A stretch of DNA of 64,000 bases from Amphibalanus amphitrite (Eukaryota; Arthropoda; Thecostraca; Balanomorpha; Balanidae). The stretch covers positions 434,001 to 498,000 of the forward strand of contig NW_024881965.1 of the NCBI RefSeq assembly GCF_019059575.1. Reading direction: 5' to 3'. The notes under the pieces were generated by a model that did not search any database, was not told the origin of the DNA, and saw only the letters and a program-made list of their open reading frames with translations. Shown piece after piece: positions 1-64,000 of the stretch (within the stretch, counting starts at the first letter, position 1; every line of letters starts with the position of its first letter). The position numbers and the translations under genes are program-made.

Positions 1-844
1 TACCTTATGAGGCAAACCTTGCGCATCTTTTGATAAAAGAAAATTTGACCGGGTCATGTCAGGTCACGGAGTTATGACGTCACAAAGGGAACAGCCTCCG
101 GCCGGATTTTCACAAACTGAGTGCCAACGCCCGAGGTTTCCTGCCGGTGGTACGGACATCGGTTGATGGATCGTGATGAAACTTCCCATGCATGTTGGGG
201 CAAGTATTGGCTATCATATGGTATAAGAAACTTGACCGGGTCAGGTCAGGTCACGGAGCTATGACGTCACAAGAGGAACAGCGTCCGGTACTATTTTTGA
301 AAAGCGCCCGAACCACTATTTTGCTAATTCTTGTCACCTCAATGGGAATATGCAGCAATATTAGCTTCTATAGGGAGCAAATGGACCTCCCAAATCCAAA
401 AATACAATCAGATTTCAAAAATTTAAATTTTGATTTTTTCGAATTTCTGCCGCCGACTGTGACCTTGCCGACTTCCGGCGCTCCCAACGCGCCATTTTTA
501 GAGCTAGGGAAACGAAATACATACCAAACGATAGAGAATTGATCAAGGAACACGATAGTGAAGGTTTCAAGTCGATATCTCCCACCGTTTTGCCGCAATC
601 GCCGCGGAAAGTTGAAAAAAAGTCTATTTTCCCGAAAATTTGACCTTTGACCGGTCAAAAGTAGGTCAAATGTTGACCTAGGACCAAAAAATATACCACC
701 AATCGCGAGATCTCGGCGAGAGCAATCCGTTGGTCTTTTCCGCTAAGCTCTACGACGCTCCGTTTTCAAACGCCAAGGGGGGGTCGCACCAACCCCCCCC
801 CCCTGCATGGGCGAAGGTGGCAGATCGCCGTTTACGGGCGAGGG
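1..844 (+). mobile_element. TTAA-flanked piggyBac-like MITE, family A, copy 1 (cut by window start)
   Basis: Matches 57330-58172 almost base for base and ends CGGGCGAGGG followed by TTAA (845-848). The left end is outside the window. No coding capacity; the short open frames in it (for example 192-542) recur in all copies and are not conserved as proteins. Confidence 0.88.
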
Positions 845-848
845 TTAA

Positions 849-3800
849 AAAGTAATGAGGTTTAGTGGCGTTAAAATGCAAATATATATGGTAAAATTAT
901 ATACCAGCATGACGAGCATTCTGGGACATTTTGATTTCATGCAGACACGATGCGAAGGAACGTCCATCGTGTATTTTACTTGTGCTTGAAGTTACCCCCT
1001 CTCTCACCGACACGAATCAGCCCGCCTGAGCACGTGTTGAACAGTACCATGGACTCCCATGCTCATTAGGCGGACTGAAAAGGCTCCTATCACCCATTTT
1101 CAGCTCTGCCAGATATTTCCAATGTTTTCTTGTTATATTTGCCATACCTGGGTCCAAAAACTAGAAGTCTAGAAAAGGCAGGTCGAGGATTTTGCTACTG
1201 GTGGCCCTGGTGGTGTCTGATTCGCTGTTTTTTGTTTCTCCCTGAAGACTGATTCTTCAGAGGTTGCACATACGCCAGATGGACCGTTTGAAGGTCATTT
1301 ATGACTACAAGCTTGTTCCTGCATTATTTAACGTCTTTCTGAGGTATCTCCTTGATGATCGTATGCTTCGAACTGCCTCAATGCTTCAAAATCATCGTTT
1401 TGTGTCGTTCCTTACTGAACGGCGGTGGACCATGAGTGCCCGATTGGTGGGACATTTTCAGGCTCCATTGGGGCCGAGGCCTTCGGTTAAAAGGGACAAA
1501 TCATGACACCATACAAAATGTCCCAGATTTATCTATCACGTGCGTCGTGCATTGCTTTTTTGCACAAGATTTTTCGATTTTGGGACCACCATTGACGTTT
1601 ACTTTTTAACAGTTAAAAAAAATCACCCTGTAGAAGGTCACTATACGAACGGTCAGCTAGCAACTGATCACCAGACGGGTCTTTCAGATAACCGGTATAT
1701 GATAGGTATAGCTTGTGACGGCTGTCAAGTATCGTGCTCAGTGTAAGCACTAAGCAGCTTACTCAAGTTGCTTACGTTGGCATAGTAACTCAGCTACAAC
1801 GCAAGCAAGTAACGTGCGGCCCTACATAGTATGGCTGGCTTTGTCAGCTCATGACAAATCCGTAACTTTATCGCGCTGTTTCATCTCGGACAGAAATACG
1901 AACGCCCCCCTCTATCCCGTCCTAATCCGATATACACTATGCAGAGCGGCGTCACGGCTCAGACGTTGTTTTCCGTCGCGTCAGTTAAAAATGGAGACGC
2001 CGCTCTCGGGCCAGGAATAGTTGAGATGAGTTTTATCGGTGCGCCGGACCTTCATTCTCGGTTGCCAGGGCGACGCGAGGTTATGCCGACGCTGGGTCTC
2101 AGTCGGAAAGGTCACACGCTGCTCCGGGAGGCTGACCCGGGTTATCCCATCACGGTGGCAGGCGGCGGTCGTGGCGCTGGGAGACACGTGTTCCGTGTGA
2201 GCGCCGAGACGGGCAAACAGACCGGAATTTGGACTGCTGAGTGATTGGAGCTGCTCGAGAGGGAGAGGAGGAGGTGGCCGCTCGGTGGGGAGGTGGCGTC
2301 TCAGGAGACGTGCGAGCGACCGGCCGGGGAGGGTCCGACGCGACGACAGGGGAATGGGGCCGAGTGCGGGTAGATAATTCCATTTTCCTATGCTAAGACG
2401 TCACGCTTTGAGAGTTCGTTGTTTGCAGGTCAAGGAGTTATCGCCCCGAAATCTTGCAACTGCTTGGTGCCACACCGGCTCGATAATGGATAGGTAAAAC
2501 TTTTTGGTCGTGACCAACTTTTAAATATCACGGGACGAACACGACAGCAAGTCTCTGTCTATTGTCCAACTGCACTCTGAGACGGTGGTGTTTGACCCAA
2601 TGAGCAAACTCGGGGAGCGCAACAAACTTTTGTCGGTAACTTTTCCGACTGCTGCACACGCCATAGTTCATGGTCAAGTCGCGCCTGGCGCCTGTGGCCT
2701 GTGGCCTGAACGGCCAGGCCGGGCAGCTGAGGGATGGTCTTCGAGTACTATATACCGGGCCGGCACCTACATATGCGAAAATGGAGCTACAACGGGCTAA
2801 GTGCTCACACTACAACACGGCATTTATATTCGATGCATATTTATTTTAGGCAGTCTGGCATCGTAGGTTGATTACCTAAATAACCCGGAATCTATGTAGC
2901 ATATTATTGGTTCGATTACGCACCCAGCCGCTCAAAATGCATCGCAATGTCACTTTATCAAGAAAACGTAGCTATGTACATCATGTCTCGTTACATCCAG
3001 AGAACTTCAACTCCCTAATTCTCTGCTTCAACTCTGACTGACTACAGATCCAAAGTCCTGCTTGTGAAAGGTTAGCAAGCATGCTCTTTATTCCAGGGAA
3101 TGTTGAATTAGGCTTTATTCTTGTCATGGTCGTTTTCTGAGTAGGTACCTAAATACGGAGACGGTGAGCATAACATGGGTAGGTACTTAATTTACGATTT
3201 TAAGAATCCCATGAACCTGCGTGAAAGTATACCCAACCTCTTGTTATCTTCGTAGTGGCGACAATGTCAGTCAGACCACGAACTGTCGCGGACGCAGGCG
3301 TTTTGCTATGTATCCTCAAAGTTTTTACTAAAAGTATTTATTTTGGTGTCGTTCTAATGGCAACAGACCACCACCAAAATGTACATTCTAAATAATGGCG
3401 CCTAAGCTTGAACGAGACGAGACAGAACGGCTCATTCACGTCTCGTTCGAGCTAAAGGGCGCCATTATCTGTAAGATAAAATGCCAAAATTCATTACTTT
3501 TGCACCGCTGAAGACGTTTAAAAAGCAACAAAATAACAGCATCGATCTCACTATTCTAGAGCCAGGTGTCGTGACGAGAGTGATGCTATTTAAATATTTA
3601 TATCGAACCATTTAATTACTGTGAGACGGTATCGTATGACCAGCCCACTAGTTGCATAAAAGGCTGATACTTCCGAGACGTTCAATGCATCGCATAATAT
3701 GAAAGGAACATATTTTATGCACCATGCATGGCGTAAAAAGATGATTTTGTATCATATTTAATGTTTTGATGCTGCTCAATTTATTGGCAAATACGGTGAT

Positions 3801-4204
3801 GAATATACGAGTAGGCTTGTGTCGCGGCGCGGGACGTGATTATATCCATCGCGATGCATCGAATAGCATCGCGATGCATCGAATCACATCGCGAAGAGAC
3901 GGTTGATAACAGCTCAAATTCGCTAAGTTTTACAGATCAAGTGGGAAAAGTTTGTTGGAGGTCAGTCGATGAAGGAGCCGCCCCGATGTGAGTATATGTG
4001 GTCCATATCGAGAGGGAACGTCGTTCCCTGCAGAGTTTCTACAGAATATCAGCACTGGGCCGCTGCCGGCCGGGTCGGTTGTCTCAGATGTCGCTCCTGT
4101 CGGTAGGTGCCGTTGGCCGTGCCACTACTCCGACGGGGTAGTGACTCTTTGTAGGCATGCATGAACGTTTTATGCATTACCCTGGTATGACCAAACACAC
4201 TGGC
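849..4204. other. Intergenic, no gene recognised
   Basis: Only short unconvincing open frames (such as 1264-1506 and 1939-2244) with no family resemblance I can see. Holds the inverted repeat at 3391-3470 and a 20-bp direct repeat of ATCGCGATGCATCGAAT near 3850-3890. Confidence 0.6.
3391..3470. repeat. Imperfect inverted repeat ATAATGGCGCC...GGCGCCATTAT
   Basis: Arms of about 32 bp (TTGAACGAGACG and CGTCTCGTTCGA inside, AATGGCGCC and GGCGCCATT outside) around a 6-12-nt centre. Could be a small palindromic element; no target duplication recognised. Confidence 0.75.
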
Positions 4205-6140
4205 GGATTCAGGGGGAGGGGGGGGGGCATTTGGGGCAAATACTCGGCTCCTCGGCCACGTAGCGACAAACGGTAAGTGGCATTCCAAAGAACGTCAAAA
4301 TTATAATGAAAGTAGATCATTCATTTTTGGGTCAGGTCAAAGGTCAGAGGTTATTTTTGGTCAAAAAGAGGTCAGAAATCACCAGAGGTCATTATTTTTC
4401 ATTGCAACATTTTTTTTTCGACAAATCGGCGCATAACTCGGCTCGGGAGCCAATACAGCTATAACGCAACGGAAAAGCACATTCGACAGCACTTTTGACG
4501 CTCTTTCTTGAATAGCTCTCAGATTTGACCTTATTATAAGATAAACGATTTAGCCTCCAAAGGGAAAATACTCCGAATGTAGCCGTTTTCATGGAAAATG
4601 TTTTTGTAGGTACCTACCTATTAACTTTCGACTCAAGAAAGGCACTACATTGCTTTTGTCAACATCGTGTTCCTCTCGTCGAGGCGCGTCGAATGAACCT
4701 CTAATTTTGACCTTAAAGGTCATTTTGAAAATTTGACCTAAGAACAAGGTCACAACCTAACCGGAAAAAATCATGCTGCACATCAGTCGATCTGTAGGGG
4801 AGAGTGGGGCACATTCGTGCAAAAAATGGATAAACCCATATATCTGTTCTTTGGTTAGTGCAATGGCAAAATTGTTGATTGTAGTATGGAAAGGAACTAT
4901 TGCAGATAGTTTTCCTCTTTAAAAGTTATCCTATAAAATTATTGCTTCCATTAGAAAAAATGACTTTTATTAACTCTGAACATTTGCACGAAACTGCCCC
5001 ACCTATGGGGCACATTCGTTCAAGAGATGTGGCACTTCCGTTCACCCGGCAAAATTCGAGAAATTACCGGGCATTACCAGAAATTTACCAAAGGAAATTG
5101 GCAGGGGGTCATTTCACTTGATTCCTTTCGACAAGAATGCATTGCACAACAAATGTAGAAAGAATGGGCTGGCCAACAAGAATGTGCCAACTGCCGGTCT
5201 CCGTGACCTCGCCAAGTTCGCGTGAATTGCTCGTCACGACGTCGCAAGCAGTCGAGACTGAGTCAGGCGAGCGTCATTAGAGAAACCTACTACAGATAAA
5301 GTCATAAATCGCAAAAACTAAAAAAATATGCACGAATGTGCCCCCAGGCAGTGCGTACACGAACCTGCCCCACAACGTTATTAGTAATATATTTCAAAAT
5401 TTCTTTTTGAAAAAATGACACTTTTTCAACAAACAAGTTTGCAGCAGTTCCGTGAATAGAGTGGGCTTCTTCACCCCCAATTTTGAAAAGCTGAACCACA
5501 TTTCCGAGTCAGGATCACGAAAATGGATGATATGAGAAAAGTTTGGAAAGCTCACGAATATTACAAATTTGCGTTTTTATCTAGCATGACAGCAGGTACA
5601 GTGTTGTCTTCTACGGTGAACGAAGGGCGGCAATGATAGACATATTTCCATAATTTACCTTGAGCTCGTGCAGTCACTCGTGTTCCCATAAAATGCTGAA
5701 AACGAATGTGCCCCATGCACGAATGTGCCCCACTCTCCCCTATCGTCGACTTGAATTGAACACATCTAAGGGGTTTTCATCGCTCTAGGATATCTCCATC
5801 AAAAGTTATTGTACCTAAAAAAAAAAATTGCCGGACCTTCATGACCTGAGATGACCTCAGGGACCTATGTAAGGAGGGGTTATCAATCGTTGAAAGTTTC
5901 AAATCGATCGTTCAGTGGGTGCAGCTACGGCGAGCATCCTAACTTTTTCTGAGGTGAGGTCACCTGACATTGCCTGATGACCTGACCTTGAGTGACCTGG
6001 GTTGGGTCTGAAATTTTCACAATATAAGTAGAAAAGATGCATGGACAGATGTGTCAAAAATCAAATGGCGGCTTTTAGAGATATCTGCGAGAAAGCGCGG
6101 GGGAGGGGAATTCAAACACCCTCCCTCCGCCCCAACGCAG
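4205..6140 (+). mobile_element. Family C-like MITE, copy 3, interrupted by a TA-flanked element
   Basis: Shares GGCCACGTAGCGACAAACGG and later blocks (GTCGATCTG, TCCGAGTT-like, GACCTCAGG) with the family C copies; bounded by G-rich and C-rich tracts. The TA-flanked element at 4797-5740 splits it. Exact ends are unclear. Confidence 0.5.
4797..5740. mobile_element. TA-flanked TIR element with GGGGAGAGTGGGG ends, copy 1
   Basis: Ends GGGGAGAGTGGGGCACATTC and the exact inverse, flanked by TA (4795-4796 and 5741-5742). 944 bp, no transposase. The phrase CACGAATGTGCCCC from its ends recurs inside. TA duplication suggests Tc1/mariner-type movement, but other TA-targeting families cannot be excluded. 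Confidence 0.8.
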
Positions 6141-6487
6141 ATAAAAAAACAGTCTACTGGACAGTGGACTCCTAATTTCTAAATTGGTTAGTGACTTCCT
6201 AATTTCCAATCAAGGATGTGGGGGCTGGGGCGGTTATTTGCTATTCGATGACCGCTGTCCGCTGGTGACCATCAAAGACCTATCGGCTCTCGATAATCAT
6301 TGATCTTTATTCTCACGGCGAACGGGCCTTTTTCATAACGTGGACGGCCGGCGATTGGCGATTGGCTTCTATGGCACTTAGAAACACCAAATTTACAGGG
6401 TAGATGGGTCCGTAGAAGATCTCACCCCTGTTCAAATTTGGTTGCTCAAGATTAATATTTAGGGTTTTTTTGGGGGGGGGGTATTAA

Positions 6488-7368
6488 CCCTCGCCGGCAC
6501 AGGCCATTTTGCGTGTTTCGACGGCACAGGGGGGGGGGGGGGGGTACGACCCCCCTCGCGTTTGGTCCCTGATTGAGCTAGAGCTTCGCGGAAAAAACGA
6601 GCGTGTTGCCCGTCACGAGAGAAAGCCGATGATATCCAATTTTAAGGTCTTAGGTCATCGGGTGATCTTCCAGGTCAGGTCAATGACCCGAAAATCGGGA
6701 AAATCGGGACCAGTTAGAAAGTCGTAAAGTGTGGCTGCTATGGGGTTTTCCGGGATGCTGATCACGAATATCGTGTTAATTTTGATCAGAGTCTTTAATT
6801 TTGATGTCTTTAAGCATATAGACCAGGTCGGGTCAGGTCAGGTCAGGTCAACCGGTAGGGGTCGTGACGGGTATTCGTAATACGTGTCAACCGCCTCTGA
6901 CAGGTTCGTAACATGTTACGAAGGCATTAAAACTACTTCGTAAATGTTCAAATGGTTGCTAAATTCGAAATCAGCTCCAAAAACTAGCCTGGAAACATGT
7001 AAAACTCGAAAAAGTGAACCGAGGTCACCAAAGGTCAATGACCTGACCTGATCTTCAGGTGACCTTGACATCCACCCTAATGCATGGGAACAACATCAAA
7101 TCACATGTTTGAACGTTTCAAACCACGAAAAGCTTGCAAACGCGCGGCTAATGCGAGCCGACATACGCCGAATCGCGATTCCGGCCAAACATGGTCTCGG
7201 AAAGTAGGTCACAGGTCAAAGGTCATTTGGGTCAGGGTCATGAAATTTTCAGGGTAGGTGTAAAATTGATCAATGCGAGGGTACTGAAAGTTTCGTTGCG
7301 ATCGGCCGCTTTTTACCGCGAGTTATTCGCAAAAAAACCTTAGGGGGCATCAACCGGCGAGGCGAGGG
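6488..7368 (+). mobile_element. TTAA-flanked MITE, family B, copy 1
   Basis: Starts CCCTCGCCGGCACAGG and ends GGCGAGGCGAGGG, with TTAA at 6484-6487 and 7369-7372. Shares its ends with family A but not its interior. Contains many GGTCA motifs, including four back to back at 6831-6850. Confidence 0.83.
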
Positions 7369-7432
7369 TTAATATAAAAATTTCGCTAAAACGGATCCAA
7401 AGTTTTTCGCTTATAACTTTCCATCAAGTTAA

Positions 7433-8608
7433 CCCGCGCCCCAGTGACGGTCTTAGCCAACTTCGCCCTAGTGGGGGGGGGGGGGGGGCATATGTTACCA
7501 CCCACCTCTAGCTCAAAAACTAAGAGGGCTAGAAAGACGCGGTAAAAAGCAGTCGATAGCTCTCAATGCGTACGTTTGAAAGTATTTCGGTAATTTTTCA
7601 CCTTAGAGCAATATTGTGGTCACCAGAGGTCATCAAAGGTCAAAATTTGCCAATTGTCATTATATTTTTCAGAAAACATGCCGCTATCTCAGGAACCATG
7701 GTAGCTAGAAAAACGCATGGAAGTACAAACGATAGCTTTTGAACTCTTCTTTTGAAAAGGTCATTATCAATATTGACCTCAGGTCAACGGTTTAGCCTCC
7801 AGAGGGCAAAAACTCCAAAAATAGCTGTTTTTACGAATTTTTTTTTCGACAATCACTTTCGACTACAAAAAGCCACGACATTTCTATTGCCAGAATCGTG
7901 TTCCCCTCGCCGAGACGCGTCGAATAAACTATAATTTGACATTGAAAGGTCAACTTGAAAATTTGACCTAAGGTCAAGGTCATGACCTTACCGGAAAAGG
8001 TCATGTTGCATATCAGTCGATGCGTCTCAACAAGACAAACACAATGAGACCATCCCCAGCGTTCTATCTCTTTCCAATCGCGAGTTATTGGCAAAAAACT
8101 GTTTGTAGCCTCAAGTGACCTCGGATGACCTGTCTAGAGGCTATCAGCAAAAATGACACCTTGGTCATCACGAGTGGACTAAATCATTGTGATTCTGAAA
8201 TATTTGGACTGTTCCGATGCGTACACACGGATCTAGAGGCATTTTCATTTTTCTCCATTGACTTGTAATGGAAAGGTCACGCCACTGACCTGACCTTAGG
8301 TCACGGATATAAAAAATCCGAGATATACAAATTGTAGGCGCCCATAACAGCATGCAATCCACCAAGTTTCAAACCTTTCTGACAAACACTGCAGGCTGGA
8401 CATGATTGCAATTTTTATTTAGGCTTGGTCAGTTAACTTGACCTGGTGACCTGACCTGACATGACCTGGGGTCAAAAATTTCACACATTGTCCGAAATTG
8501 ATGTACCAAAAGCTACCCCAAGCGGCGCGGCGCTACGCGCCGCGGTTTTTATTCACACGCAAAAAACGCGACAGGGTGGTAACATATGCCCCCCCACTGG
8601 GGCGAAGG
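7433..8608 (+). mobile_element. TTAA-flanked MITE, family C, copy 1
   Basis: TTAA at 7429-7432 and 8609-8612. Starts CCCGCGCCCCAGTG and ends CTGGGGCGAAGG. The interior matches 28805-30768 (for example GCCTCCAGAGGGCAAAAACT and CATATCAGTCGATG). Right terminus slightly decayed. Confidence 0.7.
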
Positions 8609-8786
8609 TTAAGATAGAGCAAAAAAAGAACACCAGTGAACTCAGCACGTCCGTGCGCAGCGAATGGTATACTTTGTTACCAGTTCAAGTGAACTTAAAA
8701 TAGGTATTCCTTATTTTTAAGTGAAGTTAAATTTATTAATTAAGTTCGAGTTATCCAAATTACATCATATCGTATATCATTCGATT

Positions 8787-9808
8787 CATGGGTGGAGAAT
8801 GTTTGAAAAAGTTACCCCGGCCGGCGACTGATAGTCGGAAAGACGACTAAGCTCACGTCGTTGTTGTCAACGATCATCATAAACAAACCCCTATTCTGAC
8901 CCATGGAAATGGAATAATGGACGTTGTGTTTGTTCAAGGGTGAGCGTTGTATCCGACATTGTAACATTCATAACATTGTTGGTGATGATTGAAAAGGCGA
9001 TTTTCTTTTAAGTGATTTTTTTTACTTAAACTTATGCAATTTCACAACATATTTAAACCATACCTATTATGAGTCATTATGAGTAAATGTTGCGTTTTCA
9101 GCTTTTTATTGTGTCTCAAAATAGCTACAAAAAGATGACAGCTCACCTCGTAGGAGCTTTACAGAGAAAATTGAACGTTCGAACCAAAGCACTAAAATGG
9201 GTCACTGACATCCAGGGACACAGTCTTTTTCAATGTTGGGTGGCTCAACCTCTATAAGACAAACAGGGAGTCTATCCAGGGATATCGACCGGTCCCGGTC
9301 TCGTAGCTCAATCGCTTGAGCGTTGGACTCCGCGTGGCGAGAGCACGCGTTCCGGTTACAACAGTCCAAGCTCGAAGCGTGACGGACGCTCGGTGTATGA
9401 GCATCCTGACGGCTACGCCCTGACGGTATGGTGGCGGTTTGTGGCAGGCCAGTCGAAGGCAGTGAGGTCAAGCAGTGGTTCTTAAAAAGTGCGCCGAAGG
9501 CGAAGGCGGGCCAAATTTTCGAAACTGAACACGATTTGAGAGCAATCTTGGCATTGGCAACCACACGCGGGTCCTAGGGCTCAACGCCACCGCATGGTAA
9601 GTTGAGTACCTAAATAGTGTAAATACCTTCCTGATTTGCAGTATTATGCCCATGGCAGTCAACATCCGAAAAACGACAGTTTTCTTTTCTCGTATGGCGA
9701 CAGCTTTTAGGATTTACAAGAGTGGAAAAGTTACCCCGGCCACGCCGGGGTAGGCTGAAAGTTACCCCGGCCACGGCCGGGGTGGCCGGGGCAAGTTCTC
9801 CACCCATG
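8787..9808. mobile_element. hAT-like non-autonomous element with 8-bp target duplication
   Basis: Starts CATGGGTGGAGAA and ends TTCTCCACCCATG; flanked by ATTCGATT at 8779-8786 and 9809-9816. 8-bp duplications with short TIRs starting CA fit hAT. Both ends also carry GTTACCCCGGCC blocks. No transposase frame seen. Confidence 0.8.
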
Positions 9809-9946
9809 ATTCGATTCGAATGATTACAAGGAACACAATGACACCATTTTCGAAGCTCTAGCCTCACTGTGTGCCACGTGTGGACAAACGTGACCTCCAG
9901 ATGACCTCAGGTCAGCCGAACTTGGAAAACCTAAATGTAAGTTATA

Positions 9947-11121
9947 GGGGAGAGTGGGGAAAGATGCCCAGGGTTTGACTATGTCATATATTATTCGAAA
10001 ATGACGATCGGAAAGCCAAAACTTGGAGTTTCAACGGAAGCCGACATCATTTTTCTCCAAAAATATCACACTTTCGTGCCTGAAATATGATAACTTTTTT
10101 GCTATTAAGCATTTTCCTGAAGAAGTGAAAGGGGGCATCTTACCCCACAGGGTGGAAAAGACGCCCCCTGGCGTTGGGTAAGATGCCCCCTGCACTATAA
10201 GTGACATAAATAGGCACGTGAATCGCCTGAACGAATCAGTAGTCCCTTCGAGCCTGCAGTAGACACCAAACGTCATCGTAAGGGCCCTCAAAAGTAGTCG
10301 TAAGGGGCTTCAGAGGTCATCGTTAGGGCCATCATAGTCCAGCGTGGCCAAACAAGCCTCCGTGGTGGCGTTCGGAGACCACTGTGGGGCCCTTATAGGT
10401 CTTCATGATGCTTGAGGGCCCTCGAGCCCATCGTGGGGACCTCAGATGCCAGCGCGGCCCGTGGAGCCAACGTGGGAGCCCTCAAAGGATGTCGTGAGGG
10501 GCCCTGGAACCAATAATGGGGCCCACAGAGGCCGTCGTGAGGGCTCTCAGAGTCAGATGCCGCCCAAAAAGTCGCTGTGTGGGCCGAGAGACCGGCATGG
10601 GGAGCACCCGACCGTACCGGACTCTCAATAGTCCCAGATCGGCTTTTGTCTCTCATCACAAGTATGTAATAAATGATTTGACGGGCTGCTTGAAGGACAG
10701 CCTACGGATTTAGGGGGGCGTCTTTCCCCATCAGGACAGGGGGCATCTTACCCCAAGGTACCGAAGTAACATTAAATCAGCACAATTTGTTAGCCATAAA
10801 ACTACACCCTGAAACAAACTGTTTGGGACACAGTACACGCATGTCCATGTATCACGACTATAGCAAGGGACGCAAAAATTATCTACCTTCTTTGATATTT
10901 ACAATGTTTTGACGCTAAAATATGTTTTGAAAGCAGCAAATAAAAAACATGCAATCACCAGCCAGCCGTTGCCCAACTGAACTTCGCAAATTTTTGTGCA
11001 GTTAACAAGGCAGGCTTCCGCTTTACGCTAAGAACATTAATTTCCAGGTTCGATTCTTTGTTTCCCCGCTAGAAGGGGTGGGGCGTCTTTCCCACCCTGG
11101 GCATCTTACCCCACTCTCCCC
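9947..11121. mobile_element. TA-flanked TIR element with GGGGAGAGTGGGG ends, copy 2
   Basis: Ends GGGGAGAGTGGGGAAAGATG and CATCTTACCCCACTCTCCCC, flanked by TA (9945-9946 and 11122-11123). 1175 bp. The inside repeats its own phrase GGGGGCATCTTACCCC several times and contains a minisatellite at 10270-10640. Only the outer 13 bp match copy 1. Confidence 0.8.
10270..10640. repeat. Degenerate minisatellite inside the 9947-11121 element
   Basis: Irregular units of about 25-30 bp around GGGCCCTCA and CGTCGTGAGG, 12 or more copies. Gives overlapping spurious open frames on both strands. Confidence 0.7.
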
Positions 11122-11639
11122 TACAACTCGGTGAGCTTAGCATATCCTGCCAGTCGAGTTGAATCAAATCGATCATCGATGAACAACTCTAAATTCCATA
11201 GACAAAATAGCGCATTTTCAGTGCCATTTTAACCATGTAACGGTTTTTGTGACATTGTGACCTGAACGGTGGCCACTGGAACACAAAACTCCCAGGTCAC
11301 ATGTCAAATGGCTACCCCAAGTTGTGTCTGAAATTTGGTGGCGCTAAGTCTAACGGTTCTTGCCAGGGGTGAAGAGCCAGGGGTGTCAGGAGCTAGGCTT
11401 GCTGGACGCCTGGGTACTTACCAACGATCCGAGACATGACTGACGTCCCTCAGGCCTCACTGCACTGGTGACTTATAGGGATGAAACCCCTGGTTCGCTC
11501 TCTGGAATGCCTAGGACAACAGAAATGTCCCCATCCCCCACCCCGCCTCACTCACTCTTCTTTCCGCCCACTTGCGTAACAGTAACCGCGTGCACCTGAT
11601 GCCCCCGAACTCCCCCCCCCCTAACCGGGCGACCTTCAC

Positions 11640-11986
11640 TTGGCACTTGGCGACGCATGCGCAGTGGGGCCCCTCTGACGTAAACAGCCGGTCAGCGGCG
11701 CGCGGCTCGCTCCGTCGGAGAGCACACCGATCGGCTGTGCTGCTGGGCGGACGTCGTCGCGCGCGAGGGGAAGGAAGTGAGCCACGGTGTGCGTGTTGAG
11801 GGTCGCGAGCGGCGCGGCTTGATCACGGGCTGTGAGGCAGAGGGTGAGATACCGCGCGCTCACCTGCGAGACTGCGCTGAGAAATCGGGTTGACAGGACG
11901 TCACGTGGGTCGTCTTCGCGGTGCGGCGTCCCGCGGTGATATTGTTGTTCCGGTTATATAATCCTACCGGGTGACCGCCGCTGGCG
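11640..11986 (+). promoter_or_regulatory. CpG-rich promoter region of Glut1
   Basis: GC- and CpG-dense stretch just upstream of the first coding exon; the CpG richness continues to about 12180. It contains CGCATGCGCA at 11654-11663, which resembles an NRF1 site, and GACGTCACGTG around 11897-11907, a CRE half-site joined to an E-box. TATATAA at 11955-11961 is only 26 bp from the ATG, so it is an unlikely core element unless the 5' UTR is almost absent. Promoter function is inferred from composition and position; no transcription start site can be read directly. Confidence 0.5.
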
Positions 11987-12037
11987 ATGAAGATGGCCTC
12001 CGACGACGAGCCGGCTGTGCCGCCGCCTCCCAAACAG
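11987..12037 (+). CDS. Glut1: Glut1 coding exon 1
   Basis: Seventeen codons from ATG to CAG, followed by the donor GTATGT, phase 0. It encodes an acidic then proline-rich cytosolic N-terminus ([13 protein letters not shown]). A 5.3-kb intron follows. Confidence 0.85.
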
Positions 12038-15000
12038 GTATGTGCCGACTGCCGTGTGCGTACGCCGTACAGCGGGAGCCGGGAGGGGCGGGGAGGCCGC
12101 CCGTGCGCCGCGCGCGCTCACGGCTCGGGAGGGACCGACAGACGCACCGCGCCGCCGGCGGTACCAGTACGCTGTACGTACGTGGTCGGCACAAAAACCG
12201 GCACTGCTGGTCCCAATGTAATATGCATGGATAATGTAAATAAGGGTGGAGTAGGGCGAACCCTGGACCTTGCCGTTGCTAGAGCCTGCTGAGCTCATTG
12301 ACTTTCAAAGTACCTACCTAATGCACTCGATTACCGATAGGTACAAATATCCAAGTAGACATGGGTTGACCTAAGGTCATTGCGTGACCTTTAGGGGTGA
12401 AATCGGTTGTGGGAATGTAGCTCCAGGTCATGACGAGTCGTATGGGGACATACTCAGCGCTCTAGCTCCACTGGGTGGACTTCAATCTGTTGTGCAAAGT
12501 TGGGACTTGGGAGTCGTGAGTCGTGACCTTTGTTGACCTCTACAGGTCAAACAGCTTGTAGCGACGCCGAATTGTTTTGACCATGTATTGCAGAGATCTG
12601 TTGTGCGCGAGCTTCAAGTGGATCCGAGGCGTGCCGAAGCTGAGCTGAATCTTGTCCCGGGCTGTCTTGACGGACATTATAGGTAGATTTTCCATCTACT
12701 TCGGCGTGCGAGCAACGCGTCTTTGCACTTTTTACTATCTCATGGTCGTTAGGGAGTCATGGCGCGCACTGATGCCTGAATCATTAACCATCGTACGATT
12801 GTTCCATTGTGCCACCTCTCTTTCATGCGAGACGTTAAAAACGCGTCTGTCATGTGCTAAGCTCCGTCACGTATCTCGGCTTTGACATTCCCAGCGGCAT
12901 CTCGACCGTGACGGGGCATGTTGGGGCCACTTCAACTCACGGCCGTCGGAGGGCAGCGCGGGCCGTAGGCGATGGCCAACGCTGAATAGCGCGTCCCGGC
13001 TAAAGCATTGTAGCATTGCAGCAGCATTGCAACAGTATGCTGCGAACGATACGAAGTGCCTTTTTTACCCGTTTTTTGTCCCTCTTTCAGAGATGCCCAT
13101 TCCCGAGCACTCGCGCTTAGCCCGAGCGGGGCTGGGGGGGGGGGGTAAATTTTACCCCCTCGCGATTTGTGCAATATCTCAAAAACGGTGGCGCGCAGCG
13201 CCGCCAAACTTTCAGTACCTTTTCTTACATCAATTTGACACGTTCCCTGAAAATTTGAGCGAAATCATTCGGAATTTTTTTTTTGAGAAAATGACGTTTT
13301 GGTGACGTCATGTTCGCCATTTTCGCCTCAAAAACGTGATTCTACTTTGTCTATCAAATTGCTATCTCGGTTTTTTGAAAATTTTTTATTTTGGCCCACA
13401 ATTTTTCAAAAAACTGACTTTTTTGGGAAAATAATTAAAAAATCCAAAATTTTGCGTGTATCGAAAAAAACCGGAATATATGTCAGAGAAGTGGTTCGTG
13501 TGCACCTACATACCAATTTTTAGAAGAATCGGTTCAAAAATGTGGAAGTTATTCAAAATTTTATGACGTCACGGCAAACAAATTTTTTGAAAAATGAATT
13601 TTTTGGAAGTTTTAGACCTCTTACGGAAACAAAAATAGCACCATTCGATTCGCCGTGAAAAACTGCCTCAGATAGACACCTTGTTAGGCCTTAACAACCA
13701 ACTTCAAAATTTGACCTCACTTGACCTGACTTTGACCTGACCTCGACCTGAAATTCATCCAGATGTGGTCCATATCACCTATTGAGTGTGCCTATTGAAT
13801 TCTATGACTAAAATGACCCATAAAATATTTGTCGCACATGCCCTTTTCTATATTTTGTTTTTGGTGACCTGACCTGATCTACAGCACAAACTTCCTACTG
13901 ACTGGCGCGTCTCTTAAATGCAGGGTTCCTTGTTCCTTCCTCTCTCACTTTCTCCACCATTTTCCTCCCCGGACGCAAAAGGAACCCAACCAGGTAAGTA
14001 AGTCAACCTGACCTGACCTGACCTTGACCTTGACCTCTGAATGATATTGTATGCAACGAATATTGTCTTCGTAGCCTAAGAACACGTTTTGGGCAATCAG
14101 TCTCCGTCCATTCTTCGGCAACTACGGTGCGAGGCCGATACTGATACTGTAGAAACTTGCAATTTGTACCCTTGACCTGACCTTGACCTTGATCTCAAAC
14201 TTTAAATTAAGTACATTTTTTTAGTTTTTCGTGATGAGATCTTTCGATTGGCGTTTGAATTTTCCAAATCGGACCGTTAGTTCGGGAGATAACAGAGGGG
14301 GTAAAATTTACCCCCCCCCCCTCCCCAGCCCCGCGCGTTCGGCTGGAGACCCCAGCTCCGCGCGGGTTAAAGCGTAGACGGCGATTTCGCTCGGCGTTGT
14401 TGAAAAAAAAATGTCGCCCATCGATTCCACTTTTTAGCTATTTGCTGTATCCAATCGATAGGATACTGAATACCCCGAGTCCCGACTACTTGTTTTCGAG
14501 TCCGTCAAATTTCGTCAAAATTATTACAAAATTGTCACGAGCACCTTTACCTCGGTCATCTAATAGCGAAGGTTTTCATATTCATATTTAATATTCTGGT
14601 CATTACCAGAGGTTATCATAGGTCAAATTTTCTTTTATGGCAAAATAGGCTCAATAACGCTCAATAACCCGAAAATTGAACTGGTTCACCTCTTCGCTTT
14701 TTCTTTCTCTTTTGCTTTTGTCCTCAGATTTGACTCCAGGTCAACAGTTTGACCTTGTGCAGTATATCCATGTCAGTTAGAATAATAGATAATAAGTCTG
14801 AAGGGCTTCGCTCTTTTTCATATTCTCCACCCTGAGAGGGCAAGCCTAAAAAAGTCCTTCCCAGCCATGGCGCGCGGAAGTAGCTATGCTTGGGTTCGAT
14901 GTTTTTTAATATTAGAATGTAATTGTAGCACCGTCCAACGCCATCCCAGATCCAGGCAAGGCACAAGTAACATAAACAGTGCTGCCAAGGCAGAAATTTC

Positions 15001-18000
15001 GCGAGGCTCATGCCGTGGGCCGAGGAAGATCGTACGGATCGTACTTTACCTCGTATGTATGTTAAACGTTGCCATGAAATTAAACTTGTGGGTAAACATG
15101 GGCTTTTGGGAAAATTGCACTCGCTGGATAATGTGATAATCGATTCATTATTAATGCGCTTACAAGTTACAAGGGAATGAGTGCGCTCTTATTCGTAGAG
15201 GGAATGAATACATGGAGTTTGGTAGTAAGTGCAACGGCAGCTGCGACGATAATAATCATTATACGATAACTAAGACGATAATGTCTTTTCGTCGCTATGA
15301 TAGCGACGCACTGCATTGTTCTGCTAAGCAAAATATGCCTCTGATGTTGAAAATTTAATAGTCTATACGTAAAACCTAAGGGTGACTTCAGAGTCCGTGA
15401 CAGGGGCTCGGCTCGCAGATACGAGTTACGCGAGGACGAATTTAAATGTTTGGTAGTTTATGTATGATCATAGACCACTATATACCACTATAGACCACTA
15501 TATATAGGTATATAGTGGTCTATGGTATGTCATGTGTAACCTTCTGAACAATGCCGGGTTGCCGATACCGGCGGTATACTGTATCGATGGGGAGCTCGTA
15601 GGTCCGTTCACGGTTCACCTCACTGCTGTTGTACCGCCTCCGCTAGGGCCGCGATGTTATACCATAACTACTGTATCGATAGGGAGCTGGTCCGTCCCGT
15701 AGGGAGCTGGTCCGTCCGTTCACGGTTCACCTCTGTCCATTATTGTGCAGACCGCCTCCGCTGGGGCCGCGATGTTACACGTACTGTGTCGATAGGGAGC
15801 TAGTCCGTCCCGTAGGGAGCTGGTCCGTCCGTTCACGGTTCACCTCTCCACCGTGCCGGTGGATAGGTACCGCCTCCGGCAGGGCCGCGATCGATGCGAG
15901 ACGTCCAGCCGACTGCGTGGGAGGAAATGTGCTTACCGGGGGAGGAGGCAAGCGAAGATCCGAGCTAGGCCGTAATAAGAGGCTCCGAGCGCTGGGCTAA
16001 TTACCTACTGACCAGCGGCGTCTCCTTCCAGATTGGCTCGGAGGGAGGGGAGGGCTGAACGGATTAGGTGAACAGAACAGATTATATTTGTTTGTAGATT
16101 CGGCGGATAGAAATAAACTGGACTAACTGGTGTGTTCATCCTAGCCTGGTGACCAAATGTGCTGTCATCCTGAACTTGTTAGACTGAGAAAATGATGTGT
16201 AATTTGTATGGCAGTACGTATCTCTTGCATAGTCTAAGATGAGAGAGTACTCCGCAATTACCGAATCTGGTTTTGTTTTGTCTGAGACGGTTACTTCAAT
16301 TGCACTATTATTTCAGACTTTTTTACCTTGAAGCTGTTATATTTCCGTTTCCCGTTACGGGTAATTCGCTCCGTTCCATATGTATGTAGGTATAGAAGGA
16401 TGCTGACTTCTCCGCCAGAACTAGACGTCAAATAAACATGGTTGAATGACGGCGTACCTACTTAAAAGGAGTTGGATATTTGCTCATGACGTCCTGCTTC
16501 GTTCACTGTAAAAAGCCCGTAATGGTGGTTAAGTACTTATTATTTTATTATTGAAATATTAAAAGAGATAGAGCAAGATGTAACGGAGTTAAGATATTAA
16601 ACGTCAACGGTAAATGGTGATGTGTCAAAGTACAGACAAATTCAAAGCAATCCGATACCATATCTATTTGATGAGCTTATGAGTTATGATTGAACTTAGA
16701 TTCGCTTCACTGGGCTAACTTTCCCATTGATGGTCCCGTCATCGGCCGACTTTCCCATTCCCATGGGCTAACTAGCGGCAGCATATGCTAGTTTCCTCCC
16801 AGATAACTCTGGTTGCAACCTTATTTCATCTGCTGCGGCCTGGCGTTACCTGTTTCGTACCCAAGCCGGTTCCCATGTGCAGTCCATGGGTCTGCACGCA
16901 GTCCATGGGTCCGGGCTGGCCGGTCCGGCCGCGGCAGCTGTGGCCGCGGACTGGACGTGAGGCCGACCGAACCACTTTCACTCGGCCCCGCTCACACGGC
17001 CGCCAGGAGATAGACGGATGGCCACAATCACAGGGGAAAAGAGACGTCAGATGGCGATCAAGACGATACCGACGCTACTATTTTGTTTACTGCCAGGCGT
17101 CAGCACATCATGTGGGAAACTATTTATTCATGTTGGTACATTTTGAAGAAAAATCTGTTGATTTATTATAATTAGGGTATAGTATAGTGTGTGCTATGTC
17201 CGTTTAAATGTGTTAGCTCTGAACACGTTGGTACAGTACCTATATTCCTTAAGGCTCCCTCTTTATTGCATGACAGGCCAGCGAAAACTGCCACCATTAC
17301 CGTACCGCTCTAGCCTACTGTTTCCCAGGTCCCTCAGTGATCTGACGACGTGTTTGCTCGCTGTTTCAGGGTCTGACGGCGTTTTTGGTGGCGTCCATAT
17401 TCTCGGCCGTGCTGGGCATGTTCCAGTTTGGCTACAACACGGGCGTCATCAACGCACCGCAATTGGTACGTCGGCTCCATATACTCCCCCCCCCCAAATA
17501 GTGGCTAGTACCTACACAGTGTGTGCGTGTGTAACGTATAATGTATGCGTTGTTTGCTTTTTACATTTATATTTGTTGGTCGTCATCCGATGTCTAACAT
17601 GACTTGTAATGTTTCGAAACGCTCATGCGACGGTCGCAGGCGCCCTGTGTGGATAGTGGTCGGTGGTGGCTCATTCGGTACACGGGACCTGACTGAGCGC
17701 CTCAGACTAATGGCGAGGGGAGGTGGCAGGGCGACATGTGTTATCGCGGGTTACCGGGGAAATCACCCCCAACCAACCACACCCCTCCGCTAAATCATAC
17801 TGCAAATTGCACCGACCCCTCAGCCCCTGATCGGTACAGTGTTGTAAGCGATGGCCCTAACCCAGCCAGCAATCCCACTCCGTTCCCGATCGGGATTTTC
17901 GGACTCAGCCCGCACCACCCCGATCGGGACCGGAGTGGGACAGGATTGGGAAATGAGACACTTTGTACGGGCTGGAACGGTCCGGATATCCCAACCTACC

Positions 18001-21000
18001 CCGCACGGTCGGTTGGGAGATCCCGCACGTATCCGGACCGCCTTATGACATTTTAACAAGCGCTTAACTCCGATCCCGATCCGGATTCCCCAAATCTCCC
18101 CGCACAACCGGTTCGGAAATCCCGCACGCATCCGAACCGCCTTATGGCATTTTAACAAGCGATGAACTCCGATCCCGATCGGGATGTCCCAACTCGGCCC
18201 GCACGGCCGGTTCGGGAATACCGCAGGTATCTGACATATTAGCCGCAGTCTTATAACCGCAGATTGCTGTTATGCAGATGCGACCACTTTGCTTGCGCCA
18301 CCGCAACCCCCTCGCCTCTTCATTATTCTCCAATTCAACCTTTATAATGCCTGCACGACAAAATGAATTACATTGGACACTGAAATATATTCACAAATTT
18401 ACTGGTTGCACACAGGTCAATTTTTTACAAATTCACAGCCTGGCCAGCACATTCGTGGCGTCGGCCAACATCTTAGCGCCGCTGCAAGGCGCTGGCACAG
18501 CGGACTCACTTCCGGTGTTCACAGTCATTATAGCAGGCCTGCGCCTTGTTCGTGTCGGCTCCTCTGCGGACAGTGTGTCCGTGTGCCGTCACGGGCTTCA
18601 GAGAGCCACCGCGAAACTATGTAGACGGCTGGCATCTGGTCGGGCGGCTCACCACTGTGCGAAGAGAGCATCTGAAAATGACCAAGAGGTAATTAATCAA
18701 AGTCTGGGACACACTAAAAATCACTAAGAAATAACCCACATCTGACATTTCACATGGTATGCCTGGTAATTCAGGTTTCTAGCCTACAATGCAACCAACG
18801 ACACTTGACAATGAGACCAAACATCTTCTGTCCGTGTCCATGATAACTGATCAAACATGCGACAGCACGAGTGTAATTCACATGCCGTACAACCACAACG
18901 AACATAAAATTTATATTACCTATAGCTTTCCCGCTCCCTACATCACGGATGAAGTGTGCACTATACTCACCCTGTTCTCAAAGACGGACTGATTTCCCTG
19001 CAACGACAACAGTTGAACCGACCGCTTGCTAGAGCCAGTTCAAAAGCAATATCCTAAGGCAGCAGCTCAAAGGAGGGATCGACACTTGACCAACGCGGCA
19101 GCTAGACTGGCCGCTGCGCTCAGAGGACGCGTCTACCTGCACGCGGCCCATCTGATTGCTTTTCCAGGCTTTCTGGGCCACCGGATATGGTGCCCGAAGC
19201 GCCCTCTCAGATCGGTTGGGATAACAACGTAAATCACAAGCCTGTCTAAACATGGGATTCGATTGGGCTATCCGTACCGCGTCCCAACCGATTAAGCATG
19301 TGGTCCGGAAATCCCGAGTCGCCCCTACCGCCGGCCATCGAGGTCCGGTATCGATTGGGACAACCCAAGCCTACCCAACCCGGTAGGGACAAGTCGGGAC
19401 ATCCGGAGCCTATCCCGACCGTCCCCAACCGCATCCCGGACGAATTGCTGGCTGGGAAACCATGCAATGGCGTTTTCAAACCCCGGACATTCATCGCTTC
19501 GCTGCACCCGCCGTCTGTGGCGCTGAAGGTCGGCCACAATGGGTTGCATTCACAATAGCATTCGCTGTATTTTGGTCCTGCCAACGAGCGTGATGTATGT
19601 GACCGGGGTCGGGAAATGGCCAGCTGGGCTCTTTACTGCTGCTAAATTGGCCCGACACTGAAACGCCAAACCGGAATCAGGCCTAAATGGAGAACTATAA
19701 ATGCAAAATCGCACAGTCGGTTTAGCCTATTTGCAAGCATGAATGTACGTACTTGGGCTGCCACATTACCTTTCTCGCCGCTCTTTGACATCGATTATAC
19801 CGGTGTGGATTGGTGAACGTTACATTGAGAAGTTCAGGCATATGCCTAATTTTCTCGTGTGCCATTCGTTTAACTGAACAACTGCTCGTCGTGATGGGCT
19901 TGTATGGCCTCGCTTTACGGACGATGGACGTGCTGTATGGTACTACTGTATGGTACTGCTGTATGGACGTCACGTGGCCGTTACATTTTGTATGGACCTG
20001 GACGTGTTGTATGGACATTTGACAATGGATATGCTGTGCCGTATGGACGCCCTGTAGACGTACTTTATTATAGACGCGCCGTATCAACTTTCTGGACGTG
20101 CTGTATGGGATCTGTATCGTCCCTCCGTCCCCCTGCCATGCTATTTGAGGTCTGTATCACCCCACCGTCACCCTGCCGCCGCTGCGTTTCCGCCAGAAAA
20201 TCGAGGACTTCATCACCACGGTGTGGAAGGAGCGGTACGGGGAGGTCATCGACGAGTCGACGCTCGACCTCATCTGGTCGGTGGCCGTCTCCATCTTCGC
20301 CATCGGAGGCATGGCCGGCGGCTTCTCCGGAGGATACGTGGCCAACCGGCTCGGCAGGTCAGTCAGAGGGGTCACAGGTCGTGGGGTCATAGAGACAGTG
20401 GCAAGGTGATGGGTTAGACACTAAACGGTCACTCAGCTGGACTAGCGGCCACTGGGGCACCGGAAGGGCCACGGGGCTACAGAGACGGTCATGATGTCAC
20501 AAGTGCCGTCATCGTGTCAGGAGAAGGTCACAGGGTCACTAATACTATCACGGCGATAGAGGAGCGGTCATGGTGCCAGAAGACAAAGACAGACGACGGT
20601 CATGGGGTCACAGAGACGGTCAGGGGTCACAGAAATGGTCAAGGGGCTAGAGGAGTAGTAATGAGGTCCCGATATGGTCACGGGGGCACAGGGACGGTCG
20701 CGGGGTCACAAGTGCAGTCATTGTGTCAGGAGACAGGGTCAGGAAGAGACATTTGGTCACTGATCATCCATTTGCTCCGAGGGCTGAGCCACGCGGCAAT
20801 TGGGCGCGATTGGCACCTCAGGTGGGCGTCCAGACCGATCGATCGACCGACGTCCGACGCTGGTGTACCCTCCCGTCGCAATCACTTATGGCGCCGGATG
20901 TGTGTTGACTCTGAGGCCAGTGACGGCGCCCAGGACAGGACGCGGAAGTGTCCCCCGAGATTGGCCGCGCCGCCCTCGAGTGGCGCTCGTATTTCTCTAT

Positions 21001-24000
21001 AAACCGCCCCGAAGAAGGTCAGGTCACGGTACCGGTCGGGCGCGGTCTGGATCCCGCTGTGTCACCGTGCGTCGCCAGTGCTCTCCGAGTAATGGTCATC
21101 GCCTCCCCTCCATCCCCGGACGAGAGGAGCGGGACACAGAGGGAATAACAGACCGCCTCTGAATGCGAGATGGCGCCGCGGGCCGTCAAAGGAGGGCCCG
21201 CGCACCTGGGCTATTAGCGATGAAAGCGCGCAGCGGAGCGGAGATTGGAGCGTCACTGCGGAGCTGCAGCTCGAGTGCTAAGCAAGCGAGTGCTGCTGGC
21301 GGTCGATGGCGAATTATGGTTATGATGGGAACTGTGGAAAGACCGCCAGTCGACCGAGAACGAGCTGACGAGTGGCGAGGAGTGTTTCAGTTTTGGGGAA
21401 TGGCTGTGATGTTGTATGGCGGTGCTGCGGGATAACGTAAAAACAGCTCTATGTAGACTGACCCGAAAGTTTGTTTGAGGACACTAGCCATCGTTTAAGT
21501 CAAATGTTCAGAAACAAGGCTGAAAATTTTGAGTGAAAAATGGAGGTATGGTTTCCTGTATGTATATTATATTATGTAAGCCATCAATTCTGTCTGAAGT
21601 TTTCTTTATTCCCACGCTATTAACCCATTAGAGCCGAAAACTTTTTTTGTCGACTTTCACTGCGATTTTAACATATGTTTGTCAGGCACCCTTTTGGAGA
21701 ATACATGTGCATTTTAGCCAGATCACGAAACCGGAAGTGTACGTTTCCGGTCTGGCAGCTTTTGCTGCCAAGCGTATCTTACATAGTCAAAAATGGAGTG
21801 ATTTGTCACATTTCAAAGCACAAACATATCAAAACCGCGAGGAAATGATCTTTCGATACCAACAACCTTTGCCACAGAGTGTCTTGTTGGTGCATGTACA
21901 ATTTTCACGAACTATTTTATTTACGTACCAGATATGATCTTGAATATGTGTAATTGTTCGGATTTCCATTCGACCGTAGCCTGCAAATAACGACCGTAGC
22001 CAATAATTCTCAAGAATAATGAACTCAAAATCGAGACCTCAGCTAACAGTTAAGCTCGTTCTGAGAGATCATGTCTTTCTCTCATTATTTCAGCTCACAC
22101 GCGCTTCCCCTCCCCACAAAATCTTAAATAGGATGTGACGAAGGTTTTGATGACTTCCGTCGACCGTTTATTTAAAGCAACTTCGCGTGTTTCCAATGTG
22201 CTCCTAAATATCGCATTCCTTTCAACGAATTGTGTCCCTGAGTCTTTCTCTGAAGCGGATATTATCTGAAAAGCTGACCTTTACCAATGGGGGTCACTGG
22301 CATGGGTAATTGTTTAACCATTGAACGGCGCATTTACTGAACGTCTAAGCATGAAGGTTTAGCTTTACAGTTGAGAGGTTCGTAGTTGCGCTGTTGGCAT
22401 GCTCCAAGCTAGCAAGTGGCAACACATGAAGGACGCTGCCTCACACTTCTAAGCCCCCGTTTTCACCAACAAGCGCTGGTGGAAGAAGTTTAGGGACAAG
22501 TAGCGTCGCGCATAAGCCCCAATCAGCATGGTCCTCCTGCGTCTCAACCGTCGCCAAGATCGTCATGAAGAAAGCACCTGGGAAGTCTGACCATTCTGCG
22601 GAGAATCTGAAGTCTTATTCATAATGATCACTCGGATAATGTTGTCCATTGATAAGGGAGGAACGCCCTTGGACTGAAGGCGCTTGACTATTGGTGCGGC
22701 CAAAATAACGAAAATCAGCAAGACCAGAGCCCTCAGATTTGCACGAAACGGAGAATCTGGCCGGTAGAAGAGTGGAAACGGAGTAGGTATGTAGAAGCGA
22801 GTCTAGTTCGGCGACGAGTCTCCGTTTCAATGGTTTCACCACACGGACCCCAAAACGAGCATGGGCTGAAAACGCGGCCCAAGTTCCGACAGACTTCTAC
22901 GAAAAATTCTCGCCGCAATGGTATATCGAACGATCACGATGTCCTAGCAGGGCCTGAGCTGAACCAGCTGGACGTGATCTAGCAAAAGACGAAGTCGATC
23001 CCGACTACTACCTAGAAAACATACTGACTGAAAAAGCGTGCATTTGGCATTAAAAGACCACTACTCCGTGCTCCAACGGCGCATGGTGTCCCGCAGGTCG
23101 GACAGCATTTTCATGCTGGACGGTACTCCATCTCATCGGTCTTCCGGATCTAGGCGATGCCAGGACCATCTGTCCGATATCTTGGGGAAGGACACTTGGC
23201 TAGGGAACAGCTGGCCTAAATCCAATCGAATTATTTTGGTGGATAGTGCAGCAGGAGCTGGACATATACAAACTTTCCGGCGACCTCGGACAGCTCGGAA
23301 GGGCGCTCAAGTCCCAGGCGCCCCTTTTTAACATGGAGGACGTCCCTTTAAGCTTTATAGGCACCCCTCTTTCCCATGTAAGCGCCCATTTGGTCATCAA
23401 CGGCGCCCCTATAGGTCTCAGAGGCGCCCCTCTTTCTTGTGCAGTGCGCTTCTTTTTCATATGCAATGCGCCCCTCTTTCGCATAAAGGTGCCCTATGGA
23501 CATTACATGCACCCCTATAGACCTTACAGGTGTCCCTCTTTCTCGTAGAGGCGCCCCATTGGGCTTCATAGGCGCCCCTCTTCGGTATGCAGGCGCCCCT
23601 CTTTCGTGCAGATGCGCCATTATGGCCATGACCTTCGTAGGCGCCCTTTAGGCCTCAAAGGCGCCCCAATAGGCCTAGCAGGCGCCCCTCTTCCCGTTCA
23701 TCTATGAGTCACGACACCACCTTCCCTTAGGCGACGGCGCGCCCTTGAGGGATGGCGCCTCTGATGACAGTTTGTCCGCACCACTCCGTTCAACGTCCCT
23801 GCTTCAGCAATGGCGGAACACATTACACGCCTGGTAGTGTGTTGGTATGCAATGCTCTGCAGACAAGAATAAATAGCAGAAACCCCGGTAATGACCATTT
23901 TTGGAAAGGCAAAGAACTGGGCGCATAACACTATGAGCCATAAAGCCAGACATTGTTGCTCACTTACGAATGGCATAGCAAAAAGGGACGTAACTGCTCC

Positions 24001-25125
24001 ATTTTGACTACGTAAGATACGGTTGGCAGCTTTTGCTGCCACTTAAATATAACGCACGATTGGCGATACTTAGATAAATTCATGTCGCACCTAAGCTCTT
24101 CCCATTGATAACACACATTTCTTTACAATAATCAATAATGAAAGGTAACATTTATTCACACCACCTTCGCAACTGACTTCTTTGGTGTCCGCCGCACGGC
24201 CGCCATCGCGCGCCCCTTGCACCCCCGCGATAAATTGTTTATTTCTCAGCACATTCGCTTTCTCAATCAATAATTAGGAGCGCACATGACGTGCATTGTT
24301 TTGGTCTTCCGTTCGGGTGAGAACTTTGAAAGTTCACCGCAACGTTTAGGAATGCGGCGCTATTTTGTCCTGTGGCAGCAAAAGCTGCCAAGCGTATCTA
24401 ATGGGCATTAGATAACCCATTAGATACGCTTGACGGCAAGATACACTTGATGGCAAGACATACACGGCATTAGATACACTTGATGGCAAGACATACACGG
24501 CATTAGATACACTTGATGGCAAGACGAGAAGCAAGCTTCACTTGCTTCTCGTCTTGCCATCTTTTGTGCTCTATATACCTTCTCTTTGACCGACAATGGA
24601 GCTTCATATCTCAAAACTAACTTGGATCGGTTCCAAGTTCCAGCCGATTTATTTCTTGCCGGCATCACTGTATCACTAATGCAGGAGGCAGCTTATGTAA
24701 CCTGCTCGTGTCGACTCAGCCAGGCGGAGCAGAGGGGCGTCCCTGAACGGACGTGTTGTACGCCGTCCCTGAACGGACGGCGTCCCGGTGGTCTGTCAGT
24801 GGGGTCCGTAGGTACCTACTCTGCAGGTTGGCCGGGTGCTGCTCGGGGGCCGACGGCACGTTATATAACCGCCACAGGATCGTTCCGTCCGGGGGGGGGG
24901 GGGGGGACAGTGGCACACCGTCGCCGCTGCTCCTGCCTGCCGTCCGAACTGGCTTCCGATGGGTGATAGTTGTTCGGAGAGATCGGCCCGAGGCGCGCTC
25001 ATGACTTGTGGCCGTCGACTGGGGTATCGGACGGGAGAAACCCGCCTCTCTATCTCTTTCAATTGCCTCTTCTCTTTCACACTCCATCTCGTCTCTGTTT
25101 TTTATATCTCTTCTTTATCTTCTCC

Positions 25126-25183
<58 letters not shown>

Positions 25184-25508
25184 CTTTCTCCCCCTCCCTC
25201 TCTCTCGCTCTCGCTTTCGCTCTCGCTCTTGCTCTCTCCTCTCTCTCCTCCCTCCCTCCCCCCTCCCTCCTCCCTCCCTCTCTCTCCTCTCTCTTCCCTC
25301 CCCCCTCTCTCCTCCCCTCCCCCCCTCCCTCCTCCCCTCCCCTCCCTCCCTCTTCCTCTCCTCTCTCCTCTCTCTCTCTCTCTCCCTCTCTCTCGCTCTC
25401 TCTCTCTCCTCTCTCTCTCCCCCCCTCCCTCTCCCTCTCGCCCTCCCCTCTCGCTCGCTCTCTCTCCTCTCTCCTCTCCCTCCCTCCTCTCTCTCTCCTC
25501 CCTCCCCT

Positions 25509-25565
<57 letters not shown>

Positions 25566-28500
25566 CCCTCCCTCCCTCTCTCTCGCAATGAACACCAACT
25601 CCGAGACTGGATAGCTCTTTCTATATAGGTACTCTGAGTGTGCTGTCAGTATCTAGGTACACGATGTATCTGTTGCGGGCCAAGTGCGAAGGCTAGTCCA
25701 TTCGGGAATGGCCTAGTCCAAGTGCGATAACGCACTTGGACTAGGCCGTTTGCGAATGGACTAGTCCATGTGCGTTATTGCAGTTGGCCTAGGCCGTTTG
25801 CGAATGGACGGGCGTTTATGCTCCCAGTCCAAGTGCGAAGTCAGGCCAAGTGCGAAATATCCAGCAAAGTGACGTCAACTTGGCAAGTCAACTTCACATG
25901 TGCAAAGTCCCTGTGAAATGATGCGTGCAAAGTATTGGTAACTCAACCGGCGTCACTTAACCTGGCCTGGTGACCTGACCTTAGGTCATCTGGAGTCAGC
26001 ATTTTCACACAATGTGCGCAGAATATGGGAGAAAAGGTATACAAAATTTGGCTTTGCTGCGCGCCGCCGTTTTCTCGTGATCTGTGAGAAACCACAGGGG
26101 GGTTGAAAGCAACCCCCCCCCTGCAGTGCGCGTATTGTTAAATGCAATGCAACACAACAGTTTTTCGAACACTCACCGCACCGCACTCACCACACAAGCC
26201 GCACTGTCCCGGTACACCACACCAGAGCAGAATGAATTGAGCGCCACAAACTCGACCGAGGTCAGGTCGGGTCATCAGCGGGGAGGCCGGAGCACGGTAC
26301 TAATTAGAGTTGCAATGTTTCCCCCAAAGGCTGCTACCGGCACCGCCCCGCCCCACAAAAATTTTCTGGGATACCGGCATGCTACCACGCCCCAAGCAAA
26401 AACACCACCAAATTACCGGTATACTAAAAACCTGCATTGTTGATTCTAGCTTACCCCTACAAGAGATGCCACATTTTGGCAATTTCAGTAGGTACCCATC
26501 CCACCCAGCAGCCACTCTATCACAAAATGTATTTTGCAATGGCTAAGATTGTTGTTCTTACAATTTGATAGCCCTTAGTGTCCAAAGTTTGAATAATATG
26601 CTAATAATTTTTTTGTGCAAAACCAAAAATACCGGCATGCTACCGGCAAGACATGCCAGATACCACGAAAAAACCTGCGGTAGTGAAAAATTACCGGCAT
26701 GCCGGTAGTGCGGTAGGGAAACTTTGCAACTCTAGTACTAATGGCCTCCGCACACCACGCGACTCTCCGCTGTTCGAAAGTCACGGGGATATTTGACCTC
26801 CCCAGATCCAGATCGGTGGCCGAAGCCTGGCCAGCGGCAACACGTTGCTGTAATTTCCGCGTTGTGCAGGGTTCAGCGGAAAGTCGCATCCCGAATGGAC
26901 CAGGTGTGTGGAGACCTTAACCCAGAGTTGCGCCAGCTCGCAGATCTGCTCCGGAGAACAAACTAAACATATAGACGCAGTGGCGTCGCCACGGATTTTC
27001 GACTAGGGGATCTGGTCGGACGGTCATCAAAGTAATCCCCACCAATTACTGAAAACTCCTCGGATTAGACAATTTTATTTTGAGAATGCACCAAAATCGT
27101 TTTTAAAATATTTATTTTATTCTTGATCGATTTTCGTGGCCAAAAGTGTGTGTGTGGGGGGGGGGGGGGGGGGGAGGCGTCGGACCGGTATATTTTCAAG
27201 AATGTGTGTGTGTGTGTGGGGGGGGGGGCCGGACCCCTCCGACCCCCCCCCCCCCCGTCGGCGACGCCCCTGCATCAACCAGCGGTCCCCCATTCATTCG
27301 GAATCGTACCCCAATCCGAGGATCCATGCTTCCGGCGGCTAAGTGCAACGCCACAACCCGTCCGTTCGCAAACGGCCTAGGCCATTCGCGAATGGCCGGC
27401 CATTCGCAAACGGACTAGTCCGTTTGCGAACGGACCGCCATTCGCAAACGGCCTAGTCCATTCGCGAATGGACTAGTCCGTTCGCAAACGGACTAGCCTT
27501 CGCACTTGGCCCGTAACATCACTGAAAAATTTTTTTACTCACTTTTCTGAGTAATGACTGAGTTGCCATTTTGTCCAATGGTAAAACTCACTCTAAATCC
27601 GCGTACTCAGGTAAAACTCAGGGCGGAACGCAGGTAAAACTCGGGCAAAACTCATTGCAAGTGAGTAGCATGTGAGTAACAAAGTGAGTTGCCATTTTGT
27701 CCGATGGTAAAACTCAGATAAAACTCAGTAAGTACTCATGCGTAACTCATGTCCTACTCAGACAACTCAGGCCAAACTCAGGTATTAGTAAGTCATTACT
27801 CATGAAAAACTAGGAAGTAACTCACATGTAACTCAGCTGGTACTAATGTATAACTCAGGTGGTAGTACGGCCATAACTCAGTTGGAACTCATCGGTTATT
27901 CAGTGAAAACTAGGGCTGTACTCAGACCGTACTCACGTCGATAACTCATACGATACTCGGGTGTTACTCAGGCGCCGCCTGAAACGGCTGATCTGATTCG
28001 TTTTATATTGGCTCAAGCCAATGCATAGGCTCGCCGCCCATGATAACAGCTGCCGCATCAGCATTATGCAATATGCATGCATGATGCTGATACAACAGCC
28101 ACTACCAGGCACCTAGTCTATATATTGGGATTGGCCAATATATAACGAATCATTGCCCAAAACCAGCATACATATCTGTATTATACCATGCCCGACCAAC
28201 GTCTAGTCTTGCACTATTCGCCCCAGCCCTTACAAGAAATACATGTTTGTAGAAACGGTCGCATTGCGCTGTATTTCAATTCTGACACACGCCAAACTGC
28301 GTCGGGGGGGGGGGGGATCGACTCCACGTCAGCTCAGCTTCACTCTTTGCCAGCTTCTCGACCTCAGTCTTCGCGGCTACAGGTGGCTGGCGCTCAGAAT
28401 TGAATGGTGTGTGGAGCACATGGATACACACAAACCACAGCGTGTTTCGCACTTTGTGCGCCGTTTTGTTGACTGAGCACAAAGTGCGCCGTCGCCCACA

Positions 28501-31500
28501 GCAAAAACTCCCTTCCAAACCATGGATCCCCACAAGACTTCCGTTCGCTCCACGATGAGGCGGCACCGTTCGTTTTCTTCGGACTTGTTATGATAGGGGT
28601 GATCCAAATTTTCGTCACCCGTGTACGCCACCACTGACGCCTTCTCCGCCAAGATGCAGAGGAGGCTCAATGGGCCGTTCCCTGAAAACACAATAAAAAA
28701 GTCAGATTTTCTTTTGCCAGTAAGAGAAACGGAAGTTATAGGGCATGCAAGGTGATTGAAATATCAAAAGTTATCAACTTACTTCAGCTCAAAATTAATG
28801 TTAAACCGCGCCGTGCTGGTGCTCTGAGTTTACCGTGATGTACTCGGGGGAGGGGGTCGTCTTCACGTCCGCTCTTCTAACTCGGCTGTTGGGGTTGGGC
28901 CACGTAGCGACACGCCGTAAGCGGCTTTCGAAAAAGCATTAAAGATATTTAAGGAAATACTTGGGTAATTTTAAGGTCAAGTCAAGTGCCAGGTCACCAG
29001 AGGTCAGGAAAGGCCAAATTTTGCTTATTTCAATATTTTCGAAAAACTGGTGCTTAACTCGGAACCAAAAGAGCTGCCCGCGGAAAAATGCAGTCAAAAG
29101 CCCTTTCGACTTTTTTTTTTGCTGGCGTTTGATCTCAGATTTGACCTCAGGTCAACAATTAACCCTCGCCCGTAAACGGCAATCTGCCACCTTCGCCCAT
29201 GCAGGGGGGGGGGGGGTTGGTGCGACCCCCTCCTTGGCGTTTGAAAACGGAGCGTCGTAGAGCTTAGCGGAAAAGACCAACGGATTGCTCTCGCCGAGAT
29301 CTCGCGATTGGTGGTATATTTTTTGGTCCTAGGTCAACATTTGACCTACTTTTGACCGGTCAAAGGTCAAATTTTCGGAAAAATAGACTTTTTCAACTTT
29401 CCGCGGCGGTTGCGGCAAAACGGTGGGAGATATCGACTTGAAACCTTCACTATCGTGTTCCTTGATCAATTTTCTATCGTTTGGTATGTATTTCGTTTCC
29501 CTAGCTCTAAAAATGGCGCGTTGGGAGCGCCGGAAGTCGGCAAGGTCACAGTCGGCGGCAGAAATTCGAAAAATCAAAATTTAAATTTTTGAAATCTGAT
29601 TGTATTTTTGGATTTGGAAGGTCCATTTGCTCCCTATAGAAGCTAATATTGCTGCATATTCCCATTGAGGTGACAAGAATTAGCAAAATAGTGGTTCGGG
29701 CGCTTTTCAAAAATAGTACCGGACGCTGTTCCTCTTGTGACGTCATAGCTCCGTGACCTGACCTGACCCGGTCAAGTTTCTTATACCATATGATAGCCAA
29801 TACTTGCCCCAACATGCATGGGAAGTTTCATCACGATCCATCAACCGATGTCCGTACCACCGGCAGGAAACCTCGGGCGTTGGCACTCAGTTTGTGAAAA
29901 TCCGGCCGGAGGCTGTTCCCTTTGTGACGTCATAACTCCGTGACCTGACATGACCCGGTCAAATTTTTTTTTATCAAAAGATGCGCAAGGTTTGCCCCAT
30001 AAGGTACCCAAAATTTGGCGGCGCTGCGCGCCGCCGTTTTTGCACTATTTCCGAAAAACCTCAGGGGTTGCACCAACCCCCCCCCCTACATGGGCGAGGG
30101 TTAAGCCTCCAGGGAGCAAAAACTCTAAAAAAGCCGTTTTTACCAAAATGTTTTCTGTAATACTTTCCACTCAAGAGTCACGACATTTATTTTGCCGTTA
30201 GCATAGTGTTCCTCTCGTCGGGACGAATGAACTATAATTAGACCTTGAAAGGCCATATTTAAAACTTGACCTTAGGTTGACCTGACCAGGTCATGTTGCA
30301 TATCAGTCGATCCAAACCGTCAAGCTGAACACATATGAGGTGTTTTATTGCACTAGCAAATATATTTTATACATGCCGTAAGGTTGATACTTGAGACATG
30401 GTGATGGGACAGTATCAAAAACGCTATACAATGAAATCCGTTCGATATTTTTTTGACATTTTACCTCAAACTGGTGTGAAATCGAGCGGTGAATTCCCTG
30501 AGCGAAAATGACAAAAATATCGAACGGTTTCCATGGCACGTTGCGAACGGTGCGATCGTCAGCGACCATTGAAATTGTTCCGATGTTAAGTCATTTGACG
30601 TGACCTGACCTTGAACGACCTGGGTCTAAAATTTCTTCATATGCAGAAACAAATGTATGAGCAGGTGTGCCGAAAATGGTGGCGCTGCGCGCCGCCGTTC
30701 TTAGATATTCGCGAAAAACCTGAGGGGGCGGGGTGGGGGGCGTAAAACGCCACCCCGCACAGCGCGGGTCAAGGTCGGATGGTCACCTTAACAGTCGGGT
30801 TTTAGTCTCGCAAAACACTTCCATGGGCGTCCAATATTAAAATCAGCTTGAAACAATCACATAAAATGTGTTATACTTAACAGTAATGGAAATAATTATG
30901 TCACGTCCAAACGCGTCTCGCCGCGGTATCTAATAATCTAATATGTAAGGAAGGTTGAAAATGCTCGCTGAAATCGAATAGTGTACGAAAATATGTGTGT
31001 AGGCATTAAAAAAAAAAACAGTCGGAAAAAATAATAACAGCGGAAAAATAATAAGCACAAACGAGACAAAAGAATCTTAAACGGTTCAGCGAGCGGAATT
31101 AAGACCATGGGCTCCACCACCGGGGGGGGGGGGGGAAGGGTACGGGGGACGTGTCCCCCAATATTTTACATTTTTAACATTGTGCCTATGGATGCTGCAT
31201 GGAAAGAATCGACTTCAAACAACCTTCGCCCCCCCCCCCCAAAAAAAAAACATCGGGTCGTGACGGAGTTCTTGTTTAAAGAAGTAAAAAGGGTCAAATG
31301 AACGTTCTTTTAGGATAAGGACAACATTATCCCACAAACATGTTTTTTTTAACCCTCGCATGTGTAGGGGGGGGGGGTCGGATTGACCCCCTTTCCCCAT
31401 GGTTTTTCGCGAATAACTCGCGTAAAAAGCGGCTGATCGCGACGAAACTTTCAGTACCATCGCATTGATCAATTTTACACCTACCCTGAAACTTTCATGA

Positions 31501-34500
31501 CCCTGACCCAAATGACCTTTGACCTGTGACCTCTTTTCCGAGACCATGTTTGGCCGGAATCGCGATTCGGCGTACGTCGGCTCGCATTAGCCGCGCGTTT
31601 GCAAGCTTGTCGTGGTTTCAAACGTTCAAACATGTGATTTGATGTTACTCCCATGCATTAGGGTGGGTGTCAAGGTCACCTGAAGGTCAGGTCAGGTCAT
31701 TGACCTTTGGTGACCTCGGGTGACCTCGGTTCACTTTTTCGAGTTTTACATGTTTCTAGGCTAGTTTTTTGGAGCTGAATTCGAATTTAACACTCCATTT
31801 GAACATTTACGAAGTAGTTTTGGTGCCTTCGTAACATGTTACGAAGCTGTCAGAGGCGGTTGACACGTACTACGAATACCCGTCACGACGCCTACTGATT
31901 GACGTGACCTGACCTGACCCGACCTGGTCTAAATGCTTAAAGACATCATCTGTGATCAAAACTAACACGATATTCGTGATCAGTACCCCGAAAAACCCCT
32001 TAGCAGCCACACTTTACGACTTTCTAATAGGTCCCGATTTTCCCGACTTTGGGTCATTGACCTGACCTGGAAGGTCAACCAATGACCTAGGACCTTAAAA
32101 TTGGGTATCATCGGCTTCCTCTCGTCACGGGCAACACGCTCGTTCTTTCCGCGAAGCTCTAGCTCGATCAGGGGCCAAACGGCAAGGGGGGTCCAACCGA
32201 CCCCCCCCCCCCCACACACACACATTAGAAGCTGGAAAACGCCGCACACATGCAAGGGTTAAATTTAAATATAACATAACTCACCTCTTCTTTTTCGAAC
32301 TATGCCGGGTAGGTATCCCTCAGTTTCTCGATCGATCTGCTCCGCCGTTCACGGTTGGCACCGACCTCCTGACGCCGGCGGGGAATGTCTGCTGGTCCAT
32401 CCGTTCACCTCCCTGTTCTCCGCGGCGCATGCGATTGATAAAAGCTTCATCGACAATCACCGAGCTCTTCACAGATAACTTACCCGTCCCATCCTTCGCT
32501 GCACGCCTTCCCCGCTCCTGCACTCTCCCGCACAATTTCACAATAGCCTCAACAATTCAACGTGAACTACGCGAGTCACCGCGCCACAACGGACTGAAGC
32601 GCGCGCCGCGGTTTTCGAACGCAACGGCTATAATACTCATCACGCGAACTCACGCATCACGCAGGAAACTCACCCTGCCGCGCATGCGCGCATCTTCAAG
32701 CCGGGGGTACCTCACGCACAACTGCACGTGAATTCGCGAGAACTCATGCATTGCGCAGGAAACTAGATTTGCCCAAGCAAAACTCATTTCCGACTCAGTT
32801 CGAATTCACGAAACTAAGCACTCAGAACTCACGCATAACGAAGTCACCCTGGTGATGTGAGTTAGATCAGCCAATAAGTGAGCACCACTATCGTATTCAC
32901 TGAGTTTCTTCATGAGTTATTACTGAGAAATGGCTGGCCTGAGTAAAATTTTTTTTCAGTGATATCTAATCGGGTTCACAAATATCCGACTATTGCCGCA
33001 GAACCATATGAGGGTTGTGAATGAAATTCGTAGAACAATAAAAAGACGGCGTAGGCATGTGCAGTGTGCACTTGTGCAGTGTGTACAGTGTATCGTTAGT
33101 CGATACATATGCACTTATGCAGGTGCATCAGCGGCATCCAGGACCAGGTGCGACCTTTCCGATGGCCATTCACAAATGGCGTGGGAGTCACAGGCCCCCT
33201 TTATTTGGTCCACGTGCCGGTAATGGTGCCGCTACCCGGTAGACCGGGGTAATTATCGACACATTCCGGCCGGACGTCTGGAGCGTCAGCCGCTCGGTGT
33301 TGTCCCCCGCCGTCTGTGTGTCTGTGTGTTTCGTGGAAGCTGATGACGCCGCCGTGTTCCGTTCCAGGAGGGGCGGCCTGATGATGAATGACGTCATTGG
33401 TATCGTGGGCGCCGCGTTCATGGGCTTCAGCAGCATGGCCGACTCGTACGAGCTGCTGATCGTCGGCCGGCTCGTCATCGGCTACAACTGCGGTCAGTGC
33501 GGGGTGCAGAGCCGTGCGACCCGGCCCGTCCCGCCTCATTCCCACAACGCCTCTGCCCTTTCTTGTCCCGCCCCCGCCCCGCCTAATTTATTGCACGGCA
33601 ATACATAATGAAACGAAATTTTAATTCGACGAGTCTTCAGAAATTGGGGATTTTATCGAAGCATGATTCCACATCCGGTAGGGTCCTACAGCGCCTTCCT
33701 GGATCCGCCAATATTCATTCGAGCCTTCATGTCCGCACCAGGCAGCAGTGGTTGCTGGATGTCACCCACACTGCGACGGCCGTCGGCCACACTGTGGCGG
33801 CCGATTACCCTACCCAATACCCAGCGCTCTAAATAGAGATTCAATATTGGCGACTGGAACTCTGGGGCGTCGCTCGAGGCATGATAATGTCAACCAGTTG
33901 ATGCAGATACGATTTAATCATCAGTAGACGCTTTTATCTGTTGTTGTTTCAGATAGGCATGGAATAAAGCGGCATCCAATCTTTTTCTAAAGAAGAAGAA
34001 AAAACATTGTTTTCGATATTTGCTATCACTTCGTCTAGCAGCCAGGGCCATTACAAAAATAATAGCCTAAGTTGGCTCAACAAAGCATTCAGTCATCTGT
34101 GGCTGAGAGCTGAGCTGAACACTGGCTCAGTTGATCTGAGGCCAAAGTCGATTACCTGGTATCGACATCTGCTTTCAACTAATTGGATTCGTAAATTCGG
34201 GTGAACTTTGAGGAGGACAACTCTGCATTCCCCACAGTTACATGTTTCAGATGACTTCTTGCGAACCAAAGCATACACTTTGTTTTCACTCGGTTTGCAG
34301 AAAGTCCACATATTAGAAACCTAATCTCATTTAACTTTCTCAATTCGCTTGATAAGTCAATCTGAACTTATGTTTGAATCTGATTCAGATTGCATTGACT
34401 TCAACTCCTTTGCGTGGTCTGGAATGACTTTGTGTGGAGCTTCTATGATGTCGCAGTTCCAATCCAGTTCAACTTGTCCAGAGTCCGCCGTATTATCGCC

Positions 34501-37500
34501 AGTCGCTAGCCTGGCGTATTGTGTGCGTCCCTCTCCCGTTCAGCCCAGCATAAGCTGTGTTTACGGCTTATGCTATCATTCCCTTTCGGCGATGCAGTGC
34601 TGCGAGCGCCGTTATTGCCGTTCCGTACCACCATCACCTAAAAATGTAGTCGTGCTATGCAATGTGAGGTAACTCGTAACTGAGCTGTGATAATTGTTGT
34701 GTTGCCTTCAAAACGCCGGCTTCAAAACGGACCGGTGAAAGAGGTCCGTCTAGTCCTAATTGGCCTTGACACTCGTCCGTCTGTCGCCACAGGCATGAGC
34801 TCGGCCCTGGTGCCGATGTATGTGTCGGAGATAGCTCCTGTGAACCTGCGGGGCGGTGTCGGTATCGTCAACCAGCTGGCAGTGACCATTGGCATGCTGC
34901 TCTCACAGGTGGGTCCGAGATCAGAGTGGCAGGGTTACGGAGGGACAGGGAGGGGTCACAGGTCACCGAGGGGCAGGGGGGGGGGGTCACCGAGGGGCAG
35001 GGAGGTCACCGAGGGGCAGTCAGTCACCGAGCGGCGGAGACCGGGTGACAGGTCGGGACGGGAGTGACAGGGACGGGTCGGTGAGTAGAAGAGGCGGGAT
35101 ACCGCGTGGGAGCGAGGGATCGAGGGTTCACCAAGGGCCAGGGCTGGGTCACCGAGTGGCAGGGACGGGATGGGATCACCAGTCAGTAGATAATTCATGC
35201 CTCGCTGATGGTGTCGATACTGGTTCGCCACGGTTACTGACGGTGTGCGTGTCTGTTGCAGATTCTGGGCCTTGGTCAGCTGCTGGGCACCGATGACGGC
35301 TGGCCCCTGCTGCTTGGTGAGTGCCCTCCGTCTGCTATTTGAGTGTATTGTGTCTGCAACTCCCCTCTATGCTGCTTGGTGAGCGTCCTGTGTCTCACAC
35401 CCCCTCCCTCTGCTGGTAGGTGAATGGTGAGCCTAGCCCTCGCTCTAACCTCGGGAGCCTGTGTCGTTCGTGGTCGGCGGAATCAGTAGCGACTTTCATG
35501 TCTGTCGTTCCAGCTAACGTGTCTGACATCTGCCATTTACGGTGTCAGGTGTCTGTCCCATTTAACTGTGGTTCGCTTATTTCCAGGAGCTCCGATTTCA
35601 TGTGAAAGTGTTAACTAAATTGGGAGGGCCAAAATGGGCTATTGATTTTCCCTTGTTAGGGAATTACCAGGAGCTATGTTAAATATTCTTTTCTTATTGC
35701 GTACAAAAGAACCAGCACAATGCTGGTTCTTTAATTTTTACCGCTTGAATGTATGTACAGCTCTGACTCCTCGGCTTTTCTGGTTATTTCCGTAATTACG
35801 AGAAGCCAAAACAGACAAGTCATCCTGACGGATTATTAGAAGGTTACGTTAAAAACGTGTCTTCTGTATCTGTTAGATTTAACTAATAGTTAAACACCTT
35901 AGCAACCGCATTTCATTTGACAGCTGCACGATTGGATGCAACATTTATCGTCAAACAATCGACAGCCAGCCAGCCAATTGTCGTCACTGGCTGTAGAGTG
36001 ATAGATTTTCTGTCTGGGCCCCTGCACTCATCTTTTCATTGTAGCTGGGAACCTGTCCAATATCTTTCCTCTGAGCTGCGCCAATACGAGCCGAGGCCCA
36101 TGAAATGCCCGCCTGTGCCGAGCCACGAGTCCGGAGCTTTCGTCGGGCTCGAATTGCAGGCTGTGCCGTGACTGGCGGCCGGCCGGTGCCACGTGGGGTG
36201 GGCGGGCTGCCAGGCCGGCCGGCAGCGGTCGTCGGGTCGGGGAGGGGTGGGGTCCTTCCTCCGCCCCCGCACGACGGTCCGATTCGGGAGCACCCGGTAC
36301 GTGAGCAGTCTCTAATGACAGCGGCTGACGACTCCGTATGCCGGTCACGTGTCCTCAGGCAGACAGTGGAGGCGAGAGTCTCTGTCTGACCGTGTCTGGG
36401 TGTTATCGGGACACCTCTGAATGAGCTGATGTGACCCCTGACTTTTGAGACCCATGTACTAACCGTGAGCAGTTCGTCGATCAACTCTTCATAGTGAATG
36501 CGCGATGTTATTCCTCTGTTGGTTCGTTGACTCCCACTCAGTTGGTATGTTACTGATGTGTTCGGTCGGTGGCCGGGTCGCTGTCTGTTTGTTTCTCTCT
36601 CTGTGGGACAGTAATTGGCCCGTATCTGCACCGTATCAGCGATACCCAACAAGTGTCCGGTCACGGACGTCTTTCGTGTATGAATAATTCACCGGTCCCT
36701 CCGACCACCGTCTGCTCATAGTCCACCGGAACGCCTGGTCTGCGACCGTTGGAGGCTCTCTGTAATCAAGGCACGCCCGGCCGACGGCGGAATATTACCG
36801 CGCAGTGTCGGCCGTCCCCTCTCACACCCGCCCCCGCCCCCCGCCCGGCAGCCCAATATTACCCGCTGCGGCCGCCGCCCTTTGACGCCTCGGCTGGCGG
36901 TGGCCGCCGCTCTCCCCAGGCCTCCCCCGATAGCATTGTTTGATCCGGGTCTGATCCACTTCACCGCCGCCCGCAGTAGCCAAATGGACCAACTTTTAAA
37001 TGAGAATGCAAATCAGCCTGCCCGACTGGAAGTGTGCCATCGCCCATCAGTATAAGGCATTCTTTCTCTGAAACGATCGCTATGATGGATTCTACTATCT
37101 TCAGTTGAGTATCAGAGTCTTCGGTTCTTATTTGACAAGTCCAAGTTTCTTCTCCAGTTTGGATTGACTGAACGTAAAAAGCTGATAGGTTTGTGAAGTT
37201 ATCTTTTTTCTTGAATGCTGCGACAGGGTGTTTCAATTCTAGGTTGTTCTGATTTCTTGAGTGATCTACATATCCATATTTAATACCCATATTTTATACC
37301 CGCATACAATATCCTTGACATTCATTATTCTATTCATGTGATGCTTTCGCGTATGAAATTCCTCATCGTTATTTTTTTACCCCCGGCCAGCTGTTATAGC
37401 GTGTGTCCCGGCCACTCTCTGTGAGTAGTAAGCACACATCACCCCGTATCCCGTGTCCGGCTGGTCTGTGTACACATATGGTCCGTATCCGGACTACCGG

Positions 37501-40500
37501 TCCCACTGACCCGTCAGCCCCAGCGGACGGTTCCGTCTGCCCCGTCAGCTCTCAGCGGGCCTAACCCTACAGCGTCCACCGACCACTCCGCCGCAGCTAT
37601 AAACACGTCTGTGCACACACCCGGTCCCTCGACCTTTTTCGTGCATCGTGAAAAAGCTGCGTCTCGTCAGATGTAACCGCTGGCTCGTGTCTGACTGGTG
37701 TGCCGGCGTGCTCCATGCCGGGCTGAGGGTGCTCTAGCTCTGTGCTCTGCTGAGGGTTCCCTGTATATATAGAGAACCCCCGTGTTGAGGGTGCTCCGGC
37801 CTCCGTACCGTGCTGAGGGTGCTCTAGTCTAGCTCTGCGCGCAGCCGACTGCCGAGTGCTAGTGCCGGGGCCGGCGGACGGCGCATCAGAGCAGCGATGA
37901 TATCACACACAGCGATATGAGCAGAGTGCACCGGGTATATGATCTAAGGGTGTTGTCTCAGACATGGCGAGAGGATGCTCCCAGACATGGCGAGAGGATA
38001 CTAGTTACACCAGACTCGTTAGGTAAATCATATGAATGCAGTTTCCTACAGCAGCAGTACAGCATGTAGTGCAGCGCACCTACAATTTCCTTGTTACAGC
38101 TACCGGTTTTCATGGTTGAATTTTCAACTCGCAAAACCCACTTACATTTTTTTCAGGAGCTTGACTATGTCCTCGTCACATGATCTTTTCTTGTGTCCTC
38201 GGTGTGTCATCTGTGTCGTCAACAGCTAATCGTCCATCCTTATCCTTGTCATTCTCGCTCCGTGTCGTGTATTCCCGTCTGTCACCGACGTCCGCCCCAT
38301 CTCTGTGTCCCAGGTCTGCCCGTATGCCCCAGTCACCCCTGTCCCGTCTGTGTCCCGAATCACTGTCCCCTGTCCCCTCTCTGTGCCCTAGATCTGGCCG
38401 TGTGCCTGAGTCGCCCCTTTCCGTCCCTGCGTCCCAGGTCTGGTCGTGTGCTCCGAGTCACCCCTGGCCCTATCCCGTCTCTGTGCCGCAGGTCTCGCCG
38501 TCTGCCCGTCGGCGCTACAGCTGGTGCTGCTGCCCATGTGTCCTGAGTCACCGCGATATCTGCTCATCACCAAACAACGCGAGCAGGACGCACGCAAGGG
38601 TGGGTTGGCAGCAAACGCTGCGCACGCGAGGGAGTGCACGAGAGAGGTGGGGCGAACTGTCCTGCGGGAGGGTCGCATAAGAAGCATCAGTGATATTTTT
38701 GACTCGCTGTAAATTTGTACCTACAGAATTGTTTATTGTTTATTGTCACGAATATCCAATCATATCCTCTGAGAAGGGCTATTCTATGATTTTCGTCATA
38801 CAATGGAGAATCGGAGCAAAAGCTCCAGTTCGCACCATTAAAAGAACAGCACATTAAAACATCATTGAACACACAGAATTAAAAACACTTGGGTAAAATC
38901 GCAGGTAAAAACAGTTAGTACATACAAGCTGGTGATCTAACACGATAACGAGTTGGCTGTATCCCGCACTAGCGCCGGGACATGAACTCACGTTTGAGCA
39001 CTGCTTTCAGACGTCGCGCCGTCAGATCCTGGCGATTTTTAGCTATGACAGCGGTATTATACAGTTTCGCGACTCTACAATGAAACGTTCTCTGGCCATG
39101 ATGGGTATGGGCTCGGGGCACTGCTAGAAAATTTGATTGACGCGTGCATCTGCTCGCAACCTGATGGTTTCTCTTGAATTGAGAGGCCACCGATAGGGGT
39201 TGCTTCTGCGACAAGATACGATGAAGGAGACAGATGTCGTTGAGGTCAATAAAATCACGTGCTGACAGCCATCCTAGCGAACATTCCTAGAACATCCTAG
39301 AACATTGTTACCAGGCGTGAATGTGACATAGCTATGCTCAATCGTGTTCTATAAAAAATAGTAATCTCGCACTCAAGGCCCTATATACCCTTGCACTTTG
39401 GCTCAATCGTTATTACCACCTAGAATGTGTGATCGATCATAAAATGGGTTATCGTGAAGTTGAATATCTGGAGAATGCATTCTTTGTGAAATGACCAATG
39501 AGTATTAAGCTTGCGCTGACATTCATTATGCATAGTCCGCCTACATTTTTGGAAGCGTCAAGCCAGTCTTCGTAGCGTAACCTCTGTTTCAGTCGGCGTT
39601 CCCTCAGCTACCGGCTACGCCGCGACACGCACTCATTTATGCATATGCCTATCTGCCGGCACGGGTCACCCCTGATCGGTCAGTCTTCAATATGGTATGA
39701 CTTCCGCCTTTACGCTGGGTCGTCCTCTGAGCGCTCTGACTCTGTACCGCGGGGTCGTCTCCTCAGCTCTGCGGAAGCTGCGCCACGACAGCGCCATCGA
39801 GGCGGACGTGGAGGAGATGAAGGCCGAGGAGCGGGCGCAGCAGGCCGAGTCCAGCTTCACGATGCTGCAGCTGATCACGTCGCCGACGCTGCGCACGCCG
39901 CTCATCATCGCCATCGTGATGCAGCTCTCTCAGCAGCTCAGCGGCATCAACGCGGTACGGTGACGCTCCGGAGTGGAGAGGGAGGCCGGGGAGGTGTGGA
40001 GGAGGATGTTTTGGCGGATAATTGTTAATGCGGGTGTTTTTTATTCATGTGGTACTACCCAAGTTTTACCTAGCGTCTGATTGTCACTAGCCGGGAAGCA
40101 ATTTGATTCACACCATCCTCACCTAGGCTTATGAGCATTCGCCTAAGACCACGCGATTGACATCATTACCTCAACATCACCCTCTCTCCTCGGCAGGTCT
40201 TCTACTACTCGTTCGACATCTTCTTGGACGCCCACCTGTCTGAGGAGTCGGCCGGCTACGCCACCATGGGCGTCGGCGTGGTGATGGTGCTGATGACGGG
40301 CGTCTCGATCCTGCTGATCGAGCGCGAGGGCCGGCGCACGCTGCACCTCTGGGGCCTGGGCGGCATGTTCTTCTTCTCCGTGTTCATCACCATCACGTTC
40401 CTGGTGAAGGGGATCATCTCGTGGATCTCCTACCTGTCGGTGGTGTGCACGTTCGGGTTCGTCGTGTTCTTCGCCGTCGGGCCCGGCTCCATCCCGTGGA

Positions 40501-43500
40501 TGATCACTGCCGAGCTCTTCTCACAAGGTGAGTTTGCCAACCTATGGGCTGTGGGCTGTGACACGGGCCAGGAGTTGGTGCGCCTTTGGTGCGCAGGCAC
40601 TGTCGAGCTGCTCTGTGTGGGGGTTGTGTGACAGGTATTGTGTGCGGCAAATGCTGGTTATTGCAGGTCAGGTATCGAATTCGAGACAACTCGGGTCCCG
40701 TAGGGATGTCCGTCTGATTTGTTTTCTATTAATTCTTGACTTACGAACACGGTCGTCACGAAGATTGATAATAGCTCGGTTCATGACTTTGTGGAATATT
40801 TGAAGTGATTCACCTTTGGACGCCTTTGAAGCGGCCTGACCAACATACCAAAGATAGCTGCCCCACGTCGCCAGCCTGTCCGCGGGATCAGCGCATCGGT
40901 CGTGAGGAATCAGCAAATCATTGTTACCGGGGCAACGGGCAGCCGTTACCTAGGCAACCGATTGTTAGGGCGAAACTAGCGCTTCCTTGTCACCAAAGGA
41001 TTAGTCAATTAATATTGACAGTAGACTCGACTGGAACGTCAGTTAAACTTGGCGGCTCCCAGGTCTGGGAAGTAGGTATTTCTGTCCCCGCAATGTCGGA
41101 AGTGCGCTTCAGTGCCCCGCGGCATCCTCTCCTCCCGAAAGAGCTGGCCACCGGCTGCTGACTCGATCCGATTGGGCACTCGATCCGTCCGTTCCCGCCC
41201 CGATTGTCCAGCCTGCCGCTGTGCCGGCTCGGCAGTCCCCTGTCCTGCCCTGTCAGCGGCCGAGGGCACCCCTACCCGGCGGGGGTCGCGTTACACCCCT
41301 GTCCGGCCCCCGGACACCGGCCAATGGGTCCGCTGCCGCCGGCGGTCCGAGGGTCCATGGTGTATTGATGTGCCGAGCTGCGCCATTAGCTGGGACACGT
41401 GCCGTCAGCATGCCGTGGTTTGGAGCCCGGGAGGTCGTGTGGTAGATAGCGGCCAAACATAGAGAGGTTTACTGCCTTGAGATGCCATTTGTGGTATACA
41501 GAGGTGAAGAATATCGCCTTTTTATCTTCATTATTGTATACATTTGTAATGTAAATTGAGATAAATTGTGCACCAAATGTTCTGAACATACGCTAATGTC
41601 CTGCATTCATTTTGGGCTTGCGTGTTGTTGTTTCTAATAACGATGAAATAATTGCAATTAAAGGCGAACGGACCCAATATCACTTATTAGTCCTGGCCGG
41701 GCTCTCCCTATCAGATACACAGTCGGCACATTTGATGTCCGTTTAACACTGAACAGGCCCCCAGTTGACACGTGTCGCGGTCATGATGTGTTATGTCACG
41801 TCTCGTCGTCATATGTCTGCTGACAGCCGTGTGTGGTGTGTTCGCTTTTAATTGGGCATGTTATTTGGTTCGCTTAATTAAAGACGGTTATTTGGCTCCC
41901 GGAGTTTGAAACGTGGTACGATAGTTAGACTGGATGGAATAAAGTTTTCGTAGTTTCCATTCATGTTTCTGCATCCTTAATGTTCTTTCGTGTGTGGCAT
42001 TCAGGACTCAAGTTAGTGCAGTTATGTGGAATGTGCTGTCGTAAACTGCGTCATAAGTATGCCGTTTTCCGTTTAAACCGTGATATTGTCTCGCCTGTAA
42101 CATGTAACATCACGACTGTAACACGTTGCTGACCGCGTGTCTCGTTCCGCAGGTCCGCGGCCGGCAGCGATGAGTATCGCAGTGCTGGTCAACTGGTTCT
42201 GTAACTTCATCGTCGGCATCGCCTTCCTCCCGATGAAGGTATGTCCGTCTACAGCACCCTCCAACCAGACCAGACATGCCATCCCGGTCAGCCGGAGAGT
42301 TCGTACACGACTCAGGACTGGTCAGGTGTATGTAGTCGTTGCAGTAAGGCACGGCGAACCAATAACGCCCGTAACGTAACCCTTCCTCACACACAGGCAT
42401 CATGTTTTATCATCATGTTTTATCATGTATTACCTACATATTACCTATGTAGGTAATAATCTACACTACCCCAGCAAAATAAATCTTGTGGTATCCTTGT
42501 ATTTCCATAAATCACCAACAGGCTTACGCCCAATTACAAGTGAAGTCAGACGCACACGCATACCTACATGCATAAATATCGCCCATCCCTCCACACACAC
42601 ACTTCTCCTTTGCATCCGGCAGAGGCCGACTCAATCACATAACGCACGCCAGGGTTGAGGCATTGGTGATACAACCGTCGAACCCGGTTTGTCATACAGA
42701 TCAGTCAACACAGTTCGACATAGATCAGTCTTTAATCAGGAGCCATCCGCACGCCGTCATTGTTTACGGTATGGTCAGGCCACTGGCCAATGCCATTTGT
42801 TACACGTCATCGGCAGTCTGACGGGATGAGTGTCCTATGTGGGGCGGAACCGGACAGCGAACACTGACCTTTGACCCGCGACGGTGTCCGAGGGTTCCGT
42901 GCAGGGTTGAGCTCAGGTGGTGACAGGGATCTTTGACTCGCGCCCGCTTCCCGGGAGTCCCGTGTCCATATGCATTAGGCGGTGAACAGGGGCCTTTGAC
43001 CCTTCCCCGCTGTCCGAGGGTCGGCTGAATGGGTTCCGGCGGTCGATAGTATCACCCCACCGGTCGGCGCCCATAGAACGCGACCCACCGGCCCACCACG
43101 CACTCACTCCCGTGACAAACGGCCTGGCATTGTTCCGGGCCCCGCTTGAGCGGCACTTTCCGCATCGCGAGGGTCGCCAGCACGGGCCATGTGCTCAATG
43201 CTGGACGGATGGCTGTCTAGGGGAGGCGACATTATCGTGTTGCTAGTGACGGAGTAACACGCCACGCGACGACGCTGTCAGGTCCTAGCTCGTAACTCAA
43301 ATCAAAGCAGACGTGCCGTGATGTACGGGCTCCTAGTGCTGATTATGTAAGCGGTCCTTAGTCGCTGTTTGACCCGTAGTCCGGCCGGTCGACCGTGTCC
43401 TCTTTATAGTCGGCTCACGGTGAGGTGAGCGGGCTCCGTGATCGCTCCGTTTCGTGACACCTATCCGTGACAATCACGGCGACTGCCGGTGCCAGGCTGT

Positions 43501-45776
43501 GACTGCAAGTTGTCACGCCGGGGAACCACCCTGCTTAGTACACCGACGGTGACCCAGAAGGGACAGAATGGAGGAAGGTGTCAACTTTCGTGGTTAAGAT
43601 CACGGTGTCTGTGAAGGTTTAAAGCTGGTTTTATACAACACTTGGCGGCACAGGTGCGTTGCGTGCGTGTGCGCTCGTACCTGTATGAGCGTTCATCATC
43701 GACTATCGCTCCCATATGATCGATCATGGTATACTAATTGCCATACGCCACCTGCGCTATCTGTCCCCTCCCCTCCCCCACTTCACCGAGATGGTTCCTG
43801 CATCAAACGTACAAGACACGCAGGGACGTACGGGAAACCCATGGACGTGCAGGGAACGACGGGACGCCCCGGGAGCGCAGAGGCATGCATTAAATGCAGA
43901 GACGCGCTGAAACTACCGAAGCTTCGGTTCGCGAAGGGGCGGTGTGATTAGGCGAAAGGCCAGCTGCTGTGGAGGAAGGGAGCGCCGATGGCTCGATTGT
44001 CTGTCGGGCGGCCGCTCCGTCTTCCGTCCGCCGGCAGCTGTGTCGATCATTGTCCGGAGCCAGGGTAATTGGCGGGGGCGGCCCATGCACCCATCGATCG
44101 ACGACGGCGGACGGCGGGGACCTGGCGACGTCGGGGGGCCGGCGGTGACGCCATCCCGACCTTGGCCCGGAGCACCGCAGGCCGGGCGCAGTGCCGTCGG
44201 CAGCCGTGGGATGACACGTCATTGATCATTGTCAGTATCAGGACACTGGCATGTTTTCATCGTCAGTATGTGATGAAGGCGGGCGATAAGTCATCGCCCT
44301 CAATAAAGGCATGCTTATGTAATTTTCGGTAATATTTCCATAACAGTTGAGGAGCACACATGCTGGTTTTTTTTTTAAAATAAGAATTCTGATCATATTG
44401 AGAGTTAACCTAAGTTGCCAGACGAAGGAGTTCATCCTTATGTACAGCCCTCTGGGCTCTGCACACTGCGTGGTAGGTATTCTTTTTTCGACAAAACCGA
44501 TAATAACTCAAAGACTATGTTATCAGTCGGTCGGAACTCATTGCATCTAGATGCGCCATGCTCCACTCCTTCGATTGGGTCTATCACTGAACAAAGCAAA
44601 CGCCTACTGTGGCAGCAAAATGCAAAAGTTTGTTTTGGAGGCATGATAAACTTTTGTGTTTTGTTGCCAAACTGGATGGAAAATCTATACCATGAAAGTC
44701 CAATCTAAGGTGCGGAGTCTCGTGCGTCTTGCTGTTACGATTTCCGAGTGACAGCAGAGTATTCGAGTTATTCTCGGTTTTGTGGGGAAAAAAATAACTT
44801 CCACGCAGTGTGCAGAGGGCTGTACTCATCCTCCCGGTAGCTGCCCACTGCGCTTGTATCTGCTGGCTCATGTCGACTCACTCGGAGTAGGTCTGCTGTT
44901 ATGTTAGCCGTCTTTTCTTCCCTCCCTTCCCCCGGCAGATCACACACCGCAGCTGCTTGAACTGACCCTCCCCCTCCCCTTTCCTCAGCGTATGTTCGCA
45001 ACACCCTGACACCGTCCGTGTCTCGCTGTCGGCAGAACGCGCTGGAGAACTACACGTTCCTGCCATTCTCAGCGCTGCTGGCGATCTTCTGGGGATTCAC
45101 GCTCAAAATGGTGCCCGAAACCAAGGGAAAGACGTTCGAGGAGATCGCCGCGCTGTTCCGACGATCCGAGCCGTGAGTTGGCGCGCCACAGCGCTGAGCT
45201 GGCCGTCTAAGCCGAGCCGCTGTGCTACAGAGCTTTGCTAGGATAACTGGTATGGGAACTGGGATGCCATTATAATAGGTGATGGATTTAGTACTTTTGG
45301 GCTTGATTCCAAATTCTTATGCTGTCATGATGGCATTTGATGGGTTGGAGTCCAACCCATCAAATTGGTCCAACCGTTGGACCAATTTATCTGAAAGCAA
45401 GTATCACTAGAAAAGCTGTGTCAATCAAGCCACTACGTTGACAGAGAGAACCACTTTGCGGTACTTGCCGATCTTTGATTGATGAACAAGCTGTAGGCTT
45501 AGACACCATTGGCCTTCCGCCACCGTTCTGGTACCGGCCGTGTGCCCTTGAGCTCCGCGCCGTGTCTGACCGTCCCTGGCTGTTCCGGCTGCCCAGCGGG
45601 AGCGAGCTGATGCTGGACGAAGATGGCTTCAGGTGAGCACCCCGCATGGTGTGTCTCCCACCTACCACCCGCCCCGTCCGCTCTGTTGCAGACTGGTGCC
45701 CGAGCCGCAGCAGCAGCAGTACAAGACCGACGCCGGCACTGACAATGGCGCGTTTGAGTCTAGCTCGCAGCTGTAG
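11987..45776 (+). CDS. Glut1: Glut1-like facilitative glucose transporter (gene span, 13 coding exons)
   Basis: Twelve-helix sugar transporter of the major facilitator superfamily (SLC2 class I), expected to carry glucose passively across the plasma membrane. Thirteen exons join in phase at GT-AG sites: 11987-12037, 17370-17465, 20197-20357, 33368-33492, 34793-34908, 35262-35316, 38492-38599, 39767-39954, 40197-40527, 42153-42238, 45036-45172, 45597-45632 and 45692-45776. They total 1575 nt, or 524 residues plus stop; human GLUT1 has 492. Family signatures: [10 protein letters not shown] (38-47), GRR (102-104), PESPR (219-223), [10 protein letters not shown] (290-299, substrate-contact helix 7), GRR (345-347), GPGSIPW (395-401) and PETKG (466-470). 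The wording is closest to Drosophila Glut1 as I remember it, for example [13 protein letters not shown] and ENYTFLPFS. No internal stop or phase error, so the gene looks intact. The start is the first ATG of exon 1; a second in-frame ATG lies two codons on. Alternative C-terminal exons are listed separately. Confidence 0.95.
13121..14366. mobile_element. TTAA-type MITE, family D
   Basis: Starts CCCGAGCGGGGCTGG after TTAG (a decayed TTAA) and ends CCGCGCGGG before TTAA (14367-14370). Both ends carry GGTAAA...TTTACCCCC G/C hairpins, and the palindromic GGCGCGCAGCGCC module lies at about 13190-13205. The interior is AT-rich then GGTCA-rich. Confidence 0.65.
15469..15524. repeat. Palindrome CATAGACCACTATA...TATAGTGGTCTATG
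   Basis: Arms at 15469-15482 and 15511-15524, with further internal CCACTATA repeats that can pair as well. AT-rich cruciform-prone site in intron 1. Confidence 0.85.
15584..15900 (+). repeat. Three tandem units of about 105-120 bp
   Basis: Units with TATCGATAGGGAGCTGGTCC, CGTTCACGGTTCACCTC and ACCGCCTCCGCTAGGGCCGC; the second and third also duplicate GTAGGGAGCTGGTCCGTCC internally. In Glut1 intron 1; function unknown. Confidence 0.85.
17370..17465 (+). CDS. Glut1: Glut1 coding exon 2
   Basis: Acceptor CTGTTTCAG, donor GTACGT, 32 codons, phase 0. Encodes transmembrane helix 1 with the class I signature [16 protein letters not shown]. Confidence 0.95.
17880..18235. repeat. Tandem units of about 107 bp rich in CCCGATCGGGA
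   Basis: Two to three units sharing GCCTTATGACATTTTAACAA, CTCCGATCCCGATC and GGTTCGGAAATCCCGCACG. A looser relative lies at 19255-19450. Glut1 intron 2; origin unknown, perhaps part of a transposon. Confidence 0.75.
19905..20115 (+). repeat. Degenerate TGTATGGAC repeats
   Basis: About ten TGTATGG(A/T)(C/A) phrases at irregular spacing just before the exon 3 acceptor region. Confidence 0.7.
20197..20357 (+). CDS. Glut1: Glut1 coding exon 3
   Basis: Acceptor TTTCCGCCAG, donor GTCAGT, 161 nt, ends in phase 2 inside an Arg codon. Encodes the first extracellular loop ([11 protein letters not shown]) and helix 2, ending in the conserved loop NRLGR. A short copy of the upstream pyrimidine tract, CCCTCCGTCCCCCTGCC, lies about 55 bp before the acceptor's own tract. 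Confidence 0.95.
20358..20760 (+). repeat. Degenerate GGTCACAGG minisatellite after exon 3
   Basis: Irregular units such as GGGGTCACAGAGACGGTCA follow the exon 3 donor for about 400 bp. A similar block (GGTCACCGAGGGGCAGGG) follows the exon 5 donor. Confidence 0.75.
22450..23300 (+). pseudogene. Tc1/mariner transposase remnant
   Basis: Fragments in several frames match the DDE transposase layout: a WWKKFRDK-like stretch near 22480, [16 protein letters not shown] near 22550, [14 protein letters not shown] (second catalytic Asp region) near 23105, and [15 protein letters not shown] (the family's NPIE motif) near 23225, which needs a frame change. Not functional. Moderate similarity only, judged by eye. 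Confidence 0.65.
23315..23695. repeat. Minisatellite of about 21-24 bp (GGCGCCCCT units)
   Basis: About 16-18 imperfect units of AGGCGCCCCTCTTTCNN type inside the mariner-like element. In one minus frame it gives a GAP-rich repeat peptide ([17 protein letters not shown]), which I regard as a by-product. Confidence 0.8.
24389..24432. repeat. Inverted repeat, 17-bp arms
   Basis: CAAGCGTATCTAATGGG (24389-24405) and its exact complement CCCATTAGATACGCTTG (24416-24432), 10-nt loop, directly after another GGCAGCAAAAGCTGCC motif like that at the mariner ends. Confidence 0.85.
24433..24561. repeat. 39-bp tandem repeat ending in a perfect 21-bp hairpin
   Basis: TACACTTGATGGCAAGAC recurs three times at a 39-bp spacing; the last copy runs into arms 24515-24535 and 24541-24561 (GATGGCAAGACGAGAAGCAA and complement) with a 5-nt loop. 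Confidence 0.9.
25117..25587. repeat. 470-bp CT/CCCT polypyrimidine tract
   Basis: Almost pure pyrimidine on the plus strand, (CT)n with CCCT and TCGC interruptions, in Glut1 intron 3. All open frames over it (Ser/Leu/Pro on plus, Arg/Glu on minus) are composition artefacts. Could form triplex (H-) DNA. Confidence 0.97.
25677..27512. mobile_element. TIR element with GGGCCAAGTGCGAAGG ends
   Basis: Left end GGGCCAAGTGCGAAGGCTAG at 25677 is matched in inverse at 27493-27512. Both subterminal zones repeat palindromic TAGTCC...TTCGC/AATGG phrases. A hAT-like MITE (26305-26734) and a fragment of a TTAA-type element (about 25930-26135) lie inside. No clear target duplication. Confidence 0.65.
26305..26734. 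mobile_element. hAT-like MITE, 430 bp, 8-bp target duplication
   Basis: TIRs TAGAGTTGCAATGTTTCCC and its inverse GGGAAACTTTGCAACTCTA, flanked by GTACTAAT at 26297-26304 and 26735-26742. The inside is rich in TACCGGCATGC. No coding capacity. Confidence 0.88.
27530..27975 (+). repeat. AACTCA-rich subterminal repeats, left end of the CACTG element
   Basis: Roughly thirty variants of GTAACTCAGGT-like phrases at irregular 12-20-bp spacing. The opposite end (32640-32940) is similarly rich in AACTCA. Confidence 0.7.
28805..30768 (+). mobile_element. TTAA-type MITE, family C, copy 2, interrupted by family A
   Basis: Left TTAA at 28801-28804, starts ACCGCGCCGTGC; right end GCACAGCGCGGG followed by TCAA (a decayed TTAA). 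Carries the complete family A element at 29163-30100, so about 1 kb is its own. No open frame worth calling. Confidence 0.7.
29163..30100 (-). mobile_element. TTAA-flanked piggyBac-like MITE, family A, copy 2
   Basis: Complete, inverted copy of the 57225-58172 element. TTAA at 29159-29162 and 30101-30104. It sits inside another TTAA element (28805-30768): the uninterrupted relative at 7433-8608 reads straight through the matching point (GGTCAACGGTTTAGCCTCCA). Confidence 0.88.
31353..32258 (-). mobile_element. TTAA-flanked MITE, family B, copy 2 (inverted)
   Basis: Starts CCCTCGCATGTGTAGGGG and ends CATGCAAGGG, with TTAA at 31349-31352 and 32259-32262. The interior is the reverse complement of 6488-7368 with scattered differences; the two outermost ends differ more. 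Confidence 0.83.
33368..33492 (+). CDS. Glut1: Glut1 coding exon 4
   Basis: Acceptor CGTTCCAG, donor GTCAGT, enters in phase 2 and leaves in phase 1. Completes the GRR motif, then helices 3-4 ([31 protein letters not shown]). It follows a 13-kb intron full of transposons. Confidence 0.95.
34793..34908 (+). CDS. Glut1: Glut1 coding exon 5
   Basis: Acceptor TCGCCACAG, donor GTGGGT, 116 nt, ends in phase 0. Encodes the helix 4-5 loop and helix 5 with the conserved [13 protein letters not shown] and [13 protein letters not shown]. Confidence 0.95.
34909..35190 (+). repeat. GGTCACCGAGGGGCAG minisatellite filling intron 5
   Basis: Four close copies of TCACCGAGGGGCAGGG at 34960-35030 and looser copies to 35190. 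It takes up most of this 353-bp intron. Confidence 0.85.
35262..35316 (+). CDS. Glut1: Glut1 coding exon 6
   Basis: Acceptor TCTGTTGCAG, donor GTGAGT, 55 nt, ends in phase 1. Encodes [18 protein letters not shown]. The donor and preceding bases recur in degenerate form downstream (35300-35425). Confidence 0.93.
35300..35425 (+). repeat. Degenerate copies of the Glut1 exon 6 donor
   Basis: CTGCTGCTTGGTGAGTGCCC at the real exon end is followed by ATGCTGCTTGGTGAGCGTCC (about 35370) and CTGCTGGTAGGTGAATG (about 35412). Each keeps a usable GT donor. Confidence 0.75.
35426..38299 (+). other. Most of Glut1 intron 6
   Basis: No gene seen. A short hairpin AAAGAACCAGCA/TGCTGGTTCTTT is at 35706-35733, and the phrase GCTGAGGGTGCTCTAG recurs near 37720-37840. 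The open frame 35984-36664 (minus) is GC-driven, with no recognised domain. Confidence 0.7.
38300..38505 (+). repeat. Degenerate copies of the Glut1 exon 7 acceptor and exon start
   Basis: Four acceptor-like junctions, AG ending at 38313, 38391, 38437 and 38491 (the real one). Each is followed by a version of GTCTGGCCGTGTGCC and preceded by CTGTGTCCC-type pyrimidine tracts. Confidence 0.75.
38492..38599 (+). CDS. Glut1: Glut1 coding exon 7
   Basis: Acceptor GTGCCGCAG, donor GTGGGT, 108 nt, phase 1 to phase 1. Encodes helix 6 and the PESPR motif ([18 protein letters not shown]). The acceptor and exon start are preceded by three degenerate copies of themselves. Confidence 0.93.
38600..39766 (+). 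other. Glut1 intron 7
   Basis: 1.2 kb, nothing identifiable beyond AT-rich unique sequence. Confidence 0.7.
39767..39954 (+). CDS. Glut1: Glut1 coding exon 8
   Basis: Acceptor GTCTCCTCAG, donor GTACGG, 188 nt, ends in phase 0. Encodes the large central cytosolic loop ([14 protein letters not shown]) and helix 7 with [11 protein letters not shown], the exofacial substrate-contact helix of class I transporters. Confidence 0.95.
40197..40527 (+). CDS. Glut1: Glut1 coding exon 9
   Basis: Acceptor CCTCGGCAG, donor GTGAGT, 331 nt, ends in phase 1. Largest exon. It encodes helices 8-10 with [10 protein letters not shown] and [16 protein letters not shown], the tryptophan-bearing helix 10 region tied to sugar and cytochalasin B binding in the family. 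Confidence 0.95.
40528..42152 (+). other. Glut1 intron 9
   Basis: 1.6 kb, no repeats or open frames that I can support. Confidence 0.7.
42153..42238 (+). CDS. Glut1: Glut1 coding exon 10
   Basis: Acceptor GTTCCGCAG, donor GTATGT, 86 nt, ends in phase 0. Encodes [15 protein letters not shown] and the start of helix 11 ([11 protein letters not shown]). Confidence 0.94.
42239..45035 (+). other. Glut1 intron 10
   Basis: 2.8 kb. Contains a short hairpin near 42427-42457 (ATTACCTACATA/TATGTAGGTAAT) and the MITE at 44442-44825. Otherwise nothing recognised. Confidence 0.7.
44442..44825. mobile_element. MITE with GTACAGCCCTCT ends
   Basis: Inverted ends of about 80 bp with a small gap: GTACAGCCCTCT and CTGCACACTGCGTGG, then ACAAAACCG. 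TCATCCT occurs on both flanks (about 44432 and 44826), a possible 7-8-bp target duplication, which would fit hAT. A second hairpin (GTTTTGTTGCCA / TGGCAGCAAAATGC) lies inside. Glut1 intron 10. Confidence 0.7.
45036..45172 (+). CDS. Glut1: Glut1 coding exon 11
   Basis: Acceptor CTGTCGGCAG, donor GTGAGT, 137 nt, ends in phase 2. Encodes helix 12 and the C-terminal signature [17 protein letters not shown]. If the donor is not used, the frame runs at once into TGA (45174-45176), ending the protein after ...RRSEP at about 485 residues. That is close to the normal family length, so a retained-intron isoform would still hold all twelve helices. Confidence 0.93.
45339..45388. repeat. Two adjacent hairpins in intron 11
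   Basis: GATGGGTTGGA...TCCAACCCATC followed at once by AAATTGGTCCAA...TTGGACCAATTT. Lies 166 bp after the exon 11 donor and about 210 bp before micro-exon 12. Confidence 0.8.
45597..45632 (+). CDS. Glut1: Glut1 coding exon 12 (micro-exon, C-terminal tail)
   Basis: Acceptor GGCTGCCCAG, donor GTGAGC, 36 nt, phase 2 to phase 2. Encodes the acidic tail [12 protein letters not shown]. The flanking phases fit exon 11 and both candidate last exons exactly. Confidence 0.75.
45692..45776 (+). CDS. Glut1: Glut1 coding exon 13a, alternative terminal exon
   Basis: Acceptor CTCTGTTGCAG, in phase with exon 12. Encodes [19 protein letters not shown] and ends GAFESSSQL before TAG. It lies only 59 bp after exon 12. 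This gives the 524-residue isoform. Confidence 0.75.
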
Positions 45777-45939
45777 CCGCCCGTGTCTCTGCCCGCCCGC
45801 ACCGCCCACCGCTGCGGGCCCGCGTGTGTGTGTGTCTGTGTGTGCGTGTGTGGTGCCGCGCGCTGTGTGACGCTGTTTGCCGTGACGCGTCACGTCTCGG
45901 GCTGCGTGACGCGAGTGACCGTCACCCGGCCGGTTGCAG

Positions 45940-46072
45940 GCCGATCACCAACGGCTCCCAGCCGGCGGCGGCGGCGCGATTCGAGGCGCCGCCCCTGCTC
46001 GAGGCCCGCTACGTGCCGCCCTGTAAGGCACGCGCCACGCGCCCGGCGCAGGTGTATCGGTGTGCCCCGTAG
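45940..46072 (+). CDS. Glut1: Glut1 coding exon 13b, alternative C-terminal exon
   Basis: Acceptor CCGGTTGCAG, in the same phase as 13a, so exon 12 could splice to either. The frame reads RPITNGSQPAAAARFEAPP, then LLEARYVPP, then a basic tail to TAG at 46070-46072 (540-residue isoform). A GTAAGG donor at 46023-46028 inside it would instead leave in phase 1, which matches the open frame at 48273. Inferred from splice signals and phase. Confidence 0.6.
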
Positions 46073-48019
46073 AGCATGTGTGTGTGGTACGCGGAGGTCG
46101 GCCCCAGGGGCAGGCGGTTGGGGCAGGTCGGAGTGACACGGGTCAGAGCTAACCGGAACTCGAACGGTGGGAGTTCAGGCCGTCGAAAAATGGCCAGAGA
46201 TTCGACTTTGATCCGTCCTTTTTGCATGACTATAGTAAATTTCCAGGAGTTCTACAAGGATGGCATGACATTTGCAAATTTAGCCCAGCTAAACCAATAC
46301 TAGTTGTTACACAACAGACCTCGTGCCTTGTCACATGCCTCGTGGCATGGCCTGGTAACGACGCTTCAAAGCCAAAAAAAAAAAACTGTCGTTTCTGGTC
46401 GAGTCACTCTCGCTATGCCTCGTCATGGCCTCTGAAGTGGCAGTTCGTCCTCAGCCGAGGGCCACTGAGGTCACGGAATGCCACTCTCGAGAGGTTTGTA
46501 TCTCATAGCTGATAGCGCTCAGCCTATCATCCACTTAGTGCGTGGTCAGTAAACAGCACCCAGTCACTCTTATCTATATCGTCTGACTCTGATCAGAGAC
46601 AAAACAGCGGCGGATATTCGAACGATTATACAAGCATCAGCGCGGCATCGCCTGGCTCCGACCGTTAGCATTGACCTTCAGCCGGTGACCTGTGACCTGT
46701 GACCTCTGACCTGCCCCGGGGGTCTGCCACCCTCCTCAGCCGTGTCTGTATCCCCATCTACATCCAGCTTGCGTGCATGCTTGTTCCGACCATCCAGTAG
46801 ACGGCATGTGTCGCGATATTGGCATGCTGTAGCGGCGGGCGGCCCGGCGGCCCGGCCGACTCTGTTTATCCTGCTAATGATGGCCGATTTGGTTGTCGGC
46901 CCGGTATCGGTCCGCAGCGCGGTGTAATGTGGCCGTGACTAGCACGGTGGATGGAGTACTTATCGACTAGCGCACCGGGCCGTCAGGAGACCGGCCGCGG
47001 TACAAGACAGCACCGGGGGACTCCGGTGGGGCGGAGACTATGGTGCCCTGATCTTGGGGCGTCTGTATACTGCTACTTATCGGGGGAACGCCGCGTTGAT
47101 TAACGCGGATAGCGACTCTGGGACAGCTGTTGCGGATGATAACAGCTCATCTGGCCTTGATAGTGCAATGTGCCGCTGAGGACGTTTGCTCGTTCATATA
47201 TCGCTCGTTTTGCAACTGTGAATGTGGTGTATGTTGGATGCTGGATGGGTAGATAGCGTTCATTATCATCTGTCTCCGGACCCGGGATCGCGTCTCGTAG
47301 TTTTGTGTTGTTACTGAATGGCAATCTTCAACAGTATCCCCGAAAATCGTCAGTATGAGCGTGGATCGTCGCCTGTTCCCGCATGCCTAATGTTCACTCG
47401 ATTTGTGTTCGGTGGTCGCCTGTGCCTTCCGTGGTCCAGACATTGGATGTGATAGTGCGCCCACCCCATGTGCCAATGCTTCTGTAAGATACGGGGGCCG
47501 TATTTTTCTACATGTATCATGAAGAGGAGCATGTAATATAGATATGCCAGCTGTATTACGGATTATGTAATGTGTTATTCATTATGTAATGTCTGTGCAG
47601 CTTCATTGCAGCCTGGTTACGCTAGTGAAATGGTACCTAACTCAGATGACTTCAGAAAATATGTCTTATTCCGCTTCGAATCTTGGTAAGTAATCATGGC
47701 TTTTACATAACTGTTCGAAGGGAGTCGGCTCTTGGGTCTCGCTATGTGGGTCGCTAAGGTGATTAACAGACCCAGCTGTGTGACTGTTGCCTGGCTGGTA
47801 AGACACGCGTGCTGCCGATGCCCGTCGACCCAGCTGCTGTGCGGACTGGCACAAAGTCTTGACCCTCTCCCAACAGCAGCGAGAAGTCCCTGATGACGTC
47901 TCCCTAACCGTCCTTCCGAACACCACAGCTGCACCGTTTTTCTGTCTTTCCTCTCTCTGACATCGCAGTGAGCTGGCCAGTGTTCACAGCTGACCCGGTG
48001 TCGTCCTGCCGGCAGCAGC
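46073..48019 (+). other. Region between alternative Glut1 last exons
   Basis: Would be 3' UTR of the 13a/13b isoforms or intron of the exon 14 isoform. No gene recognised. I did not find a convincing AATAAA signal near the 45776 or 46072 stops. Confidence 0.6.
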
Positions 48020-48290
48020 GCGGGGTCTTGGGCCTGAGTTGGTCAGTTACAGCCGGAGGTCACACAGCTGACCTGTGCCCCCCCCCTGTGCCCCCCCCCC
48101 TCTACAGCAGCTCGGGAGGTAGGGCCTTAGCTGGTCAGTTACAGTGATGTCACACGGCTGACCTGCGCCCCCCCCCCCCCCCTGTAGCAGCTCGGGAGGT
48201 CGCGCCCCAGCTGGTCAGTTACAGTGGAAGGTGACACAGCTGAACTCTGCCCCCCCCCCCCCCCCTCTACAGCAGCTCGGGAGGTCGCGC
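48020..48290 (+). repeat. Three to four units of about 70-90 bp carrying the exon 14 acceptor
   Basis: Units with AGCTGGTCAGTTACAG, GACCTGYGC, a long C run, then CTACAGCAGCTCGGGAGGT at about 48105, 48185 and 48270, with a partial first unit near 48015. Only the last stays open in the candidate exon 14 frame. Confidence 0.85.
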
Positions 48291-48427
48291 CTGAGCTGGT
48301 CAGCCTGCACCCGTCGCTGGAGCGGCCGGCCGGCTGCGCGGCGGCGCCCAGCCCACTCGGGCCGCGCCTGGTCGACCGGCGCAGTCACCACCACCTGGAG
48401 CCGCTGGCGGCCGAGCTGAGCACGTGA
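48273..48427 (+). CDS. Glut1: Candidate Glut1 exon 14, third alternative C-terminus
   Basis: Acceptor after CTCTACAG with a NAGNAG twin (start 48273 or 48276); both enter in the phase left by the 46022 donor. The frame reads SAREVAPELVSLHPSLERP and ends HHHLEPLAAELST at TGA 48425-48427. Joined to exons 1-12 and the short form of 13b, it totals 1728 nt, an exact multiple of three (575 residues). GC-rich and proline/arginine-rich. No transcript evidence can be had here, so this could be a lucky open frame. Confidence 0.45.
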
Positions 48428-48676
48428 CGCCTGGGGCCGGGCCGCGCGCCCTGTCCGCCACCGCGCGCGCCGGCCTGGCTCACCGACAGGTCACTGGACA
48501 CAGAGCCGTACCGGCTCAGCACGCAGGGTGGCCCGGCGCGTGACGACGCAGCGCCGGCGGTGGAGGCCGCAGCCCCGTCAGACGACCTGGCGCGCTGGGT
48601 AGGACGGTCCGGGGCAGGCGCCGCCTTCTGGGAAAGCTCAGAGAGGGAACTGGCTACAGAGCACGGACACCTGTGA
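48428..48676 (+). CDS. Open extension after the exon 14 stop (possible readthrough or separate last exon)
   Basis: After the TGA at 48425-48427 the same frame stays open for 82 codons to TGA 48674-48676. It reads protein-like sequence such as SLDTEPYRLSTQGG and FWESSERELATEHGHL. The first stop is TGA followed by C, the leaky context known from arthropod readthrough genes. Alternatively, the AG at about 48490 (CTCACCGACAG) could act as an acceptor; its phase would fit the exon 12 donor. See the findings. Confidence 0.3.
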   Translation, partial: RLGPGRAPCPPPRAPAWLTDRSLDTEPYRLSTQGGPARDDAAPAVEAAAPSDDLARWVGRSGAGAAFWESSERELATEHGHL

Positions 48677-51600
48677 TCTCCGGAGGCTCAGTCGGACGCG
48701 TTGCGAGCACCTGAGCGGAAGTGGCGGCATTGGCAGCCCAGCTGTGATGGCGCGTGTGCCGCGCGACAATGACACGAACACGTGAAACCGAGCTCTCACC
48801 TGCCAAGTGTGGTTCGATGCGTTTGCTGTTGAATTAGGTAGTGATTTTCATTCAGTACTCAAATTGTATCAATTGTTGAACTTGTATTTCTATTTTATCT
48901 GAATGCAAAATATGACGCGAGTGGTGCTAGCCATGAAGAGTGTTGATTCTCATTCCAGTTTCTGAAGTCGGAGCGGCTCGTAAATGTTCGATAATGTTCA
49001 GACCGAGCCTGTTACTGAGCGCAGTGGCCGTGGTGGCGGCGTTGAAGGATCGGCGTGCGGCCGGCGCCGCACTGCTCTCGATAATCAGAAGATAATGAAG
49101 CTCAATATTTGTAGCTCCTGTAGTGTGCTGTGCGTTACGCGGCGCTGGCAGGTAGGGGGCCGGTGTGGGTCGATCGGACAGACGGGAGCGGAGTACTGTC
49201 GGTCCAGTCTGCTCAGTGGTATTCTGTCATCGGGCGGTGCGGAATACTGTCCAGTTAAATGGACATCCGCAGAGAAATGCAGCTCGACAGACGTGGTGTG
49301 GTTGGTCAGTGCGTCATTTTTCAATTCACAGGATGACAGGATTTCCTTACTCTTATTTCGGCGATTCTCGGGATCCTCGGGCTCATCGTTCGGCCTGCCG
49401 CGCGTCCCGGGGCCGCCGGTCGCGGCTGTCTGTCCGCAACTGGCGGGTTTGTTGCTGCAGCACTTCACTGCCCAGTTCCGCAGCGCCGGTTTCATACTCC
49501 GCCGCGGTCTCTGTGCGAGTTGAGTTTGTGAGTTGAGCGAGCGCGAGTCGCCGTGAGCCGGCGTGCGGCGGGCCCGGCCTGCCCTGGCCGCCCGATCCAA
49601 CGATACGCTTACCGTTGTTGCGTTGGAGGGTGGCGTGCGGTGTGTGCTTCGGTCGCCCTTCTGCCAACCTTGGGATAGTCATGTCGACTGTCCGTGGACT
49701 GTCAGGTGCTATGTGGAAATGTGCTAGAGCTGAGGCCTCTTGCACCAAACTACCTAGCTAGGTAAAATCGAAAAACCGGTTTCAGAATAAGCTAATCTAA
49801 CGGTGGTAAATTTGTTTGCAATAGCCCAATACATGATCCTACATGTGCTTGCAAAATTTTGCATGCAAATTGTTACATTTGAGACTTGGACTGGGTATAC
49901 GATGCAAAATAATCCAAGCATTGGTGCAAGAGGATTTTGGTGCAAGAGGCCTCAGATGAGTGGAGTGTCAAGTGTATATTTCAGTCTCGTGATGTGACTG
50001 TGCGGGTGTGATCGTGAGTGTGGTCCGTGATCTCTGAGGTCTGCCGTATGCCGGGACCGGAGCTACCCGTTCCGGCACGTGCCACCCGGCCGCCCACTCA
50101 CTGCCCGGCCCGCGCACAGCGGCGCTCCACCGTCCGCTGGGGGTAGCTCTGGCCCGGCCAGGAGCCGACCACTGACAAAACAGCGTGAGGAGGTGATGTC
50201 TGTGTGTTCTATGGAGAACTGGGTGGATAAGAGCCAACTGGGATCAAATCAAACCCACCGCTCAAAACGAACAGACTGCATCACCACGCTGGTATATTAA
50301 CACACATCGTTTGTCATGACACACATGCGGTCCCAGTCGTCTAACGGACCAGAGATTCCACGCGAGTGACGGTCACACAGTGTAAGGAGACCGCCGACCG
50401 GCCGACCGGCGGTCAGTCATCACGGTAGTCACACGGCACGGAGCCGCAGGCACGGCACGGCACGATATCAGAGGTGCGCCGCGCCGCTCACCACGTGTCA
50501 CTGCATATAAAACATCTGGTACTCACGGCACGGCACGGCACACGTGATGTGCCGGGAGGAGACTGGTCACTGAGGACCGTGGGTCAAATCGGCAACAGCA
50601 TTCCACGCTAGTACGTCCTCTGGTGTGAAAGGTGCAACTACGCTGAATATTTCAGTACAAACCAGAGCATGCTCAGTTGACCTGACTTGAGCCGGTAGTG
50701 GTGCTCACACAAGGCATGTTGTTGTAATATTTTGCGAAAAAATAGCACCTCAGCATAATACCATAATTGATCGCAGTCCATGCGATGTGCTTGAACAATG
50801 TCGCCAACTTGAAACATCGATGTCTGAATACTGTCGGTTGAACACTCGATGAACACTTCAACCTCTAAGTGAAATGTGCCTTACGTCATGAAACTGGTGC
50901 TTGATAACTAAGCAGCTCTATGAATGGACACTCCATGAACTAAATAGGATGTTTAAACTAAGCAAAACACTGAACAGAACAAACATATGTCGGCTTCCAT
51001 TGCCAGTTAATACCGCCTTGCCGCATGGAGTGATTAGCAGCCACATGTTAGTAACAACTCGGCTCCTCTCTCCCTCCCCGGTACCGTTCATTTCTAAAAC
51101 CTCGAGGGTAACACATCCGCAACCCAAATCCCATACACATATCAGTCATAAGTCCTCCGCTATAACATAATAACTTAACAAGTGAAGCTCAAATACTCCG
51201 CGAAATGTGCGACCATCACCCTGCCGAACCAAGCCACCACCCCAACCTAACCCTCCCTCCCCACGGGCGCCTGGCGGCCTCCAGAGCTCCCCAGACCGAC
51301 ACGGGGCCTGCCCCGGCGGTAGCCGTCCACTCCCCGGAGAGACCAGGCTGCGATGTACAAAAATTAACGCAGTCCTACTCTCTCATGAAGTGAGATAACT
51401 CTATGGCTCAGTGATGTGTAAGTAACCATCGATACTCGATCCCATCTGAGGCTGCGGTCCCACAACGGGAGGACCCATCACGACAGGCAGTGTCGGCGGC
51501 CTTCCCACCACCGTCTGCCAGTGTCACACACGCGACACACGGTATCGTCCCGTCCATACTTCACGGCACCGTCCACACGACGGTCCCATCTCCGATCGCT

Positions 51601-51706
51601 GAGGCAGAGTCGGACAGGCGCCCGGCCGCCCGGCCTGAATGTATCACAGAAGGACGAGCTGCAGCGAGCTCACATGAAGTCCTGGCCGCCGACCGGCGGG
51701 CCCAGT
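48677..51706. other. Gap between convergent Glut1 and mannosidase genes
   Basis: 3 kb holding both 3' UTRs. Apart from the MITE at 49730-49955 and GGCAC repeats near 50430-50540, nothing identifiable. The 49000-49600 open frames on both strands are GC-driven. Confidence 0.65.
49730..49955. mobile_element. 226-bp MITE with CTGAGGCCTCTTGCACCAAA ends
   Basis: Exact inverted 20-bp ends at 49730-49749 and 49936-49955, AT-rich inside. The right end also has a tandem copy of TTTGGTGCAAGAGG. No coding. Confidence 0.8.
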
Positions 51707-52003
51707 TCAGATGTAGTCGTGTCCGGCGCCCCCGGCCACCGGCGGCGCGGCGGCCAGCGGTGCGCGCGGCGGCGGCGCCGGAGGCCGGCGCAGTACCGGC
51801 AGCGGGTGCGCCTCCGTGTTGAACACGTAGTCGTTGAGGTTCAGAGTGCTCTGATCGTCGGAGAAGAGCAGGTACAGGTACTTGAGCGTCTCGCCGAGGA
51901 AGAACGACTCCATGGAGTCGCGCGGGTTGAGATTGTCCGGGTTACGCACGTCCCCGATACTCGTGTAGCCGCCCGTCGGCACACGAGCGTACTTCTCAAA
52001 CGC
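51707..52003 (-). CDS. MAN1B1: MAN1B1-like last coding exon
   Basis: Acceptor CCTGTCCCGCAG on the minus strand, 98 codons plus TGA (51707-51709). Begins [19 protein letters not shown]; carries [20 protein letters not shown] and [10 protein letters not shown], the GH47 C-terminal motifs with the calcium-ligand Thr. The tail after PLPVL is low-complexity Ala/Pro ending GAGHDYI, where human MAN1B1 stops after about four residues. Confidence 0.95.
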
Positions 52004-55000
52004 CTGCGGGACAGGGGGACGGTCAGAGGCTGGGACTGGGTCACTGGACATCGGCAGGGAGATTGGAGAAGGAGAGTGTCTCTCGGTCTCGGCAATCAAC
52101 AGTCATAACTTAGCGGGAGAAAGTGCTTCTCAATGAAATGTGCAACGGAGGCAATAACGAGAGAACGAAAAACAAAGAATGCTTTTAAAGGAACTTCCTC
52201 AGCATCCAGTATGGTAGGGTTGAGGGATCGGGAATAGCTCACAAGCTCACCTGGAAAATGTTCCACCCCCAGTCCTGGTAGATGTATCATCTCACCTGGA
52301 AAATATTCCACCCCCAGTCCTGGTAGATGTATCATCTCACCTGGAAAATGTTCCAGCCCCAGTCCTGGTAGGTGCGGTTGCCGGTCAGGTGGTACAGGTA
52401 CCACAGCGACTCCACCGTCTCCGGCCGCAGCAGGCTGTGCGCGTCCAGCGGCTTCACGTAGAAGTCGGTCGTAGAGTCCGGCTGTGGTATAACGGGACGA
52501 GGTCAGCGAGGGAGAGGAGCTGAACAGAGAGAGGTCAGCACGAGACCGGCTGAGCAGACAGGGTGGGGAGAGAGGATGGAGGTCAGCGCTAGGAACAGGG
52601 AGGTCGGGTGGGACAAGGTTGGAATAAAAGGTAAAGATTCAGCCGAGACCTCGACATAGGAAAAAAACAAACAGTACGGGAGAAGTATAAAGACAGGGAG
52701 CAGTCTAAAGACAAGGGTTACAGCCACCGTGGAGCTGAGTCGGTAATGGCTGAAGTGGGCTCCAAGGATCAATGTCTTATCGTTTCGGTACCTCAGCACC
52801 TGACACGGGGTTATCCGCGGTCGGGCCAACGGGTTCGAGACACTTCAGAGCTCCGACAACAGCCGTGTCGTTGGGTGGAAGCTATTTACCCTAAAGGTGA
52901 ATCAAAGATAAAGATAAAGGTCCTTCAAACAATCGCCATCGAAAACTGCGTCAACTACACACTGAATATTGTGTAGGTAATGAACAATCTCAGCTGGTGT
53001 TATATGAGTGTTTGGAGCACGTCCACCGTGAAGTGACCTCAGTCCACACTCAGAACTTCCGCGCCGAGAACAAAACTCCGGTGAAGTAAGCGCAAGTAAA
53101 TAAACAGTGCGCGACACGAGGGGGTATCGGAAAGTTCTGATCATCGCCATGAGCTAGATATGAAAGAAAGTTAATTTTTTACGTGATGTTCATTAGGTAC
53201 TTCTCCACAAGTCACCACACAAGACTACGATTTTTTCCATCGTTTCTTGAGCTGCCTCAGGCCGCCATAGTAGAACCCTTCCCACTTCCCGGTAAATCAC
53301 TGCTCCACCTCATTAATGACGTCATTTCTGTCATTAAATCACCGGTCGTACTGTGGATTATTTGCCTCCTGTAACAATCCAGAGTCACTTAATACCCGGT
53401 CAGATGAATTTGTTAGACGCAGTAGGATTTAATGCCCACATCATGCTATTTCTTCAATCTCAGCTCAGGTCGAATGAGCGCGGGGCGTGTCGGCGGGGAG
53501 AAAGACATCCTATCGGCCTTTTGGCAGCGATTCCGCTGGGAGACATCTCGCAACCCCTTCAAAAGTGTGCTTAGTACGTGCTAATTATTATCCGACCCTC
53601 ATCAATTCAGTCGGTAATGACTACCTCAGGCCAGACCCAGAACACTGACTACATTGACCTTCCATATGGGTTTCTGTATCGTCACCTTTAGAAGGGCAGA
53701 TGTGCTGTGCTTCAACTTCTTGATTATTTCTTTTGCCTCTGCATCAAATACGTACACGCAACATTCGTCAAGGTCACCAAACGATCGAAGATACCTTCAA
53801 TTTTCTAAAAAGGTGCCCCAAGCCGGCGAGGGTTAAACAAAGTCAACACATGAGCTCCTAGGGAGGTTGACACCTTTATCGTGCGTAACAGGCACTGCTA
53901 ACATTAAGACCATTCTGATGCATGATCATTTGGAAGGTCACACGACGATCTGCAAGGATGAGGTCCTCCACTTCCTTCACAATCACCACCTTGTCAGTCT
54001 TTGGTAGTCACCCGGTTCTTGACTCCCCTGCAAGAGCCATGCAATTTGAAAAAAATATTTTGCATTTTACGGTAAGTGCATAAGATTTTTTTTCGCCATA
54101 AGCTACTTTCACTTTCCTAATGCATTTTCTCAGTGTAATACCCTTTTAATGCATTAGTTGGATGACGGTTCGGTCCTCAATGGGCCGAACTCATTGCGCA
54201 TCTTTTTTATTTCGAAGTCTTTCCGACATAAGATAAAACTGCTTTTCAGGATTTTTTTTTTCTGCATGAGCATTGTTCTTAAGGACCAAATACAACACCA
54301 ACAAAAAATGATTGAAATTTAATATAACTTCTGTGTGATGATCAGAACTTTTCGGTACCCCCTCGTACAAGGTCACGCTACACCTTTCTAGCATCTGCAA
54401 AACCGTACAGTATCCAGCTCCACCATCCGGCACTGGAATAGGGCGCGCTAGTCTCTGGTGCCACCCTGACCCACGATCCCAGCGGCAGCGCCCATCCCGG
54501 CCACGTTCATGTTGAAGTAGGTTATCTCTGGCGCCACCCCGGTCCCTGATCCCCGAGCTCAGCCCCCACCGCGACTCACGTTCATGTTGAAGTAGGTGAT
54601 CTCTGGCGCCAGTCCGGTCCCTGACCCACGATCCCAGCCCCACCGCGACTCACGTTCATGTTGAAGTAGGTGATCTCTGGCGCCACCCCGGTCCCTAATC
54701 CCCGATCCCAGCCCCACCGCGACTCACGTTCATGTTGAAGTAGGTGATCTCTGGCGCCAGTCCGGTGGCCTGACGGCTGTAGGTGAGGTAGCACGTGTAC
54801 ATCAGCTCCTCGGCCAGCTTCATGTAGGACGGCGGCAGGCCCAGTCGCACGCTCAGCGCCAGCGTGCCCGGCAGAAAACAGGCCAGGTGGTCCTGGTGGA
54901 TGTCCGTGAAGTTAGCGTCAGCAACAGCAACGAATACAGCGTCGGATTCAGAATCGCTTAAAGAACTCATTTTAGGGCAATTGGGGGACGGGGAGCAAGA

Positions 55001-58000
55001 ATATGACCTTTATTTGGCCTTACTTATTTGGCCTCTTACCCCTTACCCCTTAATCGGCCCTTAAAGGAAGGGGCGCGTCAAAAGTGCCTCAAGGGTTCGT
55101 CTGATCGCCAAAATAAGGGTCGCAATCGATTCCCCGGGTCAATATCTAGCCGCAGCCTCGGGTTCCAGATGTGTGCAACTTACCCCTTACCCCTTAATCG
55201 GCCCTTAAAGGAAGGGGCGCGTCAAAAGTGCCTCAAGGGTTCGTCTGATCGCCAAAATAAGGGTCGCAATCGATTCCCCGGGTCAATATCTAGCCGCAGC
55301 CTCGGGTTCCAGATGTGTGCAACTTATCCCTTACCCCTTAATCGGCCCTTAAAGGAAGGGGCGCGTCAAAAGTGCCTCAAGGGTTCGACTGATCGCCAAA
55401 ATAAGGGTCGCAATCGATTCCCCGGGTCAATATCTAGCCGCAGCCTCGGGTTCCAGATGTGTGCAACTTACCCCTTACCCCTTAATCGGCCCTTAAAGGA
55501 AGGGGCGCGTCAAAAGTGCCTCAAGGGTTCGTCTGATCGCCAAAATAAGGGTCGCAATCGATTCCTCGGGTCAATATCTAGCCGCAGTCTCGGGTTCCAG
55601 ATGTGTGCAACTTACCCCTTACCCCTTAATCGGCCCTTAAAGGAAGGGGCGCGTCAAAAGTGCCTCAAGGGTTCGTCTGATCGCCAAAATAAGGGTCGCA
55701 ATCGATTCCCCGGGTCAATATCTAGCCGCAGCCTCGGGTTCCAGATGTGTGCAACTTACCCCTTACCCCTTAATCGGCCCTTAAAGGAAGGGGCGCGTCA
55801 AAAGTGCCTCAAGGGTTCGTCTGATCGCCAAAATAAGGGTCGCAATCGATTCCCCGGGTCAATATCTAGCCGCAGCCTCGGGTTCCAGATGTGTGCAACT
55901 TACCCCTTACCCCTTAATCGGCCCTTAAAGGAAGGGGCGCGTCAAAAGTGCCTCAAGGGTTCGTCTGATCTCCAAAATAACGGTCGCAATCGATTCCCCG
56001 GGTCAATATCTAGCCGCAGCCTCGGGTTCCAGATGTGTCCAACTTACCCCTTACCCCTTAATCGGCCCTTAAAGGAAGGGGCGCGTCAAAAGTGCCTCAA
56101 GGGTTCGTCTGATCGCCAAAATAAGGGTCGCAATCGATTCCCCGGGTCAATATCTAGCCGCAGCCTCGGGTTCCAGATGTGTGCAACTTACCCCTTACCC
56201 CTTAATCGGCCCTTAAAGGAAGGGGCGCGTCAAAAGTGCCTCAAGGGTTCGTCTGATCTCCAAAATAACGGTCGCAATCGATTCCCCGGGTCAATATCTA
56301 GCCGCAGCCTCGGGTTCCAGATGTGTCCAACTTACCCCTTACCCCTTAATCGGCCCTTAAAGGAAGGGGCGCGTCAAAAGTGCCTCAAGGGTTCGTCTGA
56401 TCGCCAAAATAAGGGTCGCAATCGATTCCCCGGGTCAATATCTAGCCGCAGCCTCGGGTTCCAGATGTGTGCAACTTACCCCTTACCCCTTAATCGGCCC
56501 TTAAAGGAAGGGGCGCGTCAAAAGTGTCTCAAGGGTTCGTCTGATCGCCAAAATAAGGGTCGCAATCGATTCCTCGGGTCAATATCTAAACGCAGCCTCG
56601 GGTTCCAGATGTGTGCAACTTACCCCTTACCCCTTAATCGGCCCTTAAAGGAAGGGGCGCGTCAAAAGTGCCTCAAGGGTTCGTCTGATCGCCAAAATAA
56701 GGGTCGCAATCGATTCCCCGGGTCAATATCTAGCCGCAGCCTCGGGTTCCAGATGTGTGCAACTTACCCCTTACCCCTTAATCGGCCCTTAAAGGAAGGG
56801 GCGCGTCAAAAGTGTCTCAAGGGTTCGTCTGATCGCCAAAATAAGGGTCGCAATCGATTCCTCGGGTCAATATCTAGCCGCAGCCTCGGGTTCCAGATGT
56901 GTGCAACTTACCCCTTACCCCTTAATCGGCCCTTAAAGGAAGGGGCGCGTCAAAAGTGCCTCAAGGGTTCGTCTGATCGCCAAAATAAGGGTCGCAATCG
57001 ATTCCCCGGGTCAATATCTAGCCGCAGCCTCGGGTTCGAGATGTGTGCAACTTACCCCTTACCCCTTAATCGGCCCTTAAAGGAAGGGGCGCGTTAAAAG
57101 TGCCTCAAGGGTTCGTCTGATCGCCAAAATAAGGGTCGCAATCGATTCCCCGGGTCAATATCTAGCCGCAGCCTCGGGTTCCAGATGTGTGCAACTTACC
57201 CCTTACCCCTTAATCGGCCCTTAACCCTCGCCCATGTAGGGGGCGGTTGGTGCAACCCCCCCCCCCCCTGAGGTTTTCGGAAATAGTGCAAAAACGGCGG
57301 CGCGCAGCGCCGCCAAATTTTGGGTACCTTATGGGGCAAACCTTGCGCATCTTTTGATAAAAAAATTTGACCGGGTCATGTCAGGTCACGGAGTTATGAC
57401 GTCACAAAGGGAACAGCCTCCGGCCGGATTTTCACAAACTGAGTGCCAACGCCCGAGGTTTCCTGCCGGTGGTACGGACATCGGTTGATGGATCGTGATG
57501 AAACTTCCCATGCATGTTGGGGCAAGTAGGTATTGGCTATCATATGGTATAAGAAACTTGACCGGGTCAGGTCAGGTCACGGAGCTATGACGTCACAAGA
57601 GGAACAGCGTCCGGTACTATTTTTGAAAAGCGCCCGAACCACTATTTTGCTAATTCTTGTCACCTCAATGGTAATATGCAGCAATATTAGCTTCTATAGG
57701 GAGCAAATGGACCTTCCAAATCCAAAAATACAATCAGATTTCAAAAATTTAAATTTTGATTTTTCGAATTTCTGCCGCCGACTGTGACCTTGCCGACTTC
57801 CGGCGCTCCCAACGCGCCATTTTTAGAGCTAGGGAAACGAAATACATACCAAACGATAGAGAATTGATCAAGGAACACGATAGTGAAGGTTTCAAGTCGA
57901 TATCTCCAACCGTTTTGCCGCAATCGCCGCGGAAAGTTGAAAAAAGTCTATTTTTCCGAAAATTTGACCTTTGACCGGTCAAAAGTAGGTCAAATGTTGA

Positions 58001-61000
58001 CCTAGGACCAAAAACTATACCACCAATCGCGAGATCTCGGCGAGAGCAATCCGTTGGTCTTTTCCGCTAAGCTCTACGACGCTCCGTTTTCAAACGCCAA
58101 GGGGGGGGGGTCGCACCAACCCCCCCCCCCCTGCATGGGCGAAGGTGGCAGATCGCCGTTTACGGGCGAGGGTTAAAGGAAGGGGCGCGTCAAAAGTGCC
58201 TCAAGGGTTCGTCTGATCGCCAAAATAAGGGTCGCAATCGATTCCCCGGGTCAATATCTAGCCGCAGCCTCGGGTTCCAGATGTGTGCAACTTACCCCTT
58301 ACCCCTTAATCGGCCCTTAAAGGAAGGGGCGCGTCAAAAGTGCCTCAAGGGTTCGTCTGATCGCCAAAATAAGGGTCGCAATCGATTCCCCGGGTCAATA
58401 TCTAGCCGCAGCCTCGGGTTCCAGATGTGTGCAACTTACCCCTTACCCCTTAATCGGCCCTTAAAGGAAGGGGCGCGTTAAAAGTGCCTCAAGGGTTCGT
58501 CTGATCGCCAAAATAAGGGTCGCAATCGATTCCCCGGGTCAATATCTAGCCGCAGCCTCGGGTTCCAGATGTGTGCAACTTACCCCTTACCCCTTAATCG
58601 GCCCTTAAAGGAAGGGGCGCGTCAAAAGTGCCTCAAGGGTTCGTCTGATCGCCAAAATAAGGGTCGCAATCGATTCCCCGGGTCAATATCTAGCCGCAGC
58701 CTCGGGTTCCAGATGTGTGCAACTTACCCCTTACCCCTTAATCGGCCCTTAAAGGAAGGGGCGCGTCAAAAGTGCCTCAAGGGTTCGTCTGATCGCCAAA
58801 ATAAGGGTCGCAATCGATTCCCCGGGTCAATATCTAGCCGCAGCCTCGGGTTCCAGATGTGTGCAACTTACCCCTTACCCCTTAATCGGCCCTTAAAGGA
58901 AGGGGCGCGTCAAAAGTGCCTCAAGGTTTCGTCTGATCGCCAAAATAAGGGTCGCAATCGATTCCCCGGGTCAATATCTAGCCGCAGCCTCGGGTTCCAG
59001 ATGTGTGCAACTTACCCCTTACCCCTTAATCGGCCCTTAAAGGAAGGGAAGCGTCAAAAGTGCCTCAAGGGTTCGTCTGATCGCCAAAATAAGGGTCGCA
59101 ATCGATTCCTCGGGTCAATATCTAGCCGCAGTCTCGGGTTCCAGATGTGTGCAACTTACCCCTTACCCCTTAATCGGCCCTTAAAGGAAGGGGCGCGTCA
59201 AAAGTGCCTCAAGGGTTCGTCTGATCGCCAAAATAAGGGTCGCAATCGATTCCCCGGGTCAATATCTAGCCGCAGCCTCGGGTTCCAGATGTGTGCAACT
59301 TACCCCTTACCCCTTAATCGGCCCTTAAAGGAAGGGGCGCGTCAAAAGTGCCTCAAGGGTTCGTCTGATCGCCAAAATAAGGGTCGCAATCGATTCCCCG
59401 GGTCAATATCTAGCCGCAGCCTCGGGTTCCAGATGTGTGCAACTTACCCCTTACCCCTTAATCGGCCCTTAAAGGAAGGGGCGCGTCAAAAGTGCCTCAA
59501 GGGTTCGTCTGATCGCCAAAATAAGGGTCGCAATCGATTCCCCGGGTCAATATCTAGCCGCAGCCTCGGGTTCCAGATGTGTGCAACTTACCCCTTACCC
59601 CTTAATCGGCCCTTAAAGGAAGGGGCGCGTCAAAAGTGCCTCAAGGGTTCGTCTGATCGCCAAAATAAGGGTCGCAATCGATTCCCCGGGTCAATATCTA
59701 GCCGCAGCCTCGGGTTCCAGATGTGTGCAACTTACCCCTTACCCCTTAATCGGCCCTTAAAGGAAGGGGCGCGTTAAAAGTGCCTCAAGGTTTCGTCTGA
59801 TCGCCAAAATAAGGGTCGCAATCGATTCCCCGGGTCAATATCTAGCCGCAGCCTCGGGTTCCAGATGTGTGCAACTTACCCCTTACCCCTTAATCGGCCC
59901 TTAAAGGAAGGGGCGCGTTAAAAGTGCCTCAAGGGTTCGTCTGATCGCCAAAATAAGGGTCGCAATCGATTCCCCGGGTCAATATCTAGCCGCAGCCTTG
60001 GGTTCCAGATGTGTGCAACTTACCCCTTACCCCTTAATCGGCCCTTAAAGGAAGGGGCGCGTCAAAAGTGCCTCAAGGGTTCGTCTGAGCGCCAAAATAA
60101 GGGTCGCATTCGATTCCCCGGGTCAATATCTAGCCGCAGTCTCGGGTTCCAGATGTGTGCAACTTACCCCTTACCCCTTAATCGGCCCTTAAAGGAAGGG
60201 GCGCGTCAAAAGTGCCTCAAGGGTTCGTCTGATCGCCAAAATAAGGGTCGCAATCGATTCCCCGGGTCAATATCTAGCCGCAGCCTCGGGTTCCAGATGT
60301 GTGCAACTTACCCCTTACCCCTTAATCGGCCCTTAAAGGAAGGGGCGCGTCAAAAGTGCCTCAAGGGTTCGTCTGATCGCCAAAATAAGGGTCGCAATCG
60401 ATTCCCCGGGTCAATATCTAGCCGCAGCCTCGGGTTCCAGATGTGTGCAACTTACCCCTTACCCCTTAATCGGCCCTTAAAGGAAGGGGCGCGTCAAAAG
60501 TGTCTCAAGGGTTCGTCTGATCGCCAAAATAAGGGTCGCAATCGATTCCTCGGGTCAATATCTAAACGCAGCCTCGGGTTCCAGATGTGTGCAACTTACC
60601 CCTTACCCCTTAATCGGCCCTTAAAGGAAGGGGCGCGTCAAAAGTGCCTCAAGGGTTCGTCTGATCGCCAAAATAAGGGTCGCAATCGATTCCCCGGGTC
60701 AATATCTAGCCGCAGCCTCGGGTTCCAGATGTGTGCAACTTACCCCTTACCCCTTAATCGGCCCTTAAAGGAAGGGGCGCGTCAAAAGTGTCTCAAGGGT
60801 TCGTCTGATCGCCAAAATAAGGGTCGCAATCGATTCCTCGGGTCAATATCTAGCCGCAGCCTCGGGTTCCAGATGTGTGCAACTTACCCCTTACCCCTTA
60901 ATCGGCCCTTAAAGGAAGGGGCGCGTCAAAAGTGCCTCAATTCGATTGCGACCCTTATTTTGGCGATCAGACGAACCCTTGAGGCACTTTTGACGCGCCC

Positions 61001-64000
61001 CTTCCTTTAAGGGCCGATTAAGGGGTAAGGGGTAAGTTGCACACATCTGGAACCCGAGGCTGCGGCTAGATATTGACCCGGGGAATCGATTGCGACCCTT
61101 ATTTTGGCGATCAGACGAACCCTTGAGGCACTTTTGACGCGCCCCTTCCTTTAAGGGCCGATTAAGGGGTAAGGGGTAAGAGCTAGGGCCAAATAAAGGT
61201 CATATTCTTGCTCCCCGTCCCCCAATTGCCCTAAAATGAGTTCTTTAAGCGATTCTGAATCCGACGCTGTATTCGTTGCTGTTGCTGACGCTAACTTCAT
61301 GGACATTCCTGGTGGCGGGTATAAAACACAGTCACGCACTCGTGCTAAATTGTTTCGGCTCACCGAAACAGTCATGTGCTTGTTCGAAAAAAAGAACCTG
61401 AATATGGTGAAGCTACAAAGCGAGCGGTTGAAGAACATTTCAAACTGTTCGACTGCATACGAAAGTCAGTAAAACACTTCGAAATGCATGAATTCTACGC
61501 CATTTGAAACGATGTCAATTACCAGCGATTATTTATAGACTACATTGTTTTGCATTTTAGTAGAACATTGAATTTGTAACGTTTCAGATACCGAACCGCC
61601 CACCATTCAAACGCACCATTTTCGGTTTAATGTTCTTGCCGCCGCTCATCAGCTCTGCCAGGAAGGTCAGATCGCCCGGCTTGCTCTTCTTGACTAGGAG
61701 GTGCTGAATGCCCTGCACCGAGGCGTTAAAATCATTCCGGAGACTGCGGAAAGTGGAACGGCGTCAGTCACACAACGTCAGATAAATATGGAGTTATTGA
61801 ACTGACAGAGGTTTGCCAGTGTTTGTTTCAATGAGCTTCACCATCACAAAGCAATAATCAACAAGCCGTCGTGAAAGCATTGGCTCTCAGAATAAATAAA
61901 ATACCTGAGATGCACACTGCACAGGGTCCTTGCTACACTCGCTTTATCCAGCTCAGCACTATTCCTCTTTTCAGTCATCCCTCTCTCGCTCCCCATCAGT
62001 AAAAGGTAGGGATCCCGACTCACTGAGCCAGCGGCAGTCCCAGCTGGGCGTACTGTTTGATCAGGTACTCGTAGTAGCTGTCTCCCCTCCCCCCCCCCCC
62101 CTACTCACTGGGCCAGCGGCAGTCTCAGCTGGGCGTACTGTTTGATCAGGTACTCGTAGTAGCTGTCTCCCCTCCCCTCCCCCACTCACTGGGCCAGCGG
62201 CAGTCCCAGCTGGGCGTACTGTTTGATCAGGTACTCGTAGTAGCTGTCCCCCCTCCCCTCCCCCTCCCCTACTCACTGGGCCAGCGGCAGTCCCAGCTGG
62301 GCGTACTGTTTGATCAGGTACTCGTAGTAGCTGTCTCCCCTCCCTCCCCCTACTCACTGGGCCAGCGGCAGTCCCAGCTGGGCGTACTGTTTGATCAGGT
62401 ACTCGTAGTAGCTGTCTCCCCTCCCTCCCCCTACTCACTGGGCCAGCGGCAGTCCCAGCTGGGCGTACTGTTTGATCAGGTACTCGTAGTAGCTGTCCCC
62501 CTCTCCCCCCCTCCCACTCACTGGGCCAGCGGCAGTCCCAGCTGGGCGTACTGTTTGATCAGGTACTCGTAGTAGCTGTCCCCCTCCCCCTCCCCGTCCC
62601 CCACTCACTGGGCCAGCGGCAGTCCCAGCTGGGCGTACTGTTTGATCAGGTACTCGTAGTAGCTGTCGCCGCTCCCCTCCCCACTCACTGGGCCAGCGGC
62701 AGTCCCAGCTGGGCGTACTGTTTGATCAGGTACTCGTAGTAGCTGTCCCCCTCCCCTCCCCTCCCCACTCACTGAGCCAGCGGCAGTCCCAGCTGGGCGT
62801 ACTGTTTGATCAGGTACTCGTAGTAGCTGTCTCCCCCTCCCCTCCCCTCCCCCACTCACTGGGCCAGCGGCAGTCCCAGCTGGGCGTACTGTTTGATCAG
62901 GTACTCGTAGTAGCTGTCTCCCCTCCCCCCCCCCCTACTCACTGGGCCAGCGGCAGTCCCAGCTGGGCGTACTGTTTGATCAGGTACTCGTAGTAGCTGT
63001 CTCCCTCCCCTCCCCCACTCACTGGGCCAGCGGCAGTCCCAGCTGGGCGTACTGTTTGATCAGGTACTCGTAGTAGCTGTCTCCCTTCCCCTTCCCCTCC
63101 CCCACTCACTGGGCCAGCGGCAGACCGAGCTGGGCGTACTGTTTGATCAGGTACTCGTAGTAGCTGTCCCCTCCCCCCCTCCCCTCCCCCACTCACTGGG
63201 CCAGCGGCAGTCCCAGCTGGGCGTACTGTTTGATCAGGTACTCGTAGTAGCTGTCTCCCTCCCCCCCCCCCCACTCACTAGGCCAGCGGCAGTCCCAGCT
63301 GGGCGTACTGTTTGATCAGGTACTCGTAGTAGCTGTCCCCCCTCCTCCTCCCCCACTCACTGGGCCAGCGGCAGTCCCAGCTGGGCGTACTGTTTGATCA
63401 GGTACTCGTAGTAGCTGTCCCCCTCCCCCTCCCCCTCCCCCACTCACTGAGCCAGCGGCAGTCCCAGCTGGGCGTACTGTTTGATCAGGTACTCGTAGTA
63501 GCTGTCTCCCTCCCCTCCCCCACTCACTGAGCCAGCGGCAGTCCGAGCTGGGCGTACTGTTTGATCAGGTACTCGTAGTAGCTGTCCCCTCCCCCTCACT
63601 CCCCTCCCCCACTCACTGGGCCAGCGGCAGTCCGAGCTGGGCGTACTGTTTGATCAGGTACTCGTAGTAGCTGTCCCCCTTCCCCTCCCCTCCCCACTCA
63701 CTGGGCCAGCGGCAGTCCCAGCTGGGCGTACTGTTTGATCAGGTACTCGTAGTAGCTGTCCCCCTCCCCCCCTCCCCACTCACTGGGCCAGCGGCAGTCC
63801 CAGCTGGGCGTACTGTTTGATCAGGTACTCGTAGTAGCTGTCCCCTCCCCCTCACTCCCCACCCCACTCACTGGGCCAGCGGCAGTCCGAGCTGGGCGTA
63901 CTGTTTGATCAGGTACTCGTAGTAGCTGTCCCCCTCCCCCTCCCCCTCCCCCACTCACTGAGCCAGCGGCAGTCCCAGCTGGGCGTACTGTTTGATCAGG
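51707..64000 (-). CDS. MAN1B1: ER mannosyl-oligosaccharide 1,2-alpha-mannosidase, GH47 (3' part of gene)
   Basis: Class I alpha-mannosidase that removes alpha-1,2-linked mannose from Man9GlcNAc2 in the ER, for glycan maturation and ERAD timing. Exons in gene order: an exon 3' end encoding [19 protein letters not shown] (somewhere in the array at 62019-64000 or beyond), then 61617-61743, 54728-54892, 52341-52481 and 51707-52003. Phases match at every junction. The protein follows human MAN1B1 closely: [70 protein letters not shown] and [17 protein letters not shown] holds the conserved catalytic-site Arg and Glu, and FNTEAHP holds the calcium-binding Thr. The sequence favours the ER enzyme over Golgi MAN1A. 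The C-terminus has an extra Ala/Pro-rich tail of about 28 residues. The N-terminal half lies past the right edge. Intron 54893-61616 contains a foldback transposon. Confidence 0.93.
52246..52371 (-). repeat. Three 45-bp tandem copies of the NIFQ exon end and donor
   Basis: Exact 45-bp period: donor-side CTCAC (plus strand) at 52246, 52291 and 52336. Each unit carries [10 protein letters not shown] coding sequence plus GTGAG and ten intron bases. The rightmost copy is the real exon end. Reading through the first donor meets TGA in frame. Confidence 0.92.
52341..52481 (-). CDS. MAN1B1: MAN1B1-like coding exon PDSTTDF...NIFQ
   Basis: Acceptor TTATACCACAG, donor GTGAGA, 141 nt, phase 0 to phase 0. 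Encodes [19 protein letters not shown] (catalytic Arg/Glu motif) and [10 protein letters not shown]. The last 30 nt plus donor are tandemly repeated in the following intron. Confidence 0.95.
52482..54448 (-). other. Mannosidase intron without recognised features
   Basis: About 2 kb of unique sequence between two mannosidase exons. A short GGCGAGGGTTAA end fragment (about 53826) marks a truncated TTAA-type element. Confidence 0.65.
54449..54760 (-). repeat. Tandem copies of the YFNMN exon end and donor
   Basis: A unit of about 74 bp holds GAGATCACCTACTTCAACAT-type exon 3' sequence plus GTGAGTC and some 40 bp of intron. The functional donor is at 54722-54727. Copies lie at about 54647 and 54573 with intact donors, and at about 54498 with a decayed donor (GTGGCC). 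A partial fifth copy starts near 54449. Confidence 0.9.
54728..54892 (-). CDS. MAN1B1: MAN1B1-like coding exon DHLACFL...YFNMN
   Basis: 165 nt, 55 codons, phase 0. Acceptor CCACCAG lies in the target duplication of the foldback element; donor GTGAGT. Encodes [24 protein letters not shown] and [12 protein letters not shown], matching the human [13 protein letters not shown] and GLSPEIVHFN segments. Confidence 0.95.
55028..60946 (+). repeat. 144-bp satellite array (interrupted at 57225-58172)
   Basis: Direct units from about 55028 to 57224 (about 15) and 58173 to 60946 (about 19), each containing TTACCCCTTACCCCTTAATC and CAATCGATTCCCCGGGTCAA. The period is exactly 144 bp, so one frame stays open for long stretches (48 residues per unit, [16 protein letters not shown]...). 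These open frames follow from the repeat and are not treated as genes. Variant units (CCTCGGG for CCCCGGG; TCTAAAC for TCTAGCC; TCTCCAAAATAACGG) recur in blocks, showing higher-order duplication. Confidence 0.95.
57225..58172 (+). mobile_element. TTAA-flanked piggyBac-like MITE, family A, copy 3
   Basis: Starts CCCTCGCCCATG and ends CGGGCGAGGG, with TTAA on both sides (57221-57224 and 58173-58176). The surrounding satellite unit has one TTAA at this spot (CGGCCCTTAAAGG), so the empty site is known from the neighbouring units. 948 bp, no transposase. CCC...GGG ends with TTAA duplication point to the piggyBac superfamily. Nearly identical to 1-844 and to the inverse of 29163-30100. Confidence 0.88.
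60947..61188 (-). repeat. Inverted satellite units, right arm of the foldback element
   Basis: At about 60940-60950 the direct array breaks in mid-unit and continues as its reverse complement for about 1.6 units, ending GGGGTAAGGGGTAAG before the unique terminal segment. This gives the element its fold-back structure. Confidence 0.92.
61316..61616 (-). other. Remaining original part of the mannosidase intron
   Basis: Unique 300-bp intron sequence between the donor GTGCGT (61611-61616) and the foldback element. Removing the element and one target copy restores an intron of about 310 bp ending TATACCCGCCACCAG. Confidence 0.75.
61617..61743 (-). CDS. MAN1B1: MAN1B1-like coding exon LRNDFNA...NIKPKM
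   Basis: Acceptor CACTTTCCGCAG, donor GTGCGT, 127 nt. Enters with one base, completing CA|T (His) from the upstream exon, and leaves in phase 0. Encodes [20 protein letters not shown] and [18 protein letters not shown], matching the human segment that ends LTFVGEL...AKM before DHL. Confidence 0.92.
62019..64000 (-). repeat. 24-copy tandem array of a mannosidase exon 3' end plus its 5' splice site
   Basis: Copies start at about 62019, 62103, 62184, 62271, 62352, 62433, 62516, 62603, 62683, 62767, 62854, 62937, 63017, 63104, 63191, 63273, 63355, 63442, 63522, 63611, 63696, 63778, 63866 and 63953 (cut by the window end). Units are 79-89 bp. Each holds 59 nt of coding sequence (19 codons, [19 protein letters not shown], plus CA), the donor GTGAGT, and a C/T-rich spacer (G/A-rich on the coding strand) of variable length. 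The coding part is almost invariant; the spacer varies. No unit has a pyrimidine tract before its coding part, so copies are unlikely to be internal exons. The copy with the real exon start is probably right of the window. Confidence 0.95.

Follow-up and report, generated by a model that had tools for sequence, protein, structure and literature searches.

A foldback transposon of 6,407 bp (54900-61306, delimited by a script on the window sequence) lies in a barnacle ER alpha-1,2-mannosidase I gene, and the 9-bp target into which it was inserted is the very end of an intron together with the first two bases of the following exon. The window, i.e. the whole stretch of DNA analysed, comprises 64,000 nt (C468:434001-498000) of an assembly of 807.55 Mb in 2,644 contigs, whose mitochondrial COX1 fragment looks like that of an arthropod and probably of a crustacean. 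Duplication of the target left a copy of the splice acceptor on each side of the element, the reading frame of the joined exons is intact, and the element terminus carries branch-like motifs at the spacing found in the other introns of the gene. Rescue of the acceptor by duplication, as read from this anatomy, is well supported; that the rescued acceptor works with an element-borne branch-like site and that the whole element is spliced out is considered probable. The use of the distal acceptor copy, the one next to the exon, and its efficiency are what we infer from the sequence.

Insertion, target duplication and host gene

Within the window, TCCTGGTGG has exactly two occurrences, both in plus orientation (54891-54899 and 61307-61315), and the minus strand has none; each copy adjoins an inverted end of the element (ATGTCC...). 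The two ends are identical over their first 120 nt except for base 7, at 61300. This is certainly an insertion with target duplication, beyond chance. The mannosidase gene lies on the minus strand, with one exon ending in ...KNIKPKM (61617-61743, followed by the donor GTGCGT at 61616-61611) and the next, assigned by sequence match, ending in ...YFNMN (54728-54892); 61617 is the last exon base before the insertion and 54892 the first one after it. The duplicated 9 bp therefore correspond to the intron end plus two exon bases, CCACCAG|GA. In the left copy the acceptor AG (54894-54893) adjoins the exon, and in the right, gene-upstream copy the AG is found at 61310-61309. The initial annotation had proposed these exon edges, a target made up of the acceptor AG and the first two exon bases, and an acceptor copy on each side of the insertion; the exact repeats and the joined coding sequence, ungapped through KM|DHL, bear it out.

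Within the element a 144-bp unit is repeated in tandem on the plus strand, 15.2 times at 55035-57224 and 19.2 times at 58173-60940, and two inverted units on the minus strand (60942-61182) provide 241 nt that are 100% complementary to 55033-55273. The array is lopsided in this copy, with 35 units in one orientation and 2 in the opposite one (37 in total). A 948-bp element with CCCTCGCCC...GGGCGAGGG ends and TTAA flanks, presumably piggyBac-like to judge by these ends, is found at 57225-58172; with its TTAA (57221-58176) it is nested in an array whose unit itself contains TTAA. The family terminus is open both ways (54900-55010, by eye), with reading frames running inward and outward. A plasmid collection searched with the element end yielded no match, and none of seven other open reading frames of the window matched Pfam.

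Eight minus-strand exons, located in the window and the next 9 kb, join into one open coding sequence of 479 aa. Residues 3-452 align to human ERManI (1fo2) with an E value of 2.1e-172, compared with 3.1e-101 for Golgi mannosidase IA (1nxc), human ERManI being the closer of the two, and the alignment to human ERManI is ungapped at the insertion junction (...KPKM|DHLACF...). Two of the three exon frames tried scored above the cut-off for Pfam PF01532 and the third below it, at 13.0 bits. On these matches the gene qualifies as an ER alpha-1,2-mannosidase I with a full GH47 domain.

The intron is older than the element, since 301 nt of it (61316-61616, minus strand, up to the upstream acceptor copy) are still present upstream with a donor and an acceptor of their own. 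Its likely native branch site is GTGAC at 61331-61335 (minus strand), whose A precedes the first exon base of the upstream copy by 24 nt. The intron measured 308 nt before the insertion and measures 6,724 nt now, or 9,458 nt on C121, a second contig that carries the locus. The idea that a shared position in GH47 paralogs proves the intron to be ancient was tested and discarded: in both paralogs checked (C787 and C620) the exon extends seven codons past KM (DHLACFI) before it breaks, at a donor that is GT in C620 and GC in C787. Tandem duplications over exon-donor boundaries are found at three places in the gene, so that three of its introns start with repeated 5' splice sites. From 62014 to 64000 and onward to about 67698, an exon end and its donor are repeated head to tail in units of approximately 85 bp across about 5.7 kb; the other two duplications have a 74-bp unit in 3.7 copies (54502-54774) and a 45-bp unit in 2.8 copies (52246-52371).

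The two acceptor copies

In the proposed course of events, a non-autonomous-looking foldback transposon would have inserted into the mannosidase gene through a staggered 9-bp cut that spanned the last 7 bases of the existing 308-nt intron and the first 2 exon bases. Because repair duplicated these 9 bp, the exon would have retained CCACCAG|GA, and the native branch site and tract would have been left beyond the element, on its far side from the exon. The element terminus would have brought CTGACGCTAAC close to the exon, placing candidate branch adenines at distances of 26 and 20 nt, and the element would now form the 3' portion of an intron of 6.7 kb (9.5 kb on C121) that starts at the host donor (61616) and ends with the distal AG (54893). 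Splicing to this AG is predicted to restore an unchanged protein, and a fraction of transcripts would probably be joined instead to the upstream copy of the acceptor or to decoys within the array.

Only the distal copy keeps the protein, restoring KPKM-DHLACF; use of the upstream copy gives KPKMECP followed by a stop. The sequence before the distal acceptor reads CTGACGCTAACTTCACGGACAT-CCACCAG, i.e. element end and duplicated target, and includes CTGAC (54917-54921, minus strand), with its A 26 nt before the exon, and CTAAC (54911-54915, minus strand), with its A 20 nt before it. The latter had already been pointed out as a branch-like contribution of the element end, and it stands, accompanied by the former. 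All seven other acceptors read in the gene show T(G/A)AC with the A 20-28 nt before the exon. In the background, taken from positions 1-45000 of the window on both strands, TRAC is found at 18-35 nt from 330 of 2,375 YAGs (13.9%) and CTRAC from 77 (3.2%). The reading of CTGAC and CTAAC as branch-point-like motifs, at the spacing of the other introns of this gene, is supported by these comparisons. The acceptors were also scored with a home-made model that combines position scores from the seven other acceptors of the gene with hand-set branch weights; it is a weak model, drawn from 7 introns only and giving negative position scores to two true acceptors. Among the 366 AGs between donor and exon, it ranked the distal AG first and the upstream copy 49th. 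The distal AG scored 13.9, above six of the seven native acceptors (4.0 to 19.8 when scored leave-one-out), and the upstream copy 7.2, above two of the seven.

The principal alternative is that the upstream copy is used, in which case the transcript would enter the element, stop after three codons and be degraded, and the locus would represent a loss-of-function or weak allele. This outcome is unlikely, and the initial annotation rightly singled it out for checking. The native context of the upstream copy is intact, including the A of GTGAC at 24 nt and 14 pyrimidines in the 20 bases before CAG, versus 12 of 20 for the distal copy. Scanning from the native branch site would moreover reach its AG before any other, and the element, read on the gene strand, contains 33 GTAAGT motifs (52 in the C121 copy), compared with 1.6 (2.2) expected from base composition. 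Their frequency is close to one per array unit, forming a row of decoy donors that could define pseudo-exons. The model ranks given above speak against use of the upstream copy, as does a private base at 61300: 79 of the 80 distinct family ends retrieved read G at this point (ATGTCCGTGAAG), and the end found here reads A (ATGTCCATGAAG), on both contigs. Located at a CpG, the substitution abolishes a GT 8 nt downstream of the upstream acceptor copy, and with it the family-end GTGAAG, a potential donor behind that acceptor. Furthermore, both assembled copies of the locus contain the insert, and yet the frame is intact and the splice sites of all eight exons are kept on both contigs. GH47 matches occur on 11 contigs of the assembly. 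When the C-terminal 209 aa of the enzyme served as protein query, C468 and C121 matched at 95-99% identity and C1224, C84 and C787 at only 33-67%. With C468 and C121 as the sole close matches, this search revealed no additional, uninterrupted copy of the gene. The DNA of the right flank likewise has two matches, both with the insert, hence no empty allele is present in the assembly.

On C121 this insertion is also present, flanked by identical 9-bp copies, in an element of 9,141 bp and 56 units versus 6,407 bp and 37 units on C468; the C121 copy shows a gap close in size to the nested 948-bp element. Between the two contigs there is one mismatch and 12 gap positions over 48001-54899 and no difference over 61307-62010, whereas identity is 85-97% over 45001-48000 and 67701-73140, and 40001-45000 has no match within the C121 stretch compared. 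A near-identical block of about 14 kb (48000-62010) thus surrounds the insertion, outside which the contigs differ by approximately 3-15%. We take C468 and C121 for two haplotypes, in which case the insert occupies a block of recent common origin, unless the assembly made use of one haplotype twice. Between the contigs 16 codons differ (15 synonymous, 1 non-synonymous), all of them in the four upstream exons. The 15:1 ratio was considered as purifying selection proving function after the insertion and was rejected, since these codons lie outside the near-identical block and speak for constraint on the gene generally, not after the insertion.

The foldback family and the introner question

Family members were collected from the whole assembly with the first 33 bases of the element, allowing up to 3 mismatches, and the same pattern read backwards served as control. 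The search yielded 420 family ends, 216 on one strand and 204 on the other, corresponding to about 210 copies, and the reversed pattern none. Copy lengths range from 0.5 to 18 kb among the members examined, and opposed arrays are present in all seven other copies mapped at full length, two of which are one duplicated insertion on C16. Insertion sites were examined at 50 distinct places (28 plus 22, the C16 pair counted once), 30 of them with both flanks and 20 with one flank. An exact 9-bp duplication was found at 29 of the 30 sites with both ends, the one on C107 differing by one base. Together, the arrays, the inverted ends and the constant 9-bp duplication identify a family of foldback DNA transposons. 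Base frequencies over the 50 targets gave no strong consensus, and a target preference for splice sites was rejected on these grounds. On C111 (796780-796845) two family ends abut with zero bases between the termini. On C16 one insertion is present twice in opposite orientation (1592843-1597618 and 1931221-1935996), which represents an inverted duplication or an assembly fault.

Elements of the Mutator superfamily (MULEs) duplicate 9-11 bp of target. The 9-bp duplication fits this range, a feature not specific to MULEs, and from its length a MULE-type transposase is likely for the family. The MULE domain PF10551 gave 111 matches among 150 scored of 204 candidates; visual comparison with the listed ends, which make up about a quarter of the 420, placed none of these matches inside an element. 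Among the same ends, neither a transposase carrying the family ends nor an autonomous partner was found.

How often a family of this size would strike an acceptor was estimated from the 8 positions per intron that put both bases of the acceptor AG inside a 9-bp target. With stand-in values of about 160,000 introns in 770 Mb, derived from barnacle gene and exon counts in part of a published account (PMC8917513), the probability is approximately 0.17% per insertion, which for 210 copies gives an expectation of about 0.35 hits. The chance of at least one hit is near 29% with the same stand-in intron numbers. The survey agrees with this expectation, so that landing on the acceptor needs no targeting and is no more than chance would provide. 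In the survey, flanks were scored for coding-like segments on a scale where the exons of the mannosidase gene reach 26-84 and random 600-mers have a median of 9.1 and a 95% point of 30.5. One of the 50 sites, that in the mannosidase gene, touches a segment that scores like the exons of this gene; among the other 49, a sample of about 209 further copies, 20 of which sites were seen from one side only, none does. At four sites, weak segments close to the junction scored 8.2-10.5, at the random level, and were excluded from the count.

The initial annotation had also held that the element is pre-adapted to splice at its edge, as proposed for introners, and had suggested a survey of other copies for positions at intron ends. 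Its account of a foldback element on a 3' splice site, with acceptor copies and branch-like spacing, is upheld by the present analysis; the pre-adapted introner is not. According to that explanation, the ends of the family would be selected as splice sites and insertions near exons would be routinely spliced out, which is highly improbable. Each end does carry the branch-like CTGACGCTAAC outward and a weak donor-like GTGAAG inward (ATGTCC|GTGAAG), and two other copies lie 99 bp (C103) and 114 bp (C142) upstream of coding-like segments. The branch-like motif was present in the terminus of all 80 distinct ends, retrieved by a search with up to 4 mismatches that itself selects for the motif, and transposase binding would account for its conservation just as well. 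Against an introner family stand the 49 other sites that do not touch exon-like segments, the targets devoid of a strong consensus, an element edge that contributes no acceptor AG, this being derived from the target, and copies of 0.5 to 18 kb. No new intron was created here either, as the older 301-nt intron with its donor and acceptor shows, the 5' splice site is that of the host, and 1 of 50 sites touches an exon, far from many copies acting as introns; the assignment to an introner family was rejected accordingly. A related idea is that the family terminus is a portable half-acceptor, with two suitably spaced branch-like sites and an inward-facing donor-like GTGAAG, that would turn any AG-holding target into a working acceptor, and that the G-to-A change at 61300, by which the element lost its own donor next to the competing upstream acceptor, was kept for better splicing. 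This is very unlikely; if true, it would open a route by which ordinary foldback transposons become intron ends.

Two further explanations are barely credible: that the terminus of the element provides an alternative first exon, with an outward ATG in frame with the mannosidase exon, for which the frame is open through the junction although an in-frame join has a chance of one in three and the shortened product would lack the first half of the catalytic domain; and that the insertion, or the place assigned to it, results from a mis-join, which the near-identity of the contigs over 48-62 kb against about 3-15% difference outside would allow if one haplotype was used twice, but which the exact duplication, the family-wide structure and the two array lengths (37 and 56 units) contradict.

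Significance and comparison with known systems

Rescue of the acceptor by target duplication, the preferred reading, would provide a clean natural case in which a duplication that is usually a scar preserves a splice acceptor, with a transposon end offering branch-like sites at the spacing of the gene itself. The competing acceptors are identical, one in its native context and the other in a transposon-derived context, and since both copies of the locus carry the element, which is multi-copy and kilobases in length, their competition can be read directly from RNA. The case is relevant to how genes come to tolerate DNA transposons and to what may be an initial step in the direction of introners. 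A literature search, mostly of titles and the openings of abstracts, found no foldback insertion with a duplicated acceptor, a precedent in print being possible, and no paper joining introners and foldback elements. The case is best regarded as a neat accident and not as a new class of element.

The FB elements of Drosophila are foldback elements. Others include Tetris of D. virilis, with target duplications of 8-10 bp according to part of the published description (PMC4079207), and Tm1 of Meloidogyne, whose duplications are mostly 9 bp with no clear consensus in the portion of the report considered (PMC3169594). As far as these accounts go, the barnacle family shares with both the long inverted ends, tandem repeats variable in number and a similar duplication length. 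It is set apart from them by its 144-bp unit and by an insertion that covers a splice acceptor, and the likeness is one of structure and duplication length.

In older work on Ds and Ds1 insertions, splice sites were supplied by the transposon. Maize Ds1 provides three donors and two acceptors of its own and generates an 8-bp target duplication, as stated in the part of the source drawn upon (PMC5432752). To that extent, the barnacle case resembles Ds/Ds1 in that a transposon terminus supplies splice signals and a duplication arises at insertion; unlike in Ds1, the AG resides in the duplicated target and the element provides just a branch-like motif.

Among introners, the element of Chrysochromulina brings its 5' splice site and co-opts the 3' site, and in Florenciella both are co-opted, in the section of the study considered (PMC9860276). 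On this partial account the likeness is that the target duplication provides the 3' splice site and the other signals come from element or host. Unlike introners, the barnacle element replaced the 3' end of an existing intron, leaves the 5' site to the host, is kilobases long and has its other surveyed sites away from exons. By analogy, the comparison with introners would hold for the mode of working, in which the AG is derived from the target, rather than for membership.
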